In this document: positions 1 through 64,000 of the stretch, piece by piece
Numbering within the stretch: the stretch's first letter is position 1
How the letters are laid out: every line of letters begins with the position of its first letter
DNA from: a virus
Strand: one strand, 5' to 3'
IMG/VR virus record: IMGVR_UViG_3300023175_000012
Location: 51,785-115,784 of that record
DNA: 64,000 bases
The notes under the pieces: model-generated
Database searches by the model: none
What the model was told of the DNA's origin: nothing
The model's input: the letters and a program-made list of their open reading frames with translations, nothing else
Position numbers and translations under genes: made by a program

Positions 1-3000
1 ACCAGGTGCTTCTGTATTATATCTAATTTCTCCAACAACCGGAGTTGCATCTCTAGTTGAATTGTCACCGGTAGGTAATACTATACCGCTAACTTGAGTA
101 TCAATTTTTACATATCCGTTATCAGTAGTTACAATATGTAAACCATCGTCGTTTGCAAGATTTTTAATCTTGTTGTCGTCAAACGACATATTATCAAACA
201 TCTTAACAGTACCCGCTCCATTTGGAACTAATTGCAATGCTGTATTATTTTCAGATGTAACTATGTTATTAGATATAGTAATATTTGCTGTTTTTAATGA
301 TGTGCTAATATTAACACCGTCATAGGCTACGCTACCTACTTTAGTACCTGCTACTCTAAATTCAACTTCGTCATTGAGTGCTTGAACATTAGTCTGTGCG
401 TCTTCACTAAACACACCGCCAAAATACTGGTTTGCTTGACTGAATCCTTCAAATAGTCCATAATCAGTATTAAATCTAATGTCGCCGGCGTTACCGTTAG
501 GCTCTAGCGAAGTTCCACCGTCGTAGAACGTATCCGTTGGACCAAATACTGTTACAGCATCACCACCATCAACAGTGATAGGCTGTGGATCATTTACACC
601 GTTACCACCATCTAGAACTATTGTTGCTACAGATGCTACAATACGTTGTGAGCTATCGCCTATTGGAATCTGTATACTATGAGTACTATCAAACAATATT
701 TCGTTACTGGTTATAGTTAGATCATTTCCACTAAACGTTTGTAATGTACTGTCTAACGCCCTTATACCTTCTAGATATATTTCTCCTGAGCCGCTTGTGC
801 GTAATTCTAGATTACTGTTACTGTTTGTTGTTGTAATAACATTTTGAAATATTTCAATATCATCTGTAACTATAAACTTGTTAGCAGCTACAGCTTTTTC
901 AATAAAAAATCCGTTACTTGTTGCACTTGTAGCTGTTAAATTTTTATCTGCTCTACCTTGTTCTATAACAACATTTCCAGTTCCAGAACCAGTTATAGTC
1001 ATGTCTCCGATATTGTTATTAAGTATTGTGCTATCTTCGAATGTAAAGTTTCCGAGATCGGTTCTTCTGTCAACAATTAAGTTTGTAGCAGAATAATCAC
1101 CTGTAATATCTCTATTACCAGTTTGTATAATATTTGCATTTACTGTTATAGGAGCATTAATTTCAGTACCTTGTAAAGATGTAGTTCCATCTATTTGAGA
1201 TGTTCCGGTAACACTAAAGTTGTTGTCAATTTCAACATTTCCTGCCGCTCTAAGTTCTAAATTACTATTACTATTTGTTGTTGTAATTACGTTATCAAAT
1301 ATTTCTATGTCAGTTGAACTAACCATATTTTCTAATGCAACACTATCTAGAATTCTTAGACTACCAAATGACGCACTTGCTGCTGACATATCTCTACTTA
1401 CAACAGTATCAGTAAACACTACATCACCTGTGCCTGCGGTGTCAAGCACTACATCACCTGTCTGTGTATATTCTAAAACATTTCCGTCAATAGTCCAGTC
1501 TCCTAAATCAGTTTTTCTATCAACTGTTAAGGCTCCATTAATTGTGTAATCGCTTGTAAGTGTAACCGTAGAATTACCTGTACGAACAGTATCACCGTTT
1601 ATGTTTAACGATCCTGTTACTGTAGTATCATCATTTATTACTGTTTGATCATTTACTGTAAAATTATTTGATATATTTAAACTAGCGTTATCAACAATAA
1701 CCTGCCCTGTGCCATTAGCACGTAATTCTAAATCGCTATTGCTAAGAGTTGTTGTTACAACATTACCAAACGCTTCTATGTTTTCACTATCAATTAACGC
1801 CGCTTCAAAACTTTGATCAGCAATAATGTTATTTGCATTTAGATCATTTACTGTAACATTTCTATCAAAAGTTGCATTATCTATTACTACCCTGCCTGTA
1901 CCACTTGCACGTAATTCTAAGTCTGTGTTAGTTTCTTGAGAAGTAATCTTGTTGCCATGTATACCTACTCGTTCAAAGTCTTGATAATTTTCAGTAAGAA
2001 CTAATTTGTCTGTTGTTAATTGTCCTGTTAAGTTATAGTCTTGTGCAAAGTTGGTATTGCCAACAATATTTGTAGTCCCTGTAATTTCTATATTTTCAGT
2101 ATTTGTTTGGCCATTAACATTTAAATTGTTAGAAATAGTTGTGTTGTCAACATATAATATGTTGCCACTTCCGTTAGCTCTTAAATCTAAACTTTCATTA
2201 GAAACTTTTGTGCTGATAAAATTATCATCTATTTCTATAATACTAGGCGGAATAACAATTTCATTAAGTAGTATATCTTGAGCAACTGTAACATTTACAA
2301 CATTTGCGTCATTTACTGTTAAATTATTATTAATAACAACATTGTTGTTAGGTATAAGAACTTTGCCAGTTCCACTAGCACGTAGTTCTAAATCTGTGTT
2401 CGATGTAGTCGTAGTAATAAAATTATCATCAACTAGGATTTCTTCAAACTGTGCAAATCCAGTTACATCTAAATTTTGTGATATTGTAAGATTACCATTA
2501 AAACTTCTATCACCTGTTTGATATGAAAACCCTGGTAGGAATGTTCCATTAACTGTTACATCTTGAAAATCACTTGCTCCAGTTACAGTAAAATTATTAT
2601 TAACTTGTACATCATTGTTAGGTATAAGAACTTCGCCGGTTCCACTAGCACGTAGTTCTAAATCACTATTACTGTTTGTTGTAGTAATAAAGTTATCTTC
2701 AATTAGAATATTGCCGTTACTAATTTCACCAGCAATGTTATAGTTTCCAGTTTGGGTTAAGTTACCTGAATGAACAAGTGACCCTGTTATATCAGTTCCT
2801 TGTAGTGTTGTGTTACCGTTAACAGTTAAGTCTTCTTGAATAATAACATCACTACTGTTAATTTGAACTTCGCCGGTACCGTTTGCATCTAAGTTTAAGT
2901 CTTGATTAGTGTTAAATGCTTCTATTGTGTTGTTATTAATTCTTATTTCGTCAGTTTCTAAAGTTCCAAATGTCACAGTTCCAGCAATGTCTACATTTCC

Positions 3001-5430
3001 AGTCTGTAGTGTACTTTCGTTAATTAATAACCCGTTAACTCTTACTAATTCTTGTGTAGTAACTTCGCCTGTACCTGCAGCTCTTAATTCTAAATCGCTA
3101 TTACTTTGTGTAGTAGTAATAAAATTATCATCAATTAGTATATTCTCTAGTTGGGCTTCTCCTTGAATGTCAAGATTTCCTTGGATATTAAAATCGTTAA
3201 TACTAAAGTTTGTTGCTTCTAAGTCTGCATTACTTGTTAACACTTGTAGTGAAACATTTTGAAAAGTACTTGTTCCTAATGCTGTAAGTTGATTATTAAT
3301 ATTAACTTGATCTGTAATATTAACTTTACCAGTTCCACTAGCTCTAAGTTCTAAGTCTGCATTCGATTCGTTTGAAGTAATATAATTTGTTTCTATAGTG
3401 ACGCCGTCTATTTCTGCATCATTTACATAAGTCCAATTCCACCTTTTTGTTTCGTTACCTAAAGTAAAAGTTAAGTCTTGATTGGGTTCTAAATCTTGAC
3501 TAAATTCTGTATTAAACGTTACTGTGTCTGTAGGTTGATCGCCTGCTAATGAAAGTGTGCCATCAAACGTAAAGTTATCTGTAATGTCTAAATTACCTAC
3601 AAGGTTAGTATTGCCGTTTAGATTTATAAAGGTACTAGCAGGACTGTCAATATTAATTTCGCCTGATAGGCTTTCAATTGTGTTGCCGCTAAATCTTATA
3701 TTTTGATTTTGAACTTTATTGCCATCAATAATTGCAATATTTCCGTTAGTTGTAACAGTTAGTCCTGCTAATGCATTAACTGTAGATTCGTCAATAGTTA
3801 GTGTACTGTTACCAGTTTCTAGATCAACAAAAAACTGATCGCCTACTCTAAAATTTCCTAAATGGTCCGTAGAACTGTAATAAATTTTACCCGAGTTTAA
3901 TTCAATAGTTTCATTTGTCTGTATAACTCTGCTAGGATCATTGTCTACAAATTTTCCAGATCCTATATAACCAAAGTTGTGTTGAATAAGATACATTAAT
4001 GTATCAGCGCCATCTGCTTCAGCGCCTTTGTTACCGTATACGTTTGCTGAACCAATTGAGCGTAGTTCTGCACCGTACTTAATTGTACTTCCGTCTGTGC
4101 TTAAATGTCCTGTTGCACCATTAACAGCATATAAACCTCTGTCTGCAAAATATGTAAATGAATTTAACCACTCTACCCTAACACCATTTGTCATTGTAAG
4201 TGCATCTACACCTGGTGTAATAAATGTTACAGCATGGAACAACATGCTTGCTTCATTGCTTGTACCTAATACACTTGCTCCGTCTACTAACGCACCTTTA
4301 CCAGCATCGCCACTAGCATATCCTCTAGGATCGCTTGCACTAGTTGTGCTACCTTGTGTGCTTACTGTAACGTTTTGAACATAAGGACTACGTGTTGTAA
4401 TTGTTGCATTAGGAGCAAATCTAAAAGCATAACCTGTGTCATTTACACTGTCATAAAAGAAATCTTTAATTGTAAAATTTGCTACGGTACTTTCGCCGTT
4501 AAGATGAAATATATCTGTAGAGCTTTGACTACTTGGCGGTGTAATAACTGTGTTTCTTAAATCGTGACCAACTACTGTAACACCTGCAGGAACAACAATT
4601 GGTGTAGATTCTTCGTACTCTCCAGGAAATACATGGATAGTATCTCCTGCCGTTGCTTGCGTTACAGCATAATCAATAGTTTCAAATGGGTGTTGTACAT
4701 GTGTACCAGTGTAGTCATTGTCGCCATTTTTAGATACGTAATAAGTTTTACCTGGTCTATTATTAAGGTCAACTCCGCCTAATATAAAACTACTAGATTC
4801 AACAGCAACACCATTAACAAGCCTAGTATTCAATTCTAACCAACGCTTGTTATACTTTCCTAAATCGTATACTTCTGTGACTGTAGGATCTATATTACTG
4901 TTTACATCAGTTTGAAATGTTACAGTATCATTTAATGCTGTTGAATCATCACCGGTGTCGCCAAAAATAATGTTACCATCAAGAGTGATATTGCCTGTTG
5001 CATGTATATTACCGTCTGTATGTAGATCGCTGTAAACTTCTACACGACCCGTTCCGTTAGGACGTAGTTCTAAATTAGAATTGCTATTTGTAGTAGATAT
5101 GTAATTATCATCTATAAAAATGTCGCCTGTTTTAGCGTTTGAAGATGTTATCTTATATCTAGCATCAAGAAATAATTGTCCCGGAAAAGGCTGTATTGTT
5201 GAGTTTTGAAAGTTTATATTAGCAATATCTGCTTGTGTATCGCCGTATAATGTAGTAGTTCTAGTAGTATCTAAAACATGTAAATCGTTAGTAGGAGCAT
5301 TATTTCTTATACCTATTTTGCCATTATTAACATCAAGGTAAAGTAAGTCTGTTTCAAAGGCCAGATCAATGCCGTTTCTTTCTAGATTAGCGAATAATAG
5401 TGGTCCTGAGATTCTACCTACTTGCGACAT
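1..5430 (-). CDS. Giant repeat-rich tail fibre / virion structural protein, partial (C-terminus outside window)
   Basis: The frame is open from an ATG at 5430-5428 to the window edge (1810 codons, no stop), so the C-terminus is missing. The start has AGGAG 8 nt upstream and a late promoter just before it. After an N-terminal section ('MSQVGRISGPLLFANLERN'), residues about 229-430 read like a parallel beta-helix (pectin-lyase fold) domain, opening with 'YYVSKNGDNDYTG' and a 'AGDTIHVFPGEY' turn. The rest is dominated by about 14 copies of a unit centred on 'TTNSNSDLELRASGTG', spaced about 60-110 residues. The section at the window edge ends with 'VVGEIRYNTEAPG', a motif common in marine T4-like fibre proteins. 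It probably forms a long trimeric beta-rich fibre or whisker. Neighbours downstream in the cluster share the same repeat, which supports a joint structure. Exact placement on the virion is inference. Confidence 0.85.
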   Translation of the reverse strand, partial: MSQVGRISGPLLFANLERNGIDLAFETDLLYLDVNNGKIGIRNNAPTNDLHVLDTTRTTTLYGDTQADIANINFQNSTIQPFPGQLFLDARYKITSSNAKTGDIFIDDNYISTTNSNSNLELRPNGTGRVEVYSDLHTDGNIHATGNITLDGNIIFGDTGDDSTALNDTVTFQTDVNSNIDPTVTEVYDLGKYNKRWLELNTRLVNGVAVESSSFILGGVDLNNRPGKTYYVSKNGDNDYTGTHVQHPFETIDYAVTQATAGDTIHVFPGEYEESTPIVVPAGVTVVGHDLRNTVITPPSSQSSTDIFHLNGESTVANFTIKDFFYDSVNDTGYAFRFAPNATITTRSPYVQNVTVSTQGSTTSASDPRGYASGDAGKGALVDGASVLGTSNEASMLFHAVTFITPGVDALTMTNGVRVEWLNSFTYFADRGLYAVNGATGHLSTDGSTIKYGAELRSIGSANVYGNKGAEADGADTLMYLIQHNFGYIGSGKFVDNDPSRVIQTNETIELNSGKIYYSSTDHLGNFRVGDQFFVDLETGNSTLTIDESTVNALAGLTVTTNGNIAIIDGNKVQNQNIRFSGNTIESLSGEINIDSPASTFINLNGNTNLVGNLDITDNFTFDGTLSLAGDQPTDTVTFNTEFSQDLEPNQDLTFTLGNETKRWNWTYVNDAEIDGVTIETNYITSNESNADLELRASGTGKVNITDQVNINNQLTALGTSTFQNVSLQVLTSNADLEATNFSINDFNIQGNLDIQGEAQLENILIDDNFITTTQSNSDLELRAAGTGEVTTQELVRVNGLLINESTLQTGNVDIAGTVTFGTLETDEIRINNNTIEAFNTNQDLNLDANGTGEVQINSSDVIIQEDLTVNGNTTLQGTDITGSLVHSGNLTQTGNYNIAGEISNGNILIEDNFITTTNSNSDLELRASGTGEVLIPNNDVQVNNNFTVTGASDFQDVTVNGTFLPGFSYQTGDRSFNGNLTISQNLDVTGFAQFEEILVDDNFITTTTSNTDLELRASGTGKVLIPNNNVVINNNLTVNDANVVNVTVAQDILLNEIVIPPSIIEIDDNFISTKVSNESLDLRANGSGNILYVDNTTISNNLNVNGQTNTENIEITGTTNIVGNTNFAQDYNLTGQLTTDKLVLTENYQDFERVGIHGNKITSQETNTDLELRASGTGRVVIDNATFDRNVTVNDLNANNIIADQSFEAALIDSENIEAFGNVVTTTLSNSDLELRANGTGQVIVDNASLNISNNFTVNDQTVINDDTTVTGSLNINGDTVRTGNSTVTLTSDYTINGALTVDRKTDLGDWTIDGNVLEYTQTGDVVLDTAGTGDVVFTDTVVSRDMSAASASFGSLRILDSVALENMVSSTDIEIFDNVITTTNSNSNLELRAAGNVEIDNNFSVTGTSQIDGTTSLQGTEINAPITVNANIIQTGNRDITGDYSATNLIVDRRTDLGNFTFEDSTILNNNIGDMTITGSGTGNVVIEQGRADKNLTATSATSNGFFIEKAVAANKFIVTDDIEIFQNVITTTNSNSNLELRTSGSGEIYLEGIRALDSTLQTFSGNDLTITSNEILFDSTHSIQIPIGDSSQRIVASVATIVLDGGNGVNDPQPITVDGGDAVTVFGPTDTFYDGGTSLEPNGNAGDIRFNTDYGLFEGFSQANQYFGGVFSEDAQTNVQALNDEVEFRVAGTKVGSVAYDGVNISTSLKTANITISNNIVTSENNTALQLVPNGAGTVKMFDNMSFDDNKIKNLANDDGLHIVTTDNGYVKIDTQVSGIVLPTGDNSTRDATPVVGEIRYNTEAPG
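236..5120 (-). repeat. About 14 degenerate copies of a 'SNSDLELRASGTG' protein repeat
   Basis: Copies, read on the minus strand, lie near plus-strand positions 5060-5120, 3333-3400, 3079-3139, 2881-2945, 2650-2710, 2383-2440, 2175-2240, 1907-1960, 1718-1780, 1450-1500, 1245-1310, 985-1030, 796-870 and 236-300. The best copies keep (D/E)(D/N)NFITT-T-SNSDLELRASGTG-V; the copies near 2900, 1475, 1000 and 265 are degenerate. Some are almost identical at DNA level over about 40 nt, which suggests recent duplication or recombination. One further diverged copy lies in the neighbouring gene near 6580-6650. Confidence 0.85.
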
Positions 5431-5447
5431 TTAAAGTTCTCCTACTT

Positions 5448-5456
5448 GTATTTATT
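5448..5456 (-). promoter_or_regulatory. T4-type late promoter for the giant fibre gene
   Basis: The minus strand reads AATAAATAC 18-26 nt upstream of the start codon. This matches the late-promoter motif (TATAAATA) recognised by gp55-type sigma factors and recurs upstream of many structural genes in this window. Confidence 0.6.
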
Positions 5457-5459
5457 GGA

Positions 5460-5990
5460 TTACTTGTCGAAGTTATGTAGTACAGTTACTGGCTTATTAA
5501 GGTCTGGTGCTGATGTAAATTTAAGATACCAACCATCAGCGTATGGAGCATTAGGGCCTGTTAAACTTCCGCTAACGCTTTGTTCTAATGTATAGTTTGT
5601 TGTGCTTATTTGAAACACGTTTTCAACAAATACTAGAACGTTTTGTGCGGCTACTGGAACCGGATATTCAGGATCGTTGCTTGCTAATGGGCCGAATACT
5701 GTTTCTGACGCATCGCCATTACCTAAGCTCTGTTGGGTTATTCCAACGCCAACCGGGGCTACAGCTCTAACACCGCGCCAGGCTCCGTTTTCATACACTT
5801 CAAATCTAGTATCATCTGTATTATATCTAAAGTGTCCTTCTTCAGGATTTGCTGGTCGCTGAGCTGTAGTACCTTTGGGCACACGTATACTATTAGTACT
5901 TTCCATATAGACTTGATCGTCTACATCAAACTGTACTCCTCTTCCGTAAATTGTTCTACGGTTTGTATTTTGTGCCTTCAATAATCTCAT
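5460..5990 (-). CDS. Small fibre/virion structural protein
   Basis: A 176-residue protein. Residues about 38-72 carry the fibre motif 'RPANPEEGHFRYNTDDTRFE' followed by 'VYENGAWRGV', the 'P-GxxRYNT-xxxFE-Y-nGxW' unit common in marine T4-like fibre proteins. The C-terminal half is beta-rich with no catalytic motif. Its ATG overlaps the stop codon of the upstream gene by one base (TAATG), so the two are translationally coupled. It sits directly upstream of the giant fibre gene and probably belongs to the same fibre or to its attachment. No T4 equivalent was recognised. Confidence 0.7.
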   Translation of the reverse strand: MRLLKAQNTNRRTIYGRGVQFDVDDQVYMESTNSIRVPKGTTAQRPANPEEGHFRYNTDDTRFEVYENGAWRGVRAVAPVGVGITQQSLGNGDASETVFGPLASNDPEYPVPVAAQNVLVFVENVFQISTTNYTLEQSVSGSLTGPNAPYADGWYLKFTSAPDLNKPVTVLHNFDK

Positions 5991-6361
5991 TATGTAATTT
6001 CCAAATAACTAACTGTGCAAGCAAGTCTTCCTGTTCCGCTTGCTGACGGTCCTCCGTTAATTTGAACAGAGTCGCCTGCGTCTAATACTATTTTTTCTGT
6101 ATCTAATGTAAATGTTTCGCCTGCTGGTAATGACAAGCGTCTAACTACAGATGTAATAGTGTCACTGTATGATCCGTTTGATGGAACAAAATGTAAATCA
6201 AATTCACAAGTTTCGTTTTCTGGATTAGACGCACTTGGGTCATAAGTATTGCAAACTAAAATATTAGTAATAGCATATGACTTATTAGCAGGAACAGTTA
6301 ACATAATGTGTCTATAATCTCCGCCACCTTGATCAATTATTGCTGTATTAACTATTGCCAT
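5990..6361 (-). CDS. Conserved virion structural protein (123 aa), beta-rich
   Basis: A 123-residue protein starting MAIVNTAIIDQGGGDYR. It contains alternating hydrophobic strands and a segment 'LDAGDSVQINGG' typical of small beta-sandwich decoration or fibre-accessory proteins. It has no signal peptide, membrane segment or catalytic motif. It is coupled by a 1-nt overlap to the downstream fibre gene and lies 9 nt below the upstream structural gene. The function as a virion component is inferred from position only. Confidence 0.6.
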   Translation of the reverse strand: MAIVNTAIIDQGGGDYRHIMLTVPANKSYAITNILVCNTYDPSASNPENETCEFDLHFVPSNGSYSDTITSVVRRLSLPAGETFTLDTEKIVLDAGDSVQINGGPSASGTGRLACTVSYLEIT

Positions 6362-6370
6362 ATTATTTCC

Positions 6371-7384
6371 TTAAAAGAGCATACTATAAACTAGTGCTCT
6401 ATTTCTACTTATAATTTCATCTCGTTGGTTTTGTGCATTTACGAAATACATACCTGTGCCTGCTGATTGAGATGGTTTAGCATACAACAGTATTCCGTCA
6501 TCTGGTTCTACTGGATCGGTTATTCCGTCAACACCTTCGTGTGGAGTATAACCTAATCTTAAGTTGTCGTCAACTACAACATGTCCGGTACCAGTTGCAC
6601 TTAATATTAAATCTTCTTGACTTGTACCAAGTGTTTTAATTTCAGTACCATGAACAGTTTGTTCAATACGTATTCCATGTGTATCAGTCCAAGTTGCTCT
6701 AACATCTTGAACTAAGTTACCGTCAACAACAGTTTCTGCTCTACTAGGACCCGAAACACTGTCATCATACACATGTACCTTAGTATCGCCTACTTGAACT
6801 CTGTTAGGTACAACAGTACCAAAGAAGTTAAAGATAGCATCATCTACATATTTTTTGTTAGGTATATGGTCGTCATCAGTAACTCGTTGCTCATAGTTTG
6901 CTGTTCCTGTAACAGTAACAACTCCGGGGTTTGCTGTACTTACACCTGATAATGTATATCTACCAAGTAAGTTTAAATCTACGCCCGGTGTTGTAATACT
7001 TACAGTTTCAATGCCTCCGATTCTACCTCCTGGGTATCTCGATGACCAAGCACCTTTATCAACTGTGCCTCCGTTAGCTGTATCTGTCCAAGTTACATTT
7101 TCTACAAATAAGAATTGAGCGTCTTGTATTGTACCCCTATCAACACGAATACCGGAAGCGCCATCTCTAGTAATGCCGTTTCCGGTTTCGCCTTTGTTAA
7201 GTTCAATGATATTGTCTTCAACAACAGTGTTGACTGTATCAAGAGTAGTAGTAGTGCCTTCAACAACTAGGTTGCCGGTGATGTAAACATCTCCAACTTC
7301 CGTACCTGTATCAAGTGTAATTCTACCACCTTCTTTAACAACTACTCTGTAGTTGCCGTCAGCTACTCTTAAATACTTGTCCAT
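6371..7384 (-). CDS. Fibre-like virion structural protein (337 aa)
   Basis: The N-terminus contains 'GDVYITGNLVVEGTTTTLDT', followed by 'VVEDNIIELNKGETGNGI', phrases typical of beta-helical tail-fibre shafts of marine T4-like phages. Residues about 250-275 hold a diverged copy of the repeat that fills the giant fibre gene ('SQEDLILSATGTGHVVVDDN'). The C-terminus ends 'RNRALVYSMLF'. The ATG at 7384 has AAGGATAA about 5 nt upstream. It is part of the minus-strand cluster 7852-1 and probably forms a segment of the same fibre. No enzymatic motif was seen. Confidence 0.7.
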   Translation of the reverse strand: MDKYLRVADGNYRVVVKEGGRITLDTGTEVGDVYITGNLVVEGTTTTLDTVNTVVEDNIIELNKGETGNGITRDGASGIRVDRGTIQDAQFLFVENVTWTDTANGGTVDKGAWSSRYPGGRIGGIETVSITTPGVDLNLLGRYTLSGVSTANPGVVTVTGTANYEQRVTDDDHIPNKKYVDDAIFNFFGTVVPNRVQVGDTKVHVYDDSVSGPSRAETVVDGNLVQDVRATWTDTHGIRIEQTVHGTEIKTLGTSQEDLILSATGTGHVVVDDNLRLGYTPHEGVDGITDPVEPDDGILLYAKPSQSAGTGMYFVNAQNQRDEIISRNRALVYSMLF

Positions 7385-7396
7385 AAGTTATTATCC

Positions 7397-7852
7397 TTAT
7401 GCGTCTTCAGTGAAGTCGTCGTCGTCAGTACCAAGTAGTACGTCATCATCACCAGCTTCTTCAACTTGTACAGCACCGTCAACAGCACTTACTGTGAAGT
7501 TCCATGGAATCGATTGTCCGTTTAATGCATTCGAACCTGTTGCACTGTGAGCAATGATAGTTGCCTTACGTCCTGAAATTTTACTAACGCCGTAAGTTTC
7601 ACCGTCATCACCTTTAACACTGATGCACATTTCTTCGCCTGTTAAAGCAGCAGGTAATTTTCCTGTAGTTAAAAAACGATCGTATGTAGTTCCTGGTGTG
7701 CCAATTGCGGCAACACGAAACTTTTTAGATCCTAATTGTTTTACAATGTAGCCTTCTAGAACAGCTGATGTGCCATCATAGAAATCTACTTTGATTTCAT
7801 TGCCACCTGCTGTAGCAGGTCCAAAGTATCTTTTATTAAGTGGTCTTCCCAT
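7397..7852 (-). CDS. Conserved virion protein (151 aa), 'MGRPLNKRYFG' family
   Basis: A 151-residue protein opening MGRPLNKRYFGPATAGGNE and ending in an acidic tail (EEAGDDDVLLGTDDDDFTEDA). Proteins with this opening are frequent near the capsid and fibre genes of marine T4-like phages (family memory, function unknown). The middle is beta-rich, with 'KGDDGETYGVSKISGRKATI'. It is the first gene of the minus-strand cluster after the RNA island, preceded by AGGAG, a structured leader and a late promoter. A capsid-surface or neck role is possible but not shown. Confidence 0.65.
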   Translation of the reverse strand: MGRPLNKRYFGPATAGGNEIKVDFYDGTSAVLEGYIVKQLGSKKFRVAAIGTPGTTYDRFLTTGKLPAALTGEEMCISVKGDDGETYGVSKISGRKATIIAHSATGSNALNGQSIPWNFTVSAVDGAVQVEEAGDDDVLLGTDDDDFTEDA

Positions 7853-7859
7853 TTGTTTT

Positions 7860-7947
7860 CTCCTATAAAGTAGTCCTATCCGGGTTCTATCCGGTACGCT
7901 GTGGGTAACAGCATAAGTCCGCCTTGCGGCACACTATCTGACACAAG
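7860..7947 (-). promoter_or_regulatory. Structured 5' leader of the 7852 gene
   Basis: The transcript predicted from the GATAAATA late promoter would carry an untranslated leader of about 90 nt. It contains a perfect CCGC-AAG-GCGG hairpin, then GCTGT-TACCC-ACAGC, then a CCGGATAGAACCCGG segment, ahead of AGGAG and the ATG. It is GC-richer than the surroundings. Its role (mRNA stability or translation control) is inference. Confidence 0.45.
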
Positions 7948-7955
7948 TATTTATC
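7948..7955 (-). promoter_or_regulatory. T4-type late promoter for the 7852-1 cluster
   Basis: The minus strand reads GATAAATA followed by C, matching the late motif, about 100 nt upstream of the first gene of the fibre cluster and just after the terminator of the putative ncRNA. This position separates the two transcription units. Confidence 0.6.
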
Positions 7956-7965
7956 AAATAAGAAG

Positions 7966-7989
7966 AAAGCCCGCACAGTGGCGGGCTTT
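7966..7989 (-). terminator. Rho-independent terminator of the putative ncRNA
   Basis: A perfect 9-bp stem, AAAGCCCGC / GCGGGCTTT, with a 6-nt loop. On the minus strand it is followed by a T-rich run (CTTCTTATTT). The plus-strand flank lacks a T-run, so it acts mainly on leftward transcription. Confidence 0.75.
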
Positions 7990-7993
7990 AAGA

Positions 7994-8210
7994 ATAAGCA
8001 AAATAGGTAGGACTCGGTTACACCTACAAGCCACGGACCAAATACCATTTCATCTCCGCGACAACCTGCTTCCGCTCGGTAGAGCGATGTGACATTGCCT
8101 GTTTCCAGTACAACACCTGGGTACCACCCCTAAACAGTCAAGTTCGACGCTCTGGTAAACGCCTCTTCCTTGCACTATAAACATTGACTAGCTAAGTCTT
8201 TGTTGCTTAT
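7994..8210 (-). ncRNA. Putative structured non-coding RNA, about 217 nt, unknown family
   Basis: Three independent signs point to a discrete RNA gene. A sigma70 promoter (TTGACT-N16-TATATT) places the start at about 8210. The first eight bases, ATAAGCAA (8210-8203), are perfectly complementary to TTGCTTAT at 8001-7994. A strong terminator follows directly. The interior is GC-richer than the phage average and contains hairpins such as GACT-TAGCT-AGTC, GGGT-GGT-ACCC and CGCTC-TACC-GAGCG, plus GTAGG pairing with CCTAC near the 3' end. No convincing ORF was seen. I tried to fit tRNA, tmRNA (one- or two-piece), RNase P, SRP RNA and glnA riboswitch signatures and none matched. The paired ends loosely recall 6S-type architecture, but no homology is claimed. 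Confidence 0.6.
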
Positions 8211-8216
8211 GTTATT

Positions 8217-8244
8217 AATATAACATCTTTAAAATAAAAGTCAA
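8217..8244 (-). promoter_or_regulatory. Sigma70-type promoter of the putative ncRNA
   Basis: The -35 box TTGACT (8244-8239), a 16-nt spacer and the -10 box TATATT (8222-8217) place the start about 7 nt further, at 8210. It is preceded by AAAAAGTGG, the same flank seen before the gp47 promoter. Confidence 0.7.
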
Positions 8245-8283
8245 CCACTTTTTATGAAAAATTAATGATTTTCTGCAAGATTT

Positions 8284-8311
8284 TTGTCAAAAAGTGTGTT
8301 TAAATAATAAT
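8284..8311 (+). promoter_or_regulatory. Promoter region of pqqA (late motif, with an overlapping sigma70-like pair)
   Basis: TTTAAATA at 8299-8306 matches the late motif TATAAATA at 7 of 8 positions and would start transcription about 8312, just ahead of the GGAG. TTGTCA (8284-8289), a 16-nt spacer and AATAAT (8306-8311) form a weaker sigma70-like promoter, but its start would fall on the ribosome binding site. The late reading is therefore preferred. Confidence 0.45.
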
Positions 8312-8326
8312 TGAAAGGAGATTGTT

Positions 8327-8398
8327 ATGTGGACAAAACCTAGCTATACAGAAATGCGTTTTGGCTTTGAAGTTACAATGTATGTAATGAACAAGTAA
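8327..8398 (+). CDS. pqqA: PqqA-like pyrroloquinoline quinone precursor peptide (23 aa)
   Basis: The 23-codon ORF is MWTKPSYTEMRF followed by GFEVTMYVMNK. This is the length, opening (MWTKP) and core (G-F-E-V-T-M-Y) of PqqA, the ribosomal peptide from which PQQ is built. The E15-xxx-Y19 pair occupies the positions of the Glu and Tyr that the radical-SAM enzyme PqqE cross-links (established PQQ pathway). It has a strong AAAGGAG ribosome site 6 nt before the ATG, a promoter upstream and a terminator 14 nt after the stop. It is the only plus-strand gene in the first 17.9 kb, a single-gene cassette between the capsid gene and the fibre cluster. No pqqB, C, D or E is in the window, so the host must supply maturation. 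A chance match of this length and order is unlikely. Phage origin and benefit are inference. Confidence 0.9.
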   Translation: MWTKPSYTEMRFGFEVTMYVMNK

Positions 8399-8411
8399 AA
8401 CCGTAGTCAAA

Positions 8412-8437
8412 AAAATAGGGCCCTAAGGCCCTATTTT
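8412..8437. terminator. Bidirectional terminator between pqqA and gene 23
   Basis: An 11-bp perfect stem, AAAATAGGGCC / GGCCCTATTTT, with loop CTAA. It has T-runs on both sides, so it can end pqqA (rightward) and gene 23 (leftward) transcription. Confidence 0.85.
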
Positions 8438-8454
8438 CTCGTTTTAAGTAAAAC

Positions 8455-9633
8455 TTAGCTAAAGCTCACGCTTCCGTTAGTAATCGCAACTTTACCTAAG
8501 TAATCTGCTGCGTTACCAAGTGATGAAGCTGTGTTTGATAGCTCAACGTAACCATATCTGGTCATAAATGACACAGTTGGCTCGAATGTTGCTGGATCAA
8601 GCACAACACCACTTGACATTAGTGGAATGTATGGGCAATAGAACGCTGGTGCGTCTGATTCACTTGAACCCTTATAACCAACAAGTACTGGTGCATCGTC
8701 TGCACTGTATGTGTTGACGTACACTTTCATTGCGTTATTCAATGTACCAACCATTTTAGTGTTAGTTGGTGCTTCGAATGTACCTTCAGTTGTTCTTGCG
8801 AACGCAGAAGTTGTAGCACTTTGTAGAATTGTTAACGCAAATGGGCTAACAACAGCGTAGTTACCTGCGCCTCTACGTGTACGCTGTGCAATCAAGTTTG
8901 CAACTCTGTTGATTTGAACAGCTAATGCAGCATGCTCGTCACCAACGAATGTTGCTGTACCTGATACAGCACTTTGGTCATATGTTTCAGCAGCATTACC
9001 AGCTAGGCTGTTTAGGCTTGCTAAAACTTCTTGGTCAATCTCAGCGGTAATTTCTTGTGCTAATGCAGCCATAATTTCTGCTTCAACATCAATACCGTGC
9101 ATTGATTGTGCATCCTGTGCAGCTTCAAAAGTCCAACGAGCTGATAGCTTTCTGGATTTAGCTTCTACAGTTTGCTTTAAGATTTGGATGGACAATTTAC
9201 GTCCAGCTTGACCTTCTAAAGCTGCTGTTGTAGCGGCTTTATCGTCAGCTGCACCGGAATATCCTTCCGCAATCTTGAATGGGCTAAGTGCCTCTTCACC
9301 TGCTACAGTATCAGTTCCGCTTGTGCTATCAAAAGCTTCAGCGTAACGAACACGTAGAGTGTGGATTTGGCCAACTGGGCCAGTCATTGGTTGAACACCA
9401 ACTAGCTCGTTAGCAATAACAGTTGGCATAACACGTCTGATAACTGGTAGGATTACACGGTTTAGTGTAGCTACGTTACCAGCGGATGTTGCTCCAGCTG
9501 TTGCACTCTCAGACAAATACTTACGAGTGTTTTCTAGTGTGGCAGCCATTACCGCCTTCTTGTTACCGTCCAGGCCTTCAAGAAGAGCGTCTTTGGTTTC
9601 TGTCCAGCGACTTTCTAATAGTTCTGACATCAT
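8455..9633 (-). CDS. 23: Major capsid protein gp23
   Basis: A 392-residue homologue of T4 gp23, the hexameric capsid subunit. Recognisable family stretches are 'NVATLNRVILPVIRRVMPTV', the following 'IANELVGVQPMTGPVG', and the C-terminal 'MTRYGYVELSNTASSLG'. It is shorter than T4 gp23 (521 aa), mostly because of a short N-terminal region. 'LLE|G' at residues 17-20 matches the gp21 prohead-protease cleavage consensus (L/I-x-E|G/A), so maturation at E19 is likely (inference). Two adjacent ATGs are present, with GGAG 4 nt before the first. It lies 7 nt after the scaffold gene, in the canonical 21-22-23 order, and ends at the bidirectional terminator. Confidence 0.97.
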   Translation of the reverse strand: MMSELLESRWTETKDALLEGLDGNKKAVMAATLENTRKYLSESATAGATSAGNVATLNRVILPVIRRVMPTVIANELVGVQPMTGPVGQIHTLRVRYAEAFDSTSGTDTVAGEEALSPFKIAEGYSGAADDKAATTAALEGQAGRKLSIQILKQTVEAKSRKLSARWTFEAAQDAQSMHGIDVEAEIMAALAQEITAEIDQEVLASLNSLAGNAAETYDQSAVSGTATFVGDEHAALAVQINRVANLIAQRTRRGAGNYAVVSPFALTILQSATTSAFARTTEGTFEAPTNTKMVGTLNNAMKVYVNTYSADDAPVLVGYKGSSESDAPAFYCPYIPLMSSGVVLDPATFEPTVSFMTRYGYVELSNTASSLGNAADYLGKVAITNGSVSFS

Positions 9634-9640
9634 TTTCTCC

Positions 9641-10735
9641 TTATTTAATTCCAGCTAGACGGCGTATATCAAGTACTTTTGACTCGTCTGCTTTGATATG
9701 TGTCGTGTTTTCTTTTCTGTTGCCTGTAACTTCTGTTGCCTCTGATAATATAGCCTTACGCTTTGCTGGAGCCTGGCCATCGATAACTGATGGTAAGTAC
9801 TTGTCAAATGATTTTTGAAGTCTATCTGTTTGTACTGATTCCAGTAAGTCTGTCATAATCTCTTGCTGATCTCTGCTCAATGGAGCAATTAGACCACGCA
9901 TGATCTTTTCGCGGTTTGCTGATTCTACAAGTTTATTGTTTTCTGCCTTTTGAGCTTCTGCAATATTCTTTGCTTTTTCAGCAAATGCTTTTGCTTCTGC
10001 AAGTTGCTTGTCTTTCAACTCAACAACTTTTAGTAACTTAGCACTTTCGCTTTTTTCATTTAGGTAGCTATTTGAATACTCATTGCTGAATGCTTCAAAT
10101 ATTTTGCGCCCAAAATCATTTCTTCGTGCTTCTTCAATATCTTCTTTAAGTTGAGTAATTTCTCCTTTAAGGACTTTATCAACTGTTTCTGATACCGCTG
10201 TAGCACTTCTTTCAATAAAGTTAGATTTAACCTTCTTGAAGTGTTCTTTAGCTTCACGTACTAAACGTACTTTCGTTTCTGCTAAATCTTTTTTATCTTC
10301 ATAGAACTCTGCAATTTCTTTAGAAAGAGCTTCAACTACAAATTCTTCCAACTGAGCGGCTTTAATAGCCATTGCTTTTTTGTCTTCGTGTAGTTCGCTT
10401 ACTTCTTTTTGTAGCTGCTCTAAAACAAAATTCTTCATTAGGTCTGCGTTTTCGCGCATTGCTATTGCATATTTTGCTTTTGCTTCAGCTAGTTGTTTAC
10501 GATCATCTGCAAACTCTGAAATTTCTTCAATTAGCTTTTCAGACAACATTGCATCGATTGCTTCAACCATAGTTGATTTATCATGCTCGTATTTTTTAGC
10601 GAATTCTTCACGAAGTTCAGCTGTAACTTGTTGACGATTCTCGTTGATCTTCGCTTCCCAAGCTTCTTGTATTTCTGCTTTTACTTCTTCAGAAAGTGCT
10701 GTGCTCTCGAAGAGTGATTTTAATGCTTCCAACAT
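9641..10735 (-). CDS. 22: Prohead core scaffolding protein gp22
   Basis: A 364-residue, highly charged, almost entirely alpha-helical coiled-coil protein with many 'AxLxEEISEF'-type heptads, between the protease and capsid genes as in T4. It forms the prohead core around which gp23 assembles and is digested by gp21. Internal repeats ('EEISEFADDRKQLAEAK', 'KEIAEFYEDKKDLAETK', 'KEVSELHEDKKAMAIKA') suggest the core grew by duplication of a module of about 45 residues. Several I/L-x-E|A sites (for example IQE|A at 22-25) fit protease processing. The C-terminus ends 'DIRRLAGIK', a positively charged tail that may bind DNA or gp20 (inference). Confidence 0.93.
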   Translation of the reverse strand: MLEALKSLFESTALSEEVKAEIQEAWEAKINENRQQVTAELREEFAKKYEHDKSTMVEAIDAMLSEKLIEEISEFADDRKQLAEAKAKYAIAMRENADLMKNFVLEQLQKEVSELHEDKKAMAIKAAQLEEFVVEALSKEIAEFYEDKKDLAETKVRLVREAKEHFKKVKSNFIERSATAVSETVDKVLKGEITQLKEDIEEARRNDFGRKIFEAFSNEYSNSYLNEKSESAKLLKVVELKDKQLAEAKAFAEKAKNIAEAQKAENNKLVESANREKIMRGLIAPLSRDQQEIMTDLLESVQTDRLQKSFDKYLPSVIDGQAPAKRKAILSEATEVTGNRKENTTHIKADESKVLDIRRLAGIK

Positions 10736-10751
10736 ATTATTTTCTCCTCAT

Positions 10752-11378
10752 TTATCGGAGCCCGCTTATTATTTTTAATAAGCTCTCTTTTAAGTATTTC
10801 TGTGCCTTTTGGTCTTCTTTAGTTGCCTGTGCTAATTCAAATGCCTGGTACCCTCCGCGGGTGTTCATCAAGTGTTCGTATATTGGCGTAGGGTACGCAC
10901 CTGGAGCACTGGGTTGTGCAACAACGTCCACCGTTATGATTTCAAAGTCGGAAACTTGACCGCTTCCGTCTTCTGATACGTTACCAGATCCCCTAGACGA
11001 GACACCTAGTTTAACTCCGCTCTCGAGCATTGTTTTAACTAGTTGCCCCATCGGGGTTGGTAATATTTTAAGTTTACCGTAACCATTTGGTCCGTCCATC
11101 CATGTTTCAGTTATCATGTGTGATACACGGTCCAGGTTAATGTTAAGTCCTTCTGGATGATCTACCTCTCCGAGAACACTATATCCTCCTTGAATTTGAT
11201 CGTTGAGAGTTTTGACAGCCCTGCCAATTTCTTCTACAGGATACACACGCTGGTTTGCATTGCGTACACCGCCCTGGATGCAAATACCTTTTAGGTAAAG
11301 ATCCTTTCCTTCGTTAGCAGACTCAACAACCATTTGTGCTTGGTCGAATGTCAGATGCTCTCTTAGTAGGTTTCCCAT
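10752..11378 (-). CDS. 21: Prohead core protease gp21
   Basis: A 208-residue homologue of the T4 gp21 serine protease that processes the prohead. 'LGEVDHPEG' (His74) and 'GVSSRGSG' (Ser127/128) are the catalytic histidine and serine motifs of the herpesvirus-assemblin-like fold, followed by 'FEIITVDVVAQPSAPGA', a conserved strand of the family. Length matches T4 (212 aa). It lies 16 nt upstream of gene 22. Its substrates probably include gp22, gp23, the acidic core protein and the two internal proteins at 19050-21589, which carry matching sites. Confidence 0.95.
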   Translation of the reverse strand: MGNLLREHLTFDQAQMVVESANEGKDLYLKGICIQGGVRNANQRVYPVEEIGRAVKTLNDQIQGGYSVLGEVDHPEGLNINLDRVSHMITETWMDGPNGYGKLKILPTPMGQLVKTMLESGVKLGVSSRGSGNVSEDGSGQVSDFEIITVDVVAQPSAPGAYPTPIYEHLMNTRGGYQAFELAQATKEDQKAQKYLKESLLKIISGLR

Positions 11379-11391
11379 TCAGCTTCCTTAT

Positions 11392-12372
11392 TTACTTGCC
11401 GACTACAGATGATTTGTTATCAGCGTTTTCTGGCTTACCTTTTTTCTCTGCACCGTGTCCTGGCTCGCTTTTGCCAGCTTTAGACGCTTTACCGCCTGGT
11501 ACATTGATGTTTCCGCCATCTTGGTCTTTTGCGTTTAAATCACCTAGACCAGCATGGTCGCCGCTTCCTGCTTCTCCGCCTTTAGCGATGTTAGCTGAAG
11601 TGCCACCCATGTCATTTGCTCCTGCTACTGGTGACTTTGTGTTGTCGCCATTGTCGCCTGAGCTTTTCTTTTCTGCGCCGTGTCCGCCTGCTACTTTGTC
11701 AACGTACTCGCGCATTTGTTCTCTTTCTGATTTTGCAGACTTAGACTCTTCTACTTCTTTTTCATCAGCTTCGTCAACTTCTTCATCAGATGCTTCGTCT
11801 ACTTCTTCGTCAGCAGCTTCGTCTACTTCTTCGTCAGTTGCTTCAAATGCAAATGCTTCTTCTGGCTCTTCTTCACCAGCTTCGTCGCCTTCGCCTTCGT
11901 CGCCCATCATTTTTTCAAATTCAGCTTTTAGGTCGTCTAGTGCATCTTCAAGGTCAACTACGCGATCTTCAAGGTCTTCATCTTCTTCACCTTCTTCGTC
12001 GCCTTCTTCGTCGTCGCCTGCTTCGATGTCACCCATCATGTCGTCTACTGGATCTCCGCCCATTTCAGGCTCACCTTCGACTTCAAATTCGTCTAAATCA
12101 AAGTTTTCGTCAACTTCTTCGTCGCTTGACTCATCTACTTCTTCATCAGATGCTTCATCTACTTCTTCGTCAGTAGCTTCATCTACTTCTTCGTCAGTAG
12201 TTTCTTCGACTTCTTTGTCTTCTTCTTCGATTTCTAAATCTTGTTCAATTAAGTTTGCATAGATGTCTCTTGACTTCTCTACAACAATTTCGTGGAATAG
12301 TTCTTCTGCACCAGCTTTGTCTTCATTAACAAGACGCTCGAGCATTTCTTCGAACTTGTTTTTATCTGCCAT
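11392..12372 (-). CDS. Acidic prohead core protein, gp67-like, with DEEVDEA repeats
   Basis: A 326-residue protein. The N-terminal 45 residues (MADKNKFEEMLERLVNEDKA and following) are a helical segment reminiscent of T4 gp67, a small prohead core protein that also continues into an Asp/Glu-rich tail. The gene sits where T4 has 67/68, between 20 and 21. Then come two clusters of four 8-residue repeats of the form (T/S/A)DEEVDEA, flanking a very acidic section with coiled coil 'LEDRVVDLEDALDDLKAEF'. The C-terminal 110 residues are Gly/Lys/Ser-rich and disordered, with two 'HGAEKK' boxes. It is far longer than T4 gp67 (80 aa). The late motif GTTAAATA lies upstream and AGGAG precedes the ATG. Homology to gp67 is probable, not proven. 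Confidence 0.65.
   Translation of the reverse strand: MADKNKFEEMLERLVNEDKAGAEELFHEIVVEKSRDIYANLIEQDLEIEEEDKEVEETTDEEVDEATDEEVDEASDEEVDESSDEEVDENFDLDEFEVEGEPEMGGDPVDDMMGDIEAGDDEEGDEEGEEDEDLEDRVVDLEDALDDLKAEFEKMMGDEGEGDEAGEEEPEEAFAFEATDEEVDEAADEEVDEASDEEVDEADEKEVEESKSAKSEREQMREYVDKVAGGHGAEKKSSGDNGDNTKSPVAGANDMGGTSANIAKGGEAGSGDHAGLGDLNAKDQDGGNINVPGGKASKAGKSEPGHGAEKKGKPENADNKSSVVGK
11788..12215 (-). repeat. Two clusters of 24-bp tandem repeats encoding DEEVDEA units
   Basis: Clusters at about 11770-11845 and 12105-12215 each hold four near-identical 24-bp units (plus strand 'TCATCTACTTCTTCGTCAG'-like). They give (T/S/A)DEEVDE(A/S) octapeptides. Such tracts vary readily in copy number by slippage. 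Confidence 0.8.
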
Positions 12373-12418
12373 TTTTGTTCTCCTATAAAAGTTATACCTA
12401 TGGTAAGGCTGTCACTAT

Positions 12419-12426
12419 TATTTAAC
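12419..12426 (-). promoter_or_regulatory. Probable late promoter for the 67-like/21/22/23 block
   Basis: The minus strand reads GTTAAATA about 50 nt upstream of the acidic core protein start. It matches the late motif at 6 of 8 positions. Confidence 0.4.
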
Positions 12427-12452
12427 AAAATGGGGGAAATATGCGTAGATAT

Positions 12453-12474
12453 AGGCTCAAAAGAGGCCTTTTTT
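12453..12474 (+). terminator. Weak terminator-like hairpin reading rightward
   Basis: AGGCTC-AAAA-GAGGCCT with one bulged base, then six T on the plus strand. No plus-strand gene precedes it, so it may stop antisense transcription or be fortuitous. Confidence 0.3.
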
Positions 12475-12481
12475 GCATATG

Positions 12482-13195
12482 TTAGGAAAAATTGAAGATT
12501 TTTTTAAAATCTCCAAGCTCTATTGTACTAAAGTTATCAAAATTATTTAGTTCTATAGGCTGATAATTATCTGGTGCTATAACTCTATGAAAGTTTGTTT
12601 TTTTGTTATCTCTTATAACTTGTTTGGTTTGTCGTAGCCAATTACCGTAAAATGTTGCGGCTTCATTGCTTTTTTTATAGTTTTTTGTATCGGCGTATAG
12701 GTTATTAAATTTAGATCCGTTATCTAATCCTTGGAAGTCAAACCCTAATATGTAAATATCTTCGTATTCGTGTTCAGCTGCTAGCCATAATGCTGTTGGA
12801 CCACTACTCCAGCCTTTACTTGGTTGAAAATAATTAATGTTTTTAATTTCTGAATATGCTTTATTATGATTTGTCCATACTTGATTTGTATTTTGATACC
12901 CACTACGTGATATTTCTAGTATCATTTTAACGTCTACAGCAATTAAATAGTCAGGAGAAAAGGTCCTGTACAAAGCATTACAACCATAAACTCGGCCATG
13001 CTTTTGTAAATCCTCTGGTAATATCGACTTTCTGCTAACACCGTTGCCTAAGACAAAGGCAATGCTAGTTTTCGCTGAATGCTTTGTTTCAGCAATACGT
13101 TGTTTTTGTTTTTGGAGTTCTTTTTCTAGTCTGCGGCGGTTTTTAATAATCCGCCATTCCTCTTTTGTATAAAGAGTCTTATCTATTTTTGCCAT
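12482..13195 (-). CDS. Putative GT42 / MptE-like Rossmann-fold protein (glycosyltransferase-like)
   Basis: A 237-residue protein. After a basic coiled N-terminus (residues 1-40), 'AFVLGNGVSRKSI' is a nucleotide-binding loop. 'GRVYGCNALYRTFSPDYLIA' follows, and 'SSGPTALWLAAEHEYEDIYI' leads into 'LGFDFQG'. This order (GNG-S, then CN-xY, then SG-x-A, then IYLxGxDF) is that of the Cst-II-type sialyltransferases (GT42) and the related DUF115/MptE-like fold, which act on CMP-sugar-like or pterin substrates. It is coupled by a 1-nt overlap to the small gene between it and the portal gene, so it is expressed with the head genes. It could modify a virion protein or a host glycan. The family assignment rests on motif order only, and catalytic residues were not fully matched. 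Confidence 0.5.
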   Translation of the reverse strand: MAKIDKTLYTKEEWRIIKNRRRLEKELQKQKQRIAETKHSAKTSIAFVLGNGVSRKSILPEDLQKHGRVYGCNALYRTFSPDYLIAVDVKMILEISRSGYQNTNQVWTNHNKAYSEIKNINYFQPSKGWSSGPTALWLAAEHEYEDIYILGFDFQGLDNGSKFNNLYADTKNYKKSNEAATFYGNWLRQTKQVIRDNKKTNFHRVIAPDNYQPIELNNFDNFSTIELGDFKKIFNFS

Positions 13196-13446
13196 TAAAC
13201 AGCACCGCCGGCCTCCGCTTGTGCTGCTATTCCGTACATCTGTCTAATAAAGTCTAATTCGTTGTCTACTTCTTCTTGATGTAACTCAGACGCTTTACGA
13301 ATTCTATTAATTTGACCGAGCGTTAATCTAGTTTGCCTTGTATCAGTTGCTTTTACAGGTGAATCGTCGTGTTGCGGCTCGTAGCTCTTGTCTTCTACGG
13401 GCTCAATAGTTTCTCTATCAAAATAAAATAATTCTCTAAGTATCAT
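13195..13446 (-). CDS. Small conserved head-cluster protein (83 aa), unknown
   Basis: An 83-residue protein, starting MILRELFYFDRETIEP, with a C-terminal amphipathic helix ('LTLGQINRIRKASELHQEEV', then 'DNELDFIRQMYG'). It lies 7 nt after the portal gene and overlaps the next gene by one base. Small proteins of this type follow gene 20 in marine T4-like phages. The place corresponds to T4 67/68, and a core or portal-associated role is possible. No defined family was recognised. Confidence 0.6.
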   Translation of the reverse strand: MILRELFYFDRETIEPVEDKSYEPQHDDSPVKATDTRQTRLTLGQINRIRKASELHQEEVDNELDFIRQMYGIAAQAEAGGAV

Positions 13447-13450
13447 ATTG

Positions 13451-13458
13451 TATTTATA
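13451..13458 (-). promoter_or_regulatory. Perfect late-promoter octamer overlapping the gene 20 stop
   Basis: TATAAATA followed by C on the minus strand, overlapping the stop codon of gene 20. Transcription would start at about the ATG of the 83-aa gene, so it could serve the genes further downstream or be coincidental. Confidence 0.35.
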
Positions 13459-15202
13459 CCGTTTGGTCTGTAGTTGCCGGACTAGCGCCTAGCTCTTGGC
13501 CTGTTGTAGTTTCTGGAGGAGTTCCTTCTCCACCGTCTTCTGATGGGACAGATGCGTCTACATCTTCCATTCCGCCCATATCTGCATCTATTCCTGCTCC
13601 TGAAATACCACCACTACGCATTTCTCCTGCGGCATCTGTTGCTGGAGTTTCAAGATTTTCGTCATTTTCTTCACGCCATAAACGTTCATTCTCTGCAATT
13701 TCTTCTTCTGTCATGCCTAAGAACCTTTTTAGTGCAAATCTATTAGAAATATATGGTATTGCACTCATTTGTGTGTATGTAGGTACTCTAGCATTGTCAA
13801 CTTCGCTTTGTCTGTATGCTGCAAAGTTCTGTGGAGGTTGAAATTTAAGATCAAACATTGAAGTATCAACATTTACACCTTTTTCTAACAAGTATTTTTT
13901 AAATTCTTGATCAAATTCTTCGATTAGCATGTTTTGCAGGCGTTCGCAATATGTATTGAATCTTAATTCTTGTATATACGCTGTTCCTACTCTTCCATCG
14001 TTGTACTGACTACTTGCATCTTCAGCACCTGTGGGCAAATATGAGGACGGAATACGTAAACCACGCACGAGCTTATTAGTAAAGTAACGTAAATCGTCAA
14101 TTTCACCTAAATTAGTACCACCAGGCAACGTTTCTACTTTAGATCCTCTACCTTCTGCTGTTTGCGGAAAGAAATAATCTTCATTTATGCTTAACGGGTT
14201 GTAACTACTGTCTATAACATTCGTACCCCCGCCTGTTTGGCTTGGAATACGTCTCTGGTGGATCTCGGTTTTAACTCTTTCTACGAATTGCATTGCTAAG
14301 TGACTAGGCATGTTACCTACATCAACATAAAATACACGCCTTTCTGGAGCACGTTGTACTCTGTATATAATAATTGCATCTTCAAGTAGTTCTTTTTGCT
14401 TATAAACTTTAAAAATAGTTTCTAGCAAAGAATTACCAAATGGATAATTGTTGTCTAAACCTTCACTCATACTTAAATGAACTACATGTTTAGCATCAAC
14501 AGCAATTTCTGCTTCTTCTCTGCTCCATCTAGTACCTGCTTGACTTGCAGATTGGCTTCCTATGTAACCTTTACCAGCACTTGCACTTTGATGACTACCC
14601 ATTCCGCCATTGTTTACTTGGCCATTTGTTTGATGTGGTGTTGTTGCTACAAGATCTTTAAAATTTAGATTAAAGTCTTTTATAACATATTGCTCTGGTG
14701 TTTTACCTTCTGACTCATTAACAATAATTTTTGTTAAGTTGGCCGCATCAACATGGAAAAGTTTGGCAGTTTCTGGATCTCTAACAAAAATTTGATCGCC
14801 GTATTTGAAAGCGTTACGTATTAATCTAAACATACGTGTTTCAAACTTGTTTAGTTTACACCATTGTTGTAAATATTTTTGTAAAATTGTTATTTCTGTA
14901 TTTGTTGCTTTATTTTTAAACTCAAAAGAGAAATTTGTATTGTTTTGATCGTTCTTTTGAGTACAAAACTCAGCGAGAATGTCTAGTGCAGCATTGACTT
15001 CCGAATCACTGTCCATTGTGTTGTATTGACCATAACGTTCAACACGATTAGGACTACCAACATATACATCAGGTAAGTGTGAGTTATAGTTTCTAGCCGC
15101 CGGACCTGGCTGTAATCCGCTATTTAAACCAGCAAAAGGACTGTAACTTCCGTCTGCATTGTTTCCTGTTGGTACAGGTGTAAAATATTTCTTCCAGCTC
15201 AT
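13454..15202 (-). CDS. 20: Portal vertex protein gp20
   Basis: A 582-residue homologue of T4 gp20 (524 aa), the dodecameric portal through which DNA is packaged and ejected. Diagnostic segments are 'MDSDSEVNAALDILAEFCTQ', 'YRVQRAPERRVFYVDVGNMP', 'NEDYFFPQTAEGRGSKVETL' and 'KLVRGLRIPSSYLPTG'. The C-terminal 70 residues are acidic and disordered and extend past the T4 end. ATG at 15202 with AAAGGA upstream. It lies 9 nt downstream of the putative tape measure gene and starts the head gene order 20-67/68-21-22-23. Confidence 0.97.
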   Translation of the reverse strand: MSWKKYFTPVPTGNNADGSYSPFAGLNSGLQPGPAARNYNSHLPDVYVGSPNRVERYGQYNTMDSDSEVNAALDILAEFCTQKNDQNNTNFSFEFKNKATNTEITILQKYLQQWCKLNKFETRMFRLIRNAFKYGDQIFVRDPETAKLFHVDAANLTKIIVNESEGKTPEQYVIKDFNLNFKDLVATTPHQTNGQVNNGGMGSHQSASAGKGYIGSQSASQAGTRWSREEAEIAVDAKHVVHLSMSEGLDNNYPFGNSLLETIFKVYKQKELLEDAIIIYRVQRAPERRVFYVDVGNMPSHLAMQFVERVKTEIHQRRIPSQTGGGTNVIDSSYNPLSINEDYFFPQTAEGRGSKVETLPGGTNLGEIDDLRYFTNKLVRGLRIPSSYLPTGAEDASSQYNDGRVGTAYIQELRFNTYCERLQNMLIEEFDQEFKKYLLEKGVNVDTSMFDLKFQPPQNFAAYRQSEVDNARVPTYTQMSAIPYISNRFALKRFLGMTEEEIAENERLWREENDENLETPATDAAGEMRSGGISGAGIDADMGGMEDVDASVPSEDGGEGTPPETTTGQELGASPATTDQTV

Positions 15203-15211
15203 TGTTATCCT

Positions 15212-17896
15212 TTAGTCAACCATCTCTCTTGTTAGATTTCTATGCTGTCTGTTTATGTCTCTTATTTCAGATAGTAATGTATTCATTGTTTCTAGTCTAG
15301 TATTTAACTGATTTGCTACTTCTTCGCCCATTCCTGAACCCATGTTCTTAATTACATCAGCCGCTGCTACTCCAGATCCTCCACCAAACAAGCCGCCGCT
15401 GTTAGTTTCTGCTAATGCGTCATTCATGTCTTCAAGAGCTCTTGCTAGTTCTTGCATATTTCTATTATACTGTGAAAGTGCTGTTGTGTCAAGTCCATTT
15501 TCAAAAACTTCTATATTATCTTTGAAGTTTTCTAAAGCATTGATTCTCTCAAATGCTCCTGCAACTCTCTCCATGCCTGCACCGATGCCACTTAGTTTCT
15601 CTAAATTCGCAACAGCGTCCTCTGAAATTCCTAATTGTTCAGCAACTTGGGCCTGTTCCGGAGTAGCACCATCTGCTGTCAATGACTCGTTTATTGCACC
15701 GCCAGCTGCTGAACCGCCCCACCAACCTAGTGCGCCGCCTAATAAACCACCAATTGCTGTACCTACTATTGGAACTACTGAACCTGCTAACGCACCTGCC
15801 GCTGCACCTGCCGCTGCACCTGCCATGCCGCCGCCTGTTTCTGCTACACTTTGTTGTTTTTCTTCTCTTGTAAGTGTATCGTCGGTTAGAGTACTACCAA
15901 TTTCGTATGCACCTAATAATAAACCTAACGGACCAAGCCTTCTAAGTATACCTTTAGCGGCACCCATTCTTCCTGTTGTTCCTGCCGCACTGGTACCAGT
16001 ACCAGTAGTAGGGGTGCGGCCTGGCATTAGTCTTCCAGCAAGACTAGTTGCACCTGCAGCCAATGCACTTACTACCGCTCTTGCGCCAAAAAGTCCGGTT
16101 ATAGCGGCTACTAACCCTGCTATTACTAGCGGATCTGAAAACAGTGCTGTGAATCCATCTTTAATTGCTGTGAATACACCGTTCATTAGCGTAGTTCCTA
16201 GTGCTTCAAGATGTGGACTTAGTGCAGCACTTATATCTGCAAATGCATCCGCTATTGCTTGCTTTGGATCTTCAGCAAATGCCTCAAGAAAGTCTTTAAC
16301 AGCGCCTGCGGCACCGCCTGATCCGTCTGTTCCTACTAAAAATTCTTTAAATGTTGTTAAAGCCGTTTGGAATTTTGATCCTTCACCTTCTTCTCCTACA
16401 AAACCTTGGAACCAAGAAGTAAATTCGTTTAATACTGGAGTAAGAACACTTACTAACGGATTAATAAAGTTTTCCATGAGAGCTTTTTTAGCTTCGCCGA
16501 CCGCTGTTAAGAATTCACCCATTGCATTTAGTTCACCGTCATCAGGTGGGGTAACTCTTCCAGCTTCGTAATCTTCCATGAATGCATCTCTTGCAAAGAT
16601 AAGTCCTTCACCTGTGTCTCGAAAATACCTTGATAGTAGTTCTTGGTTACCAGAAAACAAGTTTGCTATTTCACTAGGTACACCTTCAGCACCTGCGGCC
16701 GCAGCTTGTAATAGATTTTCTAAGTTTCCTGCACTTCTTACTTGTGATTCTAAATAGTCGGCTATTCTGTCGCCTTGCGTTGACCTAAACTGTTCTAAAG
16801 TTACACTTTCGTCTAGTGCTTGTCCTAATTGATTTCTTAATATTGCCGCAGACTCAGATTGTGTTGCATTATATAATTGTAAATCTCTTGTTATTGGCGG
16901 CATTCCTAAAAATTCAGCTTTTAGAGCATCAACAGCAACTTGGCCTCCTTGTGCCATAGCATCTGTCATAAGAGCATTCATTTTATCACGCTCATCTTTG
17001 TCCATTCTTGCAAGTTCCATTTGGAAAGCCAGGTCCATTTGGGCTTGTGCAATTTTATCTTGCTGTGTTTTAATATCTTCGCCTGTTAACTTTGAAAGTG
17101 TTAACATGTTTTTGGTTAAACTGGCCGCTGCTTCTGCTTGAGCGGCTCTATCTTGAACTTCTGCTCTCGATCCTGCCCTGTTTAAATAAGCAGATAAACT
17201 CATTTGTTCGTTTATCTGTTCCATTGACAAGCCCATTGCTTGTAGTTGAACTAGTGTTTCACCACCTAAATTGTCAGTCATTTGTGCAACTTGTCTTGCA
17301 CCTTGTGTAACATTACCACCAAATGCGGCTAACATTTTGCTGTTGTTGGCTACCATTGAAGAAAATTCTTCTAGTGGTAAACGTGCATCAGCTGCGGTCT
17401 GCCTTAGATCTGCTAAACTGTATCCAAAGTCTGCACCACTTGCAGCCATCATTTTAAAATTAGAATAACTGTTATCAATTATTCCGGTAAACATAGTCAA
17501 TGCACTTCCAACTATAGGAACATGCTGTGCAAAACTACTAAGTGTATCTCCTCCGTGTAAAAGCTCTTCTGCAAAACCTTTAAGTGATCCAACAGCTGCA
17601 CCAATACCATTCATAGCGAGGCGCATTAACCCGCCTCCCATTAGATTTAGATATTTGGTATTTTCTTGTACAGCGTCGGTATTATCTTTTACAGCATCTC
17701 TATGTTTTGTAGATACTTTAATACCTTCTTTTTGTGCGTCATTGTAGGCTTTTTGTGTTTTAGCCGCTTGGCCTTGGCCGTCGCCGCCATTTGCTTTGGC
17801 CATTTTTTCCATGGCCGTGACTAGTCGAGCTAGTGTTACTTCACTTGCAACACCGCTTTCGCCACCTACATTTTCAATTTTAATTTCGTCAGCCAC
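15212..17896 (-). CDS. Probable tape measure / tail-length protein
   Basis: An 894-residue, mostly helical protein with Ala/Gln-rich coiled stretches (residues 200-400) and hydrophobic, potentially membrane-spanning segments near residues 570-600 ('DPLVIAGLVAAITGLFGARA') and 685-735 (glycine-zipper 'GAAAGALAG', 'GGLLGGALGWWGG'). Long helix plus hydrophobic segments is the usual architecture of tape measure proteins. At about 1.5 angstrom per residue it would set a tail of about 130 nm. It is much longer than T4 gp29 (590 aa). It lies divergent from gp26, whose frameshift-type organisation normally accompanies a tape measure gene. Sequence similarity to gp29 was not recognisable by eye. A late promoter (GCTAAATA) lies 60 nt upstream. 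Confidence 0.6.
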   Translation of the reverse strand: MADEIKIENVGGESGVASEVTLARLVTAMEKMAKANGGDGQGQAAKTQKAYNDAQKEGIKVSTKHRDAVKDNTDAVQENTKYLNLMGGGLMRLAMNGIGAAVGSLKGFAEELLHGGDTLSSFAQHVPIVGSALTMFTGIIDNSYSNFKMMAASGADFGYSLADLRQTAADARLPLEEFSSMVANNSKMLAAFGGNVTQGARQVAQMTDNLGGETLVQLQAMGLSMEQINEQMSLSAYLNRAGSRAEVQDRAAQAEAAASLTKNMLTLSKLTGEDIKTQQDKIAQAQMDLAFQMELARMDKDERDKMNALMTDAMAQGGQVAVDALKAEFLGMPPITRDLQLYNATQSESAAILRNQLGQALDESVTLEQFRSTQGDRIADYLESQVRSAGNLENLLQAAAAGAEGVPSEIANLFSGNQELLSRYFRDTGEGLIFARDAFMEDYEAGRVTPPDDGELNAMGEFLTAVGEAKKALMENFINPLVSVLTPVLNEFTSWFQGFVGEEGEGSKFQTALTTFKEFLVGTDGSGGAAGAVKDFLEAFAEDPKQAIADAFADISAALSPHLEALGTTLMNGVFTAIKDGFTALFSDPLVIAGLVAAITGLFGARAVVSALAAGATSLAGRLMPGRTPTTGTGTSAAGTTGRMGAAKGILRRLGPLGLLLGAYEIGSTLTDDTLTREEKQQSVAETGGGMAGAAAGAAAGALAGSVVPIVGTAIGGLLGGALGWWGGSAAGGAINESLTADGATPEQAQVAEQLGISEDAVANLEKLSGIGAGMERVAGAFERINALENFKDNIEVFENGLDTTALSQYNRNMQELARALEDMNDALAETNSGGLFGGGSGVAAADVIKNMGSGMGEEVANQLNTRLETMNTLLSEIRDINRQHRNLTREMVD

Positions 17897-17923
17897 TTAT
17901 TTTTAGATCCAGTTAAGTACGTA

Positions 17924-17931
17924 TATAAATA
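17924..17931 (+). promoter_or_regulatory. Late promoter for gene 26
   Basis: A perfect TATAAATA octamer 44 nt upstream of the gp26 start in the 78-nt divergent intergenic region. Confidence 0.65.
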
Positions 17932-17955
17932 AATATGGTATATACATTTACATAG

Positions 17956-17963
17956 TATTTAGC
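17956..17963 (-). promoter_or_regulatory. Late promoter for the tape measure / portal operon
   Basis: The minus strand reads GCTAAATA followed by C, 60 nt upstream of the 894-aa gene. It overlaps the leader of the divergent gp26 gene, so the two late transcripts overlap at their 5' ends. Confidence 0.5.
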
Positions 17964-17974
17964 CAGGAGAAAAT

Positions 17975-18829
17975 ATGGAAAACAAAAAAACAAATCCGTT
18001 ACAGAAATATTTTAGGCAACCTAAGATTTATCTAACGTTACCTAGTGGCGGCCAATTTTACCCTGCGGGAAGTCTTGAAGTATCTGAAAGCGGCGAGTAT
18101 CCAGTATTTCCAATGACGGCTAGGGATGAAATTATGATTAAAACTCCAGATGCATTGCTTAACGGTGAAGCAACTGTTGAAGTTATTAAAAGTTGTATAC
18201 CTGCGATAAAAAATCCGTGGGATATGCCAGCGATGGATCTTGATGCTTGCCTTATTGCAATACGAATTGCAACATATGGCGAAAAAATGGAAGTGTCAAT
18301 TAAAGTTCCAGTTATTGGTGAAGAAAAAGATTTTGATTTAGATCTTAGAGTGATGCTAGATCAATTTTCAAATGTAAACTACAATAGAGAAGTTGAAGTA
18401 AATGGCATGAAAGTGTTACTACGTCCTTTATCATATGCAGAGTTTACAGAAACAAGTCGTAAAACTTTTGAAGAACAAAGAATATTTAAAGTTCTAAATG
18501 ACAGTAATATTAGCGAAGGTGATAAACTTTCTACTTTTAATGAAAGTTTTAAAAAGTTAACAGACCTAACTATGCTTACACTTGAAAAGTCTATTGCAGA
18601 AATTCAAGTTGAAGACGAAACAGTTTCAGATAAAGAGTTTATTCGTGAATTTATACAAAATTCTGATAAGACGTTGTTTGAAAAAGTTAGTGATCACGTT
18701 GAACAAGAAAGATCTAAGTTCCAAGTTAAGCCTTTAATAGTAGATGCTACTCCTGAAGAACTAGAGAAAGGTGTTCCGGCAACGTATGAAGTTCCTGTAA
18801 CCTTTGATCAATCAAGTTTTTTCGTATAA
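17975..18829 (+). CDS. 26: Baseplate hub / tail assembly protein gp26
   Basis: A 284-residue member of the T4 gp26 'base plate protein' family: 'PSGGQFYPAGSLEVSESGEY', then 'MTARDEIMIKTPDALLNGEA', then 'VEVIKSCIPAIKNPWDMPAM'. T4 gp26 (208 aa) takes part in hub and tail-tube assembly. AGGAG lies 7 nt before the ATG. The 3' end is unusual: a perfect T-TTT-TTC heptamer sits two codons before the stop, and an ORF in the -1 frame continues without a start codon, as in the gpG/gpGT tail-assembly chaperones of other phages. The gene lies beside the putative tape measure gene, which also fits a chaperone role. Confidence 0.88.
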   Translation: MENKKTNPLQKYFRQPKIYLTLPSGGQFYPAGSLEVSESGEYPVFPMTARDEIMIKTPDALLNGEATVEVIKSCIPAIKNPWDMPAMDLDACLIAIRIATYGEKMEVSIKVPVIGEEKDFDLDLRVMLDQFSNVNYNREVEVNGMKVLLRPLSYAEFTETSRKTFEEQRIFKVLNDSNISEGDKLSTFNESFKKLTDLTMLTLEKSIAEIQVEDETVSDKEFIREFIQNSDKTLFEKVSDHVEQERSKFQVKPLIVDATPEELEKGVPATYEVPVTFDQSSFFV

Positions 18830-18843
18830 GGATATTAGCCTTA
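18817..18843 (+). promoter_or_regulatory. Predicted -1 ribosomal frameshift site at the end of gene 26
   Basis: The heptamer TTTTTTC is phased as T TTT TTC in the gp26 frame (18817-18823), followed by GTA and the stop TAA. A small hairpin TAAGG-ATATTAG-CCTTA (18827-18843) begins 3 nt after it. Slipping back one base leads straight into the 76-codon downstream ORF. Confidence 0.7.
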
Positions 18844-19053
18844 CCTCTAAAGCAAATTCTTCACGAAGTTGATATCCTAGAAAAAGAAGTGAAGCAAATG
18901 CGTTACAATCTGTTCAAACTAGCATGGTACATGCGTGGTAGTATGAGCATCGATGAAGCGTGGGAGCTTCCTCCTGAAGATAGAGAAATTATCAGCGATA
19001 TTGTAAAAGAAAATCTAGAAACTACTAAGAAAAGCGGATTGCCTTATTTTTAA
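18823..19053 (+). CDS. -1 frame extension of gp26 (76 codons), probably made only as a gp26 fusion
   Basis: From 18823 the -1 frame runs 76 codons to TAA at 19051-19053 with no ATG until codon 26 (18898) and a GTG at 18889. The protein is helical and conserved-looking: 'LPLKQILHEVDILEKEVKQM', 'NLFKLAWYMRGSMSIDEAWE', then 'LPPEDREIISDIVKENLETT' and a 'KKSGLPYF' end. The helical part upstream of any start codon argues that it is translated by frameshifting (283 + 76 = 359-residue fusion), like lambda gpGT. The T4 neighbour of gene 26 is gene 51 (hub assembly catalyst), so this could be its counterpart. A separate 51-54 residue protein from the internal GTG or ATG is the alternative. It ends convergently, overlapping the next gene by 4 nt. 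Confidence 0.7.
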   Translation, partial: RIRILALPLKQILHEVDILEKEVKQMRYNLFKLAWYMRGSMSIDEAWELPPEDREIISDIVKENLETTKKSGLPYF

Positions 19054-20825
19054 ACTTTTAATAAAAGTTGTTTTACTTGCGCAGCTACGCCTGCTTTCTT
19101 AATTTCATTTGCAAGAGCCTTTAAGTCGATCATTGGTTGTTGACTTTTAGGCTGTTGTTGTGGAACTGTTTCAGGTTTAAGTTCTACATTTGAAGACTGT
19201 CCAATTTGTGCAATTTGATCATTTGACATTCCTACATCTTGTAGGATATTCATAATAGATCCTGTATCTAAAGGTTCGCCTGCGGCTTTCCATTTTTTAA
19301 ATAATTTATTTGCTGTAACTACATTGCCAATGTCTTTGGCTTTTTGTTTTATTGCGCCGCCAACAGCACCTGCAGCTTTGCCGATACCTCTTTTAAATTT
19401 TGCACCCATTGTGTTTGGGTTGTTTAGTGGAAGTTCTCCTTGAGCAGGATCTGCTTCTGCAAGGAATAATGCAAAACGTTCTTCCATGTCAATTGATTCT
19501 GCTTTGTCTCCTACAGGACCAAAGTCACTTAGTTTTTGACTTTTATCAAAGTTTTTATCTACTGGTGTTGCTGTACTACCGCCTTTTAGATCTAATTCTA
19601 ATTGTTTTTTCTCACTTGATGGAATTGGTTTTGCTTTTTGAGCATCTGTTACTTTACTATCAACAGCGGTCATAGCACCAGTTACAGCAGCCGCTGCTCC
19701 TTCGCCCGATGCTTCAATTGTGTTTAAAAGTTTGTCTAAATTGTCACTTGCAGCTGACCATTGCTGTACTTGTTCTGGTGACCATTCTTGTTCTGGAATA
19801 TTTCCAAGTGCTTCCCAGAGAGCTGTAAGTTCTTTGTTTTGTTCTTGCACTCCTAGCATAAAGTCATGAAACTTTGCAGCTTCTTGATAATATTCAGGAG
19901 TAAAGTTTCCTGCGTCTTGTAATGAAAGTTGAAAACCTTCAAAATCACTTATTTGTTCTGGAGTTAATACTGTATCATAGTTGTAATAAAAATTGTTTAT
20001 ATTACCACTCATTGTAAGTTTAGTTGAACCTTCTAGTACATCAGGAGTAAATCCTTTATCTGCAAAGATAGCTTCTTGTGCTGATTCTAAATTTGCTTTA
20101 TCAAAACTATCAGCCATGCCTGCTAACTGTTCGTCACCTGCTGTTGCAATGTTTTCCCAAACAGCATCTTCAATATATCTAAAGGCTGCACCAGCAAGAG
20201 CACCATATGCCGCTGTTTTAAGAGATTTGCCAACAGCACTTGAAAGTTTAGAACCTTGGAGTAAGTCTTTTGTTGAACGTAAAATTAAACCTGCTGCGGC
20301 ACCGCCTGCAGGTCCTCCTGCAAAAGCCGCTACTGTTGTTAAAATAGCAACACCTAGTGTTGCTTTACCTGGATTTTCTTTTGCCCAGTTACTAACAGCT
20401 TCTATGCCTTTTACAATTTTACTGTCGCTATTTTTTGATTTAATATCTGCTTTTAATTTTTCAAATTTTGCATCAGCATTTTGTACAGGTCCTGCATTTT
20501 GAACCATTTTGCCAAGTTGGTTAATTTTTTGATCAACTTTCTTTGCAAGATCAACTGGTAATTTTGCAACGTCTGCAGCTTTGCCAGCAAGTGATCTATT
20601 CTTGCCACCTGCCATAGCAACTTCTTCTGCACTTCTAAAAATATTTTTTACTTGATCCGGAGTAAGTGTTGCTTCACAAACTTTCACATACTGTTCTAGC
20701 AAAGGATGTAATTCTTTTTCCCAACGATTTAATTCAATTTTTTGAGATTCAGTTAAGTCTTGCCAACCTTCTAGCAATATTTTTTGTGTGTTAGGTGCAA
20801 ATGATTCTACTTCTGTTAGTTTCAT
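19050..20825 (-). CDS. Putative internal virion protein (591 aa) with prohead-protease sites
   Basis: A 591-residue protein, starting MKLTEVESFAPNTQKILLEG. 'LLE|G' at residues 17-20 matches the gp21 cleavage consensus exactly at the position seen in gp23, and 'LAE|A' recurs near residue 455, so it is probably packaged into the prohead and processed. Residues 155-215 contain hydrophobic Ala/Gly segments ('LGVAILTTVAAFAGGPAGGA'), capable of membrane insertion; another Gly/Ala patch lies near 490. The rest is helical and polar. Together these suggest an internal head protein ejected with DNA. It has a 4-nt ATGA overlap with the upstream gene and is convergent with the gp26 extension. No family was recognised. 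Confidence 0.55.
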   Translation of the reverse strand: MKLTEVESFAPNTQKILLEGWQDLTESQKIELNRWEKELHPLLEQYVKVCEATLTPDQVKNIFRSAEEVAMAGGKNRSLAGKAADVAKLPVDLAKKVDQKINQLGKMVQNAGPVQNADAKFEKLKADIKSKNSDSKIVKGIEAVSNWAKENPGKATLGVAILTTVAAFAGGPAGGAAAGLILRSTKDLLQGSKLSSAVGKSLKTAAYGALAGAAFRYIEDAVWENIATAGDEQLAGMADSFDKANLESAQEAIFADKGFTPDVLEGSTKLTMSGNINNFYYNYDTVLTPEQISDFEGFQLSLQDAGNFTPEYYQEAAKFHDFMLGVQEQNKELTALWEALGNIPEQEWSPEQVQQWSAASDNLDKLLNTIEASGEGAAAAVTGAMTAVDSKVTDAQKAKPIPSSEKKQLELDLKGGSTATPVDKNFDKSQKLSDFGPVGDKAESIDMEERFALFLAEADPAQGELPLNNPNTMGAKFKRGIGKAAGAVGGAIKQKAKDIGNVVTANKLFKKWKAAGEPLDTGSIMNILQDVGMSNDQIAQIGQSSNVELKPETVPQQQPKSQQPMIDLKALANEIKKAGVAAQVKQLLLKV

Positions 20826-21589
20826 AATATACTTGCCAATTCTTTTTTCTGTTGCGGATTAAGTGCTTTAATTTTTTTCATTAATTCTGGTGAAATCTTA
20901 GGTTGTGCCTGCTTTGCTTGTTTTGGCATAGGCTTACCAGTTTTATCATCCTTGCCATCTTTATTTGCATCAACAGGTGCAGGCCCTCCAGCCGCTTGCG
21001 GCGCACCGCTAGATGCGGGCGCAGGTTTTTGTACGCCAGCCTTACCAAGCATAGCGTCTTTAGCCGCTTGCATAATAGCGGCATTAATCTGTTGTTTAGT
21101 AACTACTCCTGTAGGAATATTAGGAACGTTAGCACCTTTAGATTTTAAAAATCCAGCAAGCTCTTCACCAGTTGCTGTTTTTACATCTTTTCCTTGTGTG
21201 CCAAGAAACTTTCTAAATTCATTATAAAGATTATTTGCGGTATCAGATAAATCAGCTTTACCAGCAAGGTTACCTGCTTTACCTTTCATGCCAATTTTGC
21301 TAAGAACTTTAGCACCAACAGCTTGTCCTGCTTTTTTCATCATTCCAACAGGTGCTTCTTCAATGCTTTCATTTGGAGGATCATAGTCCCACATATAAGA
21401 ACCAGCACCCATATAACTACCACGCTTATAACCTGCTAGTTGCATTGCGTCATCAGAATCAATGCCTTTTTCTTTAGCCCATTGATATATGTAATAAGAT
21501 CTTTGGCTATCACTAATATCAGCAAATTTTGCCACTATTTTTGGATCAGCTTCTTTATCTTCTTTAAAAATTACATCAGTTACTCGCAT
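20822..21589 (-). CDS. Putative internal virion protein (255 aa)
   Basis: A 255-residue protein, starting MRVTDVIFKEDKEADP. 'SIEE|APVG' at residues 75-82 fits the I-x-E|A prohead protease site. A helical basic middle ('MKKAGQAVGAKVLSKIGMKG') follows. Near residue 210 'PVDANKDGKDDKTGKPMP' resembles a calcium-binding D-x-N-x-D-G loop. The C-terminus is Lys/Gln-rich ('KISPELMKKIKALNPQQKKE'). It is coupled by ATGA overlap to the 591-aa gene and starts with a late promoter CATAAATA and AAGGATG upstream. The pair looks like a two-gene late unit for ejected proteins (inference). Confidence 0.55.
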   Translation of the reverse strand: MRVTDVIFKEDKEADPKIVAKFADISDSQRSYYIYQWAKEKGIDSDDAMQLAGYKRGSYMGAGSYMWDYDPPNESIEEAPVGMMKKAGQAVGAKVLSKIGMKGKAGNLAGKADLSDTANNLYNEFRKFLGTQGKDVKTATGEELAGFLKSKGANVPNIPTGVVTKQQINAAIMQAAKDAMLGKAGVQKPAPASSGAPQAAGGPAPVDANKDGKDDKTGKPMPKQAKQAQPKISPELMKKIKALNPQQKKELASIL

Positions 21590-21614
21590 GAAAACATCCT
21601 TATTATACTTAATA

Positions 21615-21622
21615 TATTTATG
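21615..21622 (-). promoter_or_regulatory. Late promoter for the internal-protein pair
   Basis: CATAAATA on the minus strand, 25 nt upstream of the 255-aa gene. The TGTTTCG-TTTCA-CGAAACA hairpin (21623-21641) abuts it on the upstream side. Confidence 0.55.
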
Positions 21623-21714
21623 TGTTTCGTTTCACGAAACAAGTTTTCGCTATCGCTCAAACTGTTTACTTCGTATTTAATTATGTATGATAGAAGTGAA
21701 TTATATATGGAACT

Positions 21715-21735
21715 CATTATCACGTAGTGATAATG
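21715..21735. repeat. Perfect 9-bp inverted repeat
   Basis: CATTATCAC-GTA-GTGATAATG, without a T-run on either side. It marks the downstream edge of the structured non-coding region and could be an RNA processing or protein-binding site. Confidence 0.6.
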
Positions 21736-22120
21736 TTTAAGTTTCATGTAGATTGTTTCAGTCAGACGGAACCTGTTACGGTTCCATCTAATCTCAAGGT
21801 GCTTCATGTGAGTCCGCTCCAGCCGAGACTTGGAAGTAGGTGTTTATCCGCTGTACAATGGGCTCTGACCTTTCCCAACCTACGTCGACATCAAAATATA
21901 GCTTATAAGCAATAATTTCTAAATTATAGCTAATACACTATATTTTTACCCGTTGCTTCGTTCCTAGTGCATACGGTTTTTATGTACAATGTGCGGTGTT
22001 TCGATTGCCAACAATCAACCTACGCCAATCAAACGCTCTACTACCGAACGCCGCTCAACGTGTTACGTGTGCTCCTATACGGATGCTTTTTCCACAGCGG
22101 TATTTCTAAACTGGCCCGCT
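21720..22120 (-). ncRNA. Structured non-coding region, two GC-richer domains around an AT-rich linker
   Basis: The 535 nt between 21590 and 22124 hold no credible gene. About 21760-21890 and 21950-22120 are clearly GC-richer than the surroundings and rich in inverted repeats: AGCGG/CCGCT (22096-22100 with 22116-22120), ACGT-GTT-ACGT (22058-22068), GATTG-CCAA-CAATC near 22010, GTAGGT/ACCTAC (21836-21841 with 21878-21883) and GGAACC/GGTTCC (21768-21785). An AT-rich linker (about 21893-21948), itself with ATAATTT/AAATTAT, separates the two domains. It lies at the 3' end of the gp55-47-46 early transcript on the minus strand. tRNA, tmRNA, RNase P and group I intron signatures were not found. A two-domain structured RNA is the best reading, but ends and strand are uncertain. 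Confidence 0.4.
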
Positions 22121-22124
22121 AACC

Positions 22125-22574
22125 TTAGGTGTTGGATTGTTTTGCCTTAATGGTGTGTTCTAGCAAAGCCTTGCGCAATTTATCGGAACCGCCAACTCTA
22201 ACATTAATAATTCCATTGTAATACTCGTCGCTCTCTAATACACGGCGGTCAAATTGCTCTCTTGCCTCAATGTAGGACATTTCGCCCCTGCCTCTGCATA
22301 GGTATAATATTTCTCTTGTAAAGTTTTTTTCGCCTAGTGCTTTAACGTCTGCATTTAATCTATCAGAACTACCCCAATAGGTTTTCCAGTCGCTTTCTTT
22401 ATAGCCTCTACGTTTATTCTTTTTGCCTTTAAGAGGTGGCTTTGTAGTTTTAAACTTTGCTAGTTTTTTGCCTATATATTTTTGCCCTGTTTTTTTATTC
22501 GTTATTAGATATACGAAGCCTTCAAATTCTTCTGGTATGGTTTCAATTTTTTTGCCTTTATAAGTCCACTCCAT
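22125..22574 (-). CDS. GIY-YIG family endonuclease
   Basis: A 149-residue protein with the GIY-YIG core 'FVYLITNKKTGQKYIGKKLA' (Y22, Y33-I34-G35), a 'DWKTYWGSS' segment, and 'YIEAREQF' supplying the likely catalytic glutamate (E103). The family cuts DNA, often as homing or seg-type endonucleases in T4-like phages. The lysine-rich insert (residues 38-58) would contact DNA. It is the last gene of the 55-47-46 minus-strand unit and is followed by the structured non-coding region, the setting of a free-standing mobile nuclease. It could also act in recombination with gp46/47. No intron core is evident nearby. Confidence 0.8.
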   Translation of the reverse strand: MEWTYKGKKIETIPEEFEGFVYLITNKKTGQKYIGKKLAKFKTTKPPLKGKKNKRRGYKESDWKTYWGSSDRLNADVKALGEKNFTREILYLCRGRGEMSYIEAREQFDRRVLESDEYYNGIINVRVGGSDKLRKALLEHTIKAKQSNT

Positions 22575-22593
22575 GTAGGTACTTACCTAGCAT

Positions 22594-22803
22594 TTAATCG
22601 TCGCTAGGTTCGTTTTGACTTTTTTCCTTGTTTAAGTGTTTTTCGTGTATTTCATCCATGCGTAATTTTGCAAGTGTACGTATGTTACGTAATGCACGTC
22701 TTGCACTTCCGTGTGTTCGCACAGAATTACGAGATTCAAATTTTTCGTTCTCTTCAAAATATTCTAAATATGCTTTTACAAGTTTATCGTGAGTATCATC
22801 CAT
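22594..22803 (-). CDS. Small conserved protein downstream of gene 46 (69 aa)
   Basis: A 69-residue helical, charged protein: 'DKLVKAYLEYFEENEKFESR' then 'GSARRALRNIRTLAKLRMDE'. It overlaps the stop of gene 46 by one base and is 19 nt before the endonuclease gene. Similar short proteins follow 46 in marine T4-like phages (memory only). A nucleic-acid or recombination accessory role is plausible from context. No domain was recognised. Confidence 0.6.
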   Translation of the reverse strand: MDDTHDKLVKAYLEYFEENEKFESRNSVRTHGSARRALRNIRTLAKLRMDEIHEKHLNKEKSQNEPSDD

Positions 22804-24575
22804 TATTCAACTACATCAATATCGTTTTCGTAACTGGTAAATCCATTTTCTTTTACAACTTTAAGAACGTTGTTAACTCTGCCAATAAGTTCATCTTTAT
22901 GACTGATTAAGTAGATATTTTTTTCTCTTTCTCTGCCCATTTTCTTAAGTACAGCAAGACTGTTTTCAACACCGTTGGAATCCATACCGCTGTCTATAAG
23001 TTCGTCAATGAATAGTAAGTTAACATTTTGATATAAACTTTCCCAAACGTCACGGAAGGCAAAACTTAGTCCTAGTATAAGTCTATTACGTTCACCACGT
23101 GATAGATTATCAAAGTCTAAGTCTTGACCTAACTGTGTAATTTCAACAGAAAGGTCATTTAAGAATGTTACGGTGTGCGGCAAACCTAGTTTATCTAGAT
23201 AGTATGTTAATCTATTGTTTAGATATGCTAGATTTTGATCGATAATTTTTTTACGTATAAAACTGTCTTTGTTTGTTAGAAGTTTTAACAAGAATTCTTG
23301 GTGCTCTTTTGTAGATGTTATATCGTTAACTGTTGACCAATCAATATCTTGTTTTGCACTAGCTTCAAGATCGTCAATCTGTTCCTGATACGGGTCAACT
23401 TCATCTTTTCTGTTTTCGTAAGCATTTTTTAAAGTGTCTACATTGTTTCTATGATCATATGCTTCTTTAGACGTTTCGTAGTACGTGTTCGGACGTCCGT
23501 TGATATCACCTATATCGCCGAGCTCTTTTTCAACACTGTTTAGTTTGTCTGTAATTTCTGTAAGATATGCGTCTGCATCAACTAATTCTTTAGATTTTTT
23601 ATCTAAAATTTCTGCTTTTTTGTCTGCATGTAAAGACTGTCCGCATGTATAACAAGTAGCACTATCTAGTTCTAAGATGTCTTTTTCGACTTTTTTAACA
23701 GACTTACTGGCACGTAACTGTGCTGTCTCGAGTGTGCTTTTTTCTTTATTAAGAGCCAAAATAGCATTGTTTAGCTCAGTCCAGTTTGCTAGTTTTTCGT
23801 GCGATTCGAGTTCTGCATCAATATCAAGGTGTTCAAGTTCTTCGATAGATTCCTTTAGCTTTACAACATCTGTAGTGCGTTTTGAAAGCCATGCTTTTTG
23901 CTTGCTTTTAAGACCTTCTATAGTTTCGTCAATTTTAGAATTAGCAGATTGTATTGCATCAATACGCATAGTTTCTTGCGTAAGTTCGTCTTTAGATTTT
24001 CGTACTTCTTCTTTTAAAAGATCTGCTTTTTCAGAAAGTATAGTTATTCCGAGTAACTGTTCTATAATAGCACGTTGATCGTTTGTTCGCATGCTTAAGA
24101 ACGGTTCTGTATAAGTGTTAAGTGCTACAACATGTTTGAACATGTCGTGACTCATACCTAATAAAGAATCAATCGATTCCTGTGTTTTACGACTATCACC
24201 TTGAGATTCGTCTATGTCAACTTGCTCTTCGTTGTTGACATAGAACTTTAAAACATTTGGCGATCTACCTCTCTCAATTCGGTACTGAACACTGTCTTTT
24301 TCAAAAGCAAGTGTAACTAACATTCCTTTAGAATTAGTCTTGTTAATTAAATTGTTTTTTCTTATGTTCGTAAGAGCGTTGCCGTAAAGAGCATAACTTA
24401 ACGCATTAATTATAGTTGTTTTACCAGTACCATTACGGGAGCCAGAATCGTCACCTCCTTGATCTAAGTTTTCGCCTAGTACTAGTGTGAGTTGTTGTTT
24501 ATCAAAGTCAACCGCTTGTGTTTGGTTGCCAACACTCATAAAATTTTTAACGGTTAGGTCCTTAATTTTAATCAT
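22803..24575 (-). CDS. 46: Recombination endonuclease subunit gp46 (Rad50/SbcC-like)
   Basis: A 590-residue SMC-type ATPase that with gp47 resects DNA ends for recombination-dependent replication and degrades host DNA. It has Walker A 'GSRNGTGKTT' (residues 45-54), a long coiled coil, the zinc hook 'CYTCGQ' near 304-309, the ABC signature 'LSRGERNRL' near 488 and Walker B 'LLFIDELIDSGMD' near 515. T4 gp46 is 560 aa. It overlaps gene 47 by 8 nt, so the subunits are co-translated. An insertion (DQGGDDSG) widens the P-loop region. Confidence 0.96.
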   Translation of the reverse strand: MIKIKDLTVKNFMSVGNQTQAVDFDKQQLTLVLGENLDQGGDDSGSRNGTGKTTIINALSYALYGNALTNIRKNNLINKTNSKGMLVTLAFEKDSVQYRIERGRSPNVLKFYVNNEEQVDIDESQGDSRKTQESIDSLLGMSHDMFKHVVALNTYTEPFLSMRTNDQRAIIEQLLGITILSEKADLLKEEVRKSKDELTQETMRIDAIQSANSKIDETIEGLKSKQKAWLSKRTTDVVKLKESIEELEHLDIDAELESHEKLANWTELNNAILALNKEKSTLETAQLRASKSVKKVEKDILELDSATCYTCGQSLHADKKAEILDKKSKELVDADAYLTEITDKLNSVEKELGDIGDINGRPNTYYETSKEAYDHRNNVDTLKNAYENRKDEVDPYQEQIDDLEASAKQDIDWSTVNDITSTKEHQEFLLKLLTNKDSFIRKKIIDQNLAYLNNRLTYYLDKLGLPHTVTFLNDLSVEITQLGQDLDFDNLSRGERNRLILGLSFAFRDVWESLYQNVNLLFIDELIDSGMDSNGVENSLAVLKKMGREREKNIYLISHKDELIGRVNNVLKVVKENGFTSYENDIDVVE

Positions 24576-25590
24576 GCGTTAATCCGTTGTATATCTCCAA
24601 AAGTTTTTTCTTATCAAATGAGTCTGTGTCTAGTTCAGATATCTCACTTGCAACGATTTGATCAACACTAACAAATGAACTAATGTCTAAGTCTGTGCTA
24701 ATTTCTTCAATATGTGATTTAGGTATAAGTGTAATTTCTCTACAGTTATACTGATTGATAAATGTTTCTTTTATAAAACTTGCTTCTTCATAACTGATAT
24801 CAATGTCAAGTTCTACTCGCAGGTACATTTTGCTTTTTATAAGTGTGTCTTGTTCGTCGATTAGTTTAGAAAGTTTAACAGTTCTATACTTAGGACAATC
24901 CGGCCAATTGATGTACTCTGGTTCTTTGTTGTTTTCTTTGTCAAGAATCATCATACCACGTTCGTCATCCCATGCATCTGCATAGTTGTGAGGGAAAGCA
25001 TTACCGATATAATGTATTTTGCCTTGATTTTGACGCTTATGAAAATGTCCACTAAAGACATAGTCTTGATTAGCAAAGTGTTCTTTGTTTAAGTCACCAC
25101 CGTGATCAGGCATTTTAACCATAGCATTCATGTAAAAACTTGGAAGTTCAAAATGTCCAAACATGTATTTTGCCTTACATTTTTGTATTTTTTTCCATTC
25201 GTCTGCTACAAGCCATGGGACAATAGCAACATCGTCTTCTACAGTTAATTCATCGATAAATGTAATTCCTGGTATGTGTTTTGCAAACGCTGTAGAGTTT
25301 ACATCTCTTTTATCTTTGTAGTACAAATCATGGTTGCCATCGAAGAATATAAACTTGTCAAATGCTTTACCAAGTTTTTCCATACTTCTAATAGTAGCAT
25401 CCATGGTCGTGAGGTTAAGACTGTTTCGATTGTGATGCCAATCTCCACAGAAAATACCAGTTTCACATCCGTTTTCTTTTGCTGTTTTGATATACCAATC
25501 TATAAATTCTTCGCAATCGTCATTGTGAACGCGACTGTTACTTTTTAGACCAAAGTGTATATCAGTAAACACAGCGGCTTTTTTAAACAA
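24568..25590 (-). CDS. 47: Recombination endonuclease subunit gp47 (Mre11/SbcD-like)
   Basis: A 340-residue metallophosphoesterase nuclease partner of gp46. Phosphoesterase motifs in order are 'DIHFG' (10-14), 'GDWHHNR' (49-55), 'GNHDLYY' (85-91), 'FGHFELP' and 'SGHFHKRQ', which give the two-metal site. Length is the same as T4 gp47 (339 aa). Its own promoter (TTGACA-N17-TATTAT) overlaps the end of gene 55, with GGAGG before the ATG. Confidence 0.96.
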   Translation of the reverse strand: MFKKAAVFTDIHFGLKSNSRVHNDDCEEFIDWYIKTAKENGCETGIFCGDWHHNRNSLNLTTMDATIRSMEKLGKAFDKFIFFDGNHDLYYKDKRDVNSTAFAKHIPGITFIDELTVEDDVAIVPWLVADEWKKIQKCKAKYMFGHFELPSFYMNAMVKMPDHGGDLNKEHFANQDYVFSGHFHKRQNQGKIHYIGNAFPHNYADAWDDERGMMILDKENNKEPEYINWPDCPKYRTVKLSKLIDEQDTLIKSKMYLRVELDIDISYEEASFIKETFINQYNCREITLIPKSHIEEISTDLDISSFVSVDQIVASEISELDTDSFDKKKLLEIYNGLTHD

Positions 25591-25618
25591 ACTGAGTCCT
25601 CCGTAAGGCTTTTAGTTT

Positions 25619-25647
25619 ATAATATAACAAAAGTTAATCTTTGTCAA
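25619..25647 (-). promoter_or_regulatory. Early sigma70 promoter for genes 47-46
   Basis: TTGACA (25647-25642), a 17-nt spacer and TATTAT (25624-25619) on the minus strand, preceded by GAAAAGTGG. The box lies across the 3' end of gene 55. Confidence 0.75.
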
Positions 25648-26494
25648 CCACTTTTCTTTCTTGGAAAATTGAAGTTTTTAGTTCTTCATTTCTTTTTACA
25701 GCGGCTTCCCATTCACCTTGTGCTTGTCGTGTGTATGATGGGTTTAAGTCGTTCATCTCTAAAATATCGTCTCTAATATTTTGATTACGTTTTTCTATAT
25801 TAATGACACGAACAAATGAATTAGTAACAGCAGCGGTATAGTAAGCAAAAGGATTATTACTTTTAGATTCATCGAACTGTAGTCCTATCTGTGCTAGTTG
25901 TAGTATTGCTTGCCCCTTCATTTCGTCGTTGTAAGTATAACCTCTAACGTTACCTCTAGTTGCATACCTATCAACTAATTTTAACCACATAGTTGCTAGT
26001 TTGTTAGTTGCTTTACCGTGTTTATGATCAAAATGTCCGTTTTCCATGCCGCCTTGCCAATGACTTTTGCCTACACACACTAGTTCATCATTTTCGTTAA
26101 ATTTATAGTGTTGAAATGGAGGAAAATTTAATTTTACCTTGTGATCTGCTATAGTTTTAGGATTTTTCTTTCTTCCAGGTTCATCTGGAATATGATCAAA
26201 TGTCATAATACGGAAGATTAGTTCTTCTTTTGTAATCTTTTTCCAGTCAACTTCGCAATCTGCTTGTTTTACCTTTTCACCGGCCATTTTGCGGGTTTCG
26301 TAGTCTGCATTGCTTAGACGCTTTGCTTTGTTTCTTTTTGCTTCTGCAATAGTTAATCTGTTTACCTTTTCTATATCTGTAAGAATAATATCGTACTGAT
26401 GGTATTCTGGGTCTATATAGCTATTAAACGTATTCTTTGATTTGTGGATTTCTGATAAGATATCCTTGTTGTTTAAATAATTTCTAGATCGCAC
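25634..26494 (-). CDS. 55: Late-transcription sigma factor gp55
   Basis: A sigma70-family protein that directs host RNA polymerase to late promoters. The C-terminal half carries the gp55 signature: 'KLATMWLKLVDRYATRGNVR', 'YNDEMKGQAILQLAQIGLQF', 'NPFAYYTAAVTNSFVRVINI', then 'EKRNQNIRDD'. I prefer the GTG at 26494 (286 aa) because GGAG lies 6 nt upstream; a TTG at 26506 is the longer alternative and would overlap that GGAG. It is longer than T4 gp55 (185 aa), with an extra N-terminal region of about 150 residues containing 'FNSYIDPEYHQYDIIL'. It is driven by a consensus host promoter, so it should be made early and then activate the TATAAATA-type promoters in this window. Confidence 0.93.
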   Translation of the reverse strand: MRSRNYLNNKDILSEIHKSKNTFNSYIDPEYHQYDIILTDIEKVNRLTIAEAKRNKAKRLSNADYETRKMAGEKVKQADCEVDWKKITKEELIFRIMTFDHIPDEPGRKKNPKTIADHKVKLNFPPFQHYKFNENDELVCVGKSHWQGGMENGHFDHKHGKATNKLATMWLKLVDRYATRGNVRGYTYNDEMKGQAILQLAQIGLQFDESKSNNPFAYYTAAVTNSFVRVINIEKRNQNIRDDILEMNDLNPSYTRQAQGEWEAAVKRNEELKTSIFQERKVVDKD

Positions 26495-26519
26495 ATGTTT
26501 CTCCAAGTTTAATAGTCAT

Positions 26520-26548
26520 ATTATAAACTACATACTTAATTATGTCAA
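26520..26548 (-). promoter_or_regulatory. Perfect-consensus sigma70 promoter for gene 55
   Basis: TTGACA (26548-26543), exactly 17 nt, TATAAT (26525-26520) on the minus strand. This is the full consensus, expected for a strong early promoter. Confidence 0.9.
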
Positions 26549-26555
26549 CTAAATA
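26548..26555 (+). promoter_or_regulatory. Late promoter for the rightward baseplate operon
   Basis: ACTAAATA followed by ATAC, 19 nt upstream of the first baseplate gene. It abuts the -35 box of the divergent gene 55 promoter. Confidence 0.5.
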
Positions 26556-26574
26556 ATACATATAGGAGAACTGA

Positions 26575-27465
26575 ATGGCAACTAATCCCTTTGACAGTAT
26601 AGGCAGAGCGGTCAGGACACAGGCTAATAGAGCCCTGACTCAACTACAAAATGATGCAGAAGCGTCAGTACAAAACTTTATTGGAGATAAACTCAACACA
26701 GGTGTAGGATTCATTGATAATGCAATTAAAGATGCAGCATCGTTTGCCTTTGGCGCTACTGGATTTAACAAACTTATAAGAAGTATAAATTTACCGTCAG
26801 CTGAGACAGGTCGTGTAGAATCAAATGTTAGTAAAAGTTTTTCTGCTACAGCAAAAGATGCTGATTGGCGTGTAAAACTATCAATGCCAACTTCTCCAAA
26901 TGTAAAAGATGCTAAACTACTGTCTCCTTTAGCTGCAACAGGCGGGCTATGTTTTCCTTTAACGCCTACTATTATTATAAGCCACAGTGCAAATTACAAT
27001 ACTTTACAGCCTGTGCATACAAACTATCCATTCCAGGTTTACGAAAACAGTCAAGCAGACGATATTATTATTACAGGCGAATTTCCTGTAGAAAATGCAG
27101 ACGAAGGAAGATATTGGGTAGCTGTTATACATTATCTAAGAACAGTTACAAAAATGTTTTATGGTGAAAGTTCTGAAAACGCAGGAGCACCTCCTCCTGT
27201 TGTTAGATTAAACGGATACGGAGATTATGTTTTTAACAATGTTCCTGTAGTTATTTCAAACTTTACAGTAGACTTACCAGCAGATGTTGATTATATTGCT
27301 GTTGATTTGCAAGGAGCAGAAAATGGTGCAACAACTTGGGCGCCATCAAACTCACAAATAAGTATAACACTCAAACCTACATTTTCAAGAAGACGTGTTA
27401 GTGAATTTAATTTACAAAAGTTTGTTAACGGTGGATATGTTAACGGCGGGGAGGGCTTTATTTAA
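26575..27465 (+). CDS. Baseplate tail-tube junction protein (gp48/gp54 type)
   Basis: A 296-residue protein. The diagnostic middle, 'FPLTPTIIISHSANYNTLQP' through 'VHTNYPFQVYENSQADDIII' to 'VAVIHYLRTVTKMFYG', matches the region shared by T4 gp48 and gp54, which cap the baseplate hub and nucleate tube polymerisation. T4 gp48 has 364 residues and gp54 320, and I cannot decide between them. AGGAG precedes the ATG. It is the first gene of a plus-strand operon of baseplate genes and overlaps gene 53 by 1 nt. Confidence 0.8.
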   Translation: MATNPFDSIGRAVRTQANRALTQLQNDAEASVQNFIGDKLNTGVGFIDNAIKDAASFAFGATGFNKLIRSINLPSAETGRVESNVSKSFSATAKDADWRVKLSMPTSPNVKDAKLLSPLAATGGLCFPLTPTIIISHSANYNTLQPVHTNYPFQVYENSQADDIIITGEFPVENADEGRYWVAVIHYLRTVTKMFYGESSENAGAPPPVVRLNGYGDYVFNNVPVVISNFTVDLPADVDYIAVDLQGAENGATTWAPSNSQISITLKPTFSRRRVSEFNLQKFVNGGYVNGGEGFI

Positions 27466-27767
27466 TGGCTAATTATAAAAGTTCTAGTCCTTGGCATAAA
27501 ACAGGCTATACAAGAACAGGTGCATTAGATGTATTACGAATACGTCCAATTCCGTCATCTTCAGATGATGTACAATATACAATAGAAACACAGTATACTT
27601 ACAGACCAGATTTACTTGCATATGACTATTATGGTAGTCCTAAACTATGGTGGGTATTTGCACAGCGCAATATGAATATTTTAAAAGATCCTGTATTTGA
27701 TATGGTTGCAGGAACAACTATATACCTGCCAAAACCAGATAGTTTAAAAAGAGTGTTAGGAATATAA
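27465..27767 (+). CDS. 53: Baseplate wedge subunit gp53
   Basis: A 100-residue protein matching the conserved core of gp53: 'TYRPDLLAYDYYGSPKLWWV' then 'AQRNMNILKDPVFDMVAGTT'. It has the LysM-like ending 'IYLPKPDSLKRV'. Gp53 clamps wedges to the hub. It is half the length of T4 gp53 (196 aa), the minimal form typical of other marine phages. Overlaps: 1 nt with the upstream gene, adjacent to the next ATG. Confidence 0.88.
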   Translation: MANYKSSSPWHKTGYTRTGALDVLRIRPIPSSSDDVQYTIETQYTYRPDLLAYDYYGSPKLWWVFAQRNMNILKDPVFDMVAGTTIYLPKPDSLKRVLGI

Positions 27768-30700
27768 ATGATTAATCCTAGTGCAATTATTTCAAACAAA
27801 GCTCAGACATTAGCAAGTAGTCTAGGCGAAGCTGTTGAAAGCGTCGATACCGCAGCGTTAACTGAACAATTTGATTTAGTTTCACGCAATGTGTTTGATG
27901 CATCGTCTAAGATTAACATACAACTTCCAGATAGCATTGGTCTTGACACAGCTGGGTTACAAAATAGAATAGCAAGTCTTGGAAACAGCATACCGTCTTT
28001 GGCAAATATTGACGATCCTAGTGCTATTTTTCCTCCTAGTTTAAATCAGTTTGCAAACGGCTTTGGCAATTCATTAGCAAGCAAAGCACAGAATTTAGTA
28101 GATCAAGTAGTTCCGTTAACAGGAAGTTTAGCAAATGGAATAGACTCGGCTGTTGCAGATCTAGAAAGTCAAATCAATAGTCTAACACTACAGTCTGTAG
28201 AACAAGAAGTTGAACAATTTGTAGAAAAATTTACAGAGTCTGCTAGAGGAAGTCTAAGTGCTCCAGAAAGAGAGCCTTCTGCACCAGGTGTTACAATAAA
28301 AAATCCGCTAAGACAATTTCAAAGTTACAACTGTATTTTTAGTTTAGGTGTATTAACAGCAGACAGTGCAAATAATCCATCAGAGACGTATATTAAGCGT
28401 GGTGCAGATTTTACTATACTAAGATCCGGTGGCGGCGGTATAGATAATAAACGTATACAAACTTATTATGATTCTATAGGAGAGGAAGCAGGTAACTTAG
28501 AATATTTTATAGATGATTTTGAAATGACATCTATAATATCTCCTAATAACAGAACAGGTACTTCACAGGCTATTAATTTTAGTTTTAGTGTAAAAGAGCC
28601 ATACTCTATGGGGTTATTTTTACAATCTTTACAAAGTGCGGCTTTTGATGCAGGATTTCAAAACTATTTACAAGCACCGTATTTGTTAGAATTAGATTTT
28701 GTAGGCTGGGACGACGACGGCGGCAAACCAGTATCGTACAGTAATAGAAAATTGCCTTTTAAACTAACAACTGTTGAATTTGATGTAGAGTCGGGCGGTA
28801 GTACATATCAAGTAAATTGCATTCCATGGAATGAACAAACATTTCAAGATGATGTAATGACACTTCAAGATACTGTTAGTATTACAGGAAATGATCTTGT
28901 AGAATGTTTGTCTACAGGAGAGCAAGGACTGTCTACAATTATAAATGACAAATTAAAACAAATTGCCGAAGACACTTGTTCACCGGCTTCAGATTATTAT
29001 TTGATTAGATTTCCAACTACAAGAGCAGGAGATATTGGAAATATAAGTCCAACAGCAACAGAAAACAGAGCTACTATTAGTGATGCTGAAGCATTATCTT
29101 CTAGACGAGGAGAGCAAGCTGCCGAAGTTGAAGAAGACGGCCTTACAACATTTTTTAGAAATATTGGTATAGATACAAGCAGCAATTCTTTGCTACAGTC
29201 ACTTAAAGGAGATAGTATAACTAATCTTAATGCTATTGGTGCTAGTTCTATGATATCAGAATTTACCGCAGGCGGAGATAGTCCTTTTGGCTTAGGATTA
29301 TATACATATGACGAGGAAGCTAATGTCTACAAACGTAACGGTGTAGAAATGACAATTAGCGATACTAACAGAACGTTTAAATTTACACAAGGAACACCAA
29401 TTACTAAAGTCATAGAAGAAATGGTGCTTGTTAGTGAATACGGTAGATCTGCATTACAACGAGTAGACAACAAGGGCGAAATAGATTGGTTTAAAATTGA
29501 AGCTAAATGTTATGTAGTACCAGATTCAGCACACGAGACAGAAACAGGTGAATCACCAAAAATATATGTATTTGATGTAGTACCTTACAAAGTTGATGCA
29601 AGTAGATTTAGTGCTCCTAGCCAAGCAAATTCTGGATTGATACAAAAAGCAAGGCATTGTGTAAAAACATACAATTACATTTACAGCGGACAAAATGAAG
29701 ATGTGTTAGGATTTGAAATAAAATTTAATGCAGCATTCTTCCAAGCAATACGCATGGATATGGGCCAATTACAAGCATCTGATGTTGTTAATGATAGAGA
29801 AAGTATTACTGTTACTCCAAGAGATCCTGCACTAGGTAGACCTACACCAGGACAAACTGTGCCTGAAGGTAGAACAAGGAGTGTAATGAGGGCCGGTAAT
29901 TTTAATGGCGGTAGTTACAATAAACAATACGGCGAAGCTGTTGCTAAGATGTTTCATAATGCATTGTTGAATAGTAAAGCAGATCTTATAACAGCAGAAT
30001 TAGAAATTTGGGGTGATCCGTATTTTATACCTGATAGCGGAGTAGGTAACTGGACAGCACCGAGAGGAGGCTCAAAAAATATTACAGCAACCGGCTCTAT
30101 AGATCATCAAAGAAATGAAATAGATGTTATTATAAACTTTAGAACTCCTATAGACTATAACAATAATGGTACTATGTTTTTTCCAGGACAAACTATTGCT
30201 GTAGATAGTTTTAGCGGAGTATACCAGGTCATAACTGTTAATAGTAGAATAAGTGGAAATAAGTTTACTCAAACCCTTGAATTGGTAAGAAGACGAAATC
30301 AAAGTACAGAAGGTATAAGTAACGATCAAGCTCTTGTAGAGTTACCTGCATGCGAGGGTGTTAATACAGCAGACGGCGAACCAACTGAAGAAGTAGGTAC
30401 TGATCCGCAAGAAAATACAACGGTAAGAGACAGCGAAATTGTTCCACCAAGTGGTTCAAACGGAGCCCTTGCAACTATAAGATCTTCTACAGGTAAAACA
30501 ACACAGGTTGCGGCAATCTATGCAGAAAATTTTCAAGGACTTATTGACGAACTAGAAAATGACTACGGATACGAAATTAGATCACTCGGCGGTTATGTTC
30601 AAAGAAACGCTAGAGGAAGTACAAGTCCTAGTTACCATGCAAGTGGCTTGGCCATTGATATAAACGCTACACAAAACCCTATGATTAGACCTAGACCTGA

Positions 30701-31412
30701 AGATGCTCCTGAACCATACACAGATATGCCAGAAGGCGGCACAGGGTCGCAAATGAAAGCACTTGCTGAAAAATACGGATTAGGTTGGGGAGGAGACTGG
30801 CGAAGCTCGATTGATGCGATGCATTTTAGTGCGGCAAAACGAGAAGGCGGTCAATTAGATTGGCCTAGAAATGGTTTAATACCAGGCACACCGGAAAGTG
30901 GTCAACGTGTACCGGAAGATGCTCCAGAGACAGCACCTTCTGAGCCAGAACAAAGACAACCTCAACCATCATCTGAAACAGTAAGAAGAAGACCTGCATC
31001 AGGACAAAATGCACAAGAAACTTGGGATCGTAGATATGCCGCAACTCATAACCCAGATGGAACTCCTAAAGCAAGTTTTGTAGCAGCATCTGGTTCTAGA
31101 GTTAGCGGAGTAAATTCGGTTGCTAACGATTTTGCATTAAGAGAGCAACAATTCCAATCAGGACAATTTGGTGAATCCACATTGCGTCCTTATTTCCCTA
31201 CAGATGCACTAGATAACTTATATGATGTAAAAGCAGGAAATAAAATTAGAGCTATAGCAAATTTTTATACTAATCAGGGTGTAGAAGTAAGTACACCTGT
31301 TACAACTACTAGTAGTGGTGTAACGTATAATGAATTCGGCGACGAAGTAGCTGTAAGTAGTAGCACACCTGTTTCAACATATGATGAATTTGGTGACGAA
31401 ATTGAAATCTAG
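27768..31412 (+). CDS. Large baseplate hub protein with C-terminal M15-type peptidase domain
   Basis: A 1214-residue protein. Residues about 180-870 form a beta-rich hub-like body (for example 'YNCIFSLGVLTADSANNPSE', 'INFSFSVKEPYSMGLFLQSL', 'YQVITVNSRISGNKFTQTLE'), found between 53 and 5 in marine T4-like phages. Residues about 920-1025 are a VanY/endolysin-type D,L-carboxypeptidase: 'SYHASGLAIDIN' near 955 (HxxGxAxD zinc motif) and 'GWGGDWRSSIDAMHF' near 1005-1019 supply the metal ligands. It should cut peptide cross-bridges during entry. The C-terminal 40 residues repeat 'YNEFGDEVAV' / 'YDEFGDEIEI'. It probably fills the role of gp27 in the hub. The body assignment is weaker than the peptidase. 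Confidence 0.75.
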   Translation: MINPSAIISNKAQTLASSLGEAVESVDTAALTEQFDLVSRNVFDASSKINIQLPDSIGLDTAGLQNRIASLGNSIPSLANIDDPSAIFPPSLNQFANGFGNSLASKAQNLVDQVVPLTGSLANGIDSAVADLESQINSLTLQSVEQEVEQFVEKFTESARGSLSAPEREPSAPGVTIKNPLRQFQSYNCIFSLGVLTADSANNPSETYIKRGADFTILRSGGGGIDNKRIQTYYDSIGEEAGNLEYFIDDFEMTSIISPNNRTGTSQAINFSFSVKEPYSMGLFLQSLQSAAFDAGFQNYLQAPYLLELDFVGWDDDGGKPVSYSNRKLPFKLTTVEFDVESGGSTYQVNCIPWNEQTFQDDVMTLQDTVSITGNDLVECLSTGEQGLSTIINDKLKQIAEDTCSPASDYYLIRFPTTRAGDIGNISPTATENRATISDAEALSSRRGEQAAEVEEDGLTTFFRNIGIDTSSNSLLQSLKGDSITNLNAIGASSMISEFTAGGDSPFGLGLYTYDEEANVYKRNGVEMTISDTNRTFKFTQGTPITKVIEEMVLVSEYGRSALQRVDNKGEIDWFKIEAKCYVVPDSAHETETGESPKIYVFDVVPYKVDASRFSAPSQANSGLIQKARHCVKTYNYIYSGQNEDVLGFEIKFNAAFFQAIRMDMGQLQASDVVNDRESITVTPRDPALGRPTPGQTVPEGRTRSVMRAGNFNGGSYNKQYGEAVAKMFHNALLNSKADLITAELEIWGDPYFIPDSGVGNWTAPRGGSKNITATGSIDHQRNEIDVIINFRTPIDYNNNGTMFFPGQTIAVDSFSGVYQVITVNSRISGNKFTQTLELVRRRNQSTEGISNDQALVELPACEGVNTADGEPTEEVGTDPQENTTVRDSEIVPPSGSNGALATIRSSTGKTTQVAAIYAENFQGLIDELENDYGYEIRSLGGYVQRNARGSTSPSYHASGLAIDINATQNPMIRPRPEDAPEPYTDMPEGGTGSQMKALAEKYGLGWGGDWRSSIDAMHFSAAKREGGQLDWPRNGLIPGTPESGQRVPEDAPETAPSEPEQRQPQPSSETVRRRPASGQNAQETWDRRYAATHNPDGTPKASFVAASGSRVSGVNSVANDFALREQQFQSGQFGESTLRPYFPTDALDNLYDVKAGNKIRAIANFYTNQGVEVSTPVTTTSSGVTYNEFGDEVAVSSSTPVSTYDEFGDEIEI

Positions 31413-31422
31413 AGGTTAAAAA

Positions 31423-33855
31423 TTGCCACAAAGTAGACGTACAAATTATAGAAACTTAGATGATATAGGAACTGGTCCTTACGAGGCTATAGTTGTAAGT
31501 AACCTTGACCCTACCTATATGGGTAGTCTTAAAGTAGATGTTTTGAAAAATAATACTTCGGGTAGTTTACCTGAAAAAATTGGAACGTCTATTGAGGTTA
31601 GGTATCTGTCTCCGTTTTACGGAGTAACATCATTAGATACAGCAACGGCAAATGACGGTTATGCAAGTACTCAAAAAAGTTATGGTATGTGGTTTGTTCC
31701 TCCTGATATTGGATCACGTGTTCTAGTTATTTTTGCAGAAGGTGATATATCAAACGGATTTTGGATAGGATGTGTTCAAGATAAGTTTATGAATTTCATG
31801 GTTCCTGATGGAAGAGCATCAACTGAAATAACTACCGCAGCAACACCCGACAATCTACAAGGATTAAAATTACCTGTAGGCGAATATAATAAAAAAGTTG
31901 AACGAGGCTCTGGCAGAGACCCAACAAGATATCCTAAACCATATAATAAAGATTTTTCACAAACTTTAGAAATACAAGGTTTAATTAGAGATGAAAACAG
32001 AGGAACAACAACTTCTAGTGCTAGAAGAGAAGCTCCGAGTTCTGTTTTTGGTATTAGCACCCCAGGACCAATTGACAAGCGTTCAGGCGCACCAAGAGGA
32101 TTACAAGGTGAAGCAGGACTAAAATACTCGGCATTTGTTAATCGCTTAGGCGGCTCTAGTTTTGTTATGGACGACGGTGATGACAAATTACTAAGAGTAT
32201 CTCATGCATCAGCAGGACCTCCTATATATGCAAACGTAGAAGGCGGTGAATTATTTGGGGATAAAACTATACCCCATAATGAGGTAATGAGATTTAGAAC
32301 TCGAACCGGTCATCAGATATTAATGCATAATGCAGAAGACTTTATCTATATTGCTAACAGTAGGGGAACAGCATGGGTTGAATTAACTAGTGATGGTAAA
32401 ATTGATGTTTACGGATTAGACAGTATTTCTATTCATAGTGACTCGGATATAAATTTAACAGCAGATAGAGATGTTAATATTGAAGGCGGCAGAAATGTTA
32501 ATGTAAGAGCAAGTGCTAGGTATACTGGCTTTCAAAGTAACGGAGGTAGCGGTAACGTACAAATTGAAAGTAAGTTTGATACAAAAATGCTTTCAGAACA
32601 AAATATGCTTGTAAATGTAAAAGGATATCAAGAAACTAAAGTTACTGGATATCAAAAAACACTTGTAGAAGGAGATATACATCATCACACAAATGCAAAT
32701 TTATATGTGTTAGCAGATGCCCAAGGTCATGTCCGCACAGTAGAAGATTTACACGTTAACACAGATGAAACTTTACACCTAGTTGGTAAAGTAGGAAAAT
32801 TAACAGCAACAGATGGTTTAATAGATTTAAATGCATCAGCAGATGTTAACGTAGATGGTGCAAATGTATATCTTAATAGTGATATAGCAACAAACGGAAC
32901 AGCGGCAACTGACGCAGAAGATGCTGTAGATTTTATCTATCTTAAAAATTGGACAGTTCCAAAAACATCACCCGGAACAGACATATCCTCAGATATTTCT
33001 ACTTTCGTAAAAAGAATGCCGACACACGAGCCATATTATCAACATGAAAATTTAGATCCAATAATGGTAAAAAGCGAAAGAACAGATATTACTAATCCTG
33101 TTGTTCTTAGTGTTGCACAATATAGAAGTTCAGCAGATACGTTTAGAAAGAGTTTTTCTGGAGGATCAGGAGCAACAGCAGCAGGAGCCGCAGGAGACGG
33201 AACACGTGGCGGCACTAATCCAAACTTAGATCCTAACACTAGTGGAGTTAATCCAGTTACAGAACAAGGAGGATCCGGCGGAGATACTCTAACACCACCA
33301 CAATCATTCTCAACAGTTGGCCCAGACGGTAATTTATTAGATATGATTAGTAGAGCAGAAGGCGCAGGTTACAATACTGTATTTGGCGGAAGCAGGATTA
33401 CTCCTGAAACACTTTATGGAAAAAGTCTAACACAGCTTACTATACAAGAAGTTATCGACTGGCAGACAGCATCAGTAGATGCAGGCTCTGCGAGCTCTGC
33501 TGCAGGTAGGTATCAAATTATTAAAAGAACCTTAGTCTACCTAGTAGATCAGTTAGGTGTTGCATCTAGAACAGATAAATTTGATCCTACTACACAAGAT
33601 GCTATGGCTAGACGATTGCTACAAGGCAGAGGACTTGACAGATACGTTGCAGGATCTCTTTCAGAGTCAGCATTTTTAAAAGCTATTGCACAAGAATGGG
33701 CAAGTTTACCAGTTACACAAAGAACACAAGGTGCATCACGTATTGTAAATCCTGGAGAAAGTTATTATGCAGGTGATGGATTAAACAGGTCATTAATAAG
33801 CACTACAGAGTTAGTTGCAGCGGTCAGAAATGCACGAGAATCAGGACTTGCATAG
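31423..33855 (+). CDS. 5: Baseplate hub/tail-spike protein, gp5-like, with C-terminal lambda-R type lysozyme
   Basis: An 810-residue protein starting at TTG, with AGAGG 7 nt upstream; no ATG fits. Residues 15-135 are the gp5 N-terminal OB-fold ('YEAIVVSNLDPTYMGSLKVD', then 'PPDIGSRVLVIF'). Residues 270-470 are a VgrG-like triple-stranded beta-helix ('HSDSDINLTADRDVNIEGGR' and similar). After a Gly-rich linker, residues about 640-800 match lambda R-type transglycosylase: catalytic glutamate in 'SRAEGAG' (near 646), 'SSAAGRYQIIKRTL', 'FDPTTQDAMARRLL' and 'AQEWASLP'. T4 gp5 instead has its lysozyme between OB-fold and helix, so the order is different here. Confidence 0.85.
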   Translation: MPQSRRTNYRNLDDIGTGPYEAIVVSNLDPTYMGSLKVDVLKNNTSGSLPEKIGTSIEVRYLSPFYGVTSLDTATANDGYASTQKSYGMWFVPPDIGSRVLVIFAEGDISNGFWIGCVQDKFMNFMVPDGRASTEITTAATPDNLQGLKLPVGEYNKKVERGSGRDPTRYPKPYNKDFSQTLEIQGLIRDENRGTTTSSARREAPSSVFGISTPGPIDKRSGAPRGLQGEAGLKYSAFVNRLGGSSFVMDDGDDKLLRVSHASAGPPIYANVEGGELFGDKTIPHNEVMRFRTRTGHQILMHNAEDFIYIANSRGTAWVELTSDGKIDVYGLDSISIHSDSDINLTADRDVNIEGGRNVNVRASARYTGFQSNGGSGNVQIESKFDTKMLSEQNMLVNVKGYQETKVTGYQKTLVEGDIHHHTNANLYVLADAQGHVRTVEDLHVNTDETLHLVGKVGKLTATDGLIDLNASADVNVDGANVYLNSDIATNGTAATDAEDAVDFIYLKNWTVPKTSPGTDISSDISTFVKRMPTHEPYYQHENLDPIMVKSERTDITNPVVLSVAQYRSSADTFRKSFSGGSGATAAGAAGDGTRGGTNPNLDPNTSGVNPVTEQGGSGGDTLTPPQSFSTVGPDGNLLDMISRAEGAGYNTVFGGSRITPETLYGKSLTQLTIQEVIDWQTASVDAGSASSAAGRYQIIKRTLVYLVDQLGVASRTDKFDPTTQDAMARRLLQGRGLDRYVAGSLSESAFLKAIAQEWASLPVTQRTQGASRIVNPGESYYAGDGLNRSLISTTELVAAVRNARESGLA

Positions 33856-33870
33856 GGGGTAAATATAGAT

Positions 33871-34317
33871 ATGAGCACGTTAGAAAAAAATATTTACAAA
33901 AGAGTAAATGTATCAAGTCAAAAAGTACAAAAGAAACCTGCAAGTAGTGCGGCTTATAGGTCCATTAGCACAGTAAACCCTGCTAATGATGGTTTTAGAT
34001 TATACGATCTTGCGGTTATTAAGCAAGACGTAATAAATCATTTTCATATACGTCAAGGCGAAAAACTAGAAAATCCTGAATTCGGTACAATAATATGGGA
34101 TGTTCTTTTTGATCCTCTTACAGAAGCATTAAAATCTGCTATTGTAGAAAATGTTGAACAGATCATAAACTATGATCCTAGAGTTCTAGTAGACAATGTA
34201 GTAGTTGATACTTATGAAAGTGGAATACAAATTGAGTGTACATTAATATACTTGAACTACAGTATAGCTGAATCTATGAGACTACAGTTTGATAGAGAAG
34301 CAGGGCTTCTTGCGTAA
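33871..34317 (+). CDS. 25: Baseplate wedge subunit gp25
   Basis: A 148-residue member of the GpW/gp25 family with the signature 'RQGEKLENPEFGTIIWDVLF', then 'DPLTEALKSAIVENVEQI'. Length is close to T4 gp25 (132 aa), with an extra 15 N-terminal residues. Gp25 links sheath initiation to the wedge. A GGTAAATA box and GGGGG lie directly before the ATG. Confidence 0.94.
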   Translation: MSTLEKNIYKRVNVSSQKVQKKPASSAAYRSISTVNPANDGFRLYDLAVIKQDVINHFHIRQGEKLENPEFGTIIWDVLFDPLTEALKSAIVENVEQIINYDPRVLVDNVVVDTYESGIQIECTLIYLNYSIAESMRLQFDREAGLLA

Positions 34318-34345
34318 AGAATTAAACACGTACTTAACACATTAT

Positions 34346-34353
34346 AATAAATA
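34346..34353 (+). promoter_or_regulatory. Late promoter for genes 6 and 7
   Basis: AATAAATA followed by C, 20 nt upstream of gene 6 in the 55-nt gap after gene 25. ACGAGGAAAA provides the ribosome site. Confidence 0.6.
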
Positions 34354-34372
34354 CGTTATACGAGGAAAATAG

Positions 34373-37300
34373 ATGTCAGCTACCGATAGACAAAACAGAT
34401 TATTAGTTGCAGAAGATTGGAAGAAAGTCTACCAATCTTTCCGTAATGCCGATTTTCAAAGTTACGATTTTGATAACTTAAGAAGAACAATGATAGAATA
34501 TCTCAGGACTAATTATCCTGAAGATTTTAACGATTACATTGAATCTAGTGAATATCTTGCACTAATTGACTTAATTGCTTTCCTCGGGCAAAACTTATCA
34601 TTTAGAATAGACTTAAACGCTAGAGAAAACTTCTTAGAACTTGCAGAAAGACGTGAATCTGTTTTAAGATTAGCTAGGCTATTAAACTACAATCCTCGTA
34701 GAAATCAATCAGCGAATGGTCTACTTAAATTTACAGGTATTAAAACTACAGAAGATATTATAGATTCTAACGGTACAAACCTAGCAGGACAAACAATTCA
34801 ATGGAATGACAGTACTAACTCTAACTGGTATGAACAGTTTATTAAAGTACTTAATGCTTCATTACCAGTAAATGGCGTATTTGGCAAACCAAATAAAAGC
34901 GAAGTAGTAGGCGGAATTCAAACTGATCAATATAGAGTAAACGGTGTTAACACAGATGTTCCTGTCTTTAGTTTTGAAAAACCTGTAGAAGGAAAAAGCA
35001 CACCATTTGAAGTTGTGTCAATGGATATAGAAGATGGCAGTCTAGTTGAAGAGCCACCTGTACCTGGAAATAACTTTGCATTTACTTATAGGAATGATAC
35101 ACAAGGTCCAGGAAGTAGTAATACAGGATTTTTTGCACACTTTAGACAAGGTAGATTAGAAAGCGGACAATTTAGTGTTACACAACCTTCACCGAATCAG
35201 ACTGTAGGTATCGATGCTGAAAATATTAATGATTCTGATGTGTGGTTATTTAAATTAGACGGTAACAACAACGAGTCAGAGTTGTGGTCAAAATTAGATG
35301 CTGTAGAAGGCAACAATGTAATCTATAATAGTATAAACAAAAAAATTAGAAACATTTACAGTGTTTTAACTAGAGTCGATGATCGCATTAACTTAATTTT
35401 CTCAGACGGTGTGTTTGGAAACCTACCAAAAGGTAACTTTAAAGCCTATTATAGAGTTAGCGAAAATAGGAATATGGTGATAACACCAGCAGCAATTAGT
35501 AACATTACTGTTAGTATTCCTTATCTTAGCAAAAAAGGTAGAGTACAAACTTTAACAATTACACTAAGCCTGCAAACTACAGTAGCTAACGGTAGCAGAA
35601 CAGAAACAAATTTAAGCATTAAACAAAATGCGCCTGCAACATACTATACACAAAATAGAATGATTACAGGAGAAGATTACAACGTTGCTCCTTTAGGAGT
35701 AAGTCAAGAAATTGTAAAAGTTAAAAGTGTTAACAGAACATCTAGTGGTATATCTAGATATTTTGATATAGTTGACGCAACTGGAAAATATAGTAATACA
35801 AATTTATATGGCAATGATGGTGTAGTTTATAAAGAATACACGATTGATAAAACAAGTTTTAACTTTGACACACAAACAGACATCGAAGGCATTATTATAA
35901 ATCAAATTGAGCCTATTCTTGATAACAAGCGTGTCAAGCATTTTTATCTAGACAAGTTTCCTAAAATTAATACGTTTGATTTGAATGTATTTTGGAAAGT
36001 AGTAAGTGAAGACACAAATACATTTACAGGACAGTTTGAATCGAGCACCGGTGAAGCATACAACGTAGGAACTTTTACTACTAACAGTTTAAAATATATT
36101 GAAGCAGGAACATCAGTTAAATTCCAAGCACCTGAAGGATATCATTTTATGAGTGATGGAAGTTTAATGGCTGGTACTCCTGATCATGTAGGTAGTAGTT
36201 TGTATAAATGGACAAAAGTAGTTGCTGTTTCAGGCAACGGTATTCAACCAGGATTAACTGAGATACAAGGTGCGATTGCACTAGGTGATAAAATACCTAC
36301 AGGATGTAGACTAGTTCAAGTGAGACCAAGACTTGCAGAAAGTCTTACTGATGATGTAAAAGTTGAAATAATTGACCAGGCATTTGCCTACAACGATTTT
36401 GGCTTGCGTTATGACCAAACAAACAGAATTTGGCGACTAATTAAAGCATCGGATATAGATAAGCGTAGTAGTTTTGGTACAGGCTTTTCAGGTAATGTAA
36501 CTAATAGTAACCTTGATGCAAGTTGGCTCATATTATTTGAAACAAATGGCGAAACATACAAAGTTACTTACCGTGGCTTACAATATGTATTTGAAAGCGA
36601 TAAAGAAATTAAATTTTATTATGACAGTGCTGACACAATGTACAATAATAAAACAGGAAAAACTAAAAAAGATAAAATTACAGTACTGAATATAAACACC
36701 CAGCCTGATAATACATCACCGTTTACAAGCGATTTTACTTTTGATATCTTAGAAGCATATAGAGACAAAGAAGGTTATGTAGATACTAAGAAAATAGAAA
36801 TTACATTTGCTGACAGAGATAATGATGGTATCATTGACGATCCTGAATTATTTGATCATATCGTAGCTGAAGATATAAATCCTCTTACAAAATTAATCAT
36901 GCAAGAAAAATATATTACTGGCACAGGAGTAGAAGACTTCAAATACGTAGATGCAACTAGTGCAAACATTAAGATATTTTTGAACCAAACAAGTATAGGT
37001 CCTCTTAGTGCATATACTGACGGTGATATTTTTTACTTACAGTCAAGTGATACCTTCAAACAGTATAATCAATCACAAAATGAATTAGTTACTATTAGTG
37101 ATTATAAAGCATTTATAGGTAGAGATAAACTTAAATTCCATTATTTACACACAGCTGATAGCAATAACAGAATTGATCCTAGTGCAAGTAATCTAATTGA
37201 TACGTTTATGCTTACTAAGACATATGATAGAAATTATAGATTGTGGATTGATGGCCAACTTTCACAAAAACCGCTTCCACCAAGTTCGGACGAATTATTT

Positions 37301-37840
37301 AGAACTTATGGAAGGGAATTAAACAAAATAAAATCTATTAGTGATGAGGTAATTTATCATCCTGTAAAATATAAAGAACTATTTGGTTCTACAGCAAAGA
37401 CTGATTTACAAGCAACATTTAAGTTAGTTAAAAATAAAGACTTAGTTTTAAATGACAACGATATTAAGACAAGATGCATAGAAGCAATAAATCAATATTT
37501 TGCATTAGAAAATTGGGATTTTGGAGATACTTTTTACTTTCAAGAATTGGCAACATACATAATGAGCAGACTTGCTCCTGATCTTGTAAGTGTAGTAATT
37601 GTACCAAATCAAATTACACAAGCATTTGGAAGTTTGTTTGAAATAAGAAGTGAACCGGATGAAATTTTTATCAATAGTGCAACAGTAGCAAACATAGAAT
37701 TAATAGATGAAATTACAGCAACTAGACTGAATGCTTCAGGTAATGTTGTAACTTCTAGCGACACAGACAATGTAGGCATAACTAGTTCTACTTCTTTTGT
37801 AAGTTCAACTAGTCCAAATAGTGGAGGAAGTTATTACTAA
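34373..37840 (+). CDS. 6: Baseplate wedge subunit gp6
   Basis: A 1155-residue homologue of T4 gp6 (660 aa), the dimeric ring that controls sheath contraction. Family start: 'EDWKKVYQSFRNADFQSYDF', then 'DFNDYIESSEYLALIDLIAF', then 'RLARLLNYNPRRNQSANG'. The C-terminus ('DLQATFKLVKNKDLVLNDND', 'FALENWDFGDTFYFQELATY') also matches gp6. The extra length lies in the middle, with a large insertion of beta-rich sequence at about residues 500-950. It overlaps the giant gene by 1 nt (TAATG). Confidence 0.93.
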   Translation: MSATDRQNRLLVAEDWKKVYQSFRNADFQSYDFDNLRRTMIEYLRTNYPEDFNDYIESSEYLALIDLIAFLGQNLSFRIDLNARENFLELAERRESVLRLARLLNYNPRRNQSANGLLKFTGIKTTEDIIDSNGTNLAGQTIQWNDSTNSNWYEQFIKVLNASLPVNGVFGKPNKSEVVGGIQTDQYRVNGVNTDVPVFSFEKPVEGKSTPFEVVSMDIEDGSLVEEPPVPGNNFAFTYRNDTQGPGSSNTGFFAHFRQGRLESGQFSVTQPSPNQTVGIDAENINDSDVWLFKLDGNNNESELWSKLDAVEGNNVIYNSINKKIRNIYSVLTRVDDRINLIFSDGVFGNLPKGNFKAYYRVSENRNMVITPAAISNITVSIPYLSKKGRVQTLTITLSLQTTVANGSRTETNLSIKQNAPATYYTQNRMITGEDYNVAPLGVSQEIVKVKSVNRTSSGISRYFDIVDATGKYSNTNLYGNDGVVYKEYTIDKTSFNFDTQTDIEGIIINQIEPILDNKRVKHFYLDKFPKINTFDLNVFWKVVSEDTNTFTGQFESSTGEAYNVGTFTTNSLKYIEAGTSVKFQAPEGYHFMSDGSLMAGTPDHVGSSLYKWTKVVAVSGNGIQPGLTEIQGAIALGDKIPTGCRLVQVRPRLAESLTDDVKVEIIDQAFAYNDFGLRYDQTNRIWRLIKASDIDKRSSFGTGFSGNVTNSNLDASWLILFETNGETYKVTYRGLQYVFESDKEIKFYYDSADTMYNNKTGKTKKDKITVLNINTQPDNTSPFTSDFTFDILEAYRDKEGYVDTKKIEITFADRDNDGIIDDPELFDHIVAEDINPLTKLIMQEKYITGTGVEDFKYVDATSANIKIFLNQTSIGPLSAYTDGDIFYLQSSDTFKQYNQSQNELVTISDYKAFIGRDKLKFHYLHTADSNNRIDPSASNLIDTFMLTKTYDRNYRLWIDGQLSQKPLPPSSDELFRTYGRELNKIKSISDEVIYHPVKYKELFGSTAKTDLQATFKLVKNKDLVLNDNDIKTRCIEAINQYFALENWDFGDTFYFQELATYIMSRLAPDLVSVVIVPNQITQAFGSLFEIRSEPDEIFINSATVANIELIDEITATRLNASGNVVTSSDTDNVGITSSTSFVSSTSPNSGGSYY

Positions 37841-40800
37841 TGGCTTACGATAACGATCAGACAGAATCACCATTGCCAACAGGCGATCAAGAGAAAAGAA
37901 AAAGCACTGATCTCTTACCTAAGTATTTTAGAACGCAAGCAAATAAAAAGATTCTATCTAGTACATTAGATCAGTTAGTACAACCTGGATCAGCAGAAAA
38001 AGTTAATGGCTATATGGGCAGAAAAAATTCTAAAGCTCATAGGCTTAATGATACTTACATAGAAGATGTAACTGTACAACGACAAAATAGGCAATTAGAA
38101 CCGGCCACAGTATCTGTAGATGATTTAGGTAATGTAAATTTTTATGCTGATTATGCAGACTATGTAAACCAAATTAAAAACTTTAATGGTAGTAATGCTA
38201 ATCATAGTTTAATGAATAGCCAAGAATACTATGCTTGGAACCCTAATATTTGTTTTGATAAATTTACAAACTTTAGAGAATACTATTGGCTACCTAATGG
38301 CCCTCAAACTGTAACAGTTTTTGGCAAGTCGGAAGATGAAACTAGTACTTACACAGTAACTACTGAAGTACAAGATGACAATACAGTTTATAAATTTGAT
38401 CCTCCAGGATTTGAACCTAATCCTGCTTTAACATTATACAGAGGACAAACTTATACATTTGATATTGATACTCAAGGCCATCCATTTTCGTTTTCTACTA
38501 ACAGAAGATTTTCAGATGCTCCGTTTACACTTGAAAAACAAAATGACGGAAGTTATAAAGTTATATCTGGAGATTCTGAAAATATTTCTAGCCTATATGT
38601 TCAAGGAATTACAGCCGTTGATTTAGAAGGTAATGAAATTGACCCAGTTAATGTTGAACAAGGTAAAATTACATTCACCGTTCCGTATAATGCACCTGAT
38701 CAATTATATTATGTAAGCCAAAGTGATATAAACACAAGTGGGTATATTAAAGTATTTGATATAATTGAAAATACATCAATAGATGTTAACGAAATTGTTG
38801 GTAAAAAGCAATATACAAGTGCTAACAAGGTTGCATTATCAAATGGACTAAAAATAAAATTTGCTGGAAATGTAACTCCTGAGTTTTACAAAGATAAAGA
38901 ATTTTTTGTAGAAGGTGTAGGCGAAAGCATTAGATTAATTAACGAATTAGATTTAGTTATTCCTGCCAGTTATGTCGGAAATAAATTAGTACCATTTGAC
39001 AGCGAAGGATTTGATAGATTGCCATTTGGTAATGCTAGTGCCTTTGCAGAAACAAAAGATTATATTGTAATTAATAGAGCTAGTCCTGATAGAAATGCAT
39101 GGTCAAGATATAACAAATGGTTCCATAGAGATGTTATAGAAAAGTCAGCAGAATATAATGATAGTGTTCCTAGTATTGATCAATCTGCTAGGGCGTCAAG
39201 GCCAATTATTGAATTTAATGCAGGACTAAAATTATTTAATTATGGTACTCAAGCAAAACATGATGTAGACTTAATTGATTATAAAACTACTGATGCTTTT
39301 AGTACAGTAGAAGGTTCTACAGGTTATAATATTGATAATGTAAATCTTGCAGACGGAATGCGTGTTATTTTTAATGCAGATACTGACCGTCTTGTTAGAG
39401 GAAAAATTTACAAAGTTAAATTTATTTTAATTGACAATATAAGGCAAATAAGTTTAATTGAAGATGATGATGCAATACCAACCGAAAATGAAACTGTTCT
39501 AGTTAAAAGCGGAGACATATACAAAGGTAAATTATTTTACTTCGACGGAACATCGTGGGTTGCATCACAAGAAAAAGTAAAGGTTAACCAACAACCAAAG
39601 TTCGATGTATTTGATACAATGGGAAATAGTTTTTCAACTTATAATGCATCAACATTTGCAGGAACAGAACTTTTTGCTTACAAGATTGGAACTGGTACTA
39701 ACGACAGTGAATTAGGATTCCCTCTTTCATACAGAGCTATAGAAAACTTTGGTGATATACAATTTAATTTTCCGCTAGTAACTGATGCCTTTGTATACGA
39801 ACAAGATAACGAAAAAATTAAAGTCAATACAGAAACGGGTTACTTGAGACAGTACAGTAATATTACGAACTTTAAAAGTAAAAATGGTTGGGAAAAAGCA
39901 AATCAACTTAGTAAACAGGCTGTAATTAAACAATATGATGTAGAAGATCAACTTAATGATTTTGCTGTAGATGTATTTGACCGTAGTGGTGACTTAAATG
40001 ATTTAGAAGTAAAAGTTTATGTTAATAGTTACTTTAGGAAAGAAGAAGTACATTATACTATCAACAGAATTAATGGTATTGCGTATATTACTTTTACTGA
40101 TAATCTTAAAACTGGAGATATTTTAATTTTAAGATGTTTTTCTAAGACACCATCTAATCAAAATGGGTATTATGAACTTGCTTATAATTTAGAAAGAAAT
40201 CCTTTAAACGAAAATATTAAAGATTTTACTATTGCAGAAGTAAATGACCATGTAGGTACAATAATAGAAAATACCTTTGATTATAATGGAAACATTTTTC
40301 CAGGATCAAGCAACCTAAGAGACTTAGGGTTTATTGTTAAAAACGGAACAAGATTTGTTAAACATACTGGCCCAATTGCTCTTGCAAGTTATCATCTTAC
40401 AGATAAAAACGCAAACATTATAAAGGCATTAAAATATGCAAGATTAGAATACGCAAAGTTTAAAAGATTGTTTATTCAAGTTGCTGAAAATTTAGGATAT
40501 GACGGTCCAATAAAACAACATGTTGATAACATTATAGCAGAAATTAATAGTCAAAAAACTGAAGGTATGCCATTTTACTTTTCAGATATGATACCACATG
40601 GTGCATCAAAAGGCACAACTCATATTGTAAGAGCAAGTGATAGCGAATTTTTTGCATTATCAGAATACTTTGACTTAGACCAATTAAGTAACAGAAGCGT
40701 AATGGTTTACCTAAATGGTAAATCTCTTTGTTACGGCTCAGATTACGAGTTTACACAAGAAGGTTTCGTAAAAGTACTTACAACTTTACAAGTAGGAGAC

Positions 40801-43800
40801 GAGCTTGAAATATACGAATACGATACAACAGACGGTTGTTTTGTTCCTGCAACTCCTACAAAGTTAGGACTGTATCCTAAGTACAAACCAGAAATTTTTA
40901 TCGACGATACCTATGAAACACCTAGAAAAGTTATTCAAGGACACGACGGTAGTATTGTGTTTGCATATGACGATTTTAGAGACGATTTAATATTAGAATT
41001 TGAAAGAAGAGTTTACAATAACTTAAAGCAAGAATATAATCCTGATATTTTTAATATTCATGATTTTGTAGGCGGAAACTATAGAGACACAGGATTTGAA
41101 AGAGCAAACATAGATACAGGCATGGTATCTGATTTTGTACAATGGACTGTTATCGCAGGCGATCCTAATTATACCAATAACGATTTTTATAAAGACACTT
41201 TTACATTTAGATACAATTATAAAAATATGTCTTCACCTACTGGTAAAAAATTACCAGGTTTTTGGAGAGCTGTTTATAAAGATGCTTATGATACAGATCG
41301 TCCTCATACTCATCCTTGGGAAATGCTCGGCTTTACAATTAAACCAAAATGGTGGGAAGAAGTATACGGGCCGGCACCCTACACAGCCAACAATTTTGTA
41401 TTATGGGAAGATTTACAAAATGGTGTAATTCGCCAACCTGGCGTACCTACAGTAGTAAATTCTAAATACAAAAGACCAGGTTTACTAAATCATATTCCAG
41501 TAGATTCCAACGGAAAACTTTTAAGTCCGTTAGATAGCAACTATGCAAAAAATTATGTTGCTATTAGAGCTAGAGATGCATATACATTTGGCGACGAAAC
41601 ACCTACTGAAACAGCATGGAGACGTGGTAGTGAATATCCATTTGCGTTAATTACATCTTGGATATTAAATCAACCAGCAAAAGTAATCGGACTAGGCTAT
41701 GATTTATCAAGAATGTCAAGAAATGCTGTAGGCAACATTGTATACAGTGAGTCAAATACTATTTTAAGATTAAGAGATTTGGTATTTCCAAATACATATA
41801 CAGATAATCAGCGTGTCATAACTTCTGGATTAGTAAACTACATTTACAATTATATTGTAAGTGATATAAACACAAATTATGACGAATATCAAAATACATT
41901 AACTACTCTAAAAAATAAACTTGCATTAAAAGTTGGAGGATTTACTGATAAAAGTAAATTTAAATTAATTTTAGATAGTAGAACACCTCTAAATGAAGGC
42001 AATGTATTTGTTCCACCAGAAAACTACAAATTATTTTTAAATACCTCTACTCCAGTAACTATTGCAAACTACAGTGGTGTTGTTATTGAAAAAGCAACTG
42101 GCGGATTTATTATAAAAGGATACGATCAGGCTAAAAGTTCGTTTGATTATTTTGAAGCAATTGAAACACAATCAGATCCTAGTATCAATGTTGGAGGCAT
42201 ATCGGAATCATTTGTAGATTGGGATAATGGAAAGCAATATATTAAAGGACAAAATGTTAGGTTTGATAGTTTCTTTTATAGAGTGAAAGAAAGTCATGTT
42301 AGTGGAACAACATTTGCAGATGATAAAATGTCTAAACTTGCTGCATTGCCACAAGTAGGCGGTAGAGATAGTGTTCTAAGACGTAAATTTACTAACCGTG
42401 TTAAAACAATATCATATGGAACTCAACTTAATAGTGTACAAGCGGTTGTAGACTTCTTGTTAGGATATGAAGCATATTTAAAAGCACAAGGATTTATATT
42501 TGAATATTATAATAATGATATCGAAATAGTTGAGGACTGGACATTTAGTGTTAAAGAATTTATGTTCTGGACTACACAAAATTGGGCCGCAGGAAGTGTG
42601 CTTACGATTAGTCCTGGTGCTCAACAAATTAAATTTAATAAACCCTATCATGTAGTTGATAATATATTTGATGATTTTTATGATTATAGTTTATTAAAGG
42701 CCGACGGCAGAAAATTAGACAGATCGTTTAGTAGCATTGCACGAGACAGTGAAAATGATTTTGGGTTGTCTGTAAAAAATACAGCAGATGGCATTTATAG
42801 TATACGTTTGCCGTTAGTACAACGAGAACATGTAATTCTTTTAGACAACGTAACAGAGTTTGGTGATGTAATTTATGATCAAGAAGCGGGCTATAGACAA
42901 GAACGTATAAAGGTTACAGGGTATAGAAGTGACAACTGGAGCGGTGGCCTTAATATTCCAGGATTCATTTATGATGAAGCTGAAGTAAGAGATTGGGAAC
43001 CTTGGAAAGATTATGGTATCGGCAAACTAATTAAGTACAAAGAATTTTACTATGTAGCAACTAACAATATCAGTGGCACAGAAGTATTCATCGATAATCA
43101 ATGGGAAAGATTAAGTGAAAGACCAGAATCTAAACTATTAACAAACTTTGAATATAAAGTTAATCAGTTTGCTGACTTTTATGATCTTGATACAGATAAT
43201 TTTGATATTGAACAGCAAAAACATGCTCAGCATTTAATAGGATATCAAAAACGTAAGTATCTTGAAAATATTATTAATGATGATGTAAGTCAATATAAAT
43301 TTTATCAAGGCATGTTGCAAGATAAAGGAACAAAAAATAGTTTAACAAAACTGTTTGATGCTTTAGCAAGCGCAGATAAAGAAAGTTTAGAGTTTTATGA
43401 AGAATGGGCTATTAGGTTAGGACAATATGGTGCTACAGATAACTTTGAAGAAGTAGAATTTCTAATTGACGAAGCAGAAATAAAAACTAATCCACAGCCT
43501 ATAGAGCTTGTGTTAAGTAAACCGGCTAACGATACCGACACTATTTATAAACTAACTCCTAGTGACATATATAAAAAGCCTCAAAACTACGATCATAAAC
43601 CATTTCCAGTAGTAGATCTTTATAATCAATACACAAGAGATGCTGGTTATGTTTACGAAGGTGATGTAGTTTACAGAATTAACGACAGAAATGATATATT
43701 AACAGCAAATATTGATAGAATAGGCGCAAATGATTATATATGGATAACAGGAAAAACTGGAGACTGGGATGTAGTACAGCATATTACTACAGATATAAGA

Positions 43801-46800
43801 GTTACTAAAATTGAAGCATTTAGTGCAAGTGCTGATGCACGAGAATTACCTGCAAATCCTGGAGGTACTTTCTATCTTAATAAAGCACATTCATTTAAGG
43901 TTGGCGATATTATAGGAGTATCTAACACTTCAACAGCAAATGATGCGTTTTACATTATAGAAACAGTTAGACCTACACAAATTGATGTATTTGCTAGTGC
44001 AAATCAAAGCATAGAAGCATTAGAAGAAGTAGACGGATATATCAGTAAATTAAGATCAGTCAAATTTGATACAGTTAAAAATGCAAATTATGTAATGGAA
44101 GATCGAGTTGCAAATCAACAAAAGATTTGGATAGACGGAACTACTAAAGATTGGCTTGTTGCTGAAAGAACTGATGCATTTTTAGATGCAGATCACTATA
44201 ATAACCCTGCAAATTACGATCCTTCCAGTACTTACGAGTTTGGTTCAGAAATGACTGTGAATAGTGCTAATACAAGAATAGCAATAGCAGATCACAGTGC
44301 AAATAATAATAAGGGTAAAGTTTATACCTATCAAAGAGGGTCAAATTTACGCAATTTCTTATACGAATCTGAATTAGATTTAGATACAGCATTGTATCCA
44401 ATGGATGACGATCATAGATTTGGTGCAAGTGTTGCAATGAGCCCCGATGGAAAGTTTATTATAGTAGGATCTAGTACAGCAAGTGGAGTTGCATCTAGTT
44501 ATAAAGGAGATTATAGTAAAACTTCAGCATATAGCGAAAATGATATTGTTAAGTTTAATGAAAACTATTGGAAGTCTATAAGAACTATTACTCCAGAAAG
44601 TAGTAGTGTTGCATTTAGTACATTTGATAGCTATACAAATTTAGAAAGACAAAGTGATAGTAGTTTACTTACATTAGTTTTACAAGGAAGTCCTTACTTA
44701 CCTAATACCGAAACAGATCACTTATTAATAGCTGCGCCTTTTGATCAATATAGAGGCACTAAAGTAAAAGATAAACTTGTTCTAAATTGGAATTTTTATA
44801 CAAACTTTAATAGAAATGAAGGACCAAATACTTCAGTAGAACTATTCCCCACAGGAATCAATTCGCAAAATGTGCAAGCACAATACAACGAACCGGGTGG
44901 CTCTTTTATAGACGGCGAACATGAAATTATTGAAAAGGTTGATAGTGTATTACTACTTGAACCATATACAGACCCGCCTGAAGAAGGTGATGTTATTTCA
45001 ACACCTAGTGGCTCTGCAACTGTTTTCAAAACATTTACAAGAGATTTTAAATTAGTAATTTATACTAAAGACACTAATGGTGTATTTACAGAAAACGGCA
45101 CAATATCAAATGCTGCAGGTACTGAAATTGGTACATATACCCAACCTAATTTTAATGGTACATCAGGCGGCATCGGTGGCTGGTGGTATATCAATACTAA
45201 TGGTACATATGTTACGTCAGACGAATTTACAGAAACAAAAGATTATGGTGTTCCTGCTTATGGCTTAGTGTATCGAGATATACTAGTTTATGATGAAAAT
45301 ACTGATTCCTATGCAAGAACAATTCCTAATTTTTATAAAAATATTCTTAATGATGTAAATGGTACGTTATTCCCAGATAGAGATGAACCTGGATTTATTG
45401 GAATATTATCTCATAGAGGCGGAGCATACATTAACGAAGATGTTGACGGCATTCAAAATATTTTAGATCCAAGATGGCTAATGCGAGTTCCACCTACGCT
45501 TGCTGGAGAAATTAACCAACCAGGTGATCAGTTTAGGGTTGCTATCGACGACCAAGCAGATCCAGTTGACGAATCATTACTTGGCATCGAAGCATCTTAT
45601 CTAAATGATAACTTGCATACTGTTATTGATGTATGGGAAGGATATATTGACTTTACATTTACAAAATTCCAAACAGCAGATATTGATATATTATCAGACC
45701 AAGATACTGATGTTGGTGACTTCTTTGAGCCTGCATACGAGGGTAAAGTATTTACAGACACATTAGGAAATATTGTAAACATAGGCGGAGCTGATGGTGA
45801 TTTTATTAGAGATGAGATCACCGGTGCAAGAGGTCGAGTAGCATATTATATAAGACGTAATATTAACCAAGGTAGAGTATATCTTAAAGAAGTTACAGGA
45901 AACTTTACACAAGGTAATAGATTGCTATTAGAAACACAAGAAGGAAATCCACCGCAAGCAAACTTGCGTATTATGGGACCTATTAATAAAATTTCTTTAA
46001 CAGGATCAAATACAGGAAAAATTGCTGTAATGGAAAGGGGAACACCGTTTCCTGCACATCCTGAATCATATGGTGGATTGGAACAGTTTGCTGATCTAAA
46101 TACTTTTGCATATGTAAACAAAGAGTTTTGGATATACAAAGAAAATTTAACAGAAGCAGGAGCAGAAGCCCAAGCAAGCATACCTAGCACATCTAATAGT
46201 GACTGGAGACTTGTTTACAATCTTCCTGTAGATACATCAGGATCAACAGATAGCAAACCTACTAATCAAGGTGTTTATAGTATCTTTAGTAGTGTAGGAA
46301 GCGTTTGGACAAATCAAGGAACATATACTATTCCTGGAAGTTCAACAGGTAGCAATGTAGGTAAACAAGTTGCTGTAAGCCAAGATGGAGATTTATATAG
46401 ATTCTATGTAGGGTCTAAAGAAAATCTTACCGTAATTAAACACGGTACTGACAAATACGGAAAAACATATAGATTTGCTCTTGACATAAATCCTCATTAT
46501 AGAGGACCATACACTCCGGATGCAATTTACAAAACTGGAGAAATTGTATTATATGATAATCAGTTGTATAGTGCATTGACTTTTAACAAAAATGTTATTC
46601 CTACAAATTTATTAAAATGGGAAATATTAGGCAACCAAGTAAATTATCTACCAACACTTCCAAATGATGTTAATATTTACAATGATCCTGTGTTTGACGA
46701 TTTAAACGAGCAAGTCATTGATTTTTCAAAGCAAGTTAAAGTTAGCGAAAATGGACAAATTCTTGTAACGAGTATTATTACAGATGAATCAGTTGACCAA

Positions 46801-49800
46801 GATAACAAAGTTTTAATTTATAGAATACTAGATGACAGATATGTTTTAAGTCAAACTATTGTTGCACCAGTTTCTAATACTGGTTGGGGTAGTAGTTTAG
46901 ATATATCTGAAAATGGAAACATTATTGTTATTGGAGATCCTGAAAACAGTGAAGATGCATATCATGCAGGTAAAGTTTACGTTTATGCTAAAGACGGATT
47001 ACAGTATGAATTACACCAAACATTGTCAGGTACGAAAACACCTGCTGAAAGATTTGGTATTAAAGTTACCGCAACAAATGACTTGATTGCTGTAAGTAGC
47101 GGCGCCGGAGATATAATAACCAATACAACCTTTGATAGCGGCGAAACATCCTTTGATGAAACATTTACAACATTCCCGGATAAGAAAATAGACAGCGGAA
47201 GTGTAAGACTTTATCAGTTTATAAAAGACGCATATATTCTTGGAGAAGAATTAGACTACGGCGGTGATTCTACAGTATTACAAGCAGGTAGGTTTGGCGA
47301 CCAAGTGTTAGCAAATAAAAACCACATATATGTTGGTATACCTGGAGATCCTAATGTAGACGAAGTAGGAATCAATCCTGGTAGTTGGGTTGATTATAAG
47401 GTTGCTGCTGATCAAAAACCCTGGACAACTATTAGAACACCAAACAATGTTGTAGACGTTAATGCAATTAAGTCAGTTTACTTGTACAATACTGTTACAG
47501 ATAAATTAGTATCATACATTGATTACATCGATCCTGTGCAAGGTAAGATAGCAGGACCTGCTGAACAAGAATTAACATTTAAATCTAATATTGATTTAGC
47601 TAGATATAATGTCACAAGTTTGCCAAACTTCTTTAGTGAAACTGACAACTGGGAAGAAAAGTATGTGGGCAAATTGTGGTGGGATTTATCAACCGCAAAA
47701 TTCTTTAATGCATATCAAGAAGATGTAGCCACTCAAGCAAACTACTGGAGCAAATTAATTCCTAACTATTCTGTTGATGTCTATGAGTGGGTAGAAAGTT
47801 CTATTCCTCCAGATGAGTGGGATACACTAGCAGATACAGCTAGAGGTTTCGCTCAAGGCATAAGCGGACAATCTAAGTATGGTGTAGATGCATATAGCCA
47901 AAAACTTTCATATAATTCAGCAACAAAAACTTTTAATACAAAATATTACTTCTGGGTAAAAAATAAATTAACAATACCCGCAACAGAAGATAGAAGTTTA
48001 CCGGCATCAGAAGTTGCAAAACTAATTGGAGACCCAAGAGGACAAGGATATCAGTTTGTTGCTCTACTTAGTGATAACAGATTTGTTATTTACAACGGTG
48101 AAAGTTTGATAAAAGATAAAGAAGTAGCTCTGCACGTAAGTTATTATACGCAAGATACACAAGAGCAAAATAGACATTTAGAATATCAATTGGTCACTGA
48201 AGGTTTAGAAACAAGTGTTCCTAGAGCAGATTTGGAAAGAAAATGGATTGATAGTTTAATTGGTTATGATGATAGGGGTCGTACAGTACCTGATCCTGAA
48301 CTTAGTCCTGCAGACAAATACGGCAATTTAAATAGTCCTAGACAAAGTTGGTTTGTAAATAGACAAGAAGCATTTAAGCAAGTAATTGAAAGAGCTAATA
48401 TTGCCTTGCAAGAAACTATTATTGTTGATGACTTTAGTTTTGACACATTAAATAGCGTTGATCAACCTCCATTTGTTACTGAAAGACTTTATGATTACAA
48501 AGTAGACACTTTGGACGAAGTACAATTTATTGGTACAAACAAAATTGCACAAGCAACTTTAATACCGTCAGTACATAACGGCGTAGTAACTGATATCAGA
48601 ATTATCAATACAGGTAGAGGATATGCAGATCCTACTTATAATATAGAAACTTCAACAGTTAGACACGGACCTAGTTTTACTGTTGTAGGTAAAGGTACTG
48701 GTTTAGATTTTAATTTAGAAATTAATCCACTAGGACAAATTAACAAAGTAAACATAATTAATGGCGGCACAGGGTACGATGAAAACACTGTTATTACCGT
48801 TAGACCTGTATCAATCTATGTAGAAAATGACATTACTGTTGATAATAAGTGGGCTATTTACAGTTGGAATGCAACTTCGGGCTTATGGGACAGAAAATTG
48901 TCTTCAAGTTTTGATACAACAGCATATTGGAAATATATTGATTGGTATGCACCTAACACTAATCAGTTTACTAGAATTGATCATCGTGTTGATGAAAGTT
49001 ATCAGCTTTTATCGGCAAACGCAAAAATCGGACAAATTGTTAAAATTGCAAATATCGGAACAGGCGGTTGGCTCTTACTTAAACGTATTAAGAATACTAA
49101 CAGTGCTGATTATACAATTGATTATGAAACTATAGGTAGACAAAACGGCACTATAGAAATCAGTAGCAAACTTTACGATGTTGTAGAAAATACAGTTGGT
49201 TATGATTTATTAGGTTTTGATAATAGATTCTTTGATACAGAGCCTGTTACAGAAGCAAGAAAAATATTAGAAGCTTTGAAGAATGACATTTTTGTTGATG
49301 ACTTAAAAATTAAATGGCAAGAACTATTCTTTGCAAGTATAAGATATGTACTATCTGAACAGCAAAATGTTGACTGGGTTTACAAAACTAGTTTTGTTAA
49401 AGCAAAACATAATGTTGGCGGCTTAACTGAAAAAATTAATTATCAAAATGATAATTTAAGTAGTTACAATGATTATATTAGAGAAGTTAAACCTTACAAA
49501 ACTAATATTAGAGAATATGTAAGCTCTTATGATAAGTTAGAAAATACTAATACAGTTACAGCAGATTTTGATTTACCACCATTCTATGACTTTAGTGAAA
49601 ATGCAATTAAGACAAAACCTGTTAAAGTTATTGATAATGAAATTATCGGTGTTGATGCATTCTTTGACGAGTATCCTGCAAAAAATTGGAAAGATAATAA
49701 TGGATTTAAAGTTGTAGGTATTAACATTTATGATGGAGGTAGCAAATATACATTTCCTCCAACTGTTACAATTACCGGCGGCGGCGGAACCGGCGCTACA

Positions 49801-52800
49801 GCAAGAGCGTATTTAGGCGCCGGAAAAGTAGTTAAAATTATAGTAACTAATCCAGGATCTGGATATTTAAGCGCACCAACTGTAACAATATCAGGTTCGG
49901 GTGCAGATGATTCTACAACAGCCGTTGCGTCTGCACAAATTGGTGAAACTGTTGTTAGAACACTAAATGTTCAAATGAAATTTGATAGAGTTTCAGGCGA
50001 GTACTTTATACTGTCATTGCCAGAAACAGAAACATTTACAGGAACAGCAATCAATGATACTTTCCAACTAAAGTATCCTATGAACTTAAAGAGAAATAAA
50101 GTTAAGGTTACTGTCAACGGTGAATTACTATTACGTAGTCAATATACTTTTTCAAATATAGAAGATAAAACTTACACATACAATAGACAGTTTGGTCAAA
50201 TTCAATTCACAACAGCACCTGAATTAAACAGCATTATTGTAGTTGAATATGAAAAGAATCCTTTGATGCTTAATGCACAAGATAGAATTAATCAACTTTA
50301 TAGTCCAACTACTGGAATGCTTGGCAAAAATTTAGGCCAGCTTATGACAGGTGTTGACTACGGCGGCGTTGAAGTTAAAAGTTTTGGTTTCGAAGGCACA
50401 TCAGGTTGGATGGTAGACGATTATGGTACAGATACTTGGGATAGTTATGATAATACTTTTGAAGATGAAGTATTCATTGCTGATGGTACAACTGTTGCTG
50501 TAGAGTTATCTAAGCCACTTGAAGATGAAATAGTATACAATGTCTATTTAAAACGTGCTGGCCAAGCGCAAGCAATTAGAATTGACGATCCGTTATATCC
50601 AAATGGTAACAATCAAAATGCACTAATACAAACAATAACAGGCGACGGTGTTACTACAATTATTAATTTAGCAGATAACGACATTGAATTAAATGACGGT
50701 GATGTGTTTACTATAAGAAAGATTACATCAGATGGTAGTTTCTTACCTGATCCTGATTCATATGATACACAATTAGATGGAGGCACTATAGATTATGGAA
50801 ATGCTGCTGGCGTAAATGCAGATGACATAATACTAGACGGTGATCTATTTGTTACTCCGCTTACTAGCCAAGGTCCTGAAGAATTAGTAGCAGGACAGGT
50901 TTTAGATAGTGTTGATATTACTGTTTATGAAAGAACAGGTGAAGGTCAAGGTCAAGTTTATAATCAAAATTATCTAACAGACGGAAGTACTACAGAATAT
51001 CCTTTAGGTTTACTTCCTAATTCTGAAGATGCTGTTATTGTAAAATTAGGTAATACAATAGTTGATAAATCAGAATATACTGTAGATTATAAAAATTTAA
51101 AAATAACATTTAACAATGCGCTGGCTCAAGATCAAATATTGACTATATTAACTATAGGAGTTAACGGGCAAAATATTATCGATATAGGAACTATTCTTAC
51201 AGAAGATGGTAAAGATATTTACGAAACACAAATTATGTGGAATGATAGATACAGTATCTTTTTAAGACGAGATGGTATTATACCAGACGGTCCAGAGTTA
51301 ATTGCAAGAAAAAGTGACAACGGATTTATAGAATTTAAGTTTTCACCAATTGCACCAGTAGCTGGTACAAGACTTGATTATGAAATATATTCTAATAATA
51401 CACAAATTAATTACAGTAAAGTTAATAAAGATTCTATAGTTGCTGACGGCTCGAGTACAGTTTATAATCTTTCTATTGCATCTCAGTATGCAACACCAGC
51501 AGAGTTCTTTAGTATTGTAGAAATTGATGGAGTTATACAAAAGCCAGGTTATTCTAAAGTATTAACAATCACAAATGATAGAATTCGTGAGTATACTCTA
51601 GACACATTCCAAGTACCACCTTCGAGTATTGTTGCAGCTCAGTTAGAAGTTTACTTAAACGGATCTAAACTTACCCAAGTTGAAGACTACCTAATTAACA
51701 TTGGTACAAGTTCAATTATATTAGAAAATAATCTAGTAAGTAACGGAGATGTTTTAAGCATATATTTAAGGAACAGCGGATACAATATAATTGGTGATCA
51801 AGTTGTATTTGAAACAGCCCCAGCTGAAGACGCTGTAATGAATGTGTATACATTTACAAATCATGACGTTTTGGATATTCATAGAATAAGTTATGATGTT
51901 ATTAATAGAAGTACTCTTACACCTGGATCTGAAAATTATTCTAAATATCATGCTCTAACAGCAGGAAGAATTTTATTACAACAACCTGCATTAGGCGTAG
52001 AATATGTTTGGGTTATGTTGAATGGTAATATGCTTACACCTACAGTTGATTATAAACTAGATCCAAACGGAAGAATAATACATCTTGTAAACGAACCAAG
52101 TGAAAATGATGTTGTTGATGTAATACATTTTACAGCACCTATTAGTACACCGACTATAGCATGGAAGCAATTCAAGGACATATTGAATAGAACACACTAT
52201 AAGAGGGTTGATAATAATCAAGGAATAGAATTAGCACAAGATCTAAAATATGATGACTTAAAAGTAGTTATAGTAGAAAACGCAGAGCTTTTACCTAACC
52301 CAGACAAACGTGCTAACAGGCCAGGCGTAATATGGATTGACGGCGAACGTATAGAATATTTTGCTAAAACTAATAACGAACTTAGACAACTAAGAAGGGG
52401 AACTTTAGGGACAGGAGCAAAGCCAGTTTATCCAGTAGGAACTAAAATTTACGGTGGCTCTATAGATAAAAATATCCCTTACAAAGACGAAACTATTGTT
52501 TGGTCACCAGTAGACCCTGTAACTGAAGGACAAACTGAATTTACACTTGACTTTGTACCTGGAAGCGTTAATGAATTTGAAGTGTTTGCCGCTGGCAAAC
52601 GATTAAACAAAAATGCTATACAAAAGTTTGATCCAACATTGGCTATTGATTCGCCACAAGGTGACGTAAATACACCAGCAGAGTTTAGTGTAAACGGTAA
52701 TATTTTAACACTTACTGAACCTATGAAAGAAAATCAGAAGCTAATTGTTATTAGGAAAGTAGGTAAATTGTGGACTGACCCAGGAACTCCACTTAAAGAT

Positions 52801-52857
52801 GTTCAAAATGACATTGGTAATTTCTTGCGCGGAGCAATAAGTGAATTACCCGAATAA
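37840..52857 (+). CDS. 7: Giant baseplate wedge protein, gp7 position (5005 aa)
   Basis: A 5005-codon uninterrupted ORF (about 15 kb). It follows gene 6 as gene 7 does in T4 (1032 aa), and the start ('STDLLPKYFRTQANKKILSS', 'TLDQLVQPGSAEKVNGYMGR') is the one shared by gp7-type proteins of marine T4-like phages. Modules seen: a cupredoxin-like beta domain (residues 190-300); four CBM5/12-like 'Y-xxGxxVxYxxxxYxA' units near 1458, 1717, 2222 and 2887; FG-GAP-like propeller blades near 2194, 3015, 3070 and 3151; 'GSGYxxxPTVTI' units near 3592, 3644, 3965 and 4000; and at least six 'DG-T-Y-L...V-NG...DY' fibre repeats from 4070 to 5000. It probably spans wedge and periphery and may bind surface glycans (inference). 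No frameshift was seen. It may replace several T4 peripheral proteins such as gp8-gp10. Confidence 0.8.
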   Translation: MAYDNDQTESPLPTGDQEKRKSTDLLPKYFRTQANKKILSSTLDQLVQPGSAEKVNGYMGRKNSKAHRLNDTYIEDVTVQRQNRQLEPATVSVDDLGNVNFYADYADYVNQIKNFNGSNANHSLMNSQEYYAWNPNICFDKFTNFREYYWLPNGPQTVTVFGKSEDETSTYTVTTEVQDDNTVYKFDPPGFEPNPALTLYRGQTYTFDIDTQGHPFSFSTNRRFSDAPFTLEKQNDGSYKVISGDSENISSLYVQGITAVDLEGNEIDPVNVEQGKITFTVPYNAPDQLYYVSQSDINTSGYIKVFDIIENTSIDVNEIVGKKQYTSANKVALSNGLKIKFAGNVTPEFYKDKEFFVEGVGESIRLINELDLVIPASYVGNKLVPFDSEGFDRLPFGNASAFAETKDYIVINRASPDRNAWSRYNKWFHRDVIEKSAEYNDSVPSIDQSARASRPIIEFNAGLKLFNYGTQAKHDVDLIDYKTTDAFSTVEGSTGYNIDNVNLADGMRVIFNADTDRLVRGKIYKVKFILIDNIRQISLIEDDDAIPTENETVLVKSGDIYKGKLFYFDGTSWVASQEKVKVNQQPKFDVFDTMGNSFSTYNASTFAGTELFAYKIGTGTNDSELGFPLSYRAIENFGDIQFNFPLVTDAFVYEQDNEKIKVNTETGYLRQYSNITNFKSKNGWEKANQLSKQAVIKQYDVEDQLNDFAVDVFDRSGDLNDLEVKVYVNSYFRKEEVHYTINRINGIAYITFTDNLKTGDILILRCFSKTPSNQNGYYELAYNLERNPLNENIKDFTIAEVNDHVGTIIENTFDYNGNIFPGSSNLRDLGFIVKNGTRFVKHTGPIALASYHLTDKNANIIKALKYARLEYAKFKRLFIQVAENLGYDGPIKQHVDNIIAEINSQKTEGMPFYFSDMIPHGASKGTTHIVRASDSEFFALSEYFDLDQLSNRSVMVYLNGKSLCYGSDYEFTQEGFVKVLTTLQVGDELEIYEYDTTDGCFVPATPTKLGLYPKYKPEIFIDDTYETPRKVIQGHDGSIVFAYDDFRDDLILEFERRVYNNLKQEYNPDIFNIHDFVGGNYRDTGFERANIDTGMVSDFVQWTVIAGDPNYTNNDFYKDTFTFRYNYKNMSSPTGKKLPGFWRAVYKDAYDTDRPHTHPWEMLGFTIKPKWWEEVYGPAPYTANNFVLWEDLQNGVIRQPGVPTVVNSKYKRPGLLNHIPVDSNGKLLSPLDSNYAKNYVAIRARDAYTFGDETPTETAWRRGSEYPFALITSWILNQPAKVIGLGYDLSRMSRNAVGNIVYSESNTILRLRDLVFPNTYTDNQRVITSGLVNYIYNYIVSDINTNYDEYQNTLTTLKNKLALKVGGFTDKSKFKLILDSRTPLNEGNVFVPPENYKLFLNTSTPVTIANYSGVVIEKATGGFIIKGYDQAKSSFDYFEAIETQSDPSINVGGISESFVDWDNGKQYIKGQNVRFDSFFYRVKESHVSGTTFADDKMSKLAALPQVGGRDSVLRRKFTNRVKTISYGTQLNSVQAVVDFLLGYEAYLKAQGFIFEYYNNDIEIVEDWTFSVKEFMFWTTQNWAAGSVLTISPGAQQIKFNKPYHVVDNIFDDFYDYSLLKADGRKLDRSFSSIARDSENDFGLSVKNTADGIYSIRLPLVQREHVILLDNVTEFGDVIYDQEAGYRQERIKVTGYRSDNWSGGLNIPGFIYDEAEVRDWEPWKDYGIGKLIKYKEFYYVATNNISGTEVFIDNQWERLSERPESKLLTNFEYKVNQFADFYDLDTDNFDIEQQKHAQHLIGYQKRKYLENIINDDVSQYKFYQGMLQDKGTKNSLTKLFDALASADKESLEFYEEWAIRLGQYGATDNFEEVEFLIDEAEIKTNPQPIELVLSKPANDTDTIYKLTPSDIYKKPQNYDHKPFPVVDLYNQYTRDAGYVYEGDVVYRINDRNDILTANIDRIGANDYIWITGKTGDWDVVQHITTDIRVTKIEAFSASADARELPANPGGTFYLNKAHSFKVGDIIGVSNTSTANDAFYIIETVRPTQIDVFASANQSIEALEEVDGYISKLRSVKFDTVKNANYVMEDRVANQQKIWIDGTTKDWLVAERTDAFLDADHYNNPANYDPSSTYEFGSEMTVNSANTRIAIADHSANNNKGKVYTYQRGSNLRNFLYESELDLDTALYPMDDDHRFGASVAMSPDGKFIIVGSSTASGVASSYKGDYSKTSAYSENDIVKFNENYWKSIRTITPESSSVAFSTFDSYTNLERQSDSSLLTLVLQGSPYLPNTETDHLLIAAPFDQYRGTKVKDKLVLNWNFYTNFNRNEGPNTSVELFPTGINSQNVQAQYNEPGGSFIDGEHEIIEKVDSVLLLEPYTDPPEEGDVISTPSGSATVFKTFTRDFKLVIYTKDTNGVFTENGTISNAAGTEIGTYTQPNFNGTSGGIGGWWYINTNGTYVTSDEFTETKDYGVPAYGLVYRDILVYDENTDSYARTIPNFYKNILNDVNGTLFPDRDEPGFIGILSHRGGAYINEDVDGIQNILDPRWLMRVPPTLAGEINQPGDQFRVAIDDQADPVDESLLGIEASYLNDNLHTVIDVWEGYIDFTFTKFQTADIDILSDQDTDVGDFFEPAYEGKVFTDTLGNIVNIGGADGDFIRDEITGARGRVAYYIRRNINQGRVYLKEVTGNFTQGNRLLLETQEGNPPQANLRIMGPINKISLTGSNTGKIAVMERGTPFPAHPESYGGLEQFADLNTFAYVNKEFWIYKENLTEAGAEAQASIPSTSNSDWRLVYNLPVDTSGSTDSKPTNQGVYSIFSSVGSVWTNQGTYTIPGSSTGSNVGKQVAVSQDGDLYRFYVGSKENLTVIKHGTDKYGKTYRFALDINPHYRGPYTPDAIYKTGEIVLYDNQLYSALTFNKNVIPTNLLKWEILGNQVNYLPTLPNDVNIYNDPVFDDLNEQVIDFSKQVKVSENGQILVTSIITDESVDQDNKVLIYRILDDRYVLSQTIVAPVSNTGWGSSLDISENGNIIVIGDPENSEDAYHAGKVYVYAKDGLQYELHQTLSGTKTPAERFGIKVTATNDLIAVSSGAGDIITNTTFDSGETSFDETFTTFPDKKIDSGSVRLYQFIKDAYILGEELDYGGDSTVLQAGRFGDQVLANKNHIYVGIPGDPNVDEVGINPGSWVDYKVAADQKPWTTIRTPNNVVDVNAIKSVYLYNTVTDKLVSYIDYIDPVQGKIAGPAEQELTFKSNIDLARYNVTSLPNFFSETDNWEEKYVGKLWWDLSTAKFFNAYQEDVATQANYWSKLIPNYSVDVYEWVESSIPPDEWDTLADTARGFAQGISGQSKYGVDAYSQKLSYNSATKTFNTKYYFWVKNKLTIPATEDRSLPASEVAKLIGDPRGQGYQFVALLSDNRFVIYNGESLIKDKEVALHVSYYTQDTQEQNRHLEYQLVTEGLETSVPRADLERKWIDSLIGYDDRGRTVPDPELSPADKYGNLNSPRQSWFVNRQEAFKQVIERANIALQETIIVDDFSFDTLNSVDQPPFVTERLYDYKVDTLDEVQFIGTNKIAQATLIPSVHNGVVTDIRIINTGRGYADPTYNIETSTVRHGPSFTVVGKGTGLDFNLEINPLGQINKVNIINGGTGYDENTVITVRPVSIYVENDITVDNKWAIYSWNATSGLWDRKLSSSFDTTAYWKYIDWYAPNTNQFTRIDHRVDESYQLLSANAKIGQIVKIANIGTGGWLLLKRIKNTNSADYTIDYETIGRQNGTIEISSKLYDVVENTVGYDLLGFDNRFFDTEPVTEARKILEALKNDIFVDDLKIKWQELFFASIRYVLSEQQNVDWVYKTSFVKAKHNVGGLTEKINYQNDNLSSYNDYIREVKPYKTNIREYVSSYDKLENTNTVTADFDLPPFYDFSENAIKTKPVKVIDNEIIGVDAFFDEYPAKNWKDNNGFKVVGINIYDGGSKYTFPPTVTITGGGGTGATARAYLGAGKVVKIIVTNPGSGYLSAPTVTISGSGADDSTTAVASAQIGETVVRTLNVQMKFDRVSGEYFILSLPETETFTGTAINDTFQLKYPMNLKRNKVKVTVNGELLLRSQYTFSNIEDKTYTYNRQFGQIQFTTAPELNSIIVVEYEKNPLMLNAQDRINQLYSPTTGMLGKNLGQLMTGVDYGGVEVKSFGFEGTSGWMVDDYGTDTWDSYDNTFEDEVFIADGTTVAVELSKPLEDEIVYNVYLKRAGQAQAIRIDDPLYPNGNNQNALIQTITGDGVTTIINLADNDIELNDGDVFTIRKITSDGSFLPDPDSYDTQLDGGTIDYGNAAGVNADDIILDGDLFVTPLTSQGPEELVAGQVLDSVDITVYERTGEGQGQVYNQNYLTDGSTTEYPLGLLPNSEDAVIVKLGNTIVDKSEYTVDYKNLKITFNNALAQDQILTILTIGVNGQNIIDIGTILTEDGKDIYETQIMWNDRYSIFLRRDGIIPDGPELIARKSDNGFIEFKFSPIAPVAGTRLDYEIYSNNTQINYSKVNKDSIVADGSSTVYNLSIASQYATPAEFFSIVEIDGVIQKPGYSKVLTITNDRIREYTLDTFQVPPSSIVAAQLEVYLNGSKLTQVEDYLINIGTSSIILENNLVSNGDVLSIYLRNSGYNIIGDQVVFETAPAEDAVMNVYTFTNHDVLDIHRISYDVINRSTLTPGSENYSKYHALTAGRILLQQPALGVEYVWVMLNGNMLTPTVDYKLDPNGRIIHLVNEPSENDVVDVIHFTAPISTPTIAWKQFKDILNRTHYKRVDNNQGIELAQDLKYDDLKVVIVENAELLPNPDKRANRPGVIWIDGERIEYFAKTNNELRQLRRGTLGTGAKPVYPVGTKIYGGSIDKNIPYKDETIVWSPVDPVTEGQTEFTLDFVPGSVNEFEVFAAGKRLNKNAIQKFDPTLAIDSPQGDVNTPAEFSVNGNILTLTEPMKENQKLIVIRKVGKLWTDPGTPLKDVQNDIGNFLRGAISELPE

Positions 52858-52860
52858 ATA
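52853..52860 (+). promoter_or_regulatory. Late promoter for the fibre genes
   Basis: AATAAATA followed by C, overlapping the stop of the giant gene and 18 nt before the next ATG. Confidence 0.55.
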
Positions 52861-52878
52861 CACATGTAGGAATAAAAA

Positions 52879-53499
52879 ATGACAAACAAAATTAATGAAA
52901 ATAGCGGTGTATATGTACAAGGTCATATCAAGATACATGATCCAAAGTCAGGCGAAATTTTTGTAAACAAAAAGAATGCTATACACTATGAGAACATGAG
53001 TATTGCTCTTGCAGAAAGTTTAGGTAATGCTGGACAAGGTCCTATTGCGGTTATGAGCTTTGGAAATGGCGGTACTAATATTGATAGTACAGGTGTTATT
53101 ACGTATCTTACACCTAATAGTACAGGAACTAATGCAGGACTATATAACCAAACATTTAGTAAAATTGTAGATGATAGAAATACTGATAATAACGATCCTA
53201 CAAGAAACAGAATTGAAACAAGACATTTAAATGGTACAAACTATACAGATATAGTTATTTCCTGCTTGCTAGATTATGGTGAGCCTAACGGACAAGATGC
53301 ATTTGATACAGCATCAGATGCTGATAATGCTTTTGTATTTGACGAATTAGGATTACGTAGTGCAAGTTCAGACGGAGTATTAGGAAATGGAAGACTATTA
53401 ACACATGTTATATTTCATCCTGTACAAAAGAGTTTAAACAGACTTATACAAGTAGATTATACTGTAAGAGTACAAAGTCTTAGCGGAGGAAATAGCTAA
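52879..53499 (+). CDS. Conserved baseplate/virion structural protein (206 aa)
   Basis: A 206-residue protein: 'VYVQGHIKIHDPKSGEIFVN', 'KKNAIHYENMSIALAESLGN', then 'MSFGNGGTNIDSTGVITYL'. It ends 'LIQVDYTVRVQSLSGG'. Proteins of this form lie between the giant wedge gene and the fibre genes in marine T4-like phages (memory), where they are virion components of unknown place. Overlaps the next gene by 1 nt (TAATG). Candidate for a connector between the wedge and fibres. Confidence 0.65.
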   Translation: MTNKINENSGVYVQGHIKIHDPKSGEIFVNKKNAIHYENMSIALAESLGNAGQGPIAVMSFGNGGTNIDSTGVITYLTPNSTGTNAGLYNQTFSKIVDDRNTDNNDPTRNRIETRHLNGTNYTDIVISCLLDYGEPNGQDAFDTASDADNAFVFDELGLRSASSDGVLGNGRLLTHVIFHPVQKSLNRLIQVDYTVRVQSLSGGNS

Positions 53500-55574
53500 T
53501 GGCTTACCAAATCCAGTTTACAGATAGCATAAACAAAGGTGCTATAATTGTCGAAGATAGAGAAATTAATACTTCTGACACAAGTTTAGCTATACCTGGA
53601 AGAAATACAACTGGGTATGGCGAAGCAATAGCAAGTAACTTCCTACATATTTTAGAAAATTTTGCAAATAATAATCCTCCTTCTAACCCAGTAGAAGGAC
53701 AAACATGGTATGATACATCAGTAGGTGTTGATACATTAAAAGTTTATGACGGAACTAACTGGGTTGAGTCAGGCGGTGTTAAAAAAGGTGCCGCACAACC
53801 TGAAGTTGGAAATAGTGTTATTGGAGATTTATGGGTAGATACTAGTAACCAACAACTTTATTTAAACAATGGAGCAAGTTGGATTTTAGTAGGTCCTGAA
53901 TTTAGTGACGGATTAACATCGGGCACTAGACCAGACACAATAGTAGGTACTGATGATAAAACTTATACCGTATTAAAAATAGAAATTGACGCTGTTCCTG
54001 TAATCATACTGTCAAAAGACCAATTTATTCCTAAAGTTAATATTAGAGGGTTTTCAGAAATTAAGCCTGGTATGAATTTAACAAGTTTAACTTTAGCAGG
54101 TACCAACGCCAAATATAACGGAGTAGCACAGTCTTCAGATGCATTGAGAATAGGTAACAATGATATTAGTTCTTCTAATTTTTTACGTGCAGATGTTAAC
54201 ACAACCGCAAATGGTACACTTTATGTAAAAAACAATCAAGGTGTACAAGTTGGTGCAAATGCGCAATTAGCACTTGAAGCATCAGGCGAAGGCGGCGTTG
54301 TAAAGAGTAATTTTAATGGTGCTAGTCTTGCATTGAAAGTAAAAAATGATCAAGGCGAGCAAACTGTAGTACAGATAAAATCAGATACTAATGTAGGTAT
54401 TAATAATACCAATCCTCAAGTACCATTAGATGTAACAGGTAGCGGCAAATTTTCAGGTAATTTAGAAGTAGCAGGCACTGAAGATGCAGATAATTCATTT
54501 AATGATGTATTAACAGAAGGTGCAATAATTACTTCAGGTGGTGCTAGTATTGCAAAAAATACTAAAGTAGGAGCAGATTTAACTGTAAAAGGACAAACAA
54601 ATATAGGCAATAATATTGTTGCAGATCCTGATGCACTTACCAAGCCTAACATAGAAGGTTTCGGCACTGTTAAAGCAGACACGTTTGAAGGATTTTTTAA
54701 AGGTAGTGTTTCAGGCACAATTACTGGTACAGCATCGAGTGCAGCAAAATTAAATAATAAAACTGTATTCAAAATGGAAGGTGACGTCAGTTCAAATGAA
54801 ATTACCTTTGATGGTGCAGGCTCATTAAATCAAACATTTACTACGGAACTTAGTAACCAGTTTATTGCTTCTAAACAAGTTGTAGTAACAACACAAACTG
54901 GAGATGAGTTACTTATAAACAGAACACAAGGTGATCAAGGTTTATTTAAAATTTCTCAATCAAACCTATTAAAAGGTGTGCCAAAAAATCCAATTGGAAT
55001 GATTGCACCGTTTGGCGGTGATGTAGCACCTCCTGGTTGGTACTTATGTGACGGTAGAGAAATTAAAAAAACAGAGGCATCCAATTTATTTGATGTAATT
55101 GGATTTAAGTTTAAAAGTCCTTCAGATCCAACATTCCAAAATCCGAGTACTACACACTTTGCCCTACCAGATTTTAGAGGCAGATTCCTACTCGGTATGG
55201 ATAGTATGGGCGGAGTACCTGCAGATGTTACAACAAATTCAAATGCTGACGAAGTAGGTAAATCGTCAGGTAGTGAATTTAAAGACATTACAAAAGAACA
55301 CTTACCAGATCACGAACACGATCTTAAATCACCAGGTGGTACACAACACTATGCGATACTAGATAATACAGTATCAGAACAAAACAGTATTAACCAACCG
55401 TTGAATATTGCACAAGGAGCCCAAACTACAAGTGGTATTCCAAGTAGTGGTCCTATTGACGAGGGCGGTACAGATGGACAAGGTAATTATAGAAGTGGTG
55501 GATTGGGCTTAGAGCTAGATATTATGCCTCCTTTCGCTACAGTAAACTATATTATATTTGCTGACAATGCTTAG
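53499..55574 (+). CDS. Fibre protein with C-terminal tail-collar domain (paralogue 1 of 3)
   Basis: A 691-residue protein. Residues 1-155 are the module shared with the next two genes ('GYGEAIASNFLHILENFANN', '...EGQTWYDTS', 'GASWILVGPEFSDG'). The middle is a beta-rich shaft. The C-terminus has a phage tail-collar domain: 'NPIGMIAPFGGDVAPPGWYL', then 'CDGREIKKTEASNLFDVIG' and 'ALPDFRGRFLLGMD', followed by His/Asp-rich 'EHLPDHEHDLKSPGG', which could bind metal as in the T4 short fibre gp12. It is likely a gp12/gp10-like short tail fibre. Confidence 0.8.
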   Translation: MAYQIQFTDSINKGAIIVEDREINTSDTSLAIPGRNTTGYGEAIASNFLHILENFANNNPPSNPVEGQTWYDTSVGVDTLKVYDGTNWVESGGVKKGAAQPEVGNSVIGDLWVDTSNQQLYLNNGASWILVGPEFSDGLTSGTRPDTIVGTDDKTYTVLKIEIDAVPVIILSKDQFIPKVNIRGFSEIKPGMNLTSLTLAGTNAKYNGVAQSSDALRIGNNDISSSNFLRADVNTTANGTLYVKNNQGVQVGANAQLALEASGEGGVVKSNFNGASLALKVKNDQGEQTVVQIKSDTNVGINNTNPQVPLDVTGSGKFSGNLEVAGTEDADNSFNDVLTEGAIITSGGASIAKNTKVGADLTVKGQTNIGNNIVADPDALTKPNIEGFGTVKADTFEGFFKGSVSGTITGTASSAAKLNNKTVFKMEGDVSSNEITFDGAGSLNQTFTTELSNQFIASKQVVVTTQTGDELLINRTQGDQGLFKISQSNLLKGVPKNPIGMIAPFGGDVAPPGWYLCDGREIKKTEASNLFDVIGFKFKSPSDPTFQNPSTTHFALPDFRGRFLLGMDSMGGVPADVTTNSNADEVGKSSGSEFKDITKEHLPDHEHDLKSPGGTQHYAILDNTVSEQNSINQPLNIAQGAQTTSGIPSSGPIDEGGTDGQGNYRSGGLGLELDIMPPFATVNYIIFADNA

Positions 55575-55582
55575 GAAACAAC

Positions 55583-57397
55583 ATGAGTTATAATTTAAAT
55601 AAAACAGACGGAACATTGCTTACAGAACTAGTTGACGGGATACTAGATACAGATACAACTGATCTTGCATTAGTAGGCAGGAACTATACAGGATATGGCG
55701 AATTTTTAAATGAAAACTTTATTAAAATTTTAGAAAATTTTGCTAATCCAAATCAGCCTGTAGCACCGTTACGCGGCCAGCTTTGGTATGACACTAGCGA
55801 AAACAAATTAAAAGTTTTTGATGGTACTGATTTTCAGTCAGCAGCTGGTAGTTTTATTAGTGAAACATTTCCAAGCGGACCAGTGCCAGGAGATACTTGG
55901 TTTAGTACAGCGGAAAAACAATTTTACTTGTATGACGGTTCAGAATGGACACTGATTGGTCCTGCATATAGTAGGCTACAAGGAAAAAGTGGATTTGTTA
56001 CCGATACAATTTTTGATACAGATTTAAATCCTAAAACTGTACTAAAACTTTTTGTCAATGAAATATTATATTCTGTAATATCAGGAGAAACATTTACACC
56101 TAATCCGTTACCTAATAATCTTGTTGCTGGATTAGTTACAACAGAGAACCCACAAGGTATTATTAAGAAGGGTATTAACTTAATAGACATTAACGAATTT
56201 AAGTATCATGGTATAGCAGAAAAATCAGAAAACTTAATTAGTGCATTAGGAGATATTGTTCCTGAATCAAGATTAATGAAAAATGATGAAGATTCAGTTT
56301 TATACGGTAAATTAAACATAAGATCGTCAGGCGGTGTTACAGTTGGTGTTGACGACGATACCCAAATGTTTATAGACAATGGTTTTACAATTAGAAATTA
56401 TAAGTCGGGTGCTGACTTTAATATTGTTGTACGTGGCGCACAAGATGTACTTGATGCAACTAGTGCAATTAAAATTAAGCCTAACTCAAAACGTGTAGGT
56501 ATTTTTAATTCTAATCCTGCATACAATTTAGATGTAACAGGTGATGCTAGAATAACAGGCAATCTTACTGTAGAAGGTGACAGTTTTGTTACTGAAGCAG
56601 AAACACTACAAATTGCTGATAAAAATATTGAATTAGGTGTTGTAGACAGTCCAACTGATGCAACAGCAACAGGCGGCGGTATTACTTTAAAAGCCCAAGT
56701 AGATAAAACAATTAATTGGCAATTATCTACAGCAAGTTGGACTAGTAGCGAAAACTTTGATTTAGCATCTACTAAGACTTATAAAATAAACGAAGTAGAT
56801 GTACTTTCTTCAACTACACTAGGGTCAGGAGTTGTAAACAGTAGTTTACAAAATGTCGGTATTCTAACACAACTTTCAGTTGGCAATACAAATTTAAATG
56901 GAACAGGAACACTTACAAGGACAGGCGGAGCAACTGGATTTGAATTTAATGTTGCTGGAGATATTGAAGTTAACAACAGCAAAATTACAGGTCTTGATAG
57001 TCCTACAAATCCAGCTGATGCATCTAATAAAAACTACACAGATCAAACTATCCAAACAGAACCAATTGTGTTTTCTATGGATATTACAGGAATGATTAGT
57101 GTAAACGATGAACTAATTACAATACTGAACAGTCTTTATCCAGCATCTAGTTTTGCTAATGGAAAAGAAGCACGTATAGCAACATTCTTTTACGCATCAG
57201 GACAATCAACTGACGCAATTGACATTGCTACTCCAACTACATTTACCGAAGTAGATGTAAACGCAGCAGCAGGCGGTGTTGTTAGTGTTATACAAGGTGT
57301 AAATTTACCTAACTCTTTAACGCCAACATTTACTTTGAGTGTTACAAGAGGGCAAAGAAACTTTATTATTACTAATGGAGCATGGGTAGCAAATTAG
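55583..57397 (+). CDS. Fibre protein (paralogue 2 of 3)
   Basis: A 604-residue protein. Its N-terminal 150 residues ('YTGYGEFLNENFIKILENFA', 'RGQLWYDTSENKLKVFDG', 'SEWTLIGPAYSRLQGKSG') are homologous to those of the genes on both sides. The shaft contains 'YNLDVTGDARITGNLTVEGD', a beta-helical fibre phrase also seen in the left-hand fibre genes. A collar domain is absent, and the C-terminus (residues 500-604) is of another type. Starts 8 nt after paralogue 1. Confidence 0.75.
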   Translation: MSYNLNKTDGTLLTELVDGILDTDTTDLALVGRNYTGYGEFLNENFIKILENFANPNQPVAPLRGQLWYDTSENKLKVFDGTDFQSAAGSFISETFPSGPVPGDTWFSTAEKQFYLYDGSEWTLIGPAYSRLQGKSGFVTDTIFDTDLNPKTVLKLFVNEILYSVISGETFTPNPLPNNLVAGLVTTENPQGIIKKGINLIDINEFKYHGIAEKSENLISALGDIVPESRLMKNDEDSVLYGKLNIRSSGGVTVGVDDDTQMFIDNGFTIRNYKSGADFNIVVRGAQDVLDATSAIKIKPNSKRVGIFNSNPAYNLDVTGDARITGNLTVEGDSFVTEAETLQIADKNIELGVVDSPTDATATGGGITLKAQVDKTINWQLSTASWTSSENFDLASTKTYKINEVDVLSSTTLGSGVVNSSLQNVGILTQLSVGNTNLNGTGTLTRTGGATGFEFNVAGDIEVNNSKITGLDSPTNPADASNKNYTDQTIQTEPIVFSMDITGMISVNDELITILNSLYPASSFANGKEARIATFFYASGQSTDAIDIATPTTFTEVDVNAAAGGVVSVIQGVNLPNSLTPTFTLSVTRGQRNFIITNGAWVAN

Positions 57398-57405
57398 TAT
57401 AAATA
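57398..57405 (+). promoter_or_regulatory. Late promoter for the last fibre block
   Basis: A perfect TATAAATA followed by C, directly after the stop of paralogue 2 and 37 nt before the next ATG. A GTGTAGACACG inverted repeat (CGTG/CACG) follows in the leader. Confidence 0.7.
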
Positions 57406-57441
57406 CAACGTGTAGACACGTAAATATATAGGACAAACAAA

Positions 57442-58941
57442 ATGGCGTATCAAATAGACAGATTTAATAAGAGTCCGCTCACAACAGTGGAAGATGGTAC
57501 TCTTGACGAAACTACAGACATCAAATTTGTAGGAAAGAATTATGCAGGATATGGAGAAATTCATAATGAAAACTTCTTATTCTTGCTAGAAAATTTTGCA
57601 GGTGCAAATCAACCACCTAAACCGTTAAGCGGTCAATTATGGTTTGATTCTGCATCAGATAGAATGAAATTTAGAGATGGCAACCAAAACTGGAGAACAG
57701 TTGGAGGTGCTGAAGTAAGTGGTGCTCAGCCAGCAGGATTAGCAAACGGTGATTTTTGGTGGGATAGTGCTAACGAACAACTTTATGTGTTTAATGGTTC
57801 AAACTTTGTCCTAATTGGACCACAAGATGCTGGTGAAGGCCAAACACAAATGGTTAGTAGAACAGTACTTGATAACACGTCACCAAATGGTGTCTCCAGA
57901 AGTATTATTACAGCAACAGTTAACGACAATGTTGTATTTGTTATATCGCCAGTAGCATTTACATTAGGTTCGGGTGCTGATAACGAAATACAAGGATTTA
58001 GTGATATTCAACAAGGTATTACTTTACGTGATACACCGGCTTCTGGTGTTACATCAACCGGATTTAGGTTCCATGGTACAGCAACAAACGCAGAATCGTT
58101 AAATGGATTATCAGCTGAAAATTTTGTTCAAGCTGGAACACCAACATTTTCAACACAGCTAAATTTATCAGCAGGATTAGTAACACATAGTAATTTTTAC
58201 TTTACTATGCGCGAAGATAATGTCACCGGTTTGATTAAGAATACAAGTGCGGATGCCAACCAAATAGATTTTGAACTTAAAGCGGCTAGTACAGGAGAGT
58301 TAACACATTCGATATCAATTACCGCTGCAGGAATTGTCCCCGGTGCCAGTGATGGTAGTTTCAACATAGGCGGCACTGGTGAGGAATTCAATGAAATCCA
58401 TGCTACAAGTTTTAAAGGTACAGCAGATCAAGCAAATCAAATTAGAATAGGAAATTCAGGATCTTCTTACTCTTATGCAACAGCAGCTAATACTGGTGGT
58501 ACTATTGCTGTTAGAGAGCAAGACGGTGATAATACAAAAATTGTTGCAGATATTTTCCAAGGTACAGCTACTCAAGCACAGTTTGCTGACTTAGCAGAAA
58601 AATACACTGTAGAAAAAGATCATCCTGTAGGAACAGTTATGTATGTATGTACAGCAGGTGAATATGAAATTGCACCATGTGTGCTAGACAGTTTTCCAGT
58701 AGGTGTTATATCTGAAAAGCCTGCATATCTAATGAATGCAGAAGCAAAAGGTCAAGCAATAGCACTTGAAGGTCGTGTTCCTGTAAGATGCATAGGCGCT
58801 GTAGCAAAGGGTGACAAAGTTTATGTAGATGCAGAAGGTTGCGCAAGTACACACTTTAATGGCAATCCTTTAGTTGGTATAGCTCTAGAAACAAATTTAA
58901 GTGAAGACGAAAAACTAGTAGAGTGTATATTAAAACTTTAG
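57442..58941 (+). CDS. Fibre protein with C-terminal peptidase-like beta domain (paralogue 3 of 3)
   Basis: A 499-residue protein. The N-terminal 150 residues ('YAGYGEIHNENFLFLLENFA', 'SGQLWFDSASDRMKFRDG', 'FVLIGPQDAGEGQT') match paralogues 1 and 2. Residues about 385-499 ('DLAEKYTVEKDHPVGTVMYV' through 'VPVRCIGAVAKGDKVYVDAE') are a beta-sandwich of the type at the ends of phage fibres with 'DLAE-Y' autoprocessing or chaperone domains. Whether cleavage occurs is unknown. It lies at the head of the last late unit. Confidence 0.75.
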   Translation: MAYQIDRFNKSPLTTVEDGTLDETTDIKFVGKNYAGYGEIHNENFLFLLENFAGANQPPKPLSGQLWFDSASDRMKFRDGNQNWRTVGGAEVSGAQPAGLANGDFWWDSANEQLYVFNGSNFVLIGPQDAGEGQTQMVSRTVLDNTSPNGVSRSIITATVNDNVVFVISPVAFTLGSGADNEIQGFSDIQQGITLRDTPASGVTSTGFRFHGTATNAESLNGLSAENFVQAGTPTFSTQLNLSAGLVTHSNFYFTMREDNVTGLIKNTSADANQIDFELKAASTGELTHSISITAAGIVPGASDGSFNIGGTGEEFNEIHATSFKGTADQANQIRIGNSGSSYSYATAANTGGTIAVREQDGDNTKIVADIFQGTATQAQFADLAEKYTVEKDHPVGTVMYVCTAGEYEIAPCVLDSFPVGVISEKPAYLMNAEAKGQAIALEGRVPVRCIGAVAKGDKVYVDAEGCASTHFNGNPLVGIALETNLSEDEKLVECILKL

Positions 58942-58951
58942 GAGAATATGA

Positions 58952-59965
58952 ATGCCAGCGGTCACAGATTTAGTTAACTCATCAGTATATAACTCAATAC
59001 GAAGTACAATAAGTAATGTTCTTGGACCTGGTGATGGCGCACAAAATGGTTATGGTAGAACATTAGAAAGCAAGTCAAAAGCAGATAATGATATCATATA
59101 TGCTAATGACATGCAATTACTTTTTAATGATCTAGTAAAAGCAAGAACACACCAAACAGGAAATCCGCCTACTTGGACAAATCCAGATGGTCTCGCAGCT
59201 CCGTCAATAGGAGAAATAGTTGGTGTATATGCAGCTGATATAGGTCCGGGAGGAACATCAGCTGATGCAACAGAAGATCAAGCAGAAGGATTTGCAGATT
59301 TTGAAGCTGCTGCACAAAACATTCTAGACGATAGAGATGTGTTTGATAGCACACAATTTTCAACTTCAATTGCAGATACTAATACAAGACAGTCAAGTTG
59401 GAATGGAAGTATTAATCATACAATAACAGTAACGTGGGAAAATGCAGATGAAAGACGTTACTTTTTTAATACAGGCGGACTAATAAAATTTGATGCAAAT
59501 CTTACAGGCGGAACTAGTGTTCCAGGTACGGTAATTACAGCACCACCTGGCACCAAAGATGAAATTTGGCAAACAATGCTTAATTCAATGGGTACAATTA
59601 CATTTGGAAAGAATAGTACGTCAGCAGATGGATCAAACCCAGGAACAGGCACAGCAATTGGTAATTATCATGATTGGTCAAGTTCTAGTTCTTCAAGCCC
59701 TGTAAGACTTTTTACAAAAGGCGGAATTGGCCTTTACGCAGAAAACGAATACTATATAGATGCATGGGAAACAGCATCTAATAGTTTAAGATTTAATATT
59801 GTATTTGTAGATAACGATATCGGCGACGAGGTTTCAGATCCAAATTCGTCAGGACCTGAGGATGAAGATGTAACAGGCATAACTGAAAGTTCCGTATCAT
59901 TCTTAACAGCAACAGGAGCATTAGGTATATCAGTTCCAAGTCCAACAGTTAATTCTAATCTGTAA
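58952..59965 (+). CDS. Fibre-associated structural protein (paralogue A of pair)
   Basis: A 337-residue protein: 'VYNSIRSTISNVLGPGDGAQ', then 'NGYGRTLESKSKADNDIIYA', then 'MQLLFNDLVKARTHQTG'. About 300 residues align with the N-terminal third of the next gene ('ADERRYFFNTGGLIKFDANL', 'DGSNPGTGTAIGNYH'), so they arose by duplication. The start at ATG 58952 follows AGGAG. It may be a short fibre or base to which the long paralogue is added (inference). No enzyme motif was seen. Confidence 0.7.
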   Translation: MPAVTDLVNSSVYNSIRSTISNVLGPGDGAQNGYGRTLESKSKADNDIIYANDMQLLFNDLVKARTHQTGNPPTWTNPDGLAAPSIGEIVGVYAADIGPGGTSADATEDQAEGFADFEAAAQNILDDRDVFDSTQFSTSIADTNTRQSSWNGSINHTITVTWENADERRYFFNTGGLIKFDANLTGGTSVPGTVITAPPGTKDEIWQTMLNSMGTITFGKNSTSADGSNPGTGTAIGNYHDWSSSSSSSPVRLFTKGGIGLYAENEYYIDAWETASNSLRFNIVFVDNDIGDEVSDPNSSGPEDEDVTGITESSVSFLTATGALGISVPSPTVNSNL

Positions 59966-59968
59966 ATA
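59961..59968 (+). promoter_or_regulatory. Late promoter for the glycine-rich adhesin gene
   Basis: TGTAAATA followed by C, overlapping the stop of the upstream gene and 21 nt before the ATG. It matches the late motif at 6 of 8 positions. Confidence 0.45.
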
Positions 59969-59989
59969 CATAATATAGAGGAAAAATAA

Positions 59990-62900
59990 ATGGCTGTAGT
60001 TGGAACAAATGTTACCGCGGCAAACTATAACACTATTCAACAAAAAATCCAAGATGTTCTTGGAGTAGGTGATGGCGGTCAGAACGGCTACGGCAGAACA
60101 TTACAAAGTTCTCAAAAAAGTTCAGGTGATTTAATACAAGCATCTGACATGCAAGCCTTATACGATGATTTAATAAAAGCAAGGTTACACCAAGCTAATC
60201 CCCTTACATGGACAAACGCTGACGGATTAGCGGCACCATCTTCAGATGAAAATGTAGGTGTTAGTGCAGCAGATGTAGGCAACGAAACTCCTATTGATAT
60301 TACAGCACTAACAAACGGCATAGAATACCAAATACTTTCCATAGATCCAGATCCTAATAATCCATCAGACTTTACACTAATAGGTGCATCAGCAAATGAA
60401 GTTGGTATAAAATTTGTTGCAACTGGGGCTGGAACAGGATCAGGACAAGCAAAACTAGCACCTACAAGTGCAAACGCTGAAGAAGATCTAGCAGAAGGTT
60501 ACTTAGACTTCGAAGCTGCAGCTACTGAAATTGTTACTGACAAAGATGTTCATGATGCAACTAATTTTAGTACGACAACAAAAGCAACAAGTGAAAGAAC
60601 ATCACAATGGGGCGGAGGTGACTATTCTAATCCTGGCTCAAAAATAACACACGAAATAGAGATTACTTGGGCTAATGCAGATGAGAGACGCTACTTTTTC
60701 AACAGTGGCGGAGAAATAAGATTTAATGCAGACTTAATAGGCGCTGTAACAGCTAATAGTAAAAACGATGTATGGAATACTATTTTAGAAAATATGGGTA
60801 CCATACATTTCACAAAAAATTCAACATATTCAGATGGGTCAAATCCAGGTACTGGCACAGCAATTGGTAACTACTATGCAAGTTGGGGATCAACTAGTGC
60901 AAGTAATAGAGCAACTATTTTTACAAAAAACGGATCTGGCTTATATGCTGATATAAAATATACTATTCAAGCATGGGAGGCAGGCGCAGGCAATTCTAGT
61001 ACTCCTAGCGTTTTGCGTTTTAGAATAGAATTTCAAGACAACGATTTTAGTACAGGATCACCATTTCCTAGCACAGACGAATATGTAACTAACAATATCG
61101 AAAGTAATTGTTTAGTATACCATGATACAGTATTAGGCATACCAGCACCTTCGTTTACAGAAATTACAGAGCTAGACGGCGGTGTACAAGGAGGTGCTGT
61201 TGCATCATTAACTAGAACTCCAGCTACTGGTACAATTAATGAAGGTGATGATGTTACATTTACACTAAGCGTCAGCCCGAGTACTAATGGAACACTGATT
61301 CCATATACATTAAGCGGTACAGGAATAGATGTTTCAGACTTTGATAACAGTCAAGGAATGGGTGGTGATTTTGAGATGCAAGGAGGCCAAGGGTCTGTAA
61401 CTATAACAATAGCTCAAGATCAGACTACTGATACCGGCGGCGACGAAACTTTAATATGCTATGTGCCATCTTTTAATATTCAGACAGCTATACAAATAAT
61501 AGATACGAGTCAGTCAGTAGCGGCACCACCGCCTGCTAATACATATCAAATTGCAGGCCCATCAAGTTTAGATGAAGGAGTCCAAGGCACATATAATTTT
61601 ACTACAGATGATTCAGATGGCACTTACTACTATAGTGTAACACCAACAGGTGTTATGGATTCAGATAGTGGAAGTTTCTCAGTTACAGGAGGCGCTGGAT
61701 CATTTAATTTAACAGCATTAAGTGATGCTGTTCTTGGTGATACAGAAGATGTAACAATCTCTGCTAGAATAGGCGGTGTAGGTGGCACTGTTGTAGATTC
61801 AAAAGTTACAACAGTAAATGATACATCAGTACCACCAGTAACAGAAAACTTTTATTCTTTAGAATACTATACTGTAAGTGACTTAGATCAAGGAACTAAC
61901 GGTATTGACAACTTTGAAACCTGGGGTGACTCGCATTCTAAGACTACAATAGTATCAGCAAACTCGTCTAGTGCGCCAATAGTCCAAACACTTTCACAAA
62001 ACAGATTTTATGGAGGTACTGACACGGGTTATACTTGGACTAAAGGTCCTAATGATAATAGGATTGATGTTTGGCTTATCGGAGGCGGCGGCGGAGGCGG
62101 CGCCAGTAGTGTTGATTCTGCTAGAGAAGGAACAGGTCCAGGAGGAGGTTCAGGAGCAACTAGTTTTAAAACTTATACAGGAGCCAACATTCCTAATTCA
62201 ACTAGTATTATAGTTGGATGTGGCGGAGATGGTGCTCAAAGAGTTTCAGGTGCATCATCCTTCGTCGGCGGCGGCCTAGGAGGAACATCATCATTTAGTT
62301 CTACTAACAAAGAATTTTACAGCTTTCAAAGTGGTAATCAATCATTTGTATTTCAAGGAACTAACGTCCCATCTGTTTGGGTGCATCAAGGCAAAGTAAT
62401 AGCAACTGGACTAAATGACTTTAGCAGCTCAAAAACTATAAACGGAGTTGTATATAACAGAGGTAGTCTGAAAGCAAACGTACAGACTGGAACACCGACT
62501 GAACCCGAAGTTGCATTTTATTATGCTATAGAAACAGCAAGTGAAATTTTTTATACATCTGGCGGCGGAGGCGGAATAGCACTAGCACCTGGAGAAGCTG
62601 GATCAGGAGGAGCTGCTGGTTTTGCTATTGGTGGAGATGTAAATAACAATGGAGTTCAAGGGTTATTTACCTCAGCGGTATTTAACGGCCATACAGCAAG
62701 TACAGGAGCAGCTACAAATTTCGGAAACGGTGTATTACCAAATATTCCTAATGGCACAAATAGACCTCTTGCAGGTACATTCCATAGTTCAGCAAATACT
62801 TTTGAAAACGGTGGTAGAGCGAATCCTCCAACAGGGGATGACATGATTAATTGGTTCGTCTATCAAGGCGGCACAAGTAGTGTACACCAATATGCTGATG

Positions 62901-63490
62901 TATATCCAAATGGATTTGGCCCAGGCTGCGGGGGCGGCGGACGAGCTATGCAGCAAGTTGCTGCATATGGAGGCGCTGGCCACCCTGGTCTTGTTGCTGT
63001 TAAAAGGTACAGTTCTACAGGACCAGCAAGACAATTTCAAACATATACAGCAAATGGGACATCTCAGCAAAACTTTATAAGTACAAATTTTCAAAGTGTT
63101 TCTATAACAGGTATTAGTCAAAACTTTACTATAAGCACAGGTAGTCATAGTTTAGCAAACACATCCATTGTTAGATCTATTGTTACAAATGTTACTAATA
63201 TGATAGGGTATAGATACCAAATTGTAGTAGCATTAACAGGTAATGTTCCTGCTGAAAGAATACACAGTGTTACGTTAACAGCGAGTAGTAGTGGTAATCA
63301 ACTTAATTTTGTAAGAACAGTGAGAACATCAAGATCTTACAGCGCAGGAGCCAATCAAACACAATTTATTTTTGATACATTACTAGACGGTACGTCACCA
63401 TTAATACAAGCCGGCGATGGCGCAGGACCAGCAGGACCAGCCCTGATATGGAATACTACTTGGAATTTACTAGTAAGGACACTTGAATAA
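59990..63490 (+). CDS. Long tail fibre / glycine-rich adhesin (paralogue B of pair)
   Basis: A 1166-residue protein. Residues 1-390 match the upstream gene, with one insertion near 95-160. Residues about 405-500 are a Calx-beta-like domain ('TPATGTINEGDDVTFTLSVS'), and 515-625 are another Ig-like repeat ('GSFSVTGGAGSFNLTALSDA'). Residues about 690-985 are a glycine-rich domain with 'IGGGGGGGASSV', 'SGGGGGIALAPGEAGSGGAA' and 'GPGCGGGGRAM', resembling the poly-Gly tips of gp38-type adhesins and 'GAGGGGGG' fibre domains. The C-terminal 170 residues are beta-rich. It is the best candidate in the window for the receptor-binding protein, expected to vary between strains. Overlaps the next gene by 1 nt. 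Confidence 0.75.
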   Translation: MAVVGTNVTAANYNTIQQKIQDVLGVGDGGQNGYGRTLQSSQKSSGDLIQASDMQALYDDLIKARLHQANPLTWTNADGLAAPSSDENVGVSAADVGNETPIDITALTNGIEYQILSIDPDPNNPSDFTLIGASANEVGIKFVATGAGTGSGQAKLAPTSANAEEDLAEGYLDFEAAATEIVTDKDVHDATNFSTTTKATSERTSQWGGGDYSNPGSKITHEIEITWANADERRYFFNSGGEIRFNADLIGAVTANSKNDVWNTILENMGTIHFTKNSTYSDGSNPGTGTAIGNYYASWGSTSASNRATIFTKNGSGLYADIKYTIQAWEAGAGNSSTPSVLRFRIEFQDNDFSTGSPFPSTDEYVTNNIESNCLVYHDTVLGIPAPSFTEITELDGGVQGGAVASLTRTPATGTINEGDDVTFTLSVSPSTNGTLIPYTLSGTGIDVSDFDNSQGMGGDFEMQGGQGSVTITIAQDQTTDTGGDETLICYVPSFNIQTAIQIIDTSQSVAAPPPANTYQIAGPSSLDEGVQGTYNFTTDDSDGTYYYSVTPTGVMDSDSGSFSVTGGAGSFNLTALSDAVLGDTEDVTISARIGGVGGTVVDSKVTTVNDTSVPPVTENFYSLEYYTVSDLDQGTNGIDNFETWGDSHSKTTIVSANSSSAPIVQTLSQNRFYGGTDTGYTWTKGPNDNRIDVWLIGGGGGGGASSVDSAREGTGPGGGSGATSFKTYTGANIPNSTSIIVGCGGDGAQRVSGASSFVGGGLGGTSSFSSTNKEFYSFQSGNQSFVFQGTNVPSVWVHQGKVIATGLNDFSSSKTINGVVYNRGSLKANVQTGTPTEPEVAFYYAIETASEIFYTSGGGGGIALAPGEAGSGGAAGFAIGGDVNNNGVQGLFTSAVFNGHTASTGAATNFGNGVLPNIPNGTNRPLAGTFHSSANTFENGGRANPPTGDDMINWFVYQGGTSSVHQYADVYPNGFGPGCGGGGRAMQQVAAYGGAGHPGLVAVKRYSSTGPARQFQTYTANGTSQQNFISTNFQSVSITGISQNFTISTGSHSLANTSIVRSIVTNVTNMIGYRYQIVVALTGNVPAERIHSVTLTASSSGNQLNFVRTVRTSRSYSAGANQTQFIFDTLLDGTSPLIQAGDGAGPAGPALIWNTTWNLLVRTLE

Positions 63491-63972
63491 TGGCAACATA
63501 TTTTGTACATAAAGTTGATAAATTAGATCAAGAGTTTGTTGATAGACTAGTTCAAGAACTTGGAGGTGTTTTTGTTAACAGCACAGACGGACTGTCTAAT
63601 AATTTTGAAAGTTACTTATCGTATGTTTCTAATACATATTCAGAAATTTTTATTGTAACTATAGATAATATTCCTGTTTCTGTAATTTTTGGAATTTTAG
63701 ATGCGGAAACTATGCATTTTTATATCCATGGAATTTACAGTATAACACATAATGGAAATAGAGATTACTTATACCAAAAAGAATACTTTGAAATTTGCAA
63801 TAATAAATTCATTGAACTAGGGTATACAGGTAAGACAATTACAACTCTCAAAAAATGGAGAGATGACAACTGGATTAGAAGAGCTTGTACAGAAAATCCT
63901 TTAGCAGAACCCCGTGTGCCTACTATAACAGATACAGATCTAACAACAATTTGGACTTGGTCTTTTTCTTGA
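63490..63972 (+). CDS. Protein of unknown function after the adhesin gene (160 aa)
   Basis: A 160-residue alpha/beta protein, starting MATYFVHKVDKLDQEFVDRL. The core 'EIFIVTIDNIPVSVIFGILD' followed by 'LGYTGKTITTLKKWRDDNWI' faintly recalls GNAT acetyltransferases, but no acetyl-CoA loop is clear. It is coupled by TAATG overlap to the adhesin gene, a usual place for a fibre assembly chaperone, which is the best guess by context. It is the last gene of the operon. Confidence 0.55.
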   Translation: MATYFVHKVDKLDQEFVDRLVQELGGVFVNSTDGLSNNFESYLSYVSNTYSEIFIVTIDNIPVSVIFGILDAETMHFYIHGIYSITHNGNRDYLYQKEYFEICNNKFIELGYTGKTITTLKKWRDDNWIRRACTENPLAEPRVPTITDTDLTTIWTWSFS

Positions 63973-63997
63973 CAATCAAAGCCTGATAGTGTATAAT
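63969..63997 (+). promoter_or_regulatory. Perfect-consensus sigma70 promoter at the right edge
   Basis: TTGACA (63969-63974), exactly 17 nt, TATAAT (63992-63997). It overlaps the stop codon of the preceding gene and must serve an early gene beyond the window. Confidence 0.85.
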
Positions 63998-64000
63998 TAC

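Follow-up and report, generated by a model that had tools for sequence, protein, structure and literature searches.

A single open reading frame of 5,005 codons lies directly after a gp6-like baseplate wedge gene in the DNA analysed here, a window of 64,000 nt that forms the right part of the 115,784-bp virus record of an uncultured marine giant phage. By profile comparison, its product is a giant member of a RaK2-type protein family, PHROG 10938, annotated as 'virion structural protein'; we do not place it in the gp7 family. The protein is probably one very large subunit of a contractile-tail baseplate, with a wedge core and an outward adhesion module, the latter predicted to be a beta-propeller of the type seen in integrin alpha heads.

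The giant gene and its locus

The frame is on the + strand, with an ATG at 37840, a stop codon at 52855-52857 and no internal stops. Its 15,018 nt represent 23.5% of the window; the computed mass of the product is 563.5 kDa with a pI of 4.7, and its length is 4.85 times that of T4 gp7 (5005/1032). Thus the original prediction of a single ORF that fills almost a quarter of the window and encodes about five times T4 gp7 is confirmed exactly in its limits. The start codon is situated on the stop of the gp6-like gene (a TAATG overlap), with GGAGG closely 5′ of it. At a GC content of 33%, about 7% of random codons are expected to be stops by our own arithmetic, and an open frame of this length is therefore not due to chance.

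It had also been argued that the frame is under selection because it is open. Openness alone is no proof, but selection is found when the gene is compared with relatives that share 74-76% protein identity with it: the overall pN/pS is 0.25-0.27, and no 250-codon window falls outside 0.16-0.44. Synonymous differences are near saturation, and the true dN/dS is therefore lower still. The giant ORF is under purifying selection from end to end. A single frame is kept in 106 of 112 related IMG/VR loci; the other six have one frame break or stop each, at differing positions, which we attribute to errors of assembly or to local mutation and not to a split gene. Identical copies of the ORF are present in three other contigs. 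Together the open frame, the pN/pS values and the intact loci rule out a chance or artefactual ORF.

Features of the locus and of the giant protein are listed in Table 1. The giant ORF directly follows the gp6 homologue in all 98 related loci that have enough upstream sequence, and a giant gene is also found after a gp6 homologue in PA5oct, RaK2, Atu_ph07, 121Q, CBB, Munch, XaC1, Phosso, Vibrio phage 2.275.O and RAS14. The opposite strand carries head genes of T4 type together with gp46/47-like recombination genes, as read from the ORF list. Salicola phage SCTP-2 (L114 4609-25400) has two giant genes in tandem, of 3,096 and 3,807 aa, and its gp6 gene is ~90 kb from them; it is the sole case here of a giant gene unlinked from gp6.

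Table 1. Window coordinates of the giant ORF, its neighbours and its modules
Feature	Position	Strand	Basis or remark
gp53-like wedge protein	27465..27767	+	
gp5-like hub/tail lysozyme protein	31423..33855	+	
gp25-like baseplate wedge protein	33871..34317	+	
gp6-like baseplate wedge protein, 1,155 aa	34373..37840	+	stop overlaps giant ORF start
Giant ORF, 5,005 aa	37840..52857	+	frame reading, selection test, locus survey
Core block 1, residues 1-165	37840..38334	+	common to RaK2-type isolates
Module, residues ~165-400	38332..39039	+	absent or partial in RaK2-type isolates
Core block 2, residues 400-920	39037..40599	+	PHROG 10938 from residue 718 onward
Core block 3, residues 1000-2100	40837..44139	+	best conserved; core HMM finds 11/11 tested isolates, E 1e-27 to 1e-145
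FYQGMLQDKGTKNSLTKLF helical motif, residues 1821-1839	43300..43356	+	near-invariant
Predicted seven-repeat FG-GAP beta-propeller, residues ~2110-3195	44167..47424	+	Pfam, repeat alignment, predicted model
Region between propeller repeats 2 and 3, residues ~2230-2835	44527..46344	+	repeat spacing
CBM5/12-like stretch, residues 2891-2913	46510..46578	+	below Pfam cut-off
Core block 4, residues 3200-3930	47437..49629	+	common to isolates
Glycine-rich 'PPTVTI' domain, residues 3953-4048	49696..49983	+	PHROG 460/701/19630 type
C-terminal string of beta-sandwich-like units, residues ~4050-4985	49987..52794	+	units by eye
Conserved 206-aa neighbour, PHROG 11259	52879..53499	+	directly downstream in 39/39 loci

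Several other frames of the window should be mentioned. Positions 27768-31412 encode a 1,214-aa baseplate-region protein with a Peptidase_M15_4 domain (D-alanyl-D-alanine carboxypeptidase-type) at residues 950-1021 (E 3e-17), and the gp5-like protein beside it has its own endolysin-like C-terminal part; the two proteins likely bring two wall-cutting domains into one baseplate operon. On the − strand, a frame of at least 1,810 aa at 1-5430 runs off the left end of the window and is missed by ORF listings without open ends. It is repetitive and beta-rich, with 'ITTTNSNSDLELRASGTG' repeats, and its product is likely a long fibre-type protein. The − strand also encodes a SegE-type GIY-YIG homing endonuclease (22125-22574, E 6e-35) that adjoins the gp46/47-like genes, and an acidic protein with (D/S)DEEVDEA-type repeats (11392-12372) between portal-like and protease-like genes.

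Family, core blocks and the predicted propeller insert

PHROG 10938 covers three segments of the giant protein, with E values of 1e-169, 2e-72 and 3e-80. In tblastn searches the N-terminal part matched 59 isolates at ~23-31% identity, all of them RaK2-like, PA5oct-like, Atu_ph07-like or similar jumbo phages, and the C-terminal part matched isolates as well. Residues 1501-2000 matched at least ~600 stretches in IMG/VR. Most of the aquatic clade has intact relatives of 4,500-5,300 aa, against about 3,050-4,555 aa for the isolates; thus 5,005 aa is an ordinary length for the clade. A 'uniquely large' protein is ruled out by this norm of ~5,000 residues and by P-SSM2 gp7, which has 5,195 aa.

Homologues of the giant protein are found in virions. 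CBB_236 was represented by 21 peptides in mass spectrometry of purified virions (PMC5259590). In phAPEC6 virions, the 381.9-kDa gp245 gave 17 peptides and is listed beside a 131-kDa gp244 'baseplate wedge' (PMC7247149); gp245 is here taken as a homologue, since its size and position correspond to those of 121Q gp582. PA5oct gp355 is flagged ESI-MS/MS in its record. These mass spectrometry data and the constant place after gp25-gp6 uphold the earlier designation as a baseplate protein, in the sense of a baseplate-region virion protein.

Module limits were drawn from an alignment with 37 relatives. As delimited there, a core of ~3,300 residues is common to the isolates and consists of the four core blocks of Table 1, whose limits are approximate, and a more variable C-terminal beta-rich arm. 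Between the first two blocks, residues 165-308 match the C-terminal part of PHROG 677 (E 1e-9), and by eye this module looks cupredoxin-like. The fourth block includes a conserved stretch at ~3800-3900 that appears helical by eye, and part of P-SSM2 gp7 shows weak similarity to the 'PPTVTI' domain. A PDB sequence search with residues 1-1820 gave no matches. Evolution is slowest in residues 1500-1900 and fastest in the insert (2110-3195) and in residues 4400-4650, a pattern consistent with an inner scaffold whose outer parts face the host. The split between the core and clade-specific modules offers concrete domain limits for cloning and for placement in cryo-EM maps.

The modular content had been taken as a sign that the protein absorbed peripheral wedge functions. 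This was not upheld: no resemblance to T4 gp8, gp9, gp10 or gp11 was detected, and the core is already present in the isolates. A fusion with any of these four proteins was rejected on the lack of HMM matches for all of them and of profile-profile matches for gp9 and gp10.

The largest module that the isolates lack is the predicted propeller, of ~1,090 residues. FG-GAP-like repeat motifs are found at residues 2134, 2193, 2840, 2962, 3016, 3072 and 3152, which makes seven repeats, and Pfam FG-GAP_2 is detected in 41 of 44 homologous inserts. AlphaFold modeling of parts of the protein, one of the checks initially suggested, worked for residues 2100-3210 (pLDDT 82, pTM 0.66) and was weak for residues 1130-2120 (pLDDT 70, pTM 0.37, with the KG-motif helices below 50). 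The best PDB fold matches of the 2100-3210 model are integrin alpha heads (E 3e-8, probability 1.00), over 320-490 columns at 11-16% identity and with a large rmsd, as expected because a long insert interrupts the propeller.

This insert follows repeat 2. Repeats 2 and 3 are 647 residues apart here and 577-844 in most relatives, and just 122-152 in three others (L058, L026 and L028), in which the seven aligned repeat positions are kept. Judged by this spacing, the segment after repeat 2 is a nested, optional insert of roughly 450-700 residues, and relatives with and without it form natural pairs for comparison. The segment is beta-rich, and an alphaI (von Willebrand A) domain is absent between repeats 2 and 3 from the Pfam matches of the 44 homologous inserts. 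In I-domain integrins, the alphaI domain sits at the equivalent place.

The CBM5/12-like stretch of the window protein scores 23.9 bits against a Pfam cut-off of 26.2, and CBM_5_12 is found at E<=0.01 in 28 of the 44 homologous inserts. The modular make-up that had been noted, with adhesion-type modules, is thus substantiated by the integrin-like FG-GAP propeller and the CBM5/12-like stretches. In the 11 isolate homologues, an HMM of the whole module picked up nothing but CBM-like stretches at chance level, and tblastn with the propeller against 50,697 phage records gave no match. An apparent sharing of the 1930-3200 insert by Atu_ph07 and Phosso (70-90% occupancy, ~16% identity) is read here as alignment noise, as the propeller HMM finds none there. 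FG-GAP propellers of giant viruses and uncultured phages are present in BFVD. The module type is already known, and its place within a giant baseplate-region protein appears to be new; a literature search for FG-GAP or integrin-like modules in baseplates and for giant baseplate proteins found nothing relevant.

Proposed role and alternative explanations

We propose that the giant subunit is the product of the gene in the gp7 position of a baseplate operon like that of T4, and that its core, along with the gp6- and gp25-like neighbours, would form the wedge. Extra modules would have been inserted into loops of the core, chiefly, at ~2110, the propeller with its CBM5/12-like stretches and optional insert. 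The propeller most likely lies on the outside of the wedge, where it may bind a host-surface glycan or protein, or may anchor fibres, and the contact would be passed to the wedge. We infer the wedge location, the outward exposure and the adhesion; that the giant protein does the same job as a wedge subunit with exposed modules in its loops is argued from the gene order and the conserved core.

The 'gp7' label of the giant protein comes from gene order alone, and the protein is gp7-like in position. A search with the T4 gp7 profile gave no second candidate in the phage's own record (a fragment) or in the G001, RaK2, PA5oct, 121Q, Atu_ph07 and SCTP-2 records, and the giant gene is therefore the only positional gp7 candidate. 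The chance that it encodes a true, very diverged orthologue of T4 gp7 falls slightly short of even. Such an orthologue would place the KGT helical region (residues 1790-1870) in the core bundle with two gp6 chains, the rest being decoration, and would be a sharper version of the wedge explanation, not exclusive of it. The place after gp6 and the lack of another T4-gp7-like gene in these records argue for it, as does the best conserved segment, which has an FY..KGT..S...LF motif like those of T4 gp7 (FYSTKGIEASYKFLF, residue ~734) and S-SSM7 gp7 (FYMSKGTDSSYQILF); the low model confidence of the helices would fit folding only with gp6. However, the likeness of the FYQGMLQDKGTKNSLTKLF motif and the profile match are not above shuffled controls, and the hhalign probability is about 6% or less. 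HMM searches in both directions, hhalign of seven blocks and the motif region, and shuffles gave nothing significant for T4 gp7, and T4 gp7 is absent among the Foldseek matches listed for the weak 1130-2120 model. It should be noted that the T4 profile is not blind, as P-SSM2 gp7 is found by the same profile. Pfam PF23786 'Baseplate_wedge' is useless as a gp7 probe, since it misses T4 gp7 itself.

The beta-rich modular make-up with adhesion-type modules would also suit a peripheral protein (skirt, fibre or whisker) whose gene follows gp6 by happenstance; CBB and phAPEC6 have whiskers, and the SCTP-2 giant gene is not beside gp6. This is nevertheless unlikely, given the strict gp6 linkage in all judgeable IMG/VR loci, the invariant residues of the conserved core, and the detection of the homologue along with gp6 in CBB and phAPEC6. 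Even less probable is a protein that is translated whole and then cut into several virion proteins. A mass of 563 kDa is far above that of usual phage proteins and a T4-type prohead protease is encoded in the window, as read from the ORF list, but no recurring split site of the gene is seen among relatives, and each of the homologues in phAPEC6 and CBB is reported as one product of one gene, although cleavage could escape a list of peptides. As for the propeller, FG-GAP propellers can also have assembly roles, and they occur commonly across many types of viral protein. An element that serves assembly or spacing and does not touch the host is a possibility of some weight, yet one we rate as the lesser, as the fast evolution, the optional nested insert and the CBM5/12-like stretches suggest an exposed variable surface.

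Returning to the wedge subunit with an outward adhesion module, a bolder form of it can be put forward as a speculation that we think rather improbable: in the uncultured aquatic jumbo-phage clade, an adhesion module like an integrin alpha head, with an exchangeable domain at the I-domain place, would sit inside a load-bearing wedge protein, and receptor binding would be covalently joined to the contraction trigger, in contrast to a relay only via separate tail fibres. If the propeller is a wedge-joined adhesin, the route from receptor to contraction would be shorter than the T4 fibre relay.

Comparison with known systems

In several jumbo phages and cyanophages, the giant protein whose gene follows gp6 ranks with the largest gene products of the phage, yet its annotation is only 'virion structural protein' or 'hypothetical'. 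T4 gp7, of 1,032 aa, resembles the giant protein in that its gene adjoins gp6 and in a similar-looking FY..KG helical motif, but it is one fifth of the size, gives no significant sequence match and is not among the fold matches listed for the weak 1130-2120 model. The cyanophage P-SSM2 gp7 'baseplate wedge initiator' (PSSM2_111) is closer in its giant size and in its place after gp25-gp6. Small glycine-rich modules are common to the giant protein and the gp7 proteins of P-SSM2 and S-SSM7, whereas homology of the core is undetectable, the comparison with P-SSM2 gp7 showing no significant sequence or profile match and, for the weak 1130-2120 model, no significant fold match; a further difference is the T4-gp7-like motif that both keep near the N terminus. 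S-SSM7 (L132 2562-21656) has two ~3,000-aa genes labelled gp7, one gene apart, and the motif is in the first of these only.

The RaK2-type proteins (RaK2 ORF070, 121Q gp582, CBB_236, phAPEC6 gp245, PA5oct gp355, Atu_ph07 gp180 and that of Phosso) are like the giant protein in their homologous core, their place after gp6 and their single long ORF. In contrast to it, those of the isolates have neither the FG-GAP propeller at residue 2110 nor several of the smaller modules. The propeller differs from the integrin alpha head in its low identity, in an insert with no VWA domain and in being part of a phage baseplate-region protein; the two are alike in their seven FG-GAP repeats and in an optional insert after repeat 2.
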